Shown: piece after piece, positions 1 to 64,000 of the stretch
Position numbering within the stretch: position 1 is the first letter of the stretch
How the letters are laid out: each line of letters begins with the position of its first letter
From: Lunularia cruciata
Taxonomy: Eukaryota; Streptophyta; Marchantiopsida; Lunulariales; Lunulariaceae
DNA length: 64,000 nucleotides
NCBI GenBank assembly: GCA_948567375.1
Contig: OX419756.1
Location: forward strand, 54,884,333-54,948,332
Reading direction: 5' to 3'
Made by a program: the position numbers and the translations under genes
Notes under the pieces: model-generated
Databases searched by the model: none
Told to the model about the DNA's origin: nothing
What the model saw: only the letters and a program-made list of their open reading frames with translations

Positions 1-1068
1 GCGCTTAGTGAGCGCAGGAGAGTTAATCCTTAATCACATTTTATTCTTTACTCACCAGTTCTCTTTAGTCATCACTTTAGAGTTTAGAGTTATGGTGAAG
101 AGTGACTCGACTACTTGTGTATTTCTTCTCTACCTATATATATTCGAGCACGACTTGTGTACCGCAAGACTATTTTTTGGTGAACTTTGGTATCTCCATT
201 CTCAGATGTCATTCCGTAACAAATTGAAGTAGAAGTGAATGTTATGAAACTATTTAGAAGTCACCTTCACGAGGGTAAGCGGGTTTGTGGTGAAGAATTC
301 TTTATGGTGACATTCTGAAGAAACTCTCACAATGAACCATAGTGAAGAAGATACCAGACATTCAGGATTAGCCACCTTTCCGAGAATGAAGCCTCGAAAC
401 AAGGAACAAGTCAGGTTTCAACCAATTGAATAGGAACTAGAATGCAATTCAAGTCCGCAGCTGGGATCTTATGTTACACGTGTAGAAGCTTGCAATTGTG
501 AAGAGATTATTAGAACATAGATGATTCTTAACGTATCAATATGCATATGGAATTTAGCTTTCATGAGACTTCCAGGTTGCACGTTTGAATAAGCCTTTGT
601 GTTTTTTTGGCTGAAAAAACAAGCAAACACGTGTTGCTGCACACTTCCAATTAGAATTCATCCCAATATCCGCTCATCCGATTCAATTAAGTTGTGAGGT
701 TCAAGCAAGATGCACACTAACTTAACTCAAATAACTTCTGTTATCAAAGTCAAAGACAAGAATGAAATGACCTATGGAGGTAGAATTGAAGAACAGAGAG
801 AACCAATCTGATATGGTACGAGAGATTGAAATTTGTTACTGCACTCCTCGATCCCTCACTTGACGTTTTCTGAATCCTCAAATGGAGGACATTTTCAAGT
901 AAAATTAGGATTTATTTGTATCATCTGAAGATTAGTCAGCAACTTCCTGGATTTCTGGAAGTGCCTTATCAGTAGGTAGGACCGATTTTGACATCGAGAG
1001 CCACATCACTGCAACATGTAGCGATCGTTGAGTTAACTAGCAAGAACCTCGATCTAATCCAGGCCAAA
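1..1068. other. Intergenic / 3' flank, nothing recognised
   Basis: No reading frame, RNA gene or repeat in this stretch could be supported on either strand. It lies downstream of the minus-strand gene that ends at 1069, so its right edge probably includes that gene's 3' untranslated region. The short plus-strand frame near the left edge has no recognisable motif. Confidence 0.5.
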
Positions 1069-2994
1069 TCAGAAAGAGTCTCCTCTTTGGAGACCACGCT
1101 TTGTCATGGATGACATTGCTGCTCCAAATTCTACAGCAAATCTAGTTCGTCGCGTCCCTGGCCTGAGAGGTTGGTTGGATCCATTCCTCATGCTGATGTC
1201 ATGGCTTTCTCTGATGTGGTTCGAGTTGGATTTGAAGACCTTGTACGTCTCTAGCTCTACATCAATTATATCTGATTGAGTGTCTTCTCCAGACAAGGTC
1301 AAAGATTGTCTGTGTGGTAGACTGCTATCTGTGTCTTGACGAGATTGAGAGGTGAAAACAACAGTTTCTTCAACGGGTGCAATGCAATTTGGACCTCCAC
1401 CCCTCCAAGACGGAGGAGGAGATCTGCACCTACCTATGGGAACAAATCTGTCCATGAGAGAATCTCCACCGGACGACGGAATTTTTTGGAGTTTGGGAAT
1501 TTTTTGGAGTTTGGGAATTTTTGGGAGTTCTCTAGTGATGTGCGTTGGAGTGGAGTGACGTTGGTCTTCAAGAGACAACGTATTTCTCGTACTATTGCCA
1601 GTGGTGAGGTTTGGAGACCTTTGCTTGTTGTGGTAGTCAGTTGGTAGATGGTCGGGCTTGTGAGAAGGCACCCAACGGAAACCACCGCCGAATTTTTCGA
1701 CAGTAGCAGCTACCTGCTCAGAAGACAAAGTCGGACTGCGCGGAGGTGAACTTTCAGAGCTGCTACTGCTTTTGATAGAAAGTGCGCCTTCATCTGAACT
1801 CGGAATAGTTGGCGAGATCCTTCGTCTTGGGCTACGGAGAATCTCCAGTAGCTTGCCTTCCACTTCCTGGTACTTCTGCTGTACCTCCCGGCGTCTATTG
1901 GCGATTATTGATGTCGTCAGATCTGTAGAGTTTACTCCATTTTCCCTGTGGATCGTACAATCATCTTCTCCATTTTGAGACGAGCAGTGCTCATGCTCCT
2001 GCAATTTAGCTTTTGTCTTCACATGTTTCGGGGACGCAAAAGAATTGGACTCCGACTGATCTTCCCTGCACAGACGGTTTACCCTCATCTGTCTGCTCGT
2101 CATAGAAGCATGATTCCTGGCTTCTTCCCGTTCAGGAGCATTTGATGTTTCGATTTCAGAAGAATGCTGAACAAAATTCTCGTTCCGTTCAGTTTTGTGA
2201 TCCTCCTGAGTTGTTGTTGTATCCCTCCTCCTCCTCTCTCTCAGGGTCTGAGGTTTAAACTCTCTTTGCTCGGAGGTGTACTTGTTCTCTAACGGGACTA
2301 GATGGCCGATATTTGATATGCAGAAGTCTATGTACACATTGGAGCTGCCTTCAGGTGCTTCTTCTACCAGAGAGTTCTCAGGTAATGGCGCATCTTTACT
2401 GTTATTTGGAGATTGTGTCCCACTTGCTTTTGTTTTGAGAGTACATACCTCGTCCTTCAGCATCCTGACTTCCACCTCGTCACTCTCCAGTTTGATCTTC
2501 AAAGCTTCAATCTCCGCATGAAGCTGATTCAGCTGCATGACAGTTAGAGCTCTTGGCCATGAGACATCACCCCTGAGCTCTCTCTCCTCATTGTGTTCAA
2601 GATGGCACGACGATGGAGGTCCTTTGTAACAGGTCCACAGAATTGTCTGCTTTACGCGGGCCTTCAAGACCTCACACCTGCTTAGATAGCTCCGCAAAAT
2701 TGTCTGCTTAACTCGGGCTTTCAAGACCTCACATCTGCTTGAACTGCTACACGAAATTGCCTGCTTGACCCAGGCCTTCAGAACGTCACGTTTGAGCCAC
2801 AGGTTCAAGAGATTAGATGCACTCTGCGCAAGACTTCGGCGAGTGCCCGCCGAGCAGACACAACTTGGTGAAACATTGAAGGAAGCGTGATAACGAACTT
2901 CTTTAAATATCATCATCAGATTCCAGACTAGTTTTCTCCTCCTTTGTGGTTGGCGCATGTCATTGCTTTTCTGCAAACAGGAGAGATTTTTCAT
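1069..2994 (-). CDS. Unrecognised coiled-coil, low-complexity protein (about 641 aa)
   Basis: A long open frame on the minus strand, read from ATG at 2994 to the stop at 1069; the frame is also open upstream through a GTG at 3003, so an earlier exon is possible. I do not recognise the family. Seen directly: an N-terminal basic stretch, then about 2.7 copies of a 19-residue repeat (core CEVLKARVKQTIL), a heptad-like coiled coil around residues 155-195 (MQLNQLHAEIEALKIKLES), a long Ser/Thr/Glu/Arg-rich middle, a second helical stretch (REVQQKYQEVEGKLLEIL), a Ser-Pro-rich segment, a conserved-looking GGGFRWVP motif, a short triple repeat KIPKLQKIPKLQKIP and a basic C terminus. No membrane segment or signal peptide is apparent. 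The composition suits a cytoskeletal or nuclear scaffold, but that is only a guess. The length of the open frame and its biased composition argue for a real gene. Confidence 0.6.
   Translation of the reverse strand: MKNLSCLQKSNDMRQPQRRRKLVWNLMMIFKEVRYHASFNVSPSCVCSAGTRRSLAQSASNLLNLWLKRDVLKAWVKQAISCSSSSRCEVLKARVKQTILRSYLSRCEVLKARVKQTILWTCYKGPPSSCHLEHNEERELRGDVSWPRALTVMQLNQLHAEIEALKIKLESDEVEVRMLKDEVCTLKTKASGTQSPNNSKDAPLPENSLVEEAPEGSSNVYIDFCISNIGHLVPLENKYTSEQREFKPQTLRERRRRDTTTTQEDHKTERNENFVQHSSEIETSNAPEREEARNHASMTSRQMRVNRLCREDQSESNSFASPKHVKTKAKLQEHEHCSSQNGEDDCTIHRENGVNSTDLTTSIIANRRREVQQKYQEVEGKLLEILRSPRRRISPTIPSSDEGALSIKSSSSSESSPPRSPTLSSEQVAATVEKFGGGFRWVPSHKPDHLPTDYHNKQRSPNLTTGNSTRNTLSLEDQRHSTPTHITRELPKIPKLQKIPKLQKIPSSGGDSLMDRFVPIGRCRSPPPSWRGGGPNCIAPVEETVVFTSQSRQDTDSSLPHRQSLTLSGEDTQSDIIDVELETYKVFKSNSNHIRESHDISMRNGSNQPLRPGTRRTRFAVEFGAAMSSMTKRGLQRGDSF
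2635..2795. repeat. 57-bp tandem repeat inside the 1069-2994 gene (about 2.7 copies)
   Basis: The core attgtctgct recurs at 2642, 2699 and 2756, a period of 57 bp or 19 codons, so the frame is kept. On the minus strand the units encode CEVLKARVKQTIL and two variants of it. The third unit is the most diverged and partial. Confidence 0.75.
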
Positions 2995-3003
2995 ATCGCG
3001 CAC

Positions 3004-4700
3004 TAAGTTCCCGATGAATCACTATATTATATGGAACCAACAGGGCAAACAGATCGCTTTCTGAAGAAGAGTTTTGGGTCTAGAAAGTGAAGAGCTTGTT
3101 AATCCAAGAGATGTTGCATCTCTTCCTGAGCGGAAGAAGGCACGGACCAGATAGTATAATCAGCAGCAAAGATTGAATTTCAAGTGCCTCGGTGCTGTAA
3201 TTTGAGCTACCCAAGTGACGTAACGCACAGGTCAGTGTTCAAATGGAGCCTCCATCTACCTACCTACCATATCGGGCTGGAAGAAACACTACACGACATT
3301 CTCAGTGTCGAACGTACCCAAATGTTGGCCACAAAAACCGCTTAACATGCACGAGAATACTTGTGCTCGACACGATACTAAAGCCTTGTCTCAGACCTCC
3401 ACACTCAGGGGTACAGTAGCATACCTACAACCTCAGGATAAGCCTGAATTTGAGTAAGATGCTTCCTTCTCACACCACAGCTTCTCGTACCGATGACCAT
3501 TTGACTCCTACTGCTTCAGAAAAGACTTTACTTCAAAACGGTAGCGAACCGTATTCTTCTTCTATTTGTCTTCTGCTGACTATTAGTATCTACATTCCTT
3601 CCCCCCGAGAAGAATCATCACTACACTTAAGCTCCGACCGCCCTTGGATACTGTTGTCGCGATGAGAGGTAGAGTTGAGCCTACATAGGGCATCAAAGTC
3701 TCCTCGACGTACGAATATCACCTGCTCTTCTTGTTGTTGATATCGTCTTCCTGTGAGCTTTGGATCGTCTGAAGTAATGGAGGGCCAGTCAGATATGAAT
3801 TCTCGGAATACCAACACACAAAGCGAGAGGATCACGGTCGAGAAAGCATCTGTGTGGAGGTTTCTGGGTTTTTGGTGTACCCGAGGTTAGAAATGCCGCG
3901 TAGCTAAAGATAAACAGTGTAACCTTTCCACTGAAAATCTGTGATTATTACTTTTCTAATCAAATTAATTAGGCACCGGAAGATTTCAGATTCGCGAGGC
4001 TCTTTAGACATCAATCAAACAGATGCAAGATTTGAGGTAGCCAATTGTTCAGACATTTCAGAAGTCGGATCTTGGAATCATGCTTATCTGGATTTTCACA
4101 CCAGCTTCGATATCGATCCTTTTGGTCAACTTCTGCTCAACCTCTAGAGGGTCAATAAGTGGAAATTTCTTAGCATCCCCGAGAATGAGTCGACCTTTAT
4201 TATGAAATTGAGCCAGTATATATTACAAGTTGTCAGTGAGCTCAAGGTCAAGGAAAAGATCTAGTACACTCCTTTTGCAGATAAATTTGTCAGAACTACA
4301 ATCCTATACTCCGTGATATTAAGAACAGAAAAACTGTGTTCGAATGAGTTGCAACTTACTTAACTCTCAACTTCTACTGTCTATAACTGTACACAGCCAT
4401 CGACGACCAAGTGACTTGATATCGACTAAGGATTTTGGTGATACGTCTCCCGTAAAGCCGGACACCAGCGAGTTGATCGAACATGGACTGGACAGTTATT
4501 CGGCCTGTTAAGGTTAAAATATTTAACCGGAGATATGGATCTGCTAACCTCAAAAGGTTATAAAGCGAGGTGCTTGACAACGTTCACGTTCATCTCAAAA
4601 TGCGTGTAAAATCTTACACAACGATCAATTCCTGGAATGCTTGCTAAGCCCTTGTATATTCTTATCACTTATCTTATATCCTTAACACTTATCTTGCGAT
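3004..4700. other. Intergenic region, no gene recognised
   Basis: This lies between the unrecognised gene (ending upstream at 2994) and the 3' end of the ankyrin kinase gene (4742). It probably includes the promoter or leader of the former and the 3' flank of the latter. The short frames on both strands show no family motif, and no tRNA or repeat was seen. Confidence 0.4.
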
Positions 4701-4716
4701 CAGGAATCAGATTACG

Positions 4717-4893
4717 TGCGCCTCTTCCATGTTGGCTACGTTCATCTGCATCCCTCTCTCTGTGCGAAATAGCTTTGTTCTGCTGAACAGCGCGATACCA
4801 GCTTCCCTGCGCCTCCCCCGTGTTGGCTACCTTCGTCTCCATCCCTCTCTCTGTGCGAAATAGCTTTGTGCTGCTGAATAGCGCGATACCAGC
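4717..4893. repeat. 91-bp tandem duplication at the 3' end of the kinase gene
   Basis: Two copies start at about 4717 and 4808. They share gttggctac, then catccctctctctgtgcgaa, then agcgcgataccagc, with few mismatches. The period of 91 bp is not a multiple of three, so the two copies are translated in different frames in the kinase C terminus and the second copy supplies the present stop region. Confidence 0.8.
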
Positions 4894-7800
4894 AAGTTGC
4901 TGCAGAGACGGCAGAAAAAATTGGTTTGGGACTCCAATAGCGTCTTTTCATCGCCTTCTCTATCTCCTCCAAATGCTCTATGATATCTTTGAAGCTGGGT
5001 CGTACTTGAGGGTTCGCATCCCAACATCGTTGAAGGAGCCTGCATTCATGGACCGAACTCTTGGCTCAAAAGGGCAACATCAGGCAACCAGTCCACTCTT
5101 CTGAACTTATACATCTCCTCTGAAGGACGAATTTTCTTTCTGTTAAGGACCCAAGAAATATTCAAAAACTTACTTCTTCATGTGTGGCGGATAATGCTTT
5201 GCAGAAAACTGGGGACGGTCATCAGGACTGTAAGCCCTGTTACGTGCAACTTCGACCGGTATCCTGGACCTGGAGCCTGAGACACCCTCAAAAATCTGCT
5301 CCAACTTGCTCAGGGAAGTAGTCAGTACAATAATTAGCGTAGACAAACGAAGACTCACTTGTTTGCATGGTCACTCTTTTGTAGGGACAGCAACATTTAA
5401 GAACACCGGTATCCTACTAAACGAAGACATGAATAGACATTATGCGATTTAGAATGTACAAACCACGGCAAACCTACACTGCAACTCATGCGTACAGCAT
5501 TTAAGGAACAAGAAAGTGGGCACATGTGAAGAGAAAATAGGAAACTAAAAGAAGAACACAAGGGTGCGCGTACGCGATCTACAGCAAACTTGTTTCGAAC
5601 AAAGCAGCTCTGGGCACTTGTCCAAGATATCAAGAGCTATGAAGTAGCATGGTCCTGATTCGTAGGCTCTCACAGTTATTATATTATGAAGGGCTACCTT
5701 AAGTAGTAGTACTGCCCTGACTTTCTGTGGGTAAATGGGAGAACTAAGTCATGCTGTTGATAACTCTACTACCATATGGAAATATGATGAAACCAAGCAA
5801 GTTCATCTCCCAATGAACAAATGGTAAAAGCGCAATTGAAGCAGCATCGCGGACCAGCAAGAACAGAAGGACTTTAACAGCAAAGTATTACCGTATGGAA
5901 GCAAAATGACGGAATGGGTATGTATTTGAGAAATCATGCGGACAACGTCCATTCATACCTCTTGAACGATGATCCCAAAGGAGAAGACGTCTACGCTCTT
6001 ATCGTAATGGTCATGCCGATAGACTTCCGGAGCCATGTAGCGATCTGCTCCTTTACATGGGCAATTGTTTCTCTAAGTCAAACATAACCGGTTGTCTCAC
6101 AACTTGCTGATATAGACAATGCGGCACCATTGATAAACATTCAATATATACCAGATTTGAGTCATTTTCATTTTCATCGACCAGATAGACATGTTATTCA
6201 TGCTTGTTTTTCACGAATATGGTCTGTGAGCATGGTCACGTGTAGATAAACGAAGGGTTTAGATCCAAGTCACGTGTAGATCAGTCTTATTATCAACTGA
6301 TAAAGTACCGATGGAAGTAAGATGCATTGTTTAACATCTAATTATGGATGGCTCTACCGAACCTGTCTTGATAAGCGGTTCATTGTATTCGCAAACGAAT
6401 TAGCTTTGAAGGATCTGACCAAGTTTCCCTAAGCAGATATCGCTTGTTTTCCGTTTATTTTTTGGTGTAAAGTTCCGTGGAACAGGAAGGTAGTAATAAC
6501 CTTGTCCCGATCTCATTGCAACTTAGTGGTAAACTGAGTATGCACCGCCTGCCTCTAATTACTTCGGAAAAGGTAGAAATCGTTCAAGGAAAAAGGAAGG
6601 AGGGCTATTAGTAGATCGAATCTGCCCACTGAGGAGATAACATACCACCGACGACCTGCCTTTGTTGTTTCGTGAATGAATTGGACGGGGTTTACGCCAC
6701 AATAATCCCGTGAGCTAAATGAGCATAAAAAATTCATGAAGATGCGTAGCACTTTGCTGTGACCGACATCTGGCCTAATGAAGGATAATGTGCAGGATAC
6801 GTACAAGAGCCTGTCTCTCCAGTCATCTTGTATCCTTCACGGCGAGATGCAGTAGTCTCCTCAAAAAGTCTGGATAACCCAAAATCTGCAACCTTCAGAT
6901 GACCAGCGTCATCCTGTAGCAAGTTCCTGTACAGGCATGAGAACGACAAATGATCATGACTGATGAAGTGATCAATCTGCTTTAGATGTAACAGTAATGA
7001 GACCTACAGCAGGATAGTACTACAATCTCTGTATTTCATGACTTCGATTAAGAATAGAAGTCGTACAAGTAGCCGATGTACTCCATCTACATCACATTAC
7101 CTTGCAAACTGAGAGGCTAATCTTCACCATGAAAAAGCTTTGCCTATTAAAAAGCATGCATACTTGCATCATGGGAGTACAATTATGTCGTACCTTGGCT
7201 TCAGATCGCGATGTACAATTGGATCTGGCTTATGTTGATGAAGATAAGCCATACCCCTGTACGCATTACAATGCATTAGAGTAATAGGTAAATAAACGTG
7301 TTGGGAGGCAGCAAAGTCAAGTTATTTCAGGAGAAAAATGTTGACTCAGATTTCGAATCCCTGAAAGGGCTAGAAAAGTTACCGGGCAATATCCAATGCA
7401 AACTGTACTGCCTCTTTGGCTGATATCCGACCTTTCGCCCGAAGTATATCTTCAAGATCACCCTTTAAGATACACATGGTGTCATCCAATTGATCATATC
7501 TTTAAGAACGAATAAATATTAGAAAGTTATGATATAAGCTAGAAAACATTGTAACGCGCAGGCATATGCAGGTGGCCTGCTTTCACTTGTGTTCAAGCCA
7601 ATAGATTGGGACATAGAAGAATGAATTAAGCATTACCCTTGGGAGATATTCAGTCACAATGACAAGGGGAAGACTTTTAGTTACAGCACCAAGAAATTGG
7701 ACAATGTTAGGGTGCCTCAGCTTCTGCAATAAGGCCAGTTCATAAATGAATTCCTTCCTGTATTCATACAGACATTGCGTGCCGAAGGAGAAGTCAGAAA

Positions 7801-9341
7801 AATCTCTAGAACCAACCGCATTTCATAAGACCTCTCTCAATATATTGCTGCATATAATGTCAATGTAGGTTGGGGTGCTGCAATAACCTACTCAATCTTG
7901 CGATCGTTATTATGACTCCCAAGAATCGTTTTTGCTGCAACCCTGGTCCCTCTCCAGTTCACCCTACGTACTTCTCCATAAGCTCCCTGCTCAACATGAA
8001 AAGAAGGCAGCTTTATTCACCGTCTCATGTTATAAACTTTAACTGAGAAATCAAACAATTCTCCAAATCATGAACCAAAATCCGTCCTGCAAGTTCTTTC
8101 TTCTTGAACCTAAGAAAAGAGCAAAAGCATCCTATGTAAACTCCACAGACACATGGAACTGAATGGTCGATATTTACCTTGCCAATATGGGTGCCACTAT
8201 CTAGATGCAATTCGGCTATGTCAATCTCATATTCAGGTGTCAAGACCTAGTCATGGTAAGGCCCAACAAGAGCTTCAGCATGTTAGAATAAGAAGGTAAA
8301 GTTCTACGGATCTAGGATACTGTTCTAGTGCCAAGTAATAGAAAAGGAACCGCTATCATGATAGAGACCATACGATCGCCACTTAACCACTAGTGCACAG
8401 CGATTATGACAACAGCGTTGAGATAATCTACTTGGCAGTTTCTATCTACTGAACTACAAGCAACACACCGCCCAATGAGAAAGATGTGCATGATCATGCA
8501 TCCAGATGCTGTCAGTGTCTTATCACAGGGGTTAACTTTATCTACTGAAGGAAATAGGTACCGGAGAAACTGTCGTACCGGAGCAAAGCCTCCGTTGGCC
8601 ACAAGAATTTCACAAACCTTCGTGTAATTATATCGTTTAGCATTTGCTAGAGGCTAAACACACGGCAAAGTCCAAGATGTCCCCATTATGATCGAGTAAG
8701 TGGCCAAAAGTGTACTGTCTTTTCTGTTCACTTACATCTCAAAGATAAGTTCCAAATTCACCTCAAGTTGCTTGCACTTCCAAGTTTCAGGCAAAGTACG
8801 ACAAAGCATAGTCATCATTGAGAACTGACAGTGATGGTTGCATAGGCAAACATCATATTATCATGGTACCACTTCTTTCATACATCAAAAAACTGTTTCG
8901 AGACAGATTCAGACTAGCTAAACCTGTCATAATAGAGAAAGGAGACATAAGTAAAACGGACAAACCACTACGGTTTAAGTGGAAAGCAGGACACTCGAGA
9001 TATAAATCTTCTTCAATACACATGAAGTACTTGCAAGCTACATCTACCAAAGATGAGTGAAGGGAACTTACTGTTTCTCCCCAGCGATCAATGGGATTGA
9101 CATTTGCCTCGCGCCTCAGTAAAAGTTCAATCACCTGGTCCTTATTCTCACTGGCAGCAAGATGCATTGCAGTTCGTCCATCGTAGTCTGCTTGGTTAGG
9201 ATCCAAGCCATCGTCCAGTATTCTCGTCACAGACTCCACGTTTCCCTTGCTCGCGAAGTAGAGTAAACGTCCAATCTTGTCTGCTGGGATAATAACGTCG
9301 TCTCTCATACTGGATTTTGGTAAGCGCCTTGTGTCGGCCAT
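4742..9341 (-). CDS. Ankyrin-repeat Raf-like protein kinase (integrin-linked-kinase-like, MAPKKK C1 type), 11 exons
   Basis: Exons on the minus strand: 9341-9072, 8653-8579, 8246-8178, 7986-7892, 7757-7637, 7462-7383, 7256-7194, 6926-6805, 6044-5959, 5295-5174 and 5039-4742. Every join keeps frame with GT/AG sites and gives 466 residues. Ankyrin repeats lie at about residues 22-115 (DGRTAMHLAASENKDQVIEL), followed by the linker PEYEIDIAEL and a Ser/Thr kinase domain. Visible landmarks are the glycine loop GKGAYGEV (137-144), VAAK with Lys157, HRDLKPRN (252-259), DFG (272-274), APE (303-305) and CWDANPQVRPSF near 373. All catalytic signatures look intact. This order is that of plant integrin-linked-kinase-like proteins, cytosolic or membrane-associated Raf-like kinases linked to stress and ion signalling (family knowledge). 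ATG at 9341 is chosen because the ankyrin reading begins there; a second in-frame ATG lies one codon upstream. The C-terminal tail is altered by a 91-bp duplication. Confidence 0.9.
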
Positions 9342-9343
9342 CA

Positions 9344-9349
9344 TTACAT
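9344..9349 (-). promoter_or_regulatory. Start-stop upstream ORF (ATG-TAA) touching the kinase start
   Basis: On the minus strand the sequence reads gaATGTAATGATGGCC. A minimal ATG followed at once by TAA sits a few bases before the two candidate kinase start codons. Start-stop elements can stall or lower initiation in plants (known for a few transcripts). Whether it lies in the mature leader is not known here. Confidence 0.35.
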
Positions 9350-10560
9350 TCAATACTGTCAAATCACAAGTTTCGGAATGGATCAGATTGTTGATACTTA
9401 CACGCACAGGTACCCTGTAGACAATCAAACCGTCTGACGTAGTGAAAGTGGAATAATGAGATGGAGGAAGGACTAACAATATAATGAAATTATATCTGTA
9501 AAATAGATGGAATACTAATTCGTTCAAAGTGAGGGTTGTGCGGAATGAAATGCAAGATTGACCGGGATTAAACCGGGGACTTCGGACAACGCTTCAGCAC
9601 GGGCCCGACTTCCAGAATAAGCCAATTAAACTTAGTAACGGTTCCTATTGTAGCTTTCCTACATGTCCAAAGCACCAGCGTCACCCCGAGGAGAACGTTA
9701 AACCCCATCACATTGGCTACCATAAGACTAATCCAACCAGGTGATATTGTTTAATCACGTGCAAGAAAAAAAATTTGTCCAGTATCAAGTGCATCCCCAG
9801 TTGAAATATGTAAAGCGGAGTGAATTCATATCTCTCACATAGCGAGGTTAACTTATGTGTCGCCTGACAGTCTACAGTTAGCTCTAACAGCCTGGGTAGG
9901 TGATTTTAACTCCTATATACTCCATTATGTAGCCTCTCGAGTCCCACGTACGCATAGTAAAAAGAGAGAAGTAGCTGTTTTTGGCCATTCCAAAAGGTTA
10001 CCCTCTATGATAGACGCAAGCGAATCGTCTCCATACGGGTGGCCTCAAGTTGTCCAAATCAGCAGAAAGTTTTAGTTAACCAGCAGCGATGGACAACTTC
10101 GAACTACTCATAGGGAAAACGAGAGCAGAAGGCGTTCGAAGAACGAGGGATCCAGAACCCACTAAGTACATATGCAGTGCAGATGAAATATAAGCATGAA
10201 GGTGTGCAAATCGAAATGAATAGCAACTCAGGAAATGGAAATGAAGTGAAACTAACAATATGAAGGTGAGGCAAAGTAAAGACATGATTTAAACATCTCA
10301 TAAGGAATGAACACGTGCAGAGAACTAGTAAACTTCGTGTAACCACAAGCAAGATGCGACCGACTAAGCATCTGAAGTAGTCGACTAATTTGTTCTCGTT
10401 CTCTTGTTGAAATGGTGTCTTAAGTAAGTAACATTGGAAAGAGTATCTGAATTCCAGAAGAATTACCATGGAACAGAGAAATATCGAGTAAGACTAATAT
10501 ATAAAGCACTAGTTGAGGATGAGTGGAGTGGAGCGAAGCGTAAGAGGATTGGATATGAGG
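9345..10560. other. Intergenic region upstream of the kinase gene
   Basis: Probably holds the kinase promoter and 5' leader. A stretch at 9555-9620 vaguely resembles a minus-strand tRNA but does not fold convincingly. A segment of about 47 bp at 10123-10169 (gagagcagaaggcgttcgaa and on) is repeated with changes at 10565-10611, and its first bases recur near 16449. No protein-coding gene is supported. Confidence 0.35.
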
Positions 10561-10611
10561 AGATGAGAGCAGAAGCCGTTCTAGGAACGGGGGATCCAGA
10601 ACTCATTAAAT
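10123..10611. repeat. Diverged direct repeat of about 47 bp (two copies, 442 bp apart)
   Basis: Copy 1 starts at 10123 and copy 2 at 10565. Both read gagagcagaag, a variable centre, then gatccagaac and a diverged end. The start of the same motif appears again near 16449. It may be a fragment of a dispersed family. Confidence 0.45.
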
Positions 10612-10960
10612 GCACCATTGGAGAAGCTGTCATAAAGCCCTCCGAGACCTCCGTTACTCGTGGACGGCACTGACTTAGCTTGTACAAATTGATATTAAGA
10701 AAGAGTTTGACAAGATAAATCATGACCTGCTTGTTGAGGAAATGGAACCAGTACTGCTGCACTGAGTGATCAAATATAGTTTAAGGTATCTTGAAGCTAC
10801 CATGGAGCCTATCCTCGACCAAGTCTGGGTTTAGAATCTTCACAGGTAGTACGGAGAGAACCTGAAGTGCAAAGTACTGTAGAATGATATTGAAGGGCGG
10901 AAATCCAATATCAAGCACCATCAAGAAACAGTCGAGATATTACAGCAGATGATAAGAACG
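10590..10960 (+). pseudogene. Degraded group II intron maturase-type reverse transcriptase relic
   Basis: Plus-strand translation between 10620 and 10960 gives, in order, RSCHKALRDLRYSW, then LVQIDIKKEFDKINHDLL, then further on NIKHHQETVEILQQM. This matches the order of conserved blocks in group II intron reverse transcriptases: RSCHxAL, then a xDIxxxFDxINHxxL block, then a basic helix. Stops and frame changes interrupt the reading, and no YADD block or endonuclease domain was found. A LINE origin is possible but less likely given the HKAL and FDKINHDLL spacing. It may be an organelle-derived insertion or a decayed nuclear maturase. Confidence 0.4.
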
Positions 10961-11966
10961 TACAACATATCTACAGTCCATCTCTTCACGTTTTCCTCTT
11001 ATCAAGATTGATCAACAAACCAGCGCCAGATATCCGAATTCCTCCGCGCCCTAGTCGTTTCCACCATTTGCATCGGTTTTAAATCATCCCTGTACAAAGA
11101 TGATTGCGTTAGAGTCGCAGCTTGAAGGCCGAGTGAACTTCTCAAGAAACTGCAGAACGTTGAATAACATGACGAGTATAAACGTCAGTGACGTAAAACC
11201 ATCAAGAGAGTCAATCTCAGAGAAGATTGTAGAACTATGCTAATCGATGCAGGTACTAGAAAGAGGGTTTCGATCATCTAGTTACGAATGAACCGGCAAT
11301 TACCCCGTAGCTTTCTCATTCGAAGGCTTTAAAGGTCAGCACTCGAAGCCCTTCAACTCTGGCAGAGCTTGCCTCTTTCTACAAAACTTGCAATGTATGC
11401 AGTGCCTCCGTTATACGCTACACGTGCGATCAGCACCACCTGTAATTGATAGGGTCACCTCCCAGATATCACCGATTCTTGCCCATTTCGTGCAAGCTAC
11501 CACCACTCAGCGGTCTTACCAATGGAATAGAATCGACACATGGGAATTTGCCCAGTTCGAGATGTGTGGCTGCTGTCTTGATCAGTTGACCTGCTGCCGA
11601 CCTTTCTCAAGTTCCTGGACTTTCAGTTCCATGCAACGCGACACAAATGAACAAATCGTTGTTCTATACGCCGGATGCGACAGTTGTGGCGAGTCTATCA
11701 AGAATCTGTTCATGGACAACCAGGTTGTCCCACCTCCCGATATACTTGTCTTCGTTCCTGATATCCAGCTTTCCTGGACGGAGAAACCCATATGCGCATA
11801 GACCTTTCCCATCTTTCCCATCTTTTGTATGTTCATGAAGCAGCCCAAGTACCTATAAATAGCATTCTGGTGCCTCATACTTCTCTCACCAACAAACAGA
11901 GACCATGAAGACGTAGTATACAATTTTTTTGTGTGGAAATCCCACGGGATATTTTAAGAACTGGGA
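10961..11966. other. Non-coding stretch beyond the relic; 3' flank of the next gene
   Basis: Two overlapping frames, 11388-11801 (+) and 11582-11923 (-), occur here, but neither shows a domain, codon bias or splice context. The right part is immediately downstream of the stop at 11967 and probably includes that gene's 3' untranslated region. Confidence 0.35.
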
Positions 11967-12988
11967 TCATACCCCCAAGTTTCTTTGTTTACTCTTACGG
12001 GATTTGCTTGGTCTGAAGCGAGGATACGGATTCACAGCAAGGCCCTCACAAAGTAGTAACTCGTCCAAGAGAGCAACTTTCTGCTCCTCTAGTCTTTCAA
12101 TATCGTCCTCGAGCGTCTCCAGTTCATCCACTAGTGAGTCTGCCCAGTTCACCGCCTCCGCTAAGCTTCTTCGTGCATATTTAACAGCCTCCCATTCCTC
12201 ATCAGAGCCTGAAGAGTTCGCCCTCCCATGTGAATCTCCATTTTCTAGCTTACATGTGACGGCATGACGTTTCGATGAATTCGGAAGCTTCTTGCGCTCC
12301 GGTTTGAACAATTTCTCCTGTTCAAAAATGATCTCCTCTTCACTTCCGACCGGTTGAGCAACTGGTGCATTGCGGTGTTTAGCCGCTAAATGTCTCTTCA
12401 TGGTTCCAGGATCTAACTGCATTTCTTTAATAACCTTGAAATTGGCCGCAGTTGATGCTCTGTAGCTCGATCTTCGAACTGGAAACCAAGACTCATGTGA
12501 CAGATCCTTAGGAGCATTCGAGTTCAATTTTGCCACTGGAGCCAGCGACCTGTTAATTGACTTCCAATTGCGAGATAATTCATCTGGTTCCATTTCTGTA
12601 CTAACGGGTATTTCTTCAACTAATTCACCGGCCATAAAAGGCGAGGTGAGCAATGAAGCTAATACCTGGTAACTAATACCTTCCCCGCACTTCGATTTCA
12701 AGCTGTCCGCTAAATAAGTGCTCCGCTCAAGTTGTTCTTTCCATCCGAGCTGTGAGGACAAAGCAACAGTTGCACATGATTGAGGAGTAGCTTTCAGATG
12801 CACTCCAGTCTCTCTCGGGGCTCGTCAGTCTCTGCTGCGTGTAATCACGACAACTGTAGTACCAACTCGAATTTGAATCTTCTCTCTCGCACTACACTAA
12901 CACAAGATGACTTACGATGTAACGTTGCTAAGACTGCCAAGCGCGACAAGCCAAGTATACTGTCAAAGCCTTCCGCATGCAACTTCAT
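11967..12988 (-). CDS. Unrecognised acidic coiled-coil protein, probably two exons (about 308 aa)
   Basis: The large exon is open from about 12820 to the stop at 11967. Its first in-frame candidate is a GTG at 12803, and an in-frame stop lies just before 12820, so an upstream exon is likely. A fitting first exon is 12988-12916 (ATG, MKLHAEGFDSILGLSRLAVL, donor GTAAGT), and the splice to 12820 keeps frame. Visible parts are a hydrophobic N terminus, a basic segment with KRHLAAKHR, and an acidic, leucine-rich coiled coil near the C terminus (WADSLVDELETLEDDIERLE), followed by a short basic tail. I do not recognise the family and assign no function. The main exon is fairly secure; the first exon is inference. 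Confidence 0.55.
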
Positions 12989-14622
12989 TGCCAAGTGGAA
13001 CGCCTAGTTCAGCTGTCCCTCTCCGGCCAGTTCTAGCCTTCAAGTACCATCCTCTACAGCACTGTTGTGATGTTGAATGTAGTGCATATCATGTACGCAA
13101 AACTGATGAACAGGTTCGTGCAATCTGCGCGAAGGCCGCATGAATAAATGCCTTCGAATGTTTAAAGTTAAGAATTCCGTTTTCTAGCTCGACCGTTTTC
13201 TCATGATTCACTTGGATCTAGTGAAGACAGTGTGTGACTAACGTGACGTGATCCACGAGGATGGTGATTCTAGTAAGTGATTCAAGTAAAGGTCCATCTG
13301 CATGAAATGTGGAACTGATACGACACGTCTGGCGATGCACTTTTACAGGATTGTATCTTTGCTGTAGAACACGATGCGCAAACCACCTGGGCTTTGCGTG
13401 TTAGGACGTCGAACGTTCTTTGAATTAAGTTCCGAACTAAGCCAACTTTGGAATCGTTTACACTCATCTTCCACTGCTCTTCCGAAGCAGGCAGACACCG
13501 ATCTGGCACGATCACGAGCTCCTTATGTGAAGTTTGACAATTCAGGGTGTAATCAAGAAGACATCGTCTCATGTTCATGGCCCGTTTAGTAAGAAATTTC
13601 ACCTCAAGGCTTTTCGTTGCTGGCTCTCAGTACGTGGTCAGTCATGGAACCGGAAAGATCTCCCCCGAACCCTCGTATCCTTCCAGCAATCTTTTGTTGC
13701 CTTGCTTAACGCGAGTCACTTGTTTTGACAAACTGAAAGGGAGTTTGCAAGTACTTTTTCGCTTCTTTTAACGGGTGCACTCCAGCGAGAACATTAGTTT
13801 GTCACCAGTAAAATATTACACAAAGCACGGAGACGCAGCGACCAAAGACGTATAATCCAACTGAAGCGAAAAGCACCCAAGTTCACCCCGCACTAAATAC
13901 AAACATAACCATCCTCACCAACGCATACGTATGATCCAACTCAAGGGAAAGGCACAGAAAATTTACCCCGCAGTAAACACAATATAACAATCCTCATGCA
14001 CGCGTACATCAAACATCGAGCCAGAACAACATCGAATTCAGATTTCGAGGATCTGGATGGTGACAAAAGGCAGAACTCATTGCGTGATCAAACCCACCGT
14101 CCTTTTGGAAATGCTAAACACCTATTGTTCGCAGTTACATTTTATATAAAGTAAAATTTGAGGGCAAAGTCATCACGTTACTACATCCTACACTACCTAC
14201 GAGAGCACCAATCAACAGAAATTGATGATTCTTCCACATCATCTTGGTGATAGAACCAGAAACAAAGAAAAAAATTAGATTGCAAAAGATCTGCCCTCTG
14301 AGAAAGCAGGCACTGAGTGAACTTGATGACAATTGGGAAGAGTGTTAGTCACCCGAGCACATCGTACATCTGCTATTGAAAAACCTCACTCAGAGTAAGG
14401 TGGATCCAATTATTCACCGGACCGCAGGAGAATGGTGCGCATAAGCCCATCATCTAGATTAGGCCACATGCCACGACTGCAATACCATGGTTGTGCGGCC
14501 TAACCTAGATGCACTATGCTGGGGATTTGCATGGTTCAAGAATGAGTATAGAGTCAGACATTGACATGATTCAGTCACACTCCCTTTGCTGCTGAACTCA
14601 TTGCTAACTCCAGTAGAATGTA
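12989..14622. other. Intergenic region, nothing recognised
   Basis: This lies between the unrecognised gene and the 3' end of the bZIP gene. The frames at 13282-13771 overlap on both strands without any motif. The right part is probably the 3' untranslated region and terminator of the bZIP gene. Confidence 0.4.
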
Positions 14623-17547
14623 TCAAAAAGAACCAGTGCTTCCTTGGTTTACAGAGATTGTGGATCCTTCTGATTTGATGAATGAAGCACCTAACTGGCC
14701 ACCCATACTTTGGAGGCCTCCAAATGTGCCTCGTTGAAGAAAGTCATTATGCGCTTGCTGCTGGGAAGACTGCTGCTGGAGTTGCTGCAATTGCTGGGCT
14801 GAGATTGCTCCTTGCCCGATCCCGAAAACGTGCCCTGATAGTCCGTTTAATTGCCCGGTGGCAACCTTCAAACGTTGTACTTCATCTCGCAGTGCCTCGT
14901 TCAGTGCTGTGTCATAAAATAAGGACAGCCAAATTATTGGGTATTGCTACATCAAACTGGTCACATCGTAGTCTAAGTACCATCCAACAACTGCAGAACT
15001 CTACAACAAGAGGATTTCCATCTCGGCTTTCCAATTCATCATGCTTGAAAATTAAGAAGCTGCAAATAGCGAACTGCGAAGCCTCTGATTCATTTCGTAC
15101 GTTCACCTCCAGATTCTTCAACTACATGTTCTTGGCCTATCATCAGGCTCCGACCGGAATTATTTTAGGCCTCAAAGTAACATCAAGTTCTCGGCATCTA
15201 GAGCTATGTTTCTAACTAGTACGAAGGCACTTACAGGAAAGTTGTTGTGACATACCATCACGAAGCTGAGCTTGTTGCTCCATTGCCTGCAAACGTAGCT
15301 TGAGTTCACTGTTTTCCGTCGTGAGGCCTGTGGTATCCCTCTGCAGGACATCAATTCCATGTCAGAACAGCATTTTCTCTCTTTCGCTTCCTCGTCGCAT
15401 ACTCCTCTGACCAAATTCCTGCCTTTATCTAGGAGCTTTGCTATTTGTCTTTGTCTATCTACTATGTTAGAGACAAGTGCCACATCGGAGAATAAGGGAC
15501 ATTCCAATCTCGCCAACAAGACAGAATTGACCCCGAGGCTAGATTGTTCAAGGGGGAGACCTGACCCTCATTTTCACTACGTTGCTCCTAGCTCGCACTT
15601 ACAGCAGCATAAGATTGCATAAGATTGTCCAACAAGTATCGCCACCCGTTGAATTGAATAAAGAGCTTCTCAGGTAATTTGGCGCTATCCTTCAGACTTC
15701 TAGGAGAAGACTAGTTTTGGAACCTACGAATAGGTCAACAGTAGTTGTCTCTCGAACTCAGGTTTTCAGACACATCTCCGATAATATAAGATAATATACC
15801 TTTGAACGTCCAAATAATACATTCTACCTCTAAAACTGCCACCCATAGTGAATTTCTTTGATGAACCTCCTCAATACACTCGTAAAAAAGTTTTTGCGCA
15901 AAGGAGGCAAGGCTTCAGAGAGGACAAAGGTTAAGTTAGTCATCAAACGGTTAAGCATAAAGAGCCAAACGGATGGTGCGAAAATTGTCTCACCTGAAGC
16001 ATGGTGAGCTGAGCAGAAAGAGTAGTTGCCTCAGTTTGCAAAGTCTGCACTTTCCGCTCGAGCTCTGATATGTATCGCATCTTCCGTTCCTTTGATCGTG
16101 CGGCAGACTGTCTATTTGCCAGAATCCTATCAGACGGTTGCAAAGGTCAGTCAGATGGAAATGTCCTGCTCTGGATGTGAATAGTAACCATGGAGAGAGT
16201 TGATCTAGAAGACCTGTTCCAGAAATTCCTCCAGCGAAGGCAAAAGGGAAGAAGAGGGTAGAAGTGTACGGGAATGTAGCAAAACTGCCAATGAAAGGCA
16301 AAGCCCTAATGAATTACAGCATATCAAACGATCCGTGTAAACCATAGTCAGGTGCTCCTGACTAGCACCTGACTAGTAAACAAACACATGGAAGTTTCAA
16401 ACTAGATCCACTAAGAGAGATTCTTGCACATTATACATATTCGGACATGAGAGCAGAAGCCGTATTGCACATTATGCATAGTTGTTCTCTTTCAACATCA
16501 ATAGCATTAGGGTCATCTCAATTTTGGACTTTCTGCAGTTCGAGAAATATCAAGATAAGTAGCTCATTTCCTTGATAGACTACTAGATATACATGACGCT
16601 CGGTTAGGCGACAGTTAAAGTAAAATCACGAGGAGAGCATTCGGCGCAGACCTTTTGGCACGCTTTGGATCAATAAGTGCAATATCTGCCAGTTTTGCAG
16701 AATTCATAACCTTCTTAGCATCCGCACCATCCAGCTCGGCTGCCAGAAGATCATGCTTGAATGAAGTCGAACCATCCATTGAATTGCTATGCTGATGTCG
16801 TGCCCTGCGGCCATCCGATGGGAAGCCACCGCTTCCACCACTCGTACTACCTCGGCCACTGTTGAATCCAGCCAGTACTCCATCCACGGACAAGCTCCTA
16901 GAGTGATGAGGAGGAGGAGGCGTGGACCCACTATCTGCTGCAGAACTCTTCGGACCAGGCATTGGAGCGGAGGTAGCACTAAACGAGTTTATTTTCTCCA
17001 TGTCAATGTACATGGAGAACAGATCTTCAGCCGCATCATCTGAGAGAGCAGGCATTTCAGAACCATGCATACCAAGATCACGTTCAAATGATACATCGTC
17101 GGGAAGTCGGAAGGCAATCTCGGACTGAGCACGCCTGTGACCCCTGCGGCGTGGTGGTGTGTCGGGCATCTGGTTAACATCAGTGCTGTAATTGTTTGCA
17201 GGGCTTGGATTTCTAGAGCTAGAAGGACCTGGACCTGTCACACTAGGAGGTCCTGGCGAGGTCACTTGATCTTGCATGGAGACCTCTATGGATAGGGAGT
17301 TGGCAGTTCTCATGGATGATTCTGATACGGAAGGTGATGCCTCCCTCTTGACCGTAAACGCATGTGTCGGTGAGGGGTAGCCTACATATCTTGACTGATG
17401 AAGTTGGGACTGAGAGGGATGAGGGGGGTGGCTGCTGTGAGTGGTAGTATTCCCGTTTTGAGCTGAATTTTTAGCGGCACTAGTCGCGGCAAAATCCGAC
17501 TGTAATCGCTCTACAAATGCCTCGTATCCATCCCCGAGGCCGTCCAT
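14623..17547 (-). CDS. Group I bZIP transcription factor (VIP1/RSG/PosF21 type), four coding exons
   Basis: Exons on the minus strand: 17547-16652, 16126-15994, 15340-15256 and 14906-14623. The GT/AG joins keep frame and give 465 residues. The basic region ([20 protein letters not shown], from about residue 303) runs straight into a leucine zipper, then [20 protein letters not shown] and [19 protein letters not shown], the signature of plant group I bZIPs. The Gln-rich C terminus is also typical. The N-terminal half is Ser/Pro-rich with HRRAQS (137-142) and HSRSLS (215-220), both fitting HxRxxS, and a variant RHQHSNS; in this family such sites bind 14-3-3 proteins and hold the factor in the cytoplasm until dephosphorylation (known for VIP1 and RSG). 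ATG at 17547 is chosen because a splice acceptor lies at 17584-17585 and the likely upstream exon has an in-frame stop. It should act in the nucleus as a dimer. Confidence 0.92.
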
Positions 17548-17583
17548 CCCCGCACTGAGTTTCTCGCAGCTTTCCAGCAGGTT

Positions 17584-18484
17584 CTGAAAAATGCTCACCC
17601 TGCTCCTGACAAGTTAATCGTCTGAACTCTCTAACCTCCGTAAACTAAATGCAGCCCAAGCGTCACCCCTTTGATTGGTGAGAGTTGTAGACACAAGCTG
17701 GCCGACGCATCTACTTCAACCTCTAAAACCTCTGTATGAATGAACCTTGCTGAGTAAGAACTTCCTGTTTCATTACCTAGTACCGCAGCTACTGTAGCTG
17801 CCACCAAAACGAACTATCGGAATTAAGTCCCATCACAAAATACGTTTCCACCGTCACAACCTGTCAAGCCACCAAATGTCCTACAGCTGCTGTATATACG
17901 TTCGATAAGGGACCTTGTTTCGGTGCTGGTCTTACTTCCTCTTCACTGATCAGAACACCCCTGGATTCTAGCAAGATGAAACGTTGAATACTTGTTAGAG
18001 GACATAAGAATAACCGAACAAGCCAACCACAGGCAGACAAGTTTTCCTCTTCTCAGATGCTGAACCACCGGAGAAAGTCGGAACTGCTAAGAAAGGAAAA
18101 GTATAGCAACTTAAGTTTTAAAACTGAGTGACGCAAAGGTGATGCACGCATACATAAAAAGATATACATTACACATAGACATTAAAGAGACAACTTAGTC
18201 CTTCTTGCTTTCTGAGGTGAAAGAAGGAGAAGACTCACAACAGCTGAAAACACTGCAGACCATACGCCAATTAACTAATCCCGAAGCCTAAGAAACTGTT
18301 GTACTCATGCAGCTGCCCCCAATTGATTCAAATGCTTGTATCTAGTGGGAGGGATAAATTTTCTAAACATCCGTCTGTCTATCAAAAGCTTGACACATGC
18401 TGCGTATAGCCTAAGTTCAGGACTAGTCGCCGGCGTAAACATGGAGAAGTCTGACTGATGCGTTCTAACCGAAGAAAAACTCAC
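17584..18484 (-). other. Probable 5'-UTR intron of the bZIP gene
   Basis: A GTGAGT donor on the minus strand at 18484 and a pyrimidine-rich TTTTTCAG acceptor at 17584 would bound an intron of about 900 bp just upstream of the first coding exon. An in-frame TAG in the exon before the donor supports a non-coding leader. There is no transcript evidence. Confidence 0.4.
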
Positions 18485-19300
18485 GGAAATAGCGGGCTAC
18501 TCTCTTGATCTCTTCGCTGTCACCAAACTAATGATCTAAGAAAACCTCCCTAATCCAACAGCGCTAGAGATCCGCGTTAATCGCCTCGGTGCCACACGAG
18601 GATGAAGAACAAAAGGAAGAAGAGCAAGCGATCACAAGAGCCAGTGCAGAAACATCTCCCGGATAAGCTCTCGACCTGGGCCAAATGGCCAGCCCTACTA
18701 TCGGCTCGTCACTCCTTAGACGACAGACAAGAAACACGAGAGGGGGGTTGCAAATGTGGTGGACAAAACAGAATTTCGAACGATAATCGATACCTAAACC
18801 ATTCGTGCTGCGCCAAGCAAGCAGAGTCGATAAAGAGAGCGCCTCGGACTTCAAGCGGGAGGGAGGAGGAGGTGAGAAGATTGATGAAGCAGCAGCAGAA
18901 ACAGAGGACGGAGGAGCATCACATCGACAGCATAAGTGCGCAACGAGTGCTCGAGGAAGAGAGTACTCTCTGAGTGGACACTGTACCGTGACCTGGAAGC
19001 GAAAGCTACAAGAAGCTCTGATGATGATGGATGTAGTATCCCTCCGTTCGTCCATCCACGGTTGTATCATGCCCAAGTCAGAAACTGATCTCCGTATCTC
19101 CCCTCAACTACGTAAATTAGTGGCGTTTTACCCCGGGGGAGAATTGCCCAGAGATAAGCGACATCGACCTTTCGATCATCTCACCCACGGCTCCGATCAC
19201 GCACTGTACGACCCCGCTTCCTCAAACCCACTCTTTACTACCAGCCGTGAGATGCACGCATATTCTTTTACTCCACCTTTTTCGTCCGTCGATGCTCGTT
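18485..19300 (-). promoter_or_regulatory. GC-richer leader/promoter region of the bZIP gene
   Basis: This stretch is clearly richer in G+C and CpG than its surroundings and has overlapping open frames on both strands (18564-19076 minus; 18602-18973 and 18805-19314 plus) with no domain. That pattern suits a long 5' leader and promoter better than a gene. It lies directly upstream of the inferred leader donor at 18484. Confidence 0.35.
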
Positions 19301-20185
19301 CACGCCAAAAGTAACACCGCTCCCTTCGTTCATTTGCCCGTCCGAGGAGGAACCGTAGGTCTGAAGCAAGTCTCCTCTGTTCGTCTATGTGCGAATCTGC
19401 TTGGATCTGCTTGCTCCTGAGAGCTTCCTCCTTGTACTCCCGTCTCCAGTTACCTGTACAGTAGTTCTGAATTTTCACCGGCTCGTTTCCCGAGCAGGAG
19501 TGGTTCGGTCGATGAATCCTTTTCGAGCTTCTCTAGAATCGCACATTCGAGCTTGCTGGTAACTTTTCTCGCATGGGCTGCACGGTGTGCAGTGCTGTAC
19601 AGTGAATACTCCGCACATACTTAACAGTTAATATGTAACACATGGCCATTTATTTTCAGTGGATTGGGTAAGTGAGAAGTCAGAGAAGTGAAATCAGCGT
19701 GCTGATTTCACTTGTCTGACTTTGTGTTCCATGCGACACTAGATGAGCGACTAATTCCAAACCTAAGCCATTCTAGAGACGACAGACACCATTCCAGGTC
19801 TTTACTGGGAACAAACAGAATGATGCTCTTGGGTGGTCAGTTCAGAGAGTTGCTGAGGTACTTGGGGTACTCCTGCGCCGAGAAGGAAATTGCGACTAGA
19901 TTTCTTTGAGAAGGTTCAATAGGTGATAGCACGGCAATGGAGCAGTTAAAAATTTGTTTAGTCTTATTAATAAGACGATAGCTCATATTTTGTAACATAT
20001 TTAAGGTAGCGTGTGTTCATTCGTTTTACCGTGTGTTCATTTGTTTTAAAGAGAGTATTGGCTGGTGTAATCCACAGAGAGCAGGTGATACTTTTTCAGA
20101 TGCTCCAGTCATTTATAGACCTTTGATTTGCATAGCCCGGATATCTTACACGCAGCAGGGCAGATTTCTCATATCATACTATTAA
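19301..20185. other. Intergenic region with a hairpin; no gene
   Basis: No coding region is supported. Contains the near-perfect palindrome at 19678-19721 (listed separately) and a short duplication of cgtgtgttcattcgtttta near 20010-20048. Confidence 0.4.
19678..19721. repeat. Inverted repeat, 21-bp arms with a 2-base loop
   Basis: The left arm, 19678-19698, begins agtcagagaagtg and ends aaatcagc. The right arm, 19701-19721, is its reverse complement with one mismatch. The loop is only two bases. It could form a cruciform or a transcript hairpin, or be the remains of a small palindromic insertion. Confidence 0.85.
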
Positions 20186-20333
20186 GGCCTAGTCTCATTT
20201 TACCTCTTCTGGCTCTCTCTTGTACCGCTAGATGGGGTCCTCCCATCCTTCGAGTTTGCTAGGCCTAGCCTTATTTTACCTCTTTTGGCTCTCTTGTACC
20301 GCTAGATGGGTCCTCCCATCCTTCGTGTTTGCT
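20186..20333. repeat. 76-bp tandem duplication
   Basis: Two copies start at 20186 and 20262, each running from ggcctag through ttgtaccgctagatggg and tcctcccatccttcg to tttgct. They differ by a few substitutions and short indels. No coding potential was seen. Confidence 0.85.
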
Positions 20334-23300
20334 ATATAATCGCTTTTTCTCTCCATTAATTACGTTAGGACGGGCATGCAGCAGAAATGAAAGGTCCTTA
20401 AATTCATAATATTGTATGTTGATCTTCGGTACAAGCTTCAACTAAACTAGACATTTGATTCCCTCCATAGTGTTTGAATCTGGAGGTAATCAAGCACGAA
20501 AATAGGCCCAGTTAGACACTTTCATGGTTTGTATTCTTGGGTAATCAAGCACGGCGTTACTGGGTGGAAAGACAGATGAACTTTTAATGTATCACTTCCA
20601 GTGGAACGAAAACCTCTGGGGCTAGGATTTTCGCGGGCTTTCGTTCTGGACAAACAGAAGATTGGGATACAAAAGACGAAATGAATCGAAAGCAAGTAGA
20701 AATCTGCAAGCAGCATTTGGCAATAAGCTCAGCTTGCCCACTCTGACATTCTATATACACAAGCAAGAGTGCAGGAAAGCACAGCTCCTCACATTACACA
20801 AGGCTGTGGAATCTAGGTTGACACACATCGCGAAAATTTTCATATGTTCAAAACACTGCTAATTTTGTGGACTTCTGTAATCAACTAAAAGAAGGTCATT
20901 GGGAGCTATTATTTAGATTACATGCGAGATTCGGTTGCTTGGAAGTCGAAGCACCAGAAAGATAACAAGGAGAGAGCAAAATTGAGTTCAACAAAACAAA
21001 CACTTAGTTCTGCAATGTGATGGATTCAACCTTCCATTGGCGAGCGACGACGACTGCCACTGGTGGCTTTATACCAATGCTTAGTCTCCAATTACTCCCT
21101 GGTTCTTTTTACTTTTACCCGGCTATGATAGTTGTCCGCTTCCTACCTACCACCGAGAGCAGGTTCGACTCTTCAAAGGAAGACAAAGATGTCCGATCAC
21201 GGATGGAAATATGTGGAAATTTCTTGGCTAAAGAAAGGGATAAAGTCTAGTCTTGAGAACTTGAGTCTTAAATTTTGTCCAGTAGTCGTTTTCCCGGATA
21301 GAATTCATCAGAAGCGACAAAGGACCCGGCTATTTACAATTCTCCTCCATGCTGAGTCTACTCGTGCGCTTTTCTTATCTTCTGATCATCTTCGGGATCT
21401 GGTGGTGTTTTATTTTTGGGCCGTCTTGAACTTTTCCGCATGTCTGTAGGGAAACTCAAGTCGACAGTGGACTTCCAGCTGACTTCTACACATTAGTGGG
21501 AGTCTAAACCAACATTTGTCCTAATACATCTTGTCAATCACTGTTATTGGCTTCAGTATCAAATAAAGTGGGACTCAATTTCCGGCCGTGGATAATCACA
21601 AGGATACAAAACACTCAAAGGAAGGCTTTTCCTTTCTTTCAAGAAACTAAGATACGCTGATTAACCAATCAGGTATCGTGATAAGGGCGGTGATAATTCG
21701 ATTAGATATAATACAACGAGGAAGGAGAATTATCACCGAGGGTTTATGACCTGCTTTTGATGATGACGTTCTGTGGCAGCGGACAGGTTCCAGCTATAAC
21801 ACCGACTCGAGAGGACAGGAAGGGATGGGAATGGGATGGGACAGGCTGGACGGACCGACGGAAAGTAGAAAACCGAGTGAAGAGGGTGGGTTCTGACGTC
21901 GGCAGTCAACAGAACAACGGTCCGCCTCACCTCCCCACAACGAGTTCAGGACAAACTAACGTAACACATTACAGGATGCGATCTGCTGCCGTAATTTGGA
22001 CGAATTCAACTAAAGGCGCGTAACTTGTGGGGAATTTATCATGAGCTCCAGGGCTAAAGTTCCCCAGTGACCTGAAGGTGGGCCCGACCATATTAAGTGG
22101 ATGCAAGGAGTTTACCGCGTGATTCAACGCCGTTCCAGTAAGTTATCCACTGAAGGTAACAGAAAAAGTCAATCACGAACGTGGTTTCGCGCCTCCGTCA
22201 ACCGAAAGTTGTACTGCATGCGCGTTCTTCAACGTTGGTGGTAAACTTCTGTACTCCTCCTTCTGCCCATGTGTGCATCCGAACTTCTCTCCTGTTCCCC
22301 CTGACGGTGAAAGGTCTCCAAAGACTGTACGTCGTTGGTGGCGACTATAGTAGGTCCGGTGCTTATGCGTTTCTCCTTCCATGGATGTCATCCTAGTGAA
22401 CCCTAATTACTACCCCAACTTTTTATATGGTTTTCCCTTCTCCATTTCGATACTGGAGTATCTATCTCTTTGGATGCATTTATCTTTGGATGCGTTTCAG
22501 TCCAGCGTGTTTCTCATTTTGACTACCTGGTCATGATCTTAGATCTATTCACTCCTCCCTCTCCAGTCAGATATGAGAATGCAGTTCTCCATTCACCTAT
22601 TAAGTATTCCACTGTCATGTTCTAGGATTACCGTCATAATTAAATAACTGATGATCATTCTCCATGAAGTATAATCCCCACATCTTCCGAGAAAGGAGCT
22701 AAACATGACCATTGAAATGTGTTGAAATCATAATGAACCGAAAAAAAATTCTCCATGTATATCTTGTATACACACGCACGTAGACTATATCTCATCCATG
22801 CGAGATTACTGAAGTTACAATCAACATCCTGTATACACATGAAGTGACATGATTGATCTTCAAGCACAGCAAAACCTTCAGGAAAATTTGCTCTCAGACA
22901 TCTCGGTAATTGCAACCTTTTGTGGTTTTATCAATGTCATTGACTAGTTAGTATCTATCATCACAGACGGGTAATATAAACCCTTATATGTATGCACCCC
23001 ATATCTAAGTCACAAGCTGATCCGAAACTAAAAGTGCCTATTGAAATCTCAAGACTAAGTAATGATTGCCCCATAAAGCATTACTATCCATTGAAGTGCT
23101 ACTCTCTTTTTTTTCCACTTTTTGTTTAGTTGTATGCTGTAGAAAGTTTTATGGTGTCCCACAAGAAAGGGACACCCTTTTGCCTCAGATTTATATGAAC
23201 GACAAGACAACTAGAATATAAACTTTAGCACTGGACATTGTTCCCTTATACATCTGACACTTATTCCATAAACTCCAAGGATTAAGCACTCGCACTTCTT

Positions 23301-25416
23301 CTTTTTATTTATAGATAAGTCCAGACCATGTGCTTATATTTCGCTCCCCATAATGTCAACGGATGTGTCCCGCATACTCAAAATATCTTTGATCTTGCGG
23401 AATTTGCGGTCAAAAGTTTCTAAAGGTTTTTTTTTTCACGATAGTTGGTCACACTATTCTTAATGGTACTGTGTCCTATTGGGAACAAGTATGTACTTCC
23501 TTTGATATCTGAGTGCAATGTTTGCAGGAGAAAAGACAAAGAGTAAATCTTAAATACTGGGGAGTCTCGAATTTTGGTTTTTGTTTTTGTCCACCTCATT
23601 TCTTGTTGACCGTGCTTTAGAAAACCCGCATGATTTCACTGATATGAAGGGGGTTTTGGAATAAGCTTAAGCCACTTTTTCTTCTTTTGCATTCATTTGA
23701 CCTCTCTCCAAAGACACGGGATGTGAATTTTAAATCTAAGAACTTGGGTGTGAGATAAGGGAGTGGACAGGATGTTGATTAACGTCATTTTAATCTATTC
23801 GACTTAGTTGAGATGTGAAGGCTGTAAGATTCATCTCTTACCATCGTTAAGGGAAATCCTAAGTTGCGTGTATCACCATGCGACTTCATATCTGTCTCCT
23901 TGTTCAAACCAGTCCTGCGAATAGAATGTATGGTCTAGTATTTGGTTCCTTTGCCTAAGAGCTCTCTATGAACGAGAATACATTTGGGACGGACCTGTCG
24001 ACCAGTTCAATCAAACTAGAGCACAAACCTCTATCTACCGGTCGGCACGAAACGACATTTTGGATTCGAACAAGGATGAGCATCCAAGCCTCTTATCTTA
24101 TTGGTTTTGACGTAGAATGCATGATAAAAGATCAGCCTTGACTAGAAAACTCTGGTTAGAAAGTAAAGTATCAACGTGCCCACTTGTCATTCATTTTGAT
24201 AACATCATTAAACAGTGCGTTTGACTGTTATTTTCTTTGAAATAAAATTAATCTCCTCTATGCTCAACATATAAAGGCTAAGAAAGGACATGTAAGAGTT
24301 CACAATAATGAGAACTGGAGAATAAGTTCAAAGACCAAATAAGTGGAAGATGTAATATCCCAACTTTTTCAAAGTCAAGTCAATTAAACGATGAAGCAAT
24401 TTATGTTCACGATCACTGAGTGAATACTAGTCCTTTAGTTGTCTCTTCTCCTTGATATATATCCCTTTATTCTATTGTTTTTAAATAACCATACAGCGCA
24501 TTTTATTTCAGGACTCTATGCATTTTATTTCAGGAAGTGTTGACGCAATGTCATAAAGACGTATTTGTAAATTGCAGACTCTATTCACAATATGTAATAA
24601 GGATGATTTTATCAGGAGGGCATGTAGTCTTTACAATTCTCTTATGATATGTTAAAGGACGCTGTCCTTTGTTCTCTCCATGAACTTCTACTTGGGGCAT
24701 GCATATTAAACTTGAGTTGGTGTCCTGAAAATAATGCACATTCACATATGTGATATGCAAATGACAGAGGCGAGATCCTTATGGAAAGGTTTTTTCAAAG
24801 AGGCACTCTAGCAATAATCTCTATTAACTGTTGTTCTTTTAGTACTGGCACCATCACACCATTAACTATTAGAGGTGTATGTTCAGCTTATGGACATGGT
24901 AAAAATGAGTCTGCCAAGACTCATTATCAAGACCTGCGAATTCTCCTCGTCCATGATTCGTTCATGACCGACTGAAAGGAGTTGCTCTTAGTTCCAATAA
25001 TGAGAAGACCATTCACACACCACAAAAACTAGTTGGTTCTCAACTAGTTTCTGGTAACAAAAATGAGAGGAAAATAACTTGCTTATCCAGAGTTAGAGAC
25101 TTGTCCAAGTTAAGGCTCAATCTTGACTGAATTAGAATGCTATTTATACATACCTTTTCTATGCCGGTCCTTGAAGACATTCTAGTATTTATCTCATCCT
25201 ATGTCTAAAACTTTTGGGTTTAAACTGACCTGTATGTAATAGTATAAGGATTTCATTTTCCTTCATTGCAGTCAAGAATTTGATATACGTGGGATATAAT
25301 ATTATTTTCTCCATATCCTCCGGAAGCACTACGGGAACCTTTACGCGAAAAGAACTAACTAGTAGTTATAAGTTTTTTTGGGTCAAGTAAGAAAAAGGCA
25401 ACCACATAGAACACAT

Positions 25417-25463
25417 GAGGGATGGGAAGACCCCCACCAAGTCGTACAAGGGAGAGACAAAAT
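25417..25463. repeat. Dispersed repeat shared with 45128-45173
   Basis: Both places read gatgggaagacc, a short variable gap, then cgtacaagggagagacaaa. The second copy lies about 20 kb away in the same orientation. A related gag-coding phrase occurs near 55663, so these may be fragments of a Ty3/gypsy family. Confidence 0.55.
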
Positions 25464-25467
25464 CGGT

Positions 25468-25489
25468 AAAATGGGCTTGGGCCCATTTT
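25468..25489. repeat. Perfect hairpin around a GGGCCCA-type core
   Basis: The arms aaaatgggc and gcccatttt flank a ttgg loop. It sits directly beside the dispersed repeat at 25417. Confidence 0.6.
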
Positions 25490-26426
25490 ACAGGTGAAGT
25501 TAATTTGCTCGTTCTCTCATCCCCTTAAATTTTCATGAGTATAGGCTTTTCTTTTTATTTAGGGTCTAGACATAATATAAATCAATGTAAAAACTCATGG
25601 GATGCTTAACTACCCTTGGAGAAAGTTATGATTAGTTTCTGAAAATAACTATAATTGAAATCAATAAATAAAATGATGGAATATCTAATCAGTGGATATG
25701 CAATCAAAGATGCATATCTACTGAAACTTACAAGATTTGAAGATCTGAATGAACTTAGTATGGAATAGCTCCTTATAACGAATTGACTCACCGTTTGTCT
25801 ATGTGGAGAACGAATTAAATTTTGTACGTAGGTCTTAAATCAAACATAATATAAAATAATTCATATTTTACGACTTTGTAAATATCAAGCATAACAATTT
25901 GAACAGGGAAAATCTTGATATATAGAGCAAATGTCAGTTCTTATAAAGAGATTCTTTGCTGAAACAAATTTAGTAAAGGTTGTAAGTCTATGCACTGCGC
26001 GTGGCACTTGCAATATGGAGGAATACAAATTTGTGAAAAGTTTGTGTCTTCTTTATCTCAGATCAATGATTAGATAGACATGGAAAAAAACTTAAAACTC
26101 ATCCTAACTATTATAATCGTATAAAGTATCTAACTCCTTGCCCATCTCTTGCACCGGCTCTTTCTCTTCTGTCCGCTCATCTTTGAAAACCTCAAGTATG
26201 CAAACTTTTTCCTTGGGAACGATCAGTTCCTTCACTCCGACTTCCATAAATAAAAGAAAACTTCAAGTATGGAAGCTGCTTATTTGGGATTCATAAGTTG
26301 TTTCCCTACCCCTCCAGTCTCCATAAAAGCACCAAAACCATCGTAGAAAGAACCCACTCCAACAGTCTACATGCTCATTTATTGTCTTTGGGTAAAACCC
26401 TCCAAATCTTGAAGATATTCACATAA

Positions 26427-26600
26427 GATGTCAAGCACATGTATTATTGGATGTCTTTTTTGGTAATCATGACGAGAGGTTCTTAGAAGATGCAGATCAC
26501 ATGTAATATTGGAATTCTTTTGTAGCAGCAATAAAGAGGTCCATGTAAGATGTTAAGCACATGTAGTATTATTGGAGGTTCTTGTTAGTAGCTATCAAAT
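26427..26600. repeat. Imperfect short tandem units (about three)
   Basis: Three diverged units of roughly 60 bp each contain an aagatg start, a cacatgta core and an attggatg- or attggagg-like end. They are non-coding and may be remains of an older element. Confidence 0.4.
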
Positions 26601-27653
26601 GATTGTGTCTTGACAATCCACAACAGAATATCATCTCCAAACTAGAGTTTAGATCCACACTTCAATCATTAGGTTTGAGAAAGGAGGCAATCAACGCATT
26701 GATCACCTTCTAAGGTCTAGTAGATATTAACCAACTTCCTATCCACAAGAATGATCTTATAAGTACATGTTTAAGTCGCCATCACTTTGGAGACCTCCTT
26801 CTTGACTTAGCAAAATAAGCCAAGCCAAACAACTATATATTTTTTTTATTTTTTTTTTCTTGGCATTGATCTGAAATCTCAACATCCATATGTCTTGCTC
26901 GACGGTAATGCATAGACTAGTGGTATTCTTAAAGTGTGTCTTAAATTAGATCCTGCCTATAATCAAATTGTTAATACTAAAATCCTTATAACAAGTATAT
27001 CTATTTATTTTAGAGAGCTAAAAAATACTACAAAAGTGCATTTACCTATTATTAAAAATAATAATAAAAACAATAAATAGAGATGGTCTTCATTGCAAAC
27101 CGTTATATCATTTAGTGAATTTCATCTATTATATTACAATCATCATATATGCTATCCTTAAGGTTGAAGAAATAATATTAACTAATAATATTATAGCTAA
27201 TGTGAACCTCTAAAGAGACATATTGGTGAACTCCGAAATTTTTCCGTGATGGATATGCTAATTATATATTCCTGACTTTTTGCAAGGACATTGTTTAAAC
27301 CTTTCATCCAGTTGAGATATCATGGTTCTTAGTTTTTCTCCGTTCTTGGCTTCTAAGATTATCCAGCCCTCTTGACATATTGCAAAAGCTCAATGAGTAG
27401 TGTTGAAACAAGTATTATCATTAGCTTTGCCAACTTGTGTTTGCTTGCTTGCCACTTTCATTGAGTCTTTCTTGAATAGAAGTATTCTTATCCTTCAAGT
27501 TTTTCACAATAAAAGTTTCAAATCTTTGATTGAATCATGACCATAAACACTATTTGCTTCATTGGTTATATCGTTGAGACTCAATTTGCTGCCTTACCTG
27601 CACGCAAGATGCTCAATTTCCTAAACGGGCTTAGAAACGTTAGAAGGGTCTGA

Positions 27654-28104
27654 TGTCACGCCATTTGTAGTTCCGCATCTAGATGCTCGGACACTGGAGT
27701 TCCAGTGATGGTAGTTAGAGTTATTCTAGCTGTTTCTCAGGGACTACTTTCCGACGGTTAGATTTCGTGTTCGGGGTACTGACTTCACGGTGGGGCCCAC
27801 CGTCACTTTGCACCGTTTGCACCGTCGAGTGTGCCGTCAGCGGGACCGTTAGGGTTTCAGGGCTAGCTCGAGTCCAGGGGGTATAGTTTCGAAGTGAGCT
27901 CCAGAGAGCTCACTTCCCTGATGTTGAGCCTTCGAGTTCCTGGCTATGGTGGACAGAGGCCGGCGAGCGTCACCTGGATTCTCTATGCTTGAGTGGGTGT
28001 GGCTTGACTGTAATCAGTGCCCAGTTGTTGGCAGTTTATAGAGTGACAGATCAAGTACTGATCTGAGTTGAGTTGAGTTGAAAGTGTTAAGCAATCTGAT
28101 TACA
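27654..28104 (+). repeat. 5' LTR segment (B part only)
   Basis: It runs from tgtcacgccatttg to ctgattaca and matches 36944-37391 at about 99.5%. The part that precedes it in the 3' LTR (A, about 107 bp, starting tgtggcac) is absent here. The leader follows directly, beginning tcagagaagtgaag. A clear primer-binding site could not be assigned, although atcagag overlaps the initiator-tRNA-Met motif. Confidence 0.85.
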
Positions 28105-28750
28105 TCAGAGAAGTGAAGTCAGGGGGAAATCGAGTGCAGGAACGTTGAGTGTTGGTGGTATCTCCAAGCTCGGTGGATCGTGGTAGCTCGATTCAGGTTC
28201 TATGTTTCCCTAGTGTGCAGAAGCTCGTGTAGTTGATGCAAATTTGGCAGTTAGGCGGACGGTGTGCGGAAGCGCTGGCCAAATTTCGAGCAAAGAAGGA
28301 GCAATTTTCGAGCAGTGTTGTGATTTTGAGCTCAAGAGGTGAAGGCAGGACCAATTTGCTGCGAGTTGGGCTCAGAAAGTGAAATTGAAGGTGGAGTTGG
28401 AAAGCTCTTCTCATGAAATTGTGATTTGGAAAAACCCGTTTTGTCAATTTGGCTCGAGTGGAAAGTTAGCGGGGGATTTGGCGAACATCCATCTTTAGGG
28501 TTTACGTCAGATTTTACGTCAGATTTTGGGCCAGAATTGGAGGAGTTTCGCTGTTTGGCCAGATTTGGAGAAGTTTCGCTAGTTTGGAGGAGTTTCGCCA
28601 ATTTTGAGGCTTCGAGGCATAGGGCTGTGGGCTATGAGAGGCTACGAAGGGCTAGAAGGGCCAGCAAGCCAGCTTGCTGGCGTGAGGCTAGCTAGTTTAG
28701 TGTAGATCTTGGTCATTGGTTGGCAAAATATGCCTTTCTTGCTAGATTGT

Positions 28751-28816
28751 GCGCAACAGGGTTTGACCCCTAGATCTCTTGTTCCTAGACTGGTGCCCTA
28801 GCCAACTGGTCCACCC
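28751..28816 (-). repeat. tRNA-like SINE head inside the retrotransposon leader
   Basis: On the minus strand the sequence begins gtggaccagttggctagggc, which fits the A box of the tRNA promoter, then gaacaagagatct, then ggggtcaaaccctg, which fits the B box. Plant SINEs begin with such a tRNA-derived head. No cloverleaf acceptor stem is evident, so it is not a working tRNA gene. The SINE's tail would run towards lower coordinates and its limits are not clear. Confidence 0.5.
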
Positions 28817-29317
28817 TCACTTGTTGTCATAGTGACTGTGCCACTGTTATCTATACACATGTAGCTTTGGCTAGGAGAGGCAGTTTGATCCCATTCTTGG
28901 TGATCCTGGTAGCTTAGGACTTAGATACTAACTACTCTTATGTCAAATGCCAAATGGTGGCAGAGTCAGTCCCGTGTTGTGTTATGAGATGGAGGGTTTT
29001 CGTTTAGATTTCTTGTGATTGGATCCCCTCCATTCTCTGCTTCCTGTTTGTGCACCACGTTTGTGTGAGGTGCCTTGACTTTTGAGCGTTGGTGCTCTGG
29101 TGTGCTCTCGGTGGTGAGGCTGGAGTGATGACCAGTCAGACTACCTTTGTTTCTCTCCGGTGAGGCAGGAAGTGATGACCTGCAGACCGTGAGAGTGCGT
29201 GTTATGATGGCAGGTTACAGGTTGCCCTTCCCCTAGTGTAGTTATCTCGGTTAGAGTTACATTAGTGGGTGGTGTCTAGTTGGTGTTGGCACTTGGTGGG
29301 GCACTTGCAGTTGCAAC

Positions 29318-32137
29318 TTGCGGTTGCAGTTGGTGGTTCGGGTTTGTTATTGCAGTTACGTGGTCACGACGGAGTTCTTTGGAGATTCCAGAGGAGTTAG
29401 CCCTGCAGTACGTAGTGGCTTTACTCGGAGTGGTGCTCGGTATCAGCCTGTATCTCAGGTCCCAGTGAGGGAGGAGATTGACTCTGAGTTGGAGTTCGAC
29501 ACAGGAGCTGATTCAGTTGAGAGTGCACTTGGTGTGTCCGCACCGTTGTTGTGGGATATGGACGAGATTTATGGGGCCTCCAAAGGCCCTAGGTGTTACT
29601 CTGGTACAGTGGGTACTATTGAGTTGGATGATTTCATCCAGGAGTTCGATAGTTGGTGTGATTTGCAGCAGATGCGGAACCCGACTTTGTTCACACCCTT
29701 CATGGCATGGAAGGGGTTGTTTCAGCACTTGGAGGGTCCACCGATGGACGACTACCATGAGTTCAGGAGAGCTCATTTGGAGGAGATTGAGTTATGGAGA
29801 CAGTATTGGTCTCCACACTATGTCTCCATCACTTCAGGTTCGGTGGCCAGGAGTAGGTCGGCTGTACCTACGAGTTCTAGCTCGAGTAGTGTTGGTGGAG
29901 CTAGTGGAGGTGCACTAGCTGGAGATAGTGCTACTACGAGTGGAGGTACCACTGCAGGAGGTGGTGTGGTACCGGGGTTTAACCCCATGGTGGAGTTCTT
30001 CCTATGTTTGAGGCAGAACTACCAGGGAGTGCGGGCTGACAAGCTGAGGAGCTTGCAGGAGTTCCAGCGGAAGGCTGGAGAGAGCCTACGCGAGGCATAC
30101 ACTCGCATGAGGCGGCTGATCAGTTTCACTCAGGGAGTTACTGAGGCCCAGGCAGTCCAGTTTTGGTATGGGATACTGGACAGGGAGTTGCGACGTAGAG
30201 TTCGTGATGCTACGTTGTTGCAGGCTACTTCGCCCACTTTGGCAGTAGTCTTTGGTTTGGCTGAGCGTATTGAGCTCAACATGGTGGAGGAGAGAGTGGT
30301 GACAGCTGGATCTGGTAGAAAGACCTCATCCACGGTTGTGACTTCTTCTAGAGTGCAGCAGAGTGCACCACGCCCAGTTGGTTTTCGAGGACAGGGTGGA
30401 CAGCCCAGATCCTATGGAGCGAGTGGAGGGCCTAGTGGAGTTAGACCCTTACCCTCATTTTCGGGTCAGCAGCAGCCAGTGAGTGGTGGTGTTGCTTGTT
30501 GGACTTGTGGTGGACCTCACCATAGGAGAGAGTGTACTCAGGGCAGCGGACCTGATACCTCTGGTGCATCACAGCCAGCACAGAGGCAGTGTGAGCATTG
30601 CCACAGATTTGGTCACACTAGTGACCGGTGTTTTGACCTACACCCGGAGTTACGGAGTGGTAGGGCTGCTATGGCAGGTAGTAGAGGAGCTCCAGTTCAT
30701 GGAGGACGAGGTGGTAGAGGTGGTGGTAGAGGATCTACACCTAGTAGGGGTGCAGTACCTGCCCTTACTTCTGACACAGCTATGGCTACTCGGATTGAGC
30801 AGTTGGAGCAGAGATTGGCTAGTATGGCTATTGCTCATAGGAGATCAGATTCAGGTGCTGAGGCTTCCACCTCATATGCTGGTGATAGAGATGCTTTGGA
30901 CTCCATGTGCGGAGCAGCACAGGTGGATGCATCTACAGCAGTGACTAGGAGTGCAGTACGTGCTCCAGAGCCTAGAGGAGCATCAGTGGAGTTGGACCCA
31001 CAGAGAGGAGAGGTTGGGAGACAGGTCAGACTTCCCCAGTCTTTCACGCTATCTGAGGCATTGCAGACGACATCCATGGTTCCTAGACGTCCCAGTGCAG
31101 GTGTGGTAGGTGGTGATGGAGTACCTGATGGAGTACCTGCTAGTCAGCCACCTGCTACTACACAGACTGAGTCTAGCATGATGTTGGGGGCGGCTCAGCT
31201 GATTATGCGGCATCCTTTATTTTCAGCCAATGACATGTTTACATTGGGAGTTGACCCAGCCCCAGTGTTCCGGTTGGCTGCCACGTTGTGTGAGAGTAGG
31301 GATGGTGCAGTTCCTACTACTAGAGCAGAGGTGGTTGGTAGTGGAGCTGACTTGGTTGAGGAGCATGGGATCCGTTCAGCGACCAGTGGTTTATGGCAGG
31401 CAGCAGCGGCTAGACTGGAGGAGTTGCCAGCTAGACCGGCCTTTGAGAGAGCGCGGTTTACACCTGGTGTTGTCCTATTGGATAACCAGAGGGGGATCTT
31501 TCGTTTGGTGGGACCTTCAGGGAAGGTCTATACACCACAGAGAGTCTTGTTAGACTCTGGTGCGCAGCCCCTTATGTTGGGGAAGGCTGCAGTTGTTGGT
31601 CTGGAGTTACGGAAGACCGATGTGGAGAGGTGTCCATTTCAGATCCAGACATCTCTAGGTGGTGGTTCGACACAGTACATCACACGTGGGGAGCTTGAGG
31701 TCCAGGTTCAGCCTGGTCATCCGACTGATAGCTCAGTGGTGAGAGCTCAGGCTATTGCGACGATAGCTGAGTCATATGATGTGCTAGTTGGGGGAGCAGT
31801 GTTATACCCTATGGGTTTCAGTATTGACTATTGGGAGGAGACAGCCTCTTATAGACCTGGTTGGCAGTCTGGTGAGGGACGGGTATGTCGCCTACCAGTA
31901 CGCTTTAGTAGTGGCAGTCTTGGCTCACTACAGTCCGGGACCATGGCAGCATCAGTTTTGGCTTTCAGCGATGCAGTTACTTGGCCTGGTGACTTGTTGG
32001 AGGGGAACGCCCATGCAGAGGATACTCCAGTACCAGAGGAGATCACTCGGCTATGGAGTACGAGTGGGATTGTTCCATCCACCTTGGATGTTCCATTGTG
32101 GAGTTCAGAGGAGGCATTGCAGCAGCATGCAGATTAG
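29318..32137 (+). CDS. Retrotransposon gag-protease region
   Basis: A long open frame of about 939 codons. The first 320 residues hold a retrotransposon gag-type domain (for example YQGVRADKLRSLQEFQRKAG and EAQAVQFWYGILDRELRRRV). Two zinc knuckles follow: CWTCGGPHHRREC, a slightly unusual spacing, and CEHCHRFGHTSDRC, canonical CX2CX4HX4C. Next come an RGG-rich stretch (GGRGGRGGGRG), a short coiled coil (IEQLEQRLASMA) and a low-complexity linker. Near the end, RVLLDSGAQPLMLG is an aspartic protease active-site motif. Gag would package element RNA and the protease would process the polyprotein (family knowledge). The true start codon within the leader is uncertain. Confidence 0.85.
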   Translation: MRLQLVVRVCYCSYVVTTEFFGDSRGVSPAVRSGFTRSGARYQPVSQVPVREEIDSELEFDTGADSVESALGVSAPLLWDMDEIYGASKGPRCYSGTVGTIELDDFIQEFDSWCDLQQMRNPTLFTPFMAWKGLFQHLEGPPMDDYHEFRRAHLEEIELWRQYWSPHYVSITSGSVARSRSAVPTSSSSSSVGGASGGALAGDSATTSGGTTAGGGVVPGFNPMVEFFLCLRQNYQGVRADKLRSLQEFQRKAGESLREAYTRMRRLISFTQGVTEAQAVQFWYGILDRELRRRVRDATLLQATSPTLAVVFGLAERIELNMVEERVVTAGSGRKTSSTVVTSSRVQQSAPRPVGFRGQGGQPRSYGASGGPSGVRPLPSFSGQQQPVSGGVACWTCGGPHHRRECTQGSGPDTSGASQPAQRQCEHCHRFGHTSDRCFDLHPELRSGRAAMAGSRGAPVHGGRGGRGGGRGSTPSRGAVPALTSDTAMATRIEQLEQRLASMAIAHRRSDSGAEASTSYAGDRDALDSMCGAAQVDASTAVTRSAVRAPEPRGASVELDPQRGEVGRQVRLPQSFTLSEALQTTSMVPRRPSAGVVGGDGVPDGVPASQPPATTQTESSMMLGAAQLIMRHPLFSANDMFTLGVDPAPVFRLAATLCESRDGAVPTTRAEVVGSGADLVEEHGIRSATSGLWQAAAARLEELPARPAFERARFTPGVVLLDNQRGIFRLVGPSGKVYTPQRVLLDSGAQPLMLGKAAVVGLELRKTDVERCPFQIQTSLGGGSTQYITRGELEVQVQPGHPTDSSVVRAQAIATIAESYDVLVGGAVLYPMGFSIDYWEETASYRPGWQSGEGRVCRLPVRFSSGSLGSLQSGTMAASVLAFSDAVTWPGDLLEGNAHAEDTPVPEEITRLWSTSGIVPSTLDVPLWSSEEALQQHAD

Positions 32138-32249
32138 TTGGTGCAGCAGGCTTGGAGTGGAGCCTTCGTACCATCAGGGGATGAGTGTGAGGATGAGCCT
32201 CCAGAGGCGATTGCTTTGACACCTCTGGATACCACACTCATTGCTTGGC

Positions 32250-33250
32250 AGTACCCAGTAGAGGGGATATGCCTATTGGAGTTGTTTGGTGGGATCAGCA
32301 CCGGACTAGTTGCGGTGTTACAGGCGGGTATCCAAGTACAGAGGTACTTGTATGTAGAGAGAGATGAGACTGCTAGGCGAGTCTCTCTACATCATGTGGC
32401 ACACTTGGCCTATCGGTATCCAGAGTTATTACCGATGTCAACAGTCAGAGGTTACCAGAAGGCCTTACCAAGAGACATTTCCTTACTGGGGGCGCATGAC
32501 CTAGAGAGACATGGGCCTGTTCACTTGGTGATTTCTGGATGGCCATGTCAGGGACATACATGTGCGGGCCGCGGTTTGGGTCTTCAGGATCCTCGTTCTG
32601 GTGTGTTTTGGGAGATGTTACGGATACTACGACATCTCCAGTTCATCAGTCTGTTTCTCCAGCTTACCTTTTGGAGAACGTTCCATTGATGGGTGATTCT
32701 CGCACTAGAGTGGTGGCGAGTACACATCAGGTCCATTCTTGGATGGGACCTGCTGTATTGTTAGATGCAGCCAGAGTGGGATCATGGGCTCATCGTCTTT
32801 GTCTTTGGTGGACAAACCTCTTACCCAAAGAGGTTCTACAGCGTGCTTATGATGGGATTCAGCGACTGGACCACATTCTTGTTGATGATATCTTGGATGT
32901 TGGGCGTCAGTCTCAGACAGTGGTAGTGGCTGATAGGTCACCCATGGCAGTGGTGAACCTAGTTGGACAGCCTAGAGCTGCATTTCCCACACTCATGAGT
33001 TTCCCAGGCTCTCATGCTTTTCGAGAGGGAGGACCTGGACTTGTTTGGGACTCACAGTTACAGCAATTGGTGGAGCCCAATGCTGATGAGAGAGAGCGGG
33101 CGATGGGTTTTCGCACTGGTATTACCGCTGTTCCAGCAGTGTCAGAGGCATCCAGGCGTCAGGTGTTAGGTCAGGCTATGGACCTGAACTGTTTGACCTG
33201 GATTGTGAGCCTTGGTTTGGCAGAGCAGCGTAGGATGCGCTTGATAGGCA
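32250..33250 (+). pseudogene. Retrotransposon-borne cytosine-5 DNA methyltransferase domain
   Basis: This lies between the protease and the reverse transcriptase. Cytosine-5 methyltransferase motifs appear in the expected order: motif I (LLELFGGISTGLVAVLQAGI) for S-adenosylmethionine binding, motif IV with the catalytic cysteine (ISGWPCQGHTCAGRGLGLQD, then PRSGVFWEMLRIL), motif VI (LLENVP), a motif VIII-like stretch (AARVGSWAHRLCLWWTN) and a motif X-like end (SEASRRQVLGQAMDLN). The pattern is closer to DNMT3/DRM-like or phage-type enzymes than to MET1 or CMT, because no BAH or chromodomain is seen. Such enzymes move a methyl group from S-adenosylmethionine to cytosine C5. Retrotransposons with captured methyltransferases have been reported in some algae and dinoflagellates (recalled, not looked up). 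This copy belongs to an interrupted element and is treated as a fossil. Confidence 0.85.
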
Positions 33251-33689
33251 TCACCACTCGGACACTTGTGAGCCCTGTGCCTATCGAGACGATTCAGGCA
33301 CATGCTGGGGGGCGATGGACCGAGTGGACATGGTATTCTTGGGACACATCCAGTAGCTACTAGGGAGAGTGGTCTACTTGGAGTCCATCCAGGTGAGCGT
33401 GGGCTACTTGGATTACACCCTTGGTCCACATGGGATGCAGCCAGAGGATGTATGGAGCTTGCAGCCAGAGTGGAGGGAGTTTTTCACACAGAGGTTGGGA
33501 CCTCTAGTGGTCGGGAGCATGACACTATTGCTCCCAAGGGCCCAGTGTAGCAGCCAGTCAGTACGTCTTCCACTCCTACTACAGTTACAGAGGATACTTG
33601 GGAGCCAGATCTTGGACCCAAGCTTACTGGAGAGGAAAGACGGAGGGTTTGGAGGTTCTTGAGGAGTCACACGAGTTGTTTTGCCTTCA

Positions 33690-35090
33690 GTATGAAGGAT
33701 TTGGGTGCTCTGAAGGGACCTAGTATACGGATTGAGCTGACTAGCGACACACCTGTTTTCCGACGTCCTTATCGATATAGTGAGATGGAGAGGACATTGA
33801 TTCAGAGCCGGAGTAGTGACCTTTTTGAGGCTGGTTTGGTGGAGATTTCACATGGAGAGTATGCATCAGCGACAGTGATACCAGCCAAGAAGGATATGCA
33901 TGGCAACTATACAGATAGGCGGATGTGTGGAGATTACCGTCCTATCAACTGACAGACTAGGGCTGATCGATATGCCATGCCTACACCGGAAGAGATTTTT
34001 GATGCGATTGGGCATGCAAAGGTCTTCAGTACTTTGGATCTTCGAGCGGGATATCATCAGTTGCCAATCAGGGAGGAAGATAAGTCCAAGACAACATTTT
34101 GGGCTATTGATCCTCACGGCAAGGATGTGTTATATCAGTGGAGATTCTTACCATTTGGGTTGAAGAATGCTCCTGCTGAGTTCCAGAGGGTCATGGATAG
34201 GATCCTAGCTGGACTGGATTTTGCTCGGTGCTATATTGATGACATTTTGGTGTATAGCACTACTGTGGAGGAGCATGAGAGACAGTTGTTGGAGGTGTTT
34301 GAGAGGTTGAGATCTCATGGACTCAAATTACATCCTGGGAAGTGTAGGTTCTTCCATGAGCAGGTTGAGTATTTGGGTCACACTATCTACCCCGGAGGAC
34401 TTGGTGTTCAACAGACCAAGGTGGAGGCTATTGCACGTATTCCTCGGCCTACGGATGTGAGCAGAGTGCGAGCATTCCTTGGGTTGGCAAACTTCTATCG
34501 CCGCTATGTTAGAGGATTTAGTGCCATTGCCAAGGCCTTGACGAAGCTGACCAAGCTTACACAGGAGTGGTGTTGGGGAGATGAGCAGGAGAGAGCTTTT
34601 GTAGAGCTCAAGGAGAGGTTGACATCTGCTCCTATTTTGAGGAGACCGATCAGGGGACGACCATTTCAGGTTCACACTGATTGGAGTATGTTGGGGCTTG
34701 GAGCGGTGCTCACCCAGCATGATGAGGAGGAGAAGGAGTTTGTGGTGGCCTATGTTAGTCGCTCCAACAATTCAGCGGAGGCGAAGTATAATTCATATGA
34801 GGGAGAGTGCTTGGCAGCAGTTTGGGCAGTAGCACATTTCCGATGTTACCTATTTGGTAACCCCTTCACTCTCATCACTGATCATCAGCCACTGAAGTGG
34901 TTGATGGAGTCCGACAAGCTTTCAGGGAAGCTTGCACGATGGGCTCTGATTTTACAGGAGTATGATTTCACGGTTGTTCACAGACCTGGAGTGGTGAACC
35001 GTGATGCAGATGGGTTGAGTAGAAACCCATGTCCCAGCCAGCAGGATCAGACCGGAGCATGTTGGCATGGTGAGACAGATGAGGAGATGG
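33690..35090 (+). pseudogene. Retrotransposon reverse transcriptase - RNase H region
   Basis: Ty3/gypsy RT blocks are visible: STLDLRAGYHQLPI, WRFLPFGLKNAPAEFQRVMD and the catalytic CYIDDILVYS (YxDD), then EYLGHTIYPGG and VRAFLGLANFYRRYVRGFS of the connection. RNase H follows: PFQVHTDWSMLGLGAVLTQ, YEGECLAAVWAVAHFRCYL and LITDHQPLKWLM, ending in VVHRPGVVNRDADGLSR. The RT copies element RNA into DNA and RNase H removes the RNA strand. The region belongs to the interrupted element at 27654-37496. Confidence 0.93.
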
Positions 35091-35219
35091 TGCCAGGTTG
35101 GCATGCATAAGCCTTTCTGTGTATATTTGCAGAGACATTGGTGGTATCTCTCTTAGCGCATATAGGAGGAGTTATTGAGGTCACAGATCCAGAGAGTGAA
35201 GATATTGGTACAGTTCAGC

Positions 35220-36665
35220 GAGACATTCATTCATGATGATGTCTTAGTGATGGACTATCTTCGTACTGGTGTTGTGGGTGGCACAGTTGGGGCCAAGGAG
35301 AGAGACCGTGTTCTTCAGCGAGCCAGACGGTTCAGATTGGAGGGTAGACACCTTTTGCGTGTATGGGAGGATGGTAGAGTGCGAGTAGTACCACTTCCAT
35401 CACAGAGACCACAGTTGGTCCGTCATGCTCATGAGGAGCTAGGACATTTTGGAGTAAAGCGTACATATAGCTTACTCCAGAGTCATTATTGGTGGCGCGG
35501 TATGCAGACCGAGGTACAGCAGTTTGTTGCCAGATGTGTGGTTTGTGACCGAGTTAGAGCATCATTCAATGCTCCTACACCACAGTTGCACCCATTACCT
35601 ATCATGGGATTGGGTTACCGTTGGAGTTTGGACTTCGCCGGACCTTTACCGCTGACTGTGAGACATCATCGGTATGTTTTGGTGATGGTGGAGCACTTCT
35701 CCAAGTGGATTGAGTTGGTGGCACTTCCTGACAAGTCTAGTGAAGGGACAGCTTACTCGTTCCTGGATCGAGTTCTTAGTCATTTTGGTGCACCAGCTGA
35801 GGTTTTGACTGATCAGGGTACAGAGTTCTTGGGAGAGTTTCAGGTCTTGTGTGACAAGGCTTTGATTGATCATCGTACTACATCCCGAGATCACCCTGAG
35901 GCAGATGGCTTAGCAGAGAGAGTGGTTTAGACGGTGAAGAGAGGATTGCGAAAGTATGGTTTGCAGAGAGGCCACTTGGGAGATTGGGATCTCCAGTTAC
36001 CTTGGTTGGCCATGGGCTATCGGTTCAGCCGACAAGCCTCCTCAGCATCCTTCTCTCCATACTTTCTACTCCATGGACGAGATCCAGATTTACCTGCAGC
36101 TATTCGTCGAGATGCTACTGTAGTTTTGGACTTGGATGACCCCTATGTATGGATGAGCGCATGTTCTCAACGGGCAGAGATCTTTCGGAGAGTGATGCCG
36201 ATGGCCTTTGAGAACTTGGCGATTGCTCAGCATAGAGATACTTTACGCTATGCTACCATTCGAGGAGGAGGTTATAGACCCTCGATCCGTCGATTTCATC
36301 CAGGCGACTATGTATATCTACAGCAGACAACACCGACGACACTTGATGTTTCTACAGGCCGCACTATCTTGAGAGTGCGCGAGGTTTTGCCATCTGGAGT
36401 CCTTGTGTTAGAAGGACGTGATGGTGTTGTTTGGAAGGATCATGTGCGCAATTGTGCGCCATGCCACCTTCCAAACATTGATGGTACTATGGACCCAAGC
36501 TTGGCACTTGTACGTGCAGGCTTGAGGTGTATGTTATGTGGCTCTTCTGGTGGAGCTACTACTATGTTAGTGTGTGATAGCTGTTCGAGAGGATGGCATA
36601 TGGCATGTATGACTCCTCCCCTCATGGTGGTTCCTCAGGGACAGTGGTTATGTCCTAGATGTATT
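35220..36665 (+). pseudogene. Retrotransposon integrase with C-terminal PHD finger
   Basis: The integrase zinc-binding region (HEELGHFGVKRTYSLLQSHY, then CVVCDRV) is followed by the catalytic core (RWSLDFAGPLP, VLTDQGTEF, then a DHPEADGLAERV stretch), and then an SH3-like tail (FHPGDYVYLQQ, VWKDHVRNC). The last 50 or so residues form a PHD finger with full Cys4-His-Cys3 spacing (CMLC, CDSC, WHMAC, WLCPRC). Many Ty3/gypsy integrases end in a chromodomain that guides insertion to marked chromatin. Here a PHD finger, a domain that usually reads the histone H3 tail, takes that place. The element is interrupted and treated as a fossil. Confidence 0.9.
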
Positions 36666-36836
36666 TGACCTATAGCTAGTCATTCTTTATATGGTATAGA
36701 TTGCAGACAGGCGACTAACGATGGGGCTCCATAGCACCCGGCCTCCTGATCTTTGCCCATTAGAGGGTATACCATATACTTAGAGTAGATGGCTATCTGG
36801 AGTTAGAGGGACCTAACCGCCAGCTAGGGGGGCGAT

Positions 36837-37496
36837 TGTGGCACTTTAGAGTCTATGTATGACTTATGTGTGAGTTGTGCTTTTATAGTGTATGATGTTG
36901 ACAGCGATGTATGTTGTGTAGCGATGTATATACGCACGATAGCTGTCACGCCATTTGTAGTTCCGCATCTAGATGCTCGGACACTGGAGTTCCAGTGATG
37001 GTAGTTAGAGTTATTCTAGCTGTTTCTCAGGGACTACTTTCCGACGGTTAGATTTCGTGTTCGGGTACTGACTTCACGGTGGGGCCCACCGTCACTTTGC
37101 ACCGTTTGCACCGTCGAGTGTGCCGTCAGCGGGACCGTTAGGGTTTCAGGGCTAGCTCGAGTCCAGGGGGTATAGTTTCGAAGTGAGCTCCAGAGAGCTC
37201 ACTTCTCTGATGTTGAGCCTTCGAGTTCCTGGCTATGGTGGACAGAGGCCGGCGAGCGTCACCTGGATTCTCTATGCTTGAGTGGGTGTGGCTTGACTGT
37301 AATCAGTGCCCAGTTGTTGGCAGTTTATAGAGTGACAGATCAAGTACTGATCTGAGTTGAGTTGAGTTGAAAGTGTTAAGCAATCTGATTATTGTGGCAC
37401 TTTAGAGTCTATGTATGCTTATGTGTGAGTTGTGCTTTTATAGTGTATGATGTTGACAGCGATGTATGTTGTGTAGCGATGTATATACGCACGACA
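36837..37496 (+). repeat. 3' LTR region in A-B-A' order
   Basis: Segment A (about 36837-36942, starting tgtggcacttta) follows the purine tract. Segment B (36944-37391) equals the 5' segment. Segment A' (37392-37496, ending cgcacgaca) repeats A almost exactly. An LTR defined by the purine tract would be A+B, so A' would be the start of a second LTR joined to the end of the first. Confidence 0.8.
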
Positions 37497-37500
37497 CTGA

Positions 37501-40380
37501 ACTAGGTCAAATTAATACCGCATCCTAAAAGGATAGGATACCCTATAAAATCTACAAGTAATCAACCTCATATTCGTCGTTGATAACTTCTATCTTTTGG
37601 CTTAGATAAGTACTTCTTACCTTTATTATATTCTTCTCCCACATTTGGAAGACCCTTCAAGGTGTATTTCAGATGTGACCCCTTCAGAAGGCTAAGTGCT
37701 AATAATTGTTGTTGGAGTCAGTTGACCACTTGGTCTACTTCATCTTGTATCTCCTTTGTCTCTAACACTAGCTTCCTTTTAAGGGACTAACTTACGGTGT
37801 AGTTATTCTCTTTAAATTTGTTGTGTAATTACTCTGACTTATTGGTGAATGTTACATCCATAACGTACTTACCTATTAGTTTTGCATACACCCCCGAGCA
37901 AAAACAAGGACTAATTGTGCGGATATACTTAAGTAGGCTTGAAATAACTCATTCAGAAATTTCAGATGTACGCTTGTCAAATAAACACTATATGTCATTG
38001 CGTTAGAAATGCATAGGTAAAGTTTGCATCTAATTTTTTATTTATATATTTTTTATTTTTTATTTTTTATTTCAACTATCAAAAGAGATAACATCAAGAA
38101 AAAGATTCACATTTTATTTTTATTTGACTATACGGAGCAATGTTTATGTAAATATTGTTTGGATTTAACTATATTCACATTTCTCTTGAGATTTGAATTT
38201 TTCTCGACTAAAGGAACTGCTTAATATTAGGGGTTTTAACGTAAGAAAATATATTATCGTCACAAGAATGTCAATGATTACAAAAATCAACCTATGTTTG
38301 GACTATTATGAAACTCTACAAAAACATTAAATGCAGAATTGAATGACTATATACATGTATTTATGGAATTGGGACCAAGTACTCAACAAAGAAATACCAG
38401 GATTGATATGTATAAACCCAATTTCATAATAATTAACGAGAGAGTTTATAGAAGAATGGACCAAGTATTTCTTTTTAAATTTATGGGAATAAACTCAGTT
38501 TGATAAGATTCACAATGGCACCTCCTCACACACCCTTTATTTAATCTTTGATAAGAAAATTTTGAAATTCGTACCCGGTAAATGGAAACCCTACTGTCTT
38601 TAAAGAAACATCTTTGTGTAACCTGATAATACGTACTACTGTTTTATTATTATGGAGTTTCGTTCCACGCAAAGTAAAACCCAATAGTTCTCAACAGAAC
38701 AATAACATCTTGTGTAATGGTTTCACGTTTTGAGCCAATCGATCACTTCATAGAGATCGATATACTTTCTTCAAATCCAGAATTTGAAAGTACAAAAAAA
38801 TGAACTACTACTTATGGTGTGGATCGTAGAAACTCGTCCATCTAATCATAAAACTGCCAAGCACAACCTTTCACCATGCTCTCTCGCTGAAATAGATTCC
38901 TCACGTTTACCTTGTGCTTGGATTTCGTTTCAATCCAACAACGACAGAGTTTTGCTAATCCACTTTGCCGACTCAAAATTTGCTAATCAAATTGCTTATC
39001 AAACTGCCGGCTCCCATGTCGAAACAATAGATTCCCATATTTAGTATCTATCATTCGTTATATACTGTAGAACTGAAATAAGCGCTTTTTTTTGCAGATT
39101 AACCATCTCTATTACCTTTTCTTAATGGTTCTTGATGCATCAATAGTAAAGAGACAATGTGACTTGCATAGTTCAGATTTCATAGTAAGTAGAGGATGCA
39201 ACTTACATAGTTCAGATTTCATAGATATGATAGTAAGATAAAATTTTCGCCTCTATACTATTGAAACTTAGCGCCATTTTATCTCTTGTGTTTTACCCTA
39301 TACTATTTTACTCTGAGATAGGTTAGTTTATTTTAAATTAATAAGTAATAGTTTTATGTAATAAAAATTAATATTTATAAAAATATATTCAATTTTAAAT
39401 TTCTGAAAATCAATTTCCCTAGCTTAAGATGTTATTTTTTTCTTTTTTGGGTTGTTAGTTATTCACATGTATTTGCTTTTCTTATTTCAATGAATTTAAT
39501 TTTGAAAAATAAATTATTTTATTATTATTTTATTTGGTTTAGTACAGTGAAATTATAAACTCAATTCGGGGATTAACTTTGTGTGATCCATCGCTCAAGA
39601 GATTATCTATACAATTTTGTTAGAGAATTTGAATAGAAAAACTATAAAAATATTTTTTAATATTCATATATATATATATATATATATATGAATCTCAAAA
39701 TTTTTAAGTATTTTTAAACATCTCTAACGTTTTATTAGAGAAAGAGTTTGAATTCACTTATTATAGAATTTATTATATTATGTAAAAGAATGCTTCAGTC
39801 TATCCATAAATAAATTATGATGATTATAATTATATGAATAATTATATATTTATTTAGAGATTAATTTGTAAAATCACAAAAATTGTGACATGTATATAAT
39901 TTTATAATTTATTTTACTTCATGAAATAATATATCAATAATTTTATTGAAACTTTTCAGTATTATATTAAATTCGAAATAATTTTCTTAATTTTTTTATA
40001 AATTTTAATTACTCAATTATATATTAATTCATTATTTCGTTCAAGTTTATCAAAATATGCAATATGAGTCTGTTACTTTCCATGTTGGCCAGGACCCGGA
40101 CTGCTTGTAAATTCATTTTCATAACTTAGTAAAAGCACCTTTCAGCAGTTTCCTGGCTCCAAAGGGCATGAGACTTGAGTGCAGGCCCGTAGGGCCTAAA
40201 TTTTACATTTCGGTTGGATACATTTTTGCTTTAGTTAGTTGATCCAGTCGTTGTGAAATTTATACAAACAATTTCTATATTTATGCAAATTTACTATTAT
40301 TATTATTTATATGGTCCAATATGTTTAGTAAGAAATAATCTATCAGATTATATATCATATTATTAAAAAATTGCTCGGCT
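37501..40380. other. Very AT-rich non-coding interval
   Basis: No gene is supported. A+T is extreme from about 39300 to 40070. A self-complementary (AT)n tract at about 39662-39692 is flanked by attcat and atgaat. Such DNA unwinds easily and may serve as a matrix-attachment-like region, though that is inference. The frames seen here are short and without motifs. Confidence 0.45.
39662..39692. repeat. (AT)n microsatellite with palindromic flanks
   Basis: An uninterrupted run of alternating A and T is bounded by ttcat on the left and atgaa on the right, making the whole tract a perfect palindrome. Confidence 0.8.
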
Positions 40381-40703
40381 GAAAATCCGCAGTACCTTTT
40401 GTCTTGGCCACTTTCTAACAAACCGCTACTTTACTGCATCTGGATCCGGGATGCATGCGACACACGCTTTAGCTGTGAGTGTTTCAGACACCATGCAAGT
40501 TGATTCGACTTCATGACTCAGCTGAGGGTGCTTGTAAAACGAAGTTGAGAGTGATTTTGCGGGTCAAATACCGCTGTTCCATGTATGATTAAGATGATTC
40601 TCGTTGGAAGCGTGCGTTGCAAGTATCTGAAACTAGTGAATCCAACCGAAAGTGGTCATGGTTCAAAGCGCTCTGATTTCATTAAGGAAACATGAAGACC
40701 AGG

Positions 40704-40955
40704 TTACTTCTTTCTTACGATAAGGTCAGGCAGACCAATACTTGCGCTGCAGAAAGAGAGCCCGTATATAGGTGCTCCATACCCACCTCTCACCAGAGGG
40801 GTTGGCTTCCTTCTATCCTGAATTATGATGACAGCCCCTTCTATAGGTGAACCTTCTAGCCACTGCCAGTATGTACGAGAGCCTGCTCCAGTTTGTACTG
40901 GAGCTGCTGGCTGCAGCCGCTCAAGTGTAACAAGTAGCTTGCCTCCTGAAGATGT
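40704..40955 (-). CDS. Last exon of an unrecognised gene (84 codons including stop)
   Basis: On the minus strand an AG acceptor at 40956 opens an 84-codon exon that ends at TAA, 40706-40704. It reads as a well-formed, non-repetitive protein: GGKLLVTLERLQPAAPVQTG, RTYWQWLEGSPIEGAVIIIQ, then PLVRGGYGAPIYGLSFCSAS and a short basic end. I do not recognise the family. Possible earlier exons on the same strand are one containing GVQIAVPGRRNTIVTSAKCC (about 41040-41186), one containing EVYLDQYPDEQKINITTGAS (about 41400-41520) and a start at ATG 42377 (MGWAGYRTKRGALYLPVQSF), whose basic, Ser/Thr-containing N terminus looks like a plastid transit peptide. The joins between these could not be fixed. 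The gene would lie directly downstream of the thymidine kinase in tandem. Confidence 0.5.
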   Translation of the reverse strand, partial: TSSGGKLLVTLERLQPAAPVQTGAGSRTYWQWLEGSPIEGAVIIIQDRRKPTPLVRGGYGAPIYGLSFCSASIGLPDLIVRKK

Positions 40956-42377
40956 CTTGATGCAAAGTATGAAATGGCATCGGAATGCAACAGCTCACTA
41001 GTACCAGAAGAGACTGTAGTTTACAATATAAAACAGTTTTTCCGGAAGCTAAAACCCTCATCTGATATCTGTTTTGTTTGGCGAATCCTCTCTGCATCCC
41101 TGTGCTTGTATACTAAACGATCCGCACAGAAACAGCATTTTGCACTAGTAACTATGGTATTCCTTCGACCTGGAACAGCAATCTGCACTCCTAAATATTA
41201 TCTAGGATATAATTATATGTCATTCTTTAAGTGAGTTGATAAACAGGATACATGAGTTGGCCTGAAGAACTTCAGTAGTCGGTTAGATACAAAAGGCTTT
41301 CTGTCTTATCGAGTCCGCACGAAGATGAAGGTGACCAATTTGCAACATAGGAAACGCAAAGTTTCCTGTTCGAGAGATTCTTTTAGGGTGAATCGAGCTT
41401 ATAATGCAAAATGGCACTAGCCCCCGTAGTGATGTTAATCTTTTGTTCGTCAGGATATTGATCCAGATAGACTTCCTTTCCTGATGATTCAGTTTGACCC
41501 GGCTGTTTCTGTGCAGCACTGAGCAATAAAATTTGGTGTAACCTAGTCCCCCTTTTGAGGATCAAGATCCTAAACTCCCATAAAAGATATCCAGTACAGA
41601 TGCAGAATAACAGAAGTTCCAAGGAGGTAATCTCTATACTTTAGGGCCAAGATCTCCTCCTCCTCCTCCGGGTCAAGTTTAAATGCATTTCACTTCTTTA
41701 TAATTAAAATCTTCCCACCTCAAGATTGTGTAGGATCAAGACATTTGCTATGCATCAGAACCTGGTCGTGAAACAAGAAGGAAACTGAAGTTGCACAATT
41801 GTCAACCGATGTACAACCAAATATTCAAAAATCAGTGGTGTATACATTGGAAACAAGATTACTGACCAAAAGTCTGGAGTAAACCAACAAACCAGTAGAT
41901 TCTGCTTAGAGAAAAGGACTCAAACCTCAACTTAGGAAGAAGGTGATGAGTGGCGCACAAAGCTAACAGGATTCAATCATCAGAAAGTAAGAACCATAAA
42001 TATAGCAGATTCAAAGGGCATTGGCTTTCCAAATAAGCTCGTATTATGACTGACGCTTACTTGGAACTGTACCTATTTGATCAGCTTTTTAAGTTCTATT
42101 TCAATCAGCCATCATTCAATGTATCCTAAATAATGGGAGGGAATAGGTCTTACCTGTGTAAAGGTACCCATGTTCCCCGGCAACGTTTCCAGTTGATTTG
42201 GTACTCGATATGCTAAGTTATCCAGTGCTTAAAAATCATTGATGTTGCTTTAGTTGGCTGACCACATCTTAGTCTACGTCCAAAATTCCTGTCAGCTCTG
42301 GTCTTCGGCGTGACTTGGAAGCTTTGAACGGGAAGATACAACGCACCTCTCTTCGTCCTGTATCCGGCCCAACCCAT
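40956..42377 (-). other. Probable upstream exons and introns of the unrecognised gene
   Basis: Several open minus-strand stretches with splice-like borders lie here (see the last-exon entry), but no join could be shown to keep frame. The region is treated as the likely body of one gene running from about 42377 to 40704. Confidence 0.3.
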
Positions 42378-42594
42378 ATGTAACAAAGACTTGAAGAACA
42401 AATTCCATGGTGCAATTCAAGCTTGCAGACCAAGAGTACTCGTCTCCCCGAACAGTCCTTTATCGTGTGCAGTGCTACACTCTGGGCATGTTGGTGGAGT
42501 TACGCGAAACTGGGCGGAGGCTACAGTGCTAATACTGGACGAAATAGGGTAAAAGACAATGCTTCGACTTGAATGCAAAGTGAAGAGTCCTCTG

Positions 42595-44208
42595 TTATTG
42601 AACAGCTTGATGGGCCTCCAAAACTGTGACCGCTGAACCTACAACCATTTGGCCCCCCACAAAATGTTGTCTGCAAACCGGCATATATACATCCGCTCCA
42701 CCTATAATTTCTGTTTTGATATCCAACGTTTTCCGGAAGCTAAAAATCGCAGGTCTTCCACAAATTTCACACCGGGATGACAACTTTACAACACTGTCAG
42801 CAACACGAACCAAGTCTACTGTCGACCCAAACTTGCGTCTGTGGGAAGTACACCAATAGAACAGAACCTCATTAGTATAAATAACATAGGAAAAAACCAA
42901 AAGAGAACTGATGGTGCTTACTAATGACAAGGAGAAAAGTTGAATAACGAATGAAAGTCCCGTGCAGACAAGAGTTTAACTAGGATGGCCCGGTGATGGT
43001 GCTCTTTCAGACGTCGTACTTGGATACAGAAACAAATGCCAAATGGACGAGTATTACCGTAGAAAGTCTCCATCTAGGCCCGCGGCAATCACAGTCTTGC
43101 CCTCGTAATCGGCCGCATTCAGGCAGAATTCGTAAAGATCTGTGAAAAACTGTGCTTCATCGATCCCTATGACATCAAACTGCTCCAAGAGTCCCACAAC
43201 ATATATGATCAAACGTGATGGTAAAGTAAGGCAATTAAAACAAGGTTCAATAGATGTCTTAAGTAGAGAAATAATTTGGGTAACGCAATGCCAGAAAGTT
43301 CAAGAATGAAGAACAGTACCTTCAGTCTCTGACTGAGTGCATACATGCTCTATCACTCGTCACATTAGAAAACTAACGTAATTCGTGACAAAAAATGAAG
43401 AAGTTAAGTACAATTTGATTTAAGTTAAGCAATATGGTACCTCTTTGTAAAGCCTCTCTCCAACTTGGGCTTTGAACGTTGCCAAATCAGGGACGGCAAA
43501 ACATGGCATTTGAAGCCCATCGTGTGTAACGACTGCAGACAAACCATACCTCGAGTCTTTGTCAGACTTCACCAGCGCCACTCTCCTGCGAACCTTAACA
43601 AGGTGAACTGAGGCGATGGCATTGACATTTCCGCGCCAATTGTAGATACAACGCTCTCAAACAAAGATGAATCACTTAAACTGATCTCACCTGCCCGCAC
43701 TAGCTTCCTCTCGAGCTCGTTTCAAGAGAGCTGTGCTTTTGCCAGCAAACATAGGTCCAAGAATCAAGTGAATGCTCCCATGGCTGTCATGATAAGGCTC
43801 AGCTTCAACAGCGGCCGGGACTTCGCCAACGTCATTCGCCAACAAACTCAATCCATCGCTCTCGGTACATTTCTTCTCCTTCATACCTCTTGAAGCTCTC
43901 TTTCTACCACTCTTACTACTCAAAAACCTCAACTGTGGGCAACGAACCCAACTTGCTGAAGAATTGGCACCATTTGCCAAACAACCTTGATTATTCTCCT
44001 CTAAGCTTCTTCCCGTTCTACTCTCCAACCGTGGAACAAAAACACTCAATGATTTTGTACTGCTGCTGCTCCTGATTCTCAGCTGAAGAATCCTGGTAAC
44101 CAATTCGGTTGAAGCAGAACGCACTCCTAGTCGTCCTGTCTTGACATAAAACAGACCAGACACCCCTGGAACCCACATAGTCCTGGCGAAGGCTGAGGAT
44201 GTCCCCAT
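42595..44208 (-). CDS. Thymidine kinase, TK1 type, with organelle-targeting leader; four exons
   Basis: Exons on the minus strand: 44208-43691, 43585-43441, 43179-43058 and 42838-42595. The joins keep frame with GT/AG sites and give 342 residues. The enzyme transfers phosphate from ATP to thymidine in the dTTP salvage pathway. Visible parts are the P-loop GPMFAGKST (residues 151-159), then [20 protein letters not shown], the DEAQFF motif (228-233) with the likely catalytic Glu229, and a structural zinc site formed by CEIC (285-288) and CRQH (317-320), then the lasso-type C terminus. About 140 residues precede the kinase core. The first 60 are rich in Ser, Arg and hydrophobic residues with no acidic cluster, as in plastid or mitochondrial transit peptides, which plant TK1 proteins can carry. 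ATG at 44208 is used; the codon before it is GTG. All key residues look intact. Confidence 0.93.
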
Positions 44209-44640
44209 CACAAAAGCCTTTTACGACTAAAGTCGAAAACGTACGTACTGTACTCTTCAGTCTCTCAGTAACTCAGTTCGTGGCTATCTCGCAAACACTT
44301 ACTTACCAAGGCTGCCGAAGAGCAGCAGTAGCAGGAGAACCCCTTCAATAAACGAACAGTACAAGTCAAAATTCGATCACGAATATGGCTTCTTCTGACT
44401 CCTCGAGGGTCGTGCATCTACCAGGCTGTGAAGAAATACAGCACAAGCGCTTTACCTTATCTCAAAGAAACCTTTCAGCAAAAGTACATTCTCTAGCTCC
44501 TAATACGATTACAGGGAGAATTCCCAGTCAGAAATCGGAACCCACAAACACAGTGCCCCCCCACCCCAACTCACTCTGCCCCTCCACCAAATCACCGACC
44601 ATCTCCTCGGCTATCTACTGATACCTCAGCCAAAAAGGCC
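44209..44640. promoter_or_regulatory. Upstream region of the thymidine kinase gene
   Basis: Likely promoter and 5' leader of the minus-strand thymidine kinase. A small palindrome, cgactaaagtcg, sits at about 44225-44236. The plus-strand frame at 44385-44621 shows no domain. Confidence 0.35.
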
Positions 44641-44762
44641 CCGACCTGCTTGCTGCGGATGATGCTGAGATCAAAATTTGTGATTCAACTTTATCATTCT
44701 ATTCCTTCCCCCATTTCTTTGCATCAGGCCCCATTGCATGGAGGCGGAAGACCTTCTTGCTA

Positions 44763-44798
44763 GTCACCGTCACCGTCATGGTCACCGTCATGGTCTAA
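44763..44798. repeat. Short GTCACC/GTCATG tandem tract
   Basis: The 6-bp units gtcacc and gtcatg alternate about six times. Confidence 0.75.
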
Positions 44799-44837
44799 GG
44801 GACCACTGCCCACTATATTTTCTTTTTTTGGTGCTAT

Positions 44838-45058
44838 AAGATTTCACAATATTTTCTGGAAAATAGTGGCTGTAGATTTTCCTTCCAAAACGTTCAAATC
44901 CTTAAAGGCGTATTTTATGATTCAAAAAAAGCTACATTCATTTGTTGTGATAATACTTCACAATATTTTCTGGAAAGTAATTGGCTGCAGATTTCTCTCA
45001 AAAAACCTTCAAATCCTTAGAGGCATATTTTTTGATTTAAAAAAAAGCTACATACCTA
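44838..45058. repeat. 114-bp tandem duplication
   Basis: The phrase cacaatattttctgga occurs at 44845 and 44959. Each copy continues through ttcaaatcctta and aaaaaaagctacat. The copies differ at several positions, so the duplication is not recent. Confidence 0.8.
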
Positions 45059-45109
45059 TAAATTCTGTAGATATAGCTTTGAATCATTGAAAGACAACAC
45101 AAGGCGACC

Positions 45110-45345
45110 ACGGAGGAAAGACGAAGGATGGGAAGACCATCAAGCCGTACAAGGGAGAGACAAAAGGGCATAAACAAGCCTGCTTATAGTAGGCGGGTAG
45201 GGTTTCTGGCGCCTAAATATACTAGAGTAATTCTTGTGATGCGCCTAAATTAAGGCCCTTGCACACTATGGCAAAACCCCACTTATGATAGATGGGTAGG
45301 GTTTCTGGCTCCTAAATGACCTAAAGTACTTCTTTGTGAGTTTCT
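45110..45345. repeat. Dispersed repeat fragment plus imperfect duplication
   Basis: Begins with the gatgggaagacc and cgtacaagggagagacaaa motif shared with 25417. Two copies of a unit with gggtagggtttctgg and cctaaat then follow, at about 45195-45220 and 45293-45320. Confidence 0.5.
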
Positions 45346-46900
45346 AATAACTAGTTGTTGCAAGATGTTGGTCTAGTCTTTATTGAAGCATGTGCTCGCA
45401 TTGAGAGAATCGTCGTGCAACATAATGCAGACAACAACCATTCATCAATCCACTTGCACTACCACCTGGTTTACATCGATAGCTTGTTTTCATTTTTGCT
45501 GCAGATTTCATTCACAACTCGTTGACAGAGCTTTTGCTTGCAGCATTGATACTCGGTCACACAAATAGACATCATTGCTTCTTCACAAGGAGCATAAAGC
45601 TCTTCTTTGAGTTGACTGCAATGAACCTGTGTTGCAGGAGTGCATTGATGGTTGTAACCAAAAGACATCCTTTGACAATGCATGGACCTTACCCAATGCT
45701 TGATTTCCAAGCTTTGTCTAGTTTTGCGGCGGCATTGCAACTATATTTCCCGGCACGAGTACAGTGGAGTCTGACTTCTCTGTTCTAAGGTGGGAGAAAG
45801 GTGATTACTTTTGAAAGAGTCTTTCAAACTTTGGACTCGAAGGTGTGCTGCAAGCAAAGCAGTTTGGATTAACTTACGGATTATGATAATTGAGTAGCAA
45901 CCTCGCATCTTGTATTACAATCTATAGATTGATCACAATCTATAGATAGATCTGTAATGCACATCTTGTTGCACCAAACAAATTTCTAATTCTCATTTAT
46001 TTGCCTTCAATCTCGACTAAATGTGTGTACAGCCTAAAATAATTTTGAAACGGCGCCTATATTAAGCTAATTTAGGTAATTTAGTAGATTACCTATTATA
46101 AGCAGGCCTGGGCATAAAGAATCATAATTGAATCATAAAGAATCATTGAAAGGGCATAAAGAATCATACGATCAATCCAAACGATAAATACTAGACATAA
46201 AATAAAATTCAAAATTATAAGTATGCCTTGATAATTTAGAGTAAAGTTTAGAATGAACACATTTCTACATTTTACTATTATAGATAATATTTATTGATTT
46301 AACCTTTCCAGCTTTATGATCAAAGTGAATGGAAGAAAAAAATAGAAATGGCACACAGCCTCTAATACTTTCTAGTAATTGTCATAAGAGGCTTTTGGTG
46401 ATTGGAGATTCGAGACCAAAAAAATTCTAAATTCTACAATTGCCCATAGGGATGCTAAAACATGGAGAATTTGATAAGTGTTTTAATCTATCTGTTTGTA
46501 GAGGTTTATACCTTATTTAGAATATTTTGTAGATATAATACTAATTGCTGTCTATTCTCGGAAAACACCTAGTGTCGACCTTCTAGTGTTCCACAAAAAT
46601 ACTTTGAACTTACTCTCATCTTTGGACATGAAACTACAAAGGTTTGTACAATTACAAAGTTCTATACAACTCCAAAGGCCTTCCTCTTGAAATACTTACA
46701 ACTCTAAAGGTCTTCCTACTCCAAATTTCTTATAACTAAAAATAATTTCTTTAAATGAAGTGTCTTTGGCCTAAAGTTGCAAAGAGCTACCTTCTCCTTA
46801 AAATTCCTAAATAAGAGGTCAATATGCTTCCCATATTTGGCTATCTCTAGCAAATAAGATCACAAGTCTTTGTGAACTTCCTATCCAAATATTCTCGTAG
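45346..46900. other. Non-coding AT-rich region
   Basis: No gene supported. Short local repeats include two atctatagat palindromes at about 45924-45951 and several cataaagaatcat units at about 46113-46170. Confidence 0.4.
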
Positions 46901-48170
46901 CCAAAAAACTATCAAGTCCATCTTCTATTCCTCATAGGTCTTTCTCTCTAGTTTTTGGACTTGCAATGCCAAAACTCATGGATCTTTTCTTTTTTTGCTC
47001 TCAGTTTCACTTCTTCTTCCAACATACCTATGAAGTGATGCATAGTTTCCTCCAACTATTGAACCACTTTTGCTTCTGCTCTTCCAAGTGTTGGGTCTTG
47101 GTCTTCATTTCCTCATGCATCTCCTTTAGCATTTGGACTCAATCTGACTCATTCTTCTCCTTCTCTCCTTGCAACTCTGTTGGCAAGTGCTCTAATTTGG
47201 TGACCACCTCTTTGCAATACTTTGCATTTGCAATTCCAAGATCACAATCCAAACTTTAGAATTCTTCAACTCAACACAAATACTTACCACTTCTTTGTCC
47301 ATGGTTCACACTTGGTCTTTTGCTTCTACTTGAGTTGGAGTGCTCTCAACTCCCCTTGCAACTTCCTATTTTTCTCCTCTCCTAGGCTACAATCTGCAAC
47401 AAGGGAGGCATTCTACCTCTTTACTTCAAAGTTCTCCTACATCAATGCATTCACCTTCTTTGCCTCCTCCTCATCTCCTAGATCATTGCAAAGTCACCCA
47501 ATTCCTAGTTCCAAAGAAAGAAGCCAAGATGCTTGCTCTGGATCACCTCACTCCTAAAATGAATCGCTCACTTGTTTATTGTTGGACAATGAAGAATGGC
47601 TTTGAGAATTTTTTTCATGTTTCCTATCAAAATTTGTGTTGGGTCAAAAGACAAAGGATAAACAACTAAAAAGGTTTTGAGGACTACAAAGACTTGCTAA
47701 GACTTGGAAATTCTAAGCTCACTCAAAATGTGAAAATGAAATGCTCTATGGAAAGTGAAATTGATTAATGTGTATTTGGTTTTATAACTTTATTCTTCAA
47801 TGATCGAGTAGTTGGTGAGCTATCCTCTTTGCACATTCAAATGATAGCTTTGGCAATCAATCCTCTTGTACACATGAAAAACTCTTCCTTGACTACAAAT
47901 GGTCTTGTAATTCTTCAACTAGGTGGTGGTGTATTCAAATTGTTGTATGTCTTTCAAGTGAAACAATATCTAGGCTGAAGGGCTTTGAAGGTAAAAAATT
48001 TTGGGCCAAAGGTCTTTGGGTACAAGGTACTTGGACTTGAGTTCTTCAACCTCAACCCATCCTTTATTCTTGTCTAATTTGGCATTCTTCCTTCTCATTG
48101 CTTTCAACTTTGTACTTATTTCCTTTGTACTATGACGTGTGCAAACACAATTCCAAAGGAAACTCAACTA
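46900..48170 (-). pseudogene. Decayed minus-strand coding remnant with coiled-coil-like text
   Basis: Read on the minus strand, 47050-47250 gives charged helical text (for example EMHEEMKTKTQHLEEQKQKW) and 47970-48110 gives KAMRRKNAKLDKNKGWVEVE. Plus-strand frames here are the complement of this composition and rich in Phe, Ser and Cys. No domain is recognised. It may derive from a retrotransposon-associated protein or from a gene fragment. Confidence 0.25.
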
Positions 48171-51100
48171 AGAAATTTTCCTTCCTAGACCAGAAACTTT
48201 TCAACTATATTTTTTCAAATAAGAGTGAAATGAATGAAAAGGATAAATTTTGTGAAAATGTGTGCACCACAAGTATAGCACTTGTAATTGTAAGGAAAAA
48301 CAAATAGTTCCAAAGTGATGGTAGGTTTTATGTGCATACCCAAGCATTATACATGCATATCACATGGTGTATACTCATGCCCAAATTCTCACCTAGCTAT
48401 ATTATTGGCAAGGGCAAATATATGCACCTATATGCAAACTTCCTTGCATTTTTTAACTTTTACCCTTGCTAAAAATATGTACAACTAGGCACAAACTAAT
48501 GGTTGCCATTATACACGTACTATGCTACAAATAAAACTACACTTGACTTGCAAAAAGTAGCAAACTCCAAATATGTAAATTACCAAAGGGGTAGAATACA
48601 TTTCACCCACTAGATTTGTCTTGATTGCTATATGTAAATCAAACCTTGGTTGGGTGTTTTGGAGAATCACAAAATTGCTTTCTTCATCTACACTTTGAAG
48701 ATTGCCTGTTTTGGACAAGTCTTAAAATTGCTTTCTTCATCTTCACTTAGAAGATTCCTAAGGCATTGATTAAAATACAAATAAATACCAACCAGAAATA
48801 ATAAATTTTGGATGTTTACTTTAATCACTATAAATTTCACAATTGAGTTAATCCCAAGCATTGGTAAACTTTGACATAAATAGATGACATATTATTACTT
48901 AAGCATTCTTAGTTAGATTATATATATAGCATTTGCACTTGGCAATAATTTTGATCAAAATAGAAGGGAAAATTAGCTTAAGAATTAGAACTTACCTTGA
49001 TCAATTTGAAAACTATTTTTAGAAGGAAAGAGAATAAGGTATGAAAATGGTGGGAGTAAAGTATCAAAATTCAATAACAAAATCTTTATCCTAGTGTGGA
49101 AAAAAATTTATTTCTCTATAATCATAGAAAAAATCCAAGAGGGATAAAAAAATGAAATAATGAGAAAATTCATCTTTTACTTTTCCTCCTTACATGTGCA
49201 AAGAAATGTTTTATATTATGCATGACATCAAATTTTTTCCAACCTTGAATATTATAGATTAGATTTCCCAAAATTTTAGATTTACAATCTAGCAATCCAT
49301 TCTAGTATATCATCAACATTATCCATATATTTTGGGTCAATAAATTAGATATTGAAAAATAAATGGCTATGAGTCAATTAAATCAAATCAGTATTTAATA
49401 TGCATTTTGTAAACTTATAAAAGAGCTAGTTAGATCATAATATATTTCTTGTTTTTTCTTGTTGATAATGTTTCAATTATAAATGTTGCTAATAATTTTG
49501 TCATAAATTTTGAATTCTGCTTTCTTTTTACCATGGACTACAGCATGTGGAGTTGAGGAACGTGGCAAATTTGCAAGTTAGTGACCATATATTATAATTC
49601 ATTTTACCTCTTTCATTTATAATCTAAAAATGATAGATTTCTCTATATTATTTCATGATACAAATTTTTATTTTGTTGATTCACATGATCCCTTGAATTT
49701 GAAGACTTTGTATACAGAAATCAAAATGACATTCATAATATATAAACTTGTACAAGGTTTGATACTCTTTCTAAGAATGGCTAGTCCATTTTAGGTCTTG
49801 AATAATACTCATAATGGGTTATTATGTTTTGGAGATTTTATGTATATAAGATCCATGAGCCCAAGGCTACTTAATGTGCAAGCTACAATTCTCAATGCAT
49901 AAGGTCCAATAGCATCAAGGCTACTCATGGCACAAGCACCCATTCTCGCTACACAAAGCTTTACCTTCTAGAATACATGTCACTTATATTGATTTGAACA
50001 AACAACTATGGATTATGGATTGCAAGTGGCAAGGAATATTTACCAATTTCAATTCCAACACTTTATCATAGATGAAATTTTCTTATAGAATTTATTGTCA
50101 TTTTGGCAAGAACATACAGTAAAGACAAATAGGATTTTATAACTTGGCTAATTTGGTTTTAGAACCACATAATATTGATATATCAAATCATATATAGCAA
50201 CATAATGGTACATGATATCATCAAGGTCTAAAAAAACTTGGTTGAAGTCAGATATTGAGTTTGACAATAAGGAACTCAGAAAGGATGACAAAGAAGAAGA
50301 TTTAGAGCTTTCTTCCAATACAATGATCTCAAAGATTGGATGAAACTTTATCCATGATCTGCTTCTACATTGCTAATATTGATTGAAGCTATCTAAAACT
50401 TTTGTGGACATAGGATTTGTCTTTGGTAGAATTGGTTTACCTTGGAATATGCATACCTTAGAGAAGATATGGAAAATGATGTTAATTCTCTTGTTTGGAT
50501 CCATGTATCAAATTATACATCCTTAAGGATTGATGTATTATAAAAGTATCCTTAAGTATATTTCCCATGATTTTATCAAGGGAATGAGATATAGAGTTTA
50601 TTACAAGAATAGTTACTTATCTAAGTAGCAAATAAGTGAGAATTACACTTTGAATCCATACAGACTATGAAATTTATGTGATATGAGGATTGCACATGAT
50701 AGTGAATAAGAATATAAGAATATATATTCCTCATAAGATATAAGAATTCCTCATAATGATATGATTCCTCATAGATGGGCAATCTTGGATGCAAGTCAAA
50801 TAAAGACTGTACATGTAATAAATAACTTTAGTATTTTGTTAAATACCTTTGAAGTACACCACTGATTATTTGAAAAGTCCATCAACAAATTAAATCATTG
50901 CATTATTCTCCTTTATAAATCGCTACTATTTTCTCACAAATTACAAATCCATGTCTAATATAGAGAGTTTAAATCTTTGGGGTGAGTCTCAGAAAGCATT
51001 TAAGGCTTAAGCCTAATGTAAATCAAGTTCAATTTTTTGTAATCGAGGAAATTAACATAAGGACCTTCCAACTCTCTAATGCTATTTGTCTAGACGTTAA

Positions 51101-51331
51101 GTATTGTTTGACTTTCTTGAGTAATAATGAGGAACCTCAAAGTAGGAATGAAGACGCTTGAGTGTAAGGAGACATTTTCACTTGTTTGGAGTGTTTGATC
51201 CTTGGGATTCCAAAGGAGAAAGGAAATATATTGAAGGATTAAGGGTAATTTGGAGCATTGAGAATACAACAAGCAAGTCAATCAATTGATACAAGATTCC
51301 TTTGGAGTAGTGCCTTATAGGAAGGGTAGTG
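48171..51331. other. Non-coding AT-rich region
   Basis: No supportable gene on either strand. A short duplication (aaaattgctttcttcatct) lies at about 48671-48757. Otherwise it is low-complexity AT-rich DNA, probably old transposon remains. Confidence 0.4.
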
Positions 51332-51910
51332 TATAGCCTACAAAGTGGTAGTCTTTGGCATGAAGTGACCTTTGGTGCAAAGTGAGCCATTAACTTTAGG
51401 AATATTTATAATAGATTTGTAGTGAAAGTGATGTCTATTTTCCCTTTTCTATAGTGCACCATAGGGGATGATAATACCTTTTTTTAGGATTAGTTATGCC
51501 CAAGAGGTTACATATGAAATAGCATATAGCCTACAAAGTGGTAGTCTTTGGCATGAAGTGACCTTTAGTGCAAAGTGAGCCATTAACTTTAGGAATATTT
51601 ATAATATATTTGTAGTGAAAGTGATGTCTATTTTCCCTTTTCTATAGTGCACCATAGGGGATGATAATACATTTTTCTAGGATTAGTTATGCCCAAGAGG
51701 TTACATATGAAATAGCGTATAGCCTACAAAGTGGTAGTCTTTGGCATGAAGTGACCTTTAGTGCAAAGTGAGCCATTAACTTCAGGAATATTTATAATAT
51801 ATTTGTAGTGAAAGTGATGTCTATTTTCCCTTTTCTATAGTGCACCATAGGGGATGATAATACCTTTTTTTAGGATTAGTTATGCCAAAGAGGTTACATA
51901 TGAAATAATA
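51332..51910. repeat. Three tandem copies of a 193-bp unit
   Basis: The units start at 51332, 51525 and 51718 with tatagcctacaaagtggtag, run through ttctatagtgcaccatagg, and end with the phrase gaggttacatatgaaata. The copies differ at only a few positions, so the amplification is fairly recent. No coding content was seen. It lies next to Ty3/gypsy fossils and may come from an LTR or leader. Confidence 0.9.
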
Positions 51911-52116
51911 CAAAGCCATCATAAGTGATATTTCTGTTCACCTTTAGACATTTCCAGCCCATATCCTTGAAGGAATGACTTGTTCTTACCATGTTTTACT
52001 ACTAGTACATCAATATTAGGCTATCACAGATAATGTCTCCACACCATTGTTGCATATACCATTACAAGTTGTTTTTGATCTTGAGTAGAATAATTCCATT
52101 ATGCTATGTTTAGTCA

Positions 52117-54060
52117 TCAAGATACAAAAGCAATGGGATGGAGTTTATTTGGAAATTCTTGTTGCAACATAGCTCCAATTACAAAGTTAGAAGCATCAAA
52201 ATAAACCACACAATGTAGTTGAGGATATATATAATATAGTTTGAGGATGTGTCTTGAAGACACCATATCCTTAATTTTCTTGAATGCTTCCTCTTGCTTG
52301 GTGGTCCATTTGAAGCTTGATAGCTTCCCAAATAGATCAATAAACAATATGGCCACATGAGCATAATAATGGATGAACCTTTGGCAGAAACTTGCCAATC
52401 AATTAAATTTTTGAACTTTTATGGTATTATTAGGAGCATGACAATAAATATTGAGCTTGATTTTATCCTTTTTATCTTGATCTCCTCAATTGAAACCTTT
52501 TGGCACATGAAGGTAACTTTCCTTTGCCAAAAGGCACACTGGACTTCTTGTAGTAAAACTTCTCTTATCGTAGTCATTGTAAGACTTCTCATATATGATT
52601 CTTGTGTTTTGCCTCTATCTTATTGTAAATTAAAATTGCATCCAAGAATACTACCACATATGAATCCAATAGCCTATCTAGCACCCAATGCATTTGATTC
52701 ATAAATCCACTCGAGCATTAGTGAACCCAAAAGATTAAACTCTCCATTCAAAATGTCTATACCTTGTATAAAATGCAATTTTGTGCATATCTTTTCTATC
52801 AATTGGAAGTTACTAATAGTCGTTGCAAAGATCCAACTTAAAGAAGTATCATGCACCACTTAATTGGTCCAAGAAGTTATGAATTCAAGGCAAGTAATAC
52901 ATATTCTTCATGTTTTGTTTATTAAGACCATGGTTAACGATGCAAAACCAAAGTTCTCCATTCTTCTTGGTACAAATGGTATTATTGTTCCCCAAGGGTT
53001 TAATGATATAGAGTTAGAATAAGCTAGATATGCATAATAGGTCATATAACCACCATATAAGTAGGCAACTTTAAGAATGTTTTAGAAGTATCCAATAAGC
53101 TTTTTTGTGAGAATATTTTAGGTGCTTTATAAAGGTGAGTAAGATGAATGCTAAGTTGATAATTATCTTTCCTTGTATGCCAAGTAAAAATATAGGTTAG
53201 ATTGCACTCCAAGTAAGGCATCTTCTAGAAAGAACCTTACTTGGAATTTTTCTATGGAGCCTTGTACCCAAGTTGTCTATATATACCAAAGACCAAGCTT
53301 AGGCTAATCATTCCAAGTTTCACTCACTTGAGAGTTCAAATGTAATCTTCCACTATGGTATTCCATTCTCAATAATGGATGAATTATTGATAAAAATTAA
53401 AAAACCCATTAAATGCCTAAACCTCCATGGCTTCCTTAGGAGTAGACCCATTGGTCATGGCCTTGATTTTCTCCTCTTCCATATTGATCCCTTGATGACC
53501 TTATGATCCAATAAGGTAACCTCCTTATACCAAAAAGTACACTTTGACTTCTTGCAATAGAACTTCCATTGGCGTAATCATCTTAAGATTTCTCATATGT
53601 GGTTCTTATGTTTTGCCTTTATCTTATTGGAAATTAAAATATCATTCAAGAACACCACTATGTATCTATCCAATAGCCTTTCCAACACCCAATGCATTTG
53701 ATCCATGAAAATTGTTTGAGCATTAGTGAACTCAGAAGGTAAAACTCTCCATTCAAAATGCCCATACCTTGTGTGAAAGATAAATTTTTGCGTATCCTCC
53801 TTATCAAAAAAAATATGCTAATATTGGCTTCAAAGCTCCAACTTTAAGAAGTATATAAGAGTTATCAATTTGAGGCAAGGAATACACATTCTTCATGGTT
53901 TGTTTATTAAGACCATGGTGGTCAATACAAAATCAAAGGTCTCCATCCTTCTTTGGTACAAAGAGTATTGGTGCTCCCCAAAGAGATATATTATGTCATA
54001 TGAAATCCTTTTCCAACAACATGGTCAATGTTGTTTGAAGTTCCTTTGGCTTCTTTGGTG
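52117..54060 (-). mobile_element. Ty3/gypsy pol fossil, minus strand, with two overlapping pol pieces
   Basis: At 52117-52398 the minus strand reads as the RT/RNase H junction (FGKLSSFKWTTKQEEAFKKI, HCVVYFDASNFVIGAMLQQE). Reverse-transcriptase text appears further up (for example [18 protein letters not shown] near 53880). The stretches at about 52500-52740 and 53495-53715 are diverged copies of the same RT part, so two pieces of related elements lie side by side. The fossil is heavily broken, with many interruptions, and looks old. Confidence 0.7.
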
Positions 54061-54097
54061 AGAGTTGATAGAGTAATCTATTGTGATACTGAGAGTT

Positions 54098-54390
54098 AGC
54101 CATATGATCTAGATGTAAAATTTGGTTTGGTGACATCTAGAATGATGTTATACATGATGGACACAATAGATCAGATAGAAGTATCACCAAAAGAGTACTT
54201 CTACTAATAGAGTAAAAACCAAAATAGACTTGAAAACCTTAGAACCAATAGCTAGACATATGATTTAAAGGTGAAAATTGGTTTGATAACATTTAAAAGG
54301 ATGTTACACATGATGGAATAAATAGATCAGAAAGAGTTATCATCAAAAGGGGACTTCTACTAAGAGTAGGAACCAAAATATGCTTGAAAT
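54098..54390. repeat. Imperfect tandem duplication of about 145 bp
   Basis: Two diverged copies each contain a tagacatatgat- or tagat-like start, gatgttacacatgatgga or its variant, agatcaga, and acttctactaa. They lie just left of the plus-strand Ty3/gypsy fossil. Confidence 0.6.
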
Positions 54391-54429
54391 CTTTGAAGGC
54401 AATTTCGGAGGCCTAAATGGATGAATTAG

Positions 54430-54831
54430 ACCTTGAAAATGTACACATTCCTCCCTCTCAATAAAAAGAAAAGGTTGGCCTTCCTTTCCCCTTGCTTTTT
54501 CTCTTCAAGATCTTTCCAATGGTACCTCACCCACGTGATTCTGAGATTCCTAAGAAAGATTCCCTAAAAGATTCCCTCCTGTCAAAGCTTGTTTGACCAA
54601 CCAGAAAGGACTAGGACCAACATGTCACCCATACAAGTAAGTAATCCAAGGGTGGAGCTTGCTGACATATCACCTATCTATGTGCCTAATCTTATGGTGG
54701 AGCTTCCTTGGAGTAGATCCTCTTTGTCTATATAATAAAGAGAAGGTGCTCTTTTGGGGCATCTAAGGATTGAATGTGAAATCTGTGTTTTCTCTCTTCT
54801 CTTGTCCTAGGAATATTACAATGGTATCAAA
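54430..54831 (+). repeat. Candidate 5' LTR of the plus-strand Ty3/gypsy fossil
   Basis: Ends in ttaca just before a primer-binding-site-like tggtatcaaag and contains a TATA-like tctatataataaagag near 54727. The left boundary is not defined and no matching 3' LTR lies inside the window. Confidence 0.4.
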
Positions 54832-54845
54832 GTGAGTATTTTAAT
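54832..54845 (+). other. Primer-binding-site-like sequence (initiator tRNA-Met type)
   Basis: tggtatcaaagtga is close to tggtatcagagc, the complement of the plant initiator tRNA-Met 3' end used to prime many plant LTR retrotransposons. Confidence 0.6.
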
Positions 54846-54964
54846 CCAAAAGAGTGGATCATCCATCTTGGAAGAGCACGAGCTACTGAAATTAAGTAAT
54901 TTAAGGTGGAGAAAATAGTGCAATTGCTAGACTTGGGAAGGGCTTTAGAGAGCGGATGGGATAG

Positions 54965-55175
54965 ATGCATCGGGAGGAAAATTTCCTGCACCTATTCTTG
55001 AATCCATTCCACATCAAGATTATGTACATCCAGCGTGAGCAAATGAGAGTATCCCTAATTTATCACTTTGGAGCAGAATTCATGGATAGAGTGATGAACT
55101 CACCAAACCCGGTGATTCTACCTATGGTGGTATACAATAGAGAGTGGGATTCAAAAATCTACATTCTATTATGAG
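54965..55175 (+). pseudogene. Unnamed domain upstream of gag, shared with 63278-63075
   Basis: Translation includes YHFGAEFMDRVMNSPNPVIL then PMVVYNREWDSKIYILL. A clear relative lies on the opposite strand at 63278-63075 (AHFGAVFVESVMRNPDPIVL, then TYEHVWDLTIYVLL). I do not recognise the domain. Its place between the primer-binding site and gag, and its recurrence, suggest a family-specific part of these elements. Confidence 0.45.
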
Positions 55176-55899
55176 TTATGGATTTGAATGTCCCAAATCC
55201 TCTCCCTTTCAACACTCAAGTAGAAATTTGTTATGTAGTAAGACCAAAAGTGATGTTTAGAGCTTTTGTGGTTAGAAATTTTGGTGAGGAATATTATCAA
55301 CAAGTGATAGCTTCTTAGGTCCCAATGGTAGTCCCAATAGTTTGTGCGCTCTCCAAAGTGATCATATTAACTCTCTTTTGAAGTAGACAATAACAATTGA
55401 ATGGTTGTAGGAACCATGGATCTGCAATTGCAAAAGCTGGTGTAAGGAATGCAAGGGATGTTGAACAAATTTTGAGAGATTAAGATGACCATGGAGGCAT
55501 TATAAAGTCAAGTGCAGATCCTAAGGAATGAGAAAGCAATGCAAGAAGAAGAGTTGTCTCAAAACCCAATACCTACAATTGAAGTACTTAGAGAGACACC
55601 CGTGCCTACAAACCCAATCAATGATGAGGCCACATTGCTACTCCAAATGAAGGAGACCTACAACATCAAGCCTTACAAGGGCTAGCATACAATGGGAGTA
55701 GTGGAAAATTGGATCTCAAGAATGAATCTATATTTCCCATTGTTCTCAACAAAGATCACCAAACATGCTACATGCATGTTTGCATGTGGGTACTTGATTC
55801 ATAGAGCCCTCACATGGTACGATGGTTGGGAACTATCCATGTTGGTAGAAAGAAGGAAGGGCACATTGTTGCAGGGAATGTTTGGTTTCAAGAGTGCCC

Positions 55900-58800
55900 C
55901 GGGCACATGGCTGCTTGTGCTTAGTTTGTCTTTATTGCCTTTCTTTCGGATTTTTCCTATAGATTGACATTCCTTCCTACTCCTAAATTGTTGGGAATTT
56001 GTCTTTGTATGAACTTGTTGTTGTAACTTCCTCTGAGGTCAACTATTTCCAAAGGTTCCGTGTTTGTTCTTGGCTTTCTTAGCACCGGGCTTGTCACGGC
56101 TGTATGGTTTTAAGGTTCTTTCCTATGCTGGTCTCATGATCTATTCTCCTATCAAGCTCGGCTATGTTTATGAGGTTTAGGTTTGGGAAATTAGTTAAGG
56201 TGGTCTCTACAAAAATAGTGAATGTTCTAACCAAACTTGAACCCAACATCCAGACTGTTGTATTACTCCACTCAGGTAGAACGGACTGGGGGCTCCTAGA
56301 ATGGAGCTTCCTTCAACTTAATCCTAATTCATAACACACATCCGCTTCCAAATTTATCATTCATAGGAATTTCACTTCCGCCAACACTCACAATAGTCCT
56401 TTCTACATTCAAAATTTCACTCTACTCCTGCACTCCACCTCTAGAAAACTTCATAAGAACTTCACTTTTGCCAACATTCACAATAGTTCTCTTCCGCATT
56501 CAAAATTTCACTCTACTCCTGCACTCTACCTCTAAAAACTTCATAAGAACTTCACTTCTGCCACCACTCACAATAGTTCTCTTCTACATTCAAAAATTCA
56601 CTCTACTCTTGCATTTCACCTCTAAAGACTTTATAAGAACTTCACTTTTGCCACCACTCACAATAGTTCTCTTCTACATTCAAAAATTCACTCTACTCCT
56701 ACACTTCACCTCTAGAAACTTCATAAGAACTTCACTTTTGCCAACACTCCAGCACATACTTGAAGTTTCAACTCTTGTCCAAGGCCAAGCTCCACCTCTC
56801 AAACTCCTTCTCCAGCCTCTGTGTAGGACCAAGCCAACCTAATTCAAATTTCTCCCTCTCTTCTCACCGTAACTTTGCCAAGGCTGAATAGAAGAACTCT
56901 CAAAATTCTCCCTCTCTTCCCATGCTCAGCCAGCATTTTTCTCTCAAAATTTCCTTCACTCCCTTCTTACCATGCACAGCCAGCAGATTTCTCTCAAAAT
57001 TTCTTCCTTTCTTGCCACCTCCTCAGCAGAACAAACTCAAATCCTTCACCTCTTTCCTTCAGTCCAATTCTGTCTCAGTCCAAGCTCAAGCAAACTTTCT
57101 AAAATGCTCTCAGCTCTTCACTCTTCGTGTCACAATCCAAGGCCCAAGCAAAACTTCAAAAAATACTCTCTTAGTCAATGTCTTGCTGTCCAGGCCAATC
57201 TATTGAGAACTCCTTCTCCTCTTTCTTGTCTTCCTGTCTAGAGCAACCCAAGCAAATTCCAACTTGAAATTCTTTCTCTCCTCAATTGGTCACACCTGTC
57301 CAGTGCAAAACTCCCAAAGCCCTAACTCCTTTCCTTTGTTTTCTATCATAGACAAAGCCCAGCAAACTTTCAAAAATGCTCTTAGCTATTCACTCTTCAT
57401 GTCACAGTCCAAGGCAAGCAGACCCAATTCAAATTTACCCCTCTTCTCACTGTCATTCACCAAGCTGACCAGAAATCCCTTGAAAGCTCCCTTCTATTTC
57501 AGAAACACACTGAACTTCTTCTCTCCTTCTATTTGACACTAGTCAGGCCACTTCAAAGTTTTCTATCTAGATTTTACACTCTCCTTCCAACATTTGAAAA
57601 TAGTCTCTATTCAGCCCTCTATCTCCTTCTCAGTCCAGACTCTTCCTTCATGGAAAAGACCTCTCTTGTCATGCACTCTCAAGATATGGTTCCTGCAAAA
57701 TTTTTATCTCCTCTGGCCTGCACACTCTCAAGGCATACTCTCTACAAAATGTTCTCCTACAAAATTGTTCCTCTAGCCATTGTCCTGCATAAGAACACTT
57801 CCAAATTTTTTTCCTCTCTCCTCTTGTCACAGACCAAGGCTAGCCAAACTCTTGAAACTGTCTCTACTCACTTCTGTCACTGACAAGCCCTCTGTCAACT
57901 CAAAAAATCCTCTCAAGCTCTTTGTGTCCTGTCAATGGTTCATTGATTTCTCCTCAAGCAACTCATTAGTCCCACTTTTCTCTCTCAAAGTATTATTGTC
58001 TATTCCTCATCAGCCAAATTCCTTCACTACAAATAGAGCATCTTCTTGAAATTTCTCTTCATGCTCTCAACAGTCATACTTCCTTCTCTTAAAGTACTAC
58101 TCTCTATTCCTCAAGCCCAGTTCTTGCTAAGCATCTCCTCAAAACCCTTTGCTAAAATCCAACAAAGCATCTCTCTTGAACTTTCTCTTCAACATTCCCC
58201 CTCAAGCCCTGTCACTTTGAACCCTTCCTTCAGACCTCATTCCTAGCTCACCTGAACACCTTCCATGACATTCCTCCTTGGCAGCCTTCAGCACATCTCA
58301 CAAAAATATGCCATACTCCAGCCTTTCAACTCAAGCCCCACAATGCATGCAAAAATGTTCTCTCCTCTGATTGTCCCTCCTCTCCTTCAGCATTTCTTTC
58401 TCAACGGCCTTACCTCTGCAAAACCTTCCCTCAATCCTCCTATCTAGGCAAAATTCTCAGGCTCTCACATCTTTCTGTCCCACCCTATCATTGGTCAAGA
58501 CCCAACAAACCCTCAAAAATTTTCCTTTGTACTCCTGCCACAGTTCAAGTCCAAACCCTCACTCAAAAAATTCCTCTTCTCTGTCCTTTGTCATAGTTCA
58601 AGCCTAAGCAAACACTCGCCTGAACTCATTCTCTCTTTCCTGTCCAAGCAAAGAAAACCTAACACAAAATTACCCATGTCATTGGCTATTGCTCAGGGAA
58701 GCCAACCTTCAAAAATCTCTCCTTCCTTCCTCAACTATCCCTAACCTTCAAAAAATGTCTCCCTCTCCAGCTCTTTGAAATCCTCCCTAAGTATTTCCTC

Positions 58801-59080
58801 TATCCTCTCTAGCAAGCAAGCCCTTCAAGAGAATTTCTTAAGCTCTTCCCTCTGTCCTTTCATTAAACAACCCTCTCAACCCTTTTCTTCTTCTTTTCTC
58901 ATTACTCAACATAAGTTTCCCACAAGCTCATTTGATCAAAAGCACCAAATAAAACTTCCAAGACTTTTTGGCTCAAGAAAAAGAAAATGTCCTAACTAAA
59001 ATACTCTCACATGCCTTATCAGTTCAAATGACACTCAAAGCATATTCTCAAGATTCTAGTACCATAAACAAAGCCACAAT
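55900..59080. other. G-poor, pyrimidine-rich block interrupting the gypsy fossil
   Basis: From about 56340 to 58990 the plus strand is very poor in G and made mostly of C, T and A, with motifs such as ctctcaaaatt, caagcaaac and ttcaaaaatgctct returning at irregular spacing. It gives many open plus-strand frames without any domain. It lies between two parts of one gag and therefore appears to be inserted. Its own family could not be named. Confidence 0.55.
56362..56760. repeat. 90-bp tandem repeat (four units plus a partial)
   Basis: The phrase cataagaacttcact or a close variant starts at 56362, 56452, 56542, 56632 and 56722, exactly 90 bp apart. Each unit carries cacaatagt, a variable ctacattcaaaa and cactctactcctgcac. 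Because 90 is a multiple of three, one plus frame stays open across it, but no protein is implied. Confidence 0.9.
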
Positions 59081-61380
59081 TTGTGTATCAAAAAATTAAG
59101 CTCCAAGTGTCAAGTAACACAAAGAGACTCTTGAGGAAACGTCTCATAGAAGGAAACTCTAGCTCTCACCAAATGGCACCAACGATAGCCATGAACCTTT
59201 TTCCCAACAACAACGTGGACAACAATGCAAGAAGGATTGCTGAAGAATTTCTAGTCGGTGGATTCCGTGCAGATGGCCCGGATCCGACTGTGGGAATTGA
59301 AGTAGAAGAACAACATACAAGAGTATGTGGAGGCATTTTTGGATCTTCAAGTCACAATAATTGACATGAGTCCAGTAGAGGCTCTTGAAAATTTCAAAAG
59401 AGGGTTGAAGGAGCGGATTTGCCAAGAAGTCATGTTACAAAATCCTTGCATGGTATTTGAAGCCATTGCTTGTGCGCAAAGAATAACATGGGCATTGGAT
59501 GGAGGTGAAAGAGAAGTTCCACCTCAACATTATTGGACAGAAATGCCACACCTGGGTGGACAAGTACCGATGGAATTGGACAACCTTTGGGTTCAAGACC
59601 ATGGAGCACGACTGCTTCAAGGAGAGCATGGATGGGTAAAAGAATGAAGAGATGGAGTCCCACAAGGAGAAGGAACTCAAGAAGAAAAATGCCATTGTTA
59701 CAATTGTGGTCGTATTGGGCACATATCTACCAACAGTTGTGCTCATCTACTTAGAGGCCCTTGGTCTTCATATAGGCAATCTTTGAATAACATAGAGATA
59801 CGTATTGAAGAGAAAGAGGTGGAAATCACTTCAAAAAACAAAGATTGCTAGTAAATGTATCTTGTAGCCTTATTGGCTCAATAAGGAAGCAGAAAAGTGA
59901 GGGAAGGAAGAAGACCAGTGCGCAAAGGTCCCCAAAAGTAACCTCACAATTGATTGTAGTGAATGGATTCCTAGAAGACAATCAAGTGAGAGTATTAATA
60001 GATCCAAGAACAATTGCAAACAACAAATGCAATATGATTGGGAATGGATCTAAAGAGAGATGAAAGCAAAAAAGTAGAGTTACCTAATGGGCAAATAGAG
60101 AGGATTGAATCATTACCTAGACGGGTAACACTCTCTATAGGAGAATATCAAGAAGCAATTGAGTGGCGAGTGATACAATTAGCTTGTTATGATGAAATCT
60201 TAGGCATGCCATGGATGGAGCATTACAATCCTATGGTAGATTGGAGGAAGAAAGTAGTGAGAACCTACCAATAGTCGATCATTGGGGTTAAAGAAAATCA
60301 CACAAGCAAGAATTGCCTCTCTATGTCATAAGGACAACAACTATCTGTAAGATTGATAGATGTTTCATAGGTCTAATAAATAAAATCTAGAGTGCACAAA
60401 TTGATGGACAAATTCCCAAGAAATTGAAGGATGTGGTGAATGAGTTTCAAAATGTCTTTCTTGATGATCTACCCTCAAGATTACCACCAAAAAGGAGAGT
60501 ATTATCATAAAATTGAGACACTCCTGGAGAAGACACCTCCTTGTAAGACCCCATATCGCCTATCAACTCATGAGGTGGATGAGTGTAAGACTCAAATTGA
60601 GGATATGTTGCAAAAAAAGTTCATCCAACCCAACGTATTACCATATGGAGCTCTTGTCTTGTTTGTGAAGAAGAAGGATGGTACAATGCACATGTGCATT
60701 GACTATCGGGGTCTCAATAAGCAAACAATGAAGAACAAATACCCCTTACTTGGCATGGATGACTTGTTTGATTAACTCAATGGAGCAAGATACTTCACCA
60801 AATTGGACTTGCAGAGCAATTACAATCAAAACCCAATTACAATTAAAACCAAATTACAGAGGAAGATGTGTAGAAATTGCTCTTCAGACCAATTATGGCC
60901 ACTTAAAGTATCTCATGATGCCTTTTGGCCTCATCAATGCACATGCCACTTTCATGAGTCTAATGAATGATATACTTTGTCCATATTTGGATAAGTCTAT
61001 TATTGTCTTCTTGAACGACATCTTAGTATACAATAGCATGATGATACAACACAAACAACATCTACAAGAAGCCCTCCAAATTTTAAGATAAAATTGATTG
61101 TACGCCAAAATCTCAAAGTGCAAGTCTGAAGACTTCAGACTTGCTTTGGCAAGTCTGAAGTCTGAAGGCAAGTAGACCACTTGGGGCATAGAGTAAGTGC
61201 AGAGGGTATTCAAGTATTGATAGATGAAATAGAGGTCATTCAAAAATGGAGTGCCCCAAAAGATAAGACTCAACTCAAGAGCTTCTTGGGGTTGATGAGA
61301 TTCTATCGTTGATTTGTCAAGGATTTCTCTAAGGTTGCACAACCTTTAACGACACTACTTGGCAAGGGGAAGAAGTGGAC

Positions 61381-63600
61381 GTTGTTGTACTTTTCTTTTC
61401 TCTCTTTGGCAACACACATGGTGCTTAGCTATGGAGATTGCAGATTAGAGGCTGTAGGTTAACCTATAACTACTTGTCTAAACACGTGTGTTACCTAACA
61501 GTCAGAACCCTCCACTCTCGTAACTAGTAGTCCTGCTATTGGGTAGGGTAGTGACGGGCAACCTAACCTATCATCACAATATGCACTCTTGGCCTATTGA
61601 TAATCACTTCCAATATTACCAAGGAGAAATACACAACACTCCTAGAAGGAAAGAACCTAAGCGCCCGCACACCAATCCAAACCAACTGGGCGTACAAACA
61701 AGCATGCAAACACAGAGAGGATCCAATCACAAGAATGCGGCAACAACTCTTTGTGATTTTTGTCAAAAAAGAGGTTCAGAGCCTTTGTGATCTGTCATCA
61801 AGCTAATTTCAACCTGTACTCCAAGTCTCCTCCAAGCTGTACTTCAGATCTCAACAAATTCCTACTCCATGTGGGATTTCCTATGTCTTCTTGATGGGGA
61901 AAACTCTGTGCAGCTCATATGAACATAACTATTTTTTTATAGCTTAGATTCAAGTTTTCTAGAATTCAATGGAACGCCTGAAAGACCATCTTTCCAATGA
62001 TATAAAATAAACCTCAATCGGATTACTACAACTCCCCTGACAAGCTCTCAAAGTTGGCCAGGTTTTTGCAACTCTCACCCTAATTTTGAAATCCCTTTTT
62101 TAGGGTTTTGCCCCTAGTTCTTGCCAATTTTCCCTTCATTTCTAAATCAGATATACACTTGATCCTCAAAAAACACTCTGGAAATCTGAACTCTCAATCA
62201 TAGTCACAAAAGTGAGAGAATTGACATTCAATTAGGATTGAAGAAAGAAATGCTCCTCCAAGCTTGCGACAATCTTTTTAGTAAAACCTATTACATCAAA
62301 TCTCACTCTCTATGAGTCCAAAGCTAACTAAATTTCCCAAAGTAGTTGGTCATGCTCTTGGTTAATACTATGCAAAATTTGATGGCCTAATCCAAGACCA
62401 ATCTTTATATATGGATCAATTTCTGAGTTGAGCTAACTTGTGAGCTCTGTGGACCTAGGTATACTTGATCCAAGACCTCGAATTCTCTATTTGAAGAATT
62501 CACATGAAACCTCCACATAAAGCTGCACAACCTAACCAATAACAAGACTGGAAATTTTCATAAGGTATCTCAAATCACAACTTGAGGAGTGACCAAAACT
62601 CCAAACCTGATCACTAGCTCTTCTCCATCACTTTACACTTCAAGAGCTTCAACTTCAATGAACCAGATCTAATCAGAGATTGATCTAAAACTGGAATTTC
62701 TTGTGCTCAATACTATGAGCACTTTTTCTACTCTTTAATCCTTTTAAACAATAGCAAAAGTGTCTCAAGAAGCTCTCTCAATTGCCTACTTTGTGCTCTT
62801 GGGTATGGATTTTACCCCCTTGATTCAATTGATCATATTTCTCTTAAAATTAGCTCAAATTGTGTAATGTATATCTGTAGATTGTAGCCTATAAGCTCCT
62901 CTTTCCAACCATTTCCAACCCCAAATGGACTTTCTGAACTTCTTTGAAAATTCCAGACTTCTCTCTTGGGACCCAATCTCTTGCACATCTATCCTTTAGT
63001 CTTGTTACTTTTTGACAAATGGAACCCACAACTCCACCTTGAAGCTTATAAGCAAAAATTTAGGCATTTTCCAACTATAAAAGCACATATATTGTCAAGT
63101 CCCAGACATGCTCATAAGTAAGCACCGGAAGGACGATAGGATCCGGGTTTCTCATCACCGACTCCACAAATACCGCCCCAAAATGTGCCACCAACCAGTC
63201 TCGTAAGCCGTCACAATGCAAAATCTGAAGCCTGATAAGAAAAGGATTTGGGAATGGCAGATTGGGAGCATAGGACATCTCATGCTGAAATGCTTCCTTT
63301 GATGTTCTACCACTCGTGCATTGTTACAACTCTCACTCCTAACGTCCTCCTTCCCCTCGAGACTCCTCAACTAAAACACCCCCTAGTCTTTCCACTCTCC
63401 CTCATCTTTATTCATCAAAGCCCTCAAACATGATAAGATTGTAACTCACATGGCCAATCACATACATGTACATAGATTGCTCACATGGCAGCATCTCATC
63501 CGTTGGATCTAGCAAACAACCTACTCCACTAATGTGGAGATAAAAATGATGAGTCACTTTTTTATGGGCTATGCAAACCACAACATGACAACGTGAGGAA
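61381..63600. mobile_element. Second insertion within the gypsy fossil, with a minus-strand related fragment
   Basis: The fossil's text breaks off after TTLLGKGKKW at about 61380 and resumes with AFQELKATLLHASILKW at about 63612, the usual continuation in Ty3/gypsy RNase H. The DNA between is unrelated leader-like, pyrimidine-rich sequence. It includes at 63278-63075 (minus) a copy of the unnamed domain also found at 54965. This suggests insertion of a related element in opposite orientation. Exact ends and target duplication were not found. Confidence 0.55.
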
Positions 63601-64000
63601 CCGCACAAGAGTTGGCCTTTCAAGAATTGAAAGCAACCTTGCTACATGCATCAATCTTGAAGTGGTATGATGTCCAATCAAGCTTGCTATAGATGCATCA
63701 GGCATAACAATAAGAGAAATCCTACAACAACAATGGCATGACAGATTTGCATATTTCTCTCAAAAGTTGTTACCGGAAGAATGCAACTATCACAACAAAG
63801 AACAAGAAGAGTTGGTCATTGTCCTTGCAACCAAGCATTGGAAGCACTATTTGGGCAAGAAGGCATTTGTAGTAGAGACAGACCACAAACCTCTAGTCTA
63901 CCTTAAGACACAAAATTTATCTATCTCATCACCAAATTTGATGGGCTGTGAGCTGGCCTGTCTCTCACTCAGGATGAACCTCTGATGGCTATTATGGTAG

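What the first reader, a model, noticed from the sequence alone, without database searches (positions are those of the whole stretch)
32250..33250. A Ty3/gypsy retrotransposon that carries a cytosine-5 DNA methyltransferase
Seen: motifs I, IV (with PCQ), VI, VIII-like and X-like in the correct order, placed between the protease and the reverse transcriptase and in the same orientation as gag and pol. Known: cytosine-5 methyltransferases share this motif order, and capture by retrotransposons has been reported in a few algae and dinoflagellates (recalled, not looked up). Inference: the element may methylate its own or other copies, either to hide from host defence or to limit itself. A land-plant case next to a PHD-bearing integrase would be a notable addition.
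Basis: partly seen in the sequence, partly recalled or inferred. Interest (0 to 1): 0.92.

Follow-up and report, generated by a model that had tools for sequence, protein, structure and literature searches.

The report
Liverwort jumping gene carrying DNA methyltransferase
A very abundant self-copying DNA element in a liverwort genome carries its own enzyme of the kind that puts methyl marks on DNA, which turns the usual host-silences-transposon story around and makes it testable in a land plant.

Summary
The window holds a 9,843-bp Ty3/gypsy-type retrotransposon (27654-37496, 4-bp target duplication) with a DNMT3-type cytosine-5 methyltransferase (MTase) between protease and reverse transcriptase. 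It is a family trait: the host genome has 1,746 exact catalytic-motif hits (control 0), and none of 56 RT-selected places on one contig cleanly lacks the MTase. In 21 copies MTase dN/dS is 0.43, like gag-PR and RT. The host is a Marchantia-like liverwort, probably Lunularia cruciata; relatives occur in Marchantia polymorpha and Sphagnum, and MTase relatives in Calypogeia and Closterium. The kind is known (KnitGypsy-Dnmt3 of the alga Klebsormidium, 2018); ten paper searches showed no land-plant report. New details: the MTase lies on the Gag-protease side of a UAG in a readthrough-like context (19 of 21 copies), so it is probably made at Gag level; priming looks self-primed; the repeats are permuted (A-coding-B-A-B), which suggests a circular intermediate. 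Most likely role: methylating the element's own new cDNA (inferred, not shown). This copy is broken by stops and frame changes.

The parts
27650..27653 (.). target site duplication CTGA, left
   Evidence: a 4-bp duplication in 9 of 9 copies with enough sequence held at both ends
27654..28102 (+). repeat A1 (terminal, begins TG)
27910..27923 (+). stretch complementary to the primer-binding site (13 of 14 in this copy's A1, 14 of 14 in its A2); predicted start of the RNA
28103..28116 (+). primer-binding site of the self-priming kind, right after A1 (inferred)
   Evidence: perfect 14/14 match to own A1 in 15 of 18 copies with the place held
29558..33550 (+). ORF1: gag, protease, MTase, ending at the UAG; broken in this copy by a TAG and two frame changes
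   Evidence: four relatives' proteins end at the matching place
30497..30631 (+). two zinc knuckles of gag
   Evidence: sequence, placed (motif recognised from general knowledge)
31544..31816 (+). aspartic protease signature (LLDSGAQ ... YDVLVGG)
   Evidence: sequence, placed (motif recognised from general knowledge; no Pfam match)
32138..33363 (+). DNMT3-type cytosine-5 MTase: motif I 32276-32308, IV 32534-32560, VI 32668-32694, VIII 32776-32820 (altered), X 33154-33186; two frames in this copy
33548..33556 (+). UAG CAG CCA between ORF1 and ORF2, matches the CARYYA readthrough context (recalled)
   Evidence: TAG in 21 of 21 copies, CARYYA in 19 of 21
33551..36668 (+). ORF2: RT, RNase H, integrase, PHD finger; broken by TGA 33950, a frame change 35110/35166 and TAG 35928
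33953..35107 (+). main part of RT and RNase H
   Evidence: RVT_1 1.1e-30, RT_RNaseH 1.7e-36
35166..35927 (+). integrase zinc finger and core
   Evidence: Integrase_H2C2 6e-19, rve 1.4e-13
36528..36662 (+). PHD finger at the end of ORF2
   Evidence: PF00628 5.3e-11; the piece holding it is found in 20 of 20 fetched copies
36822..36835 (+). polypurine-tract-like stretch right before B1
   Evidence: sequence; seen in all 18 rows, with small changes
36836..36939 (+). repeat B1
36944..37391 (+). repeat A2
37392..37496 (+). repeat B2 with terminal CA
37497..37500 (.). target site duplication CTGA, right

Best explanation
A member of a large, recently active family of Ty3/gypsy-type retrotransposons in a complex thalloid liverwort that stably carries a DNMT3-type cytosine-5 MTase in its polyprotein. 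ORF1 (Gag-protease-MTase) ends at a UAG in a readthrough-like context; ORF2 (RT-RNase H-integrase-PHD) would be made by occasional readthrough. The MTase would thus be made about as often as Gag and packed into the particle with RT and integrase, where it most likely methylates the element's own new cDNA. Reverse transcription looks self-primed. Shown: gene order, conservation, selection, repeat order, duplications, UAG context, complementarity. Inferred: readthrough, self-priming, particle packing, methylation of cDNA and its benefit.
For: Family: 1,746 exact catalytic-motif hits, reversed-pattern control 0; the 150 protein matches scored, out of 10,115 first-look candidates, are all 93-99% identical to the window's MTase piece 1 (window included). 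Same architecture in 20 of 20 fetched copies, gag incomplete in two. MTase constraint over 21 copies: dN/dS 0.43 (codon bootstrap 0.32-0.58) against gag-PR 0.40, RT-RH 0.39, INT-PHD 0.53; MTase variants shared by copies 0.42, singletons 0.81. Against M. polymorpha, MTase piece 1 is 47-67% identical (15 proteins), piece 2 57-68% (14), gag-PR 44-56% (15, main match), RT-RH 69 and 76% (the 2 long matches). Motifs in 21 copies: VI 21, X 21, IV 20, I 19, VIII 16. UAG context. DNMT3-type. Precedent: DNMT3 of SymbioDIRS elements methylates CG de novo in yeast (PMC5890265, passage).
Against: No methylome, expression or enzyme data here. The published yeast assay gave no activity for the Klebsormidium gypsy MTase, called inconclusive by its authors. 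The window copy is young (A1 and A2 differ at 1 of 448 aligned sites, plus one indel) yet broken, and its altered motif VIII recurs in two more decayed copies, which suggests that MTase-defective copies can move, presumably helped in trans. Only 2 of 21 copies have ORF1 open and 1 of 21 ORF2. CpG depletion is not specific: 0.40-0.57 in the coding parts against 0.73 and 0.34 in the flanks. The copies were selected by the MTase.
Confidence: 0.72

Rival explanations
1. The MTase acts on the host rather than on the cDNA: released into the nucleus it methylates host chromatin or competing elements, or helps silence its own older copies and so limits damage.
For: DNMT3-type enzymes are de novo methylases (established knowledge); production at Gag level would make spill-over likely; de Mendoza et al. 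discuss such effects (PMC5890265, Discussion read).
Against: Position inside the particle polyprotein favours action on the cDNA; no host methylome was available here.
Confidence: 0.2
2. The domain no longer works as a methylase and is kept as a structural or nucleic-acid-binding part of Gag.
For: Motif VIII is altered in 5 of 21 copies including this one; the Klebsormidium enzyme gave no activity in yeast, inconclusively.
Against: Catalytic PCQ, ENV and motif X are kept in 20, 21 and 21 of 21 copies and WPCQ in 63 of 68 relatives that cover it; dN/dS is about as low as for RT.
Confidence: 0.1
3. Chance resemblance or a private capture: one copy picked up a host MTase gene.
For: None found.
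Against: 1,746 motif hits; 0 of 56 RT-selected places cleanly lack it; the host's own DNMT3-type gene lies in two open frames apart, as if with introns, and aligns to the element's enzyme by BLASTP over only 41 residues at 41% (by profile, 103 columns at 34%).
Confidence: 0.01

Closest known systems
KnitGypsy-Dnmt3 of Klebsormidium nitens (de Mendoza et al. 2018, PMC5890265)
   Same: Gypsy domains, unrearranged DNMT3-type MTase in the polyprotein, repeats arranged as in DIRS elements (given there as A-coding-B-A-B), purifying selection on the MTase.
   Different: Host is a land plant; 1,746 motif hits here, while the paper says K. nitens has fewer copies of such elements than Symbiodinium; the MTase lies upstream of a UAG on the Gag side (the paper says Pol ORF; its figures were not held); no K. 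nitens sequence was available, so common descent is untested.
SymbioDIRS-Dnmt3 and SymbioLINE-Dnmt of dinoflagellates (same paper)
   Same: Retrotransposon with a cytosine MTase; SymbioDIRS uses a DNMT3-type enzyme, active on CG in yeast.
   Different: Other retrotransposon classes (tyrosine recombinase DIRS; LINE); here a DDE-type integrase domain and 4-bp target duplications.
Tf1/sushi-type self-priming LTR retrotransposons (recalled)
   Same: Primer-binding site complementary to the element's own RNA near its 5' end.
   Different: No MTase, ordinary LTR order, as far as recalled.
Elements and viruses with UAG readthrough between gag and pol or in the TMV replicase (recalled)
   Same: UAG with CARYYA after it; one frame on both sides.
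   Different: Here an MTase is the last domain before the stop.

Membership tests
Ty3/gypsy LTR retrotransposon | gag, protease, RT, RNase H, integrase in that order | tested here: met
   (gag and protease by sequence signature, no Pfam match)
Ty3/gypsy LTR retrotransposon | DDE-type integrase with short target duplication and TG...CA ends | tested here: met
   rve match; 4-bp duplication in 9 of 9 copies with enough sequence held at both ends
Ty3/gypsy LTR retrotransposon | identical complete LTR at both ends | tested here: not met
   A at the left, A+B at the right, B also before A2; so described as gypsy-type with permuted repeats
Ty3/gypsy LTR retrotransposon | place in an RT tree of known clades | not tested
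   no reference RT set was built
DIRS retrotransposon | tyrosine recombinase instead of DDE integrase | tested here: not met
   rve integrase present; no tyrosine recombinase among the seven stretches scanned
DIRS retrotransposon | split direct repeats A-coding-B-A-B | tested here: met
   18 of 21 copies, window included, show all four repeats (one with a shortened A1); L015, L023 and L026 lack some of them in the stretch held
DNMT3 family | unrearranged motif order I-IV-VI-VIII-X | tested here: met
DNMT3 family | closest to DNMT3 among solved MTases | tested here: met
   DNMT3A 1e-19, DRM 5e-8, bacterial enzymes and DNMT2 about 1e-6 to 1e-5
DNMT3 family | tree position within DNMT3 | not tested
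   the tree has only one DNMT3 row as outgroup; native plant DNMT3s were not gathered
KnitGypsy-Dnmt3 kind | gypsy element with DNMT3-type MTase and DIRS-like repeats | tested here: met
KnitGypsy-Dnmt3 kind | common descent with the K. nitens element | not testable with these tools
   no protein named as K. nitens among the hits
active cytosine-5 MTase | 5mC activity | not testable with these tools
   needs an assay

The most novel reading that the evidence does not exclude
A gypsy-type family whose DNA is integrated by a DDE integrase from a two-LTR circle, cut at a site inside the repeat, and whose Gag-level DNMT3-type MTase marks the cDNA or circle in the particle before integration. Support: reverse-transcription signals (PPT-like stretch before B1, self-primer site after A1) define a B-A repeat, while the target duplications define ends at A and B. 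The A2/B2 junction differs in 5 of 31 copies: twice by five extra letters equal to the first five of the primer site, three times by one extra letter, which the PPT side could supply but a plain one-base insertion explains as well.
Probability: 0.27. Interest if true: 0.88.

Novelty: new member of a known kind. Interest (0 to 1): 0.7.

Why it matters
DNA methylation is a main weapon of plants against transposons, so a transposon family that keeps its own de novo type methylase under selection, in a land-plant lineage with a genetic model (Marchantia polymorpha has relatives), makes the question of why it does so testable. If the host is Lunularia cruciata, whose nearly doubled genome is ascribed mostly to Ty3/gypsy bursts (PMC9985172, passages), this family may be part of that burst. 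The permuted repeats also raise the question of how a DDE integrase handles such DNA.

Tried and rejected
Viral contigs as a source of DNA relatives: three scans found none. Rfam (gathering thresholds) and tRNA scans of the window: nothing. Deamination as the cause of this copy's decay: at positions conserved in relatives the single-step changes were C>T 8, G>A 23, T>C 9, A>G 9, so only a G>A excess, mainly in gag; not pursued. CpG depletion as a trace of self-methylation: not specific, the flanks vary as much. The idea that the permuted repeats are one odd insertion: rejected, they recur. Structure prediction could not be run, so no fold comparison was made. The estimate of 3% of the genome (1,746 x 9.84 kb = 17 Mb) is arithmetic, assumes full length, and is not measured. 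On checking, the junction count was corrected to 26 exact of 31 and the reading of three one-letter variants weakened; the odds of the novel case were lowered from 0.30 to 0.27 for that.

Full report
WHAT WAS CHECKED. The stretch lies in a retrotransposon on the + strand. Pfam finds DNA_methylase in 32138-32686, RT and RNase H in 33953-35107, integrase in 35166-35927 and a PHD finger in 35931-36665; gag-PR, the second MTase piece and the first RT piece give no Pfam match at E 0.01. Zinc knuckles, protease signature and MTase motifs were recognised by eye and placed. The MTase is of DNMT3 type: a profile of 12 rows reaches DNMT3A at 1.1e-19, against DRM 5e-8 and bacterial enzymes and DNMT2 at about 1e-6 to 1e-5. 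Its motif order is unrearranged, unlike DRM (order in DRM from general knowledge). Piece 2 alone has no MTase match in the PDB.

HOST. A bZIP exon in the window (16615-17613, minus) is 95% identical over 91% of its length to M. polymorpha VIP1, 88% to Riccia fluitans, 81% to Riccia sorocarpa and 80% to Calypogeia fissa. The assembly has 565,766,749 bases in 74 contigs; a paper gives 565.6 Mbp for Lunularia cruciata (PMC12885004, passage).

RELATIVES ELSEWHERE. One search with MTase piece 1: 66 proteins of 257 candidates at E <= 0.001, among them Calypogeia fissa (75% over 69% of the query) and Closterium sp. NIES-54 (43% over 67%); no genomic context is given, and most are unnamed. Search 2: 18 of 201, of which 15 are M. 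polymorpha, one Sphagnum fallax and two unnamed. M. polymorpha has gag-PR-MTase in one model (P0070), and Sphagnum has gag-PR-MTase-RT-integrase in one model. One unnamed protein, P0084, has the MTase after RNase H, a different order. Of 68 proteins covering motif IV, 63 have WPCQ. In a tree of 73 rows (71 relatives, the window and one DNMT3A; 13 of the 84 relatives were too short and dropped) the 14 M. polymorpha rows form one clade (100/99) and 44 rows, 43 unnamed and Sphagnum, another (99/97); the window lies outside both. The bootstrap had not settled. I take this as families of old standing that mostly follow the host; horizontal transfer is not excluded.

COPIES IN THE SAME GENOME. The pattern for GWPCQGH occurs 874 + 872 = 1,746 times, the reversed pattern 0 times; the first 100 places were listed. 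The RT pattern NAPAEFQRVMD occurs 432 + 432 = 864 times, reversed 0. On the first 29 Mb of contig C1, where both lists reach, 37 of 56 RT places have the exact MTase motif upstream at about 1.6 kb (one at 2.1 kb); their MTase was not looked at further. The other 19 were fetched: 17 hold parts of both MTase pieces, with changes, indels or insertions, and 2 (L041, L045) only the MTase's C-terminal end. In the other direction 37 of 100 MTase places had the exact RT motif; the longer RT pattern is also missing in 6 of 21 known copies. Twenty 10-kb stretches, picked by hand down the list of 123 PF00145 rows with the top eight left out, and so selected by the MTase, all show gag-PR, MTase, RT, RNase H, integrase and PHD in this order; gag is incomplete in L015 and L023, where another element lies beside.

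SELECTION. Over 21 copies dN/dS is MTase 0.43 (codon bootstrap 0.32-0.58), gag-PR 0.40 (0.32-0.49), RT-RH 0.39 (0.28-0.53), INT-PHD 0.53 (0.39-0.72). Variants shared by copies give 0.42 in the MTase, singletons 0.81. By piece, the first RT stretch is less constrained (0.88), MTase pieces 0.48 and 0.40. Pairs are not independent, and the bootstrap is over codons only. ORF1 is open in 2 of 21 and ORF2 in 1 of 21 copies.

THE STOP BETWEEN ORF1 AND ORF2. In the copies ORF1 (gag-PR-MTase) and ORF2 (RT-RH-INT-PHD) share one frame and are parted by one TAG (from the positions). It is TAG in 21 of 21 copies, followed by CARYYA in 19 of 21 (17 CAGCCA, 1 CAGTCA, 1 CAGCTA; exceptions CAGCTT and TAGCCA). 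CARYYA after UAG is a known readthrough context (recalled). From base composition the chance at a given stop is about 0.001 (my arithmetic; six other stops of this copy, printed, lack it). In the whole window the 9-mer occurs 3 times on both strands, about what chance gives, so the conserved place, not the 9-mer, is the evidence. The M. polymorpha proteins P0070, P0071 and P0075, and P0068, end at the matching place; their DNA was not seen. So the MTase is on the Gag side. That it is made at Gag level is inferred.

REPEATS AND PRIMING. Order A1-coding-B1-A2-B2: A1 27654-28102, B1 36836-36939, A2 36944-37391, B2 37392-37494 plus CA. The left A lacks B; the 4-bp duplications flank A1 and B2 (9 of 9 copies with enough sequence held at both ends). 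The Fig. 4 legend of PMC5890265 says that the K. nitens element has the repeat structure of a DIRS element, given there as A-coding-B-A-B. The 14 letters after A1 are complementary to A position 257, perfect in 15 of 18 copies; the first 10 of them are matched in 18 of 20,000 shuffles of A2. A PPT-like stretch stands right before B1. These signals define a B-A repeat for reverse transcription, whereas integration used the ends of A and B. A two-LTR circle opened at the B/A border would give the observed order. The A2/B2 junction is exact in 26 of 31 copies with the place held (16 of 18 rows; 10 of 13, where 7 of 20 stretches did not hold it). Of the other five, two carry CATCA, the first five letters of the primer site, and three one extra letter (G twice, A once), which the PPT side could supply but a plain insertion explains as well; the recurring types could be inherited. 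So this is suggestive only, and a linear route is not excluded. A1 and A2 differ by a median 2.23% in 17 copies, 0.22% in the window.

FUNCTION. Most likely: the MTase methylates new element DNA in the particle, perhaps to pass as host DNA. This follows the published suggestion (PMC5890265, Discussion read) and the place in the polyprotein; nothing here shows activity. The published assay found activity for SymbioDIRS enzymes and none, inconclusively, for the K. nitens one. The host has its own DNMT3-type gene (L001; DNMT3 best in the PDB for its first piece) and a DRM (L002; DRM2 at 1.6e-103). The element's enzyme is distant from the former (BLASTP 41% over 41 residues; profile 34% over 103 columns; the second piece weak), so it was probably not lately taken from this host.

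LITERATURE. The listings, and passages of ten papers opened, show no report of MTase-bearing retrotransposons in liverworts or mosses; PMC12344493 speaks of streptophytes and dinoflagellates, citing the 2018 paper, and names Copia and DIRS where the 2018 paper says Gypsy (passage). PMC5784723 counts five MTases of three classes in M. polymorpha, none DNMT3 (passage). Of PMC5890265 I read the abstract, sections 9 and 11 and passages; figures were not held and supplements were not open to me. A report in a subscription journal may exist.

VERDICT. A real, conserved and abundant feature; a land-plant member of a kind reported in 2018, with new detail on expression, priming and repeat order.

Noticed in passing
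window 27654-37496: Strong strand asymmetry: + strand G 0.306, T 0.276, C 0.200, A 0.218, with third codon positions rich in G and T; cause unknown.
   Followed up: partly
P0084 (1240 aa, unnamed source): A related element protein with the MTase after RNase H instead of before RT; 38% (MTase piece 1) and 43% (RT-RH) identical; a second architecture.
   Followed up: partly
P0066 (Closterium sp. NIES-54), P0046, P0065: Divergent MTase relatives, one from a zygnematophyte alga, hinting that the lineage is older than land plants.
   Followed up: no
window 32776-32820; L013, L015, L026, L027: Motif VIII is altered in 5 of 21 copies, in a closely similar way in three of them; shared ancestry or repeated decay not resolved.
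   Followed up: no
L040: A clearly more divergent copy (65-86% in its gag-PR matches) that still holds MTase parts, a sign of subfamilies.
   Followed up: no
window 56001-58000: Extreme GC skew (-0.447) with repetitive-looking open frames.
   Followed up: no
L001, L002: Likely native DNMT3-type gene (in pieces, as if with introns) and native DRM of the host genome.
   Followed up: partly
window 1069-3018 (-), 8853-9593 (-), 43687-44220 (-): Host exons: a long unknown protein, an ankyrin-repeat protein and a thymidine-kinase-like exon (recognised by eye).
   Followed up: no
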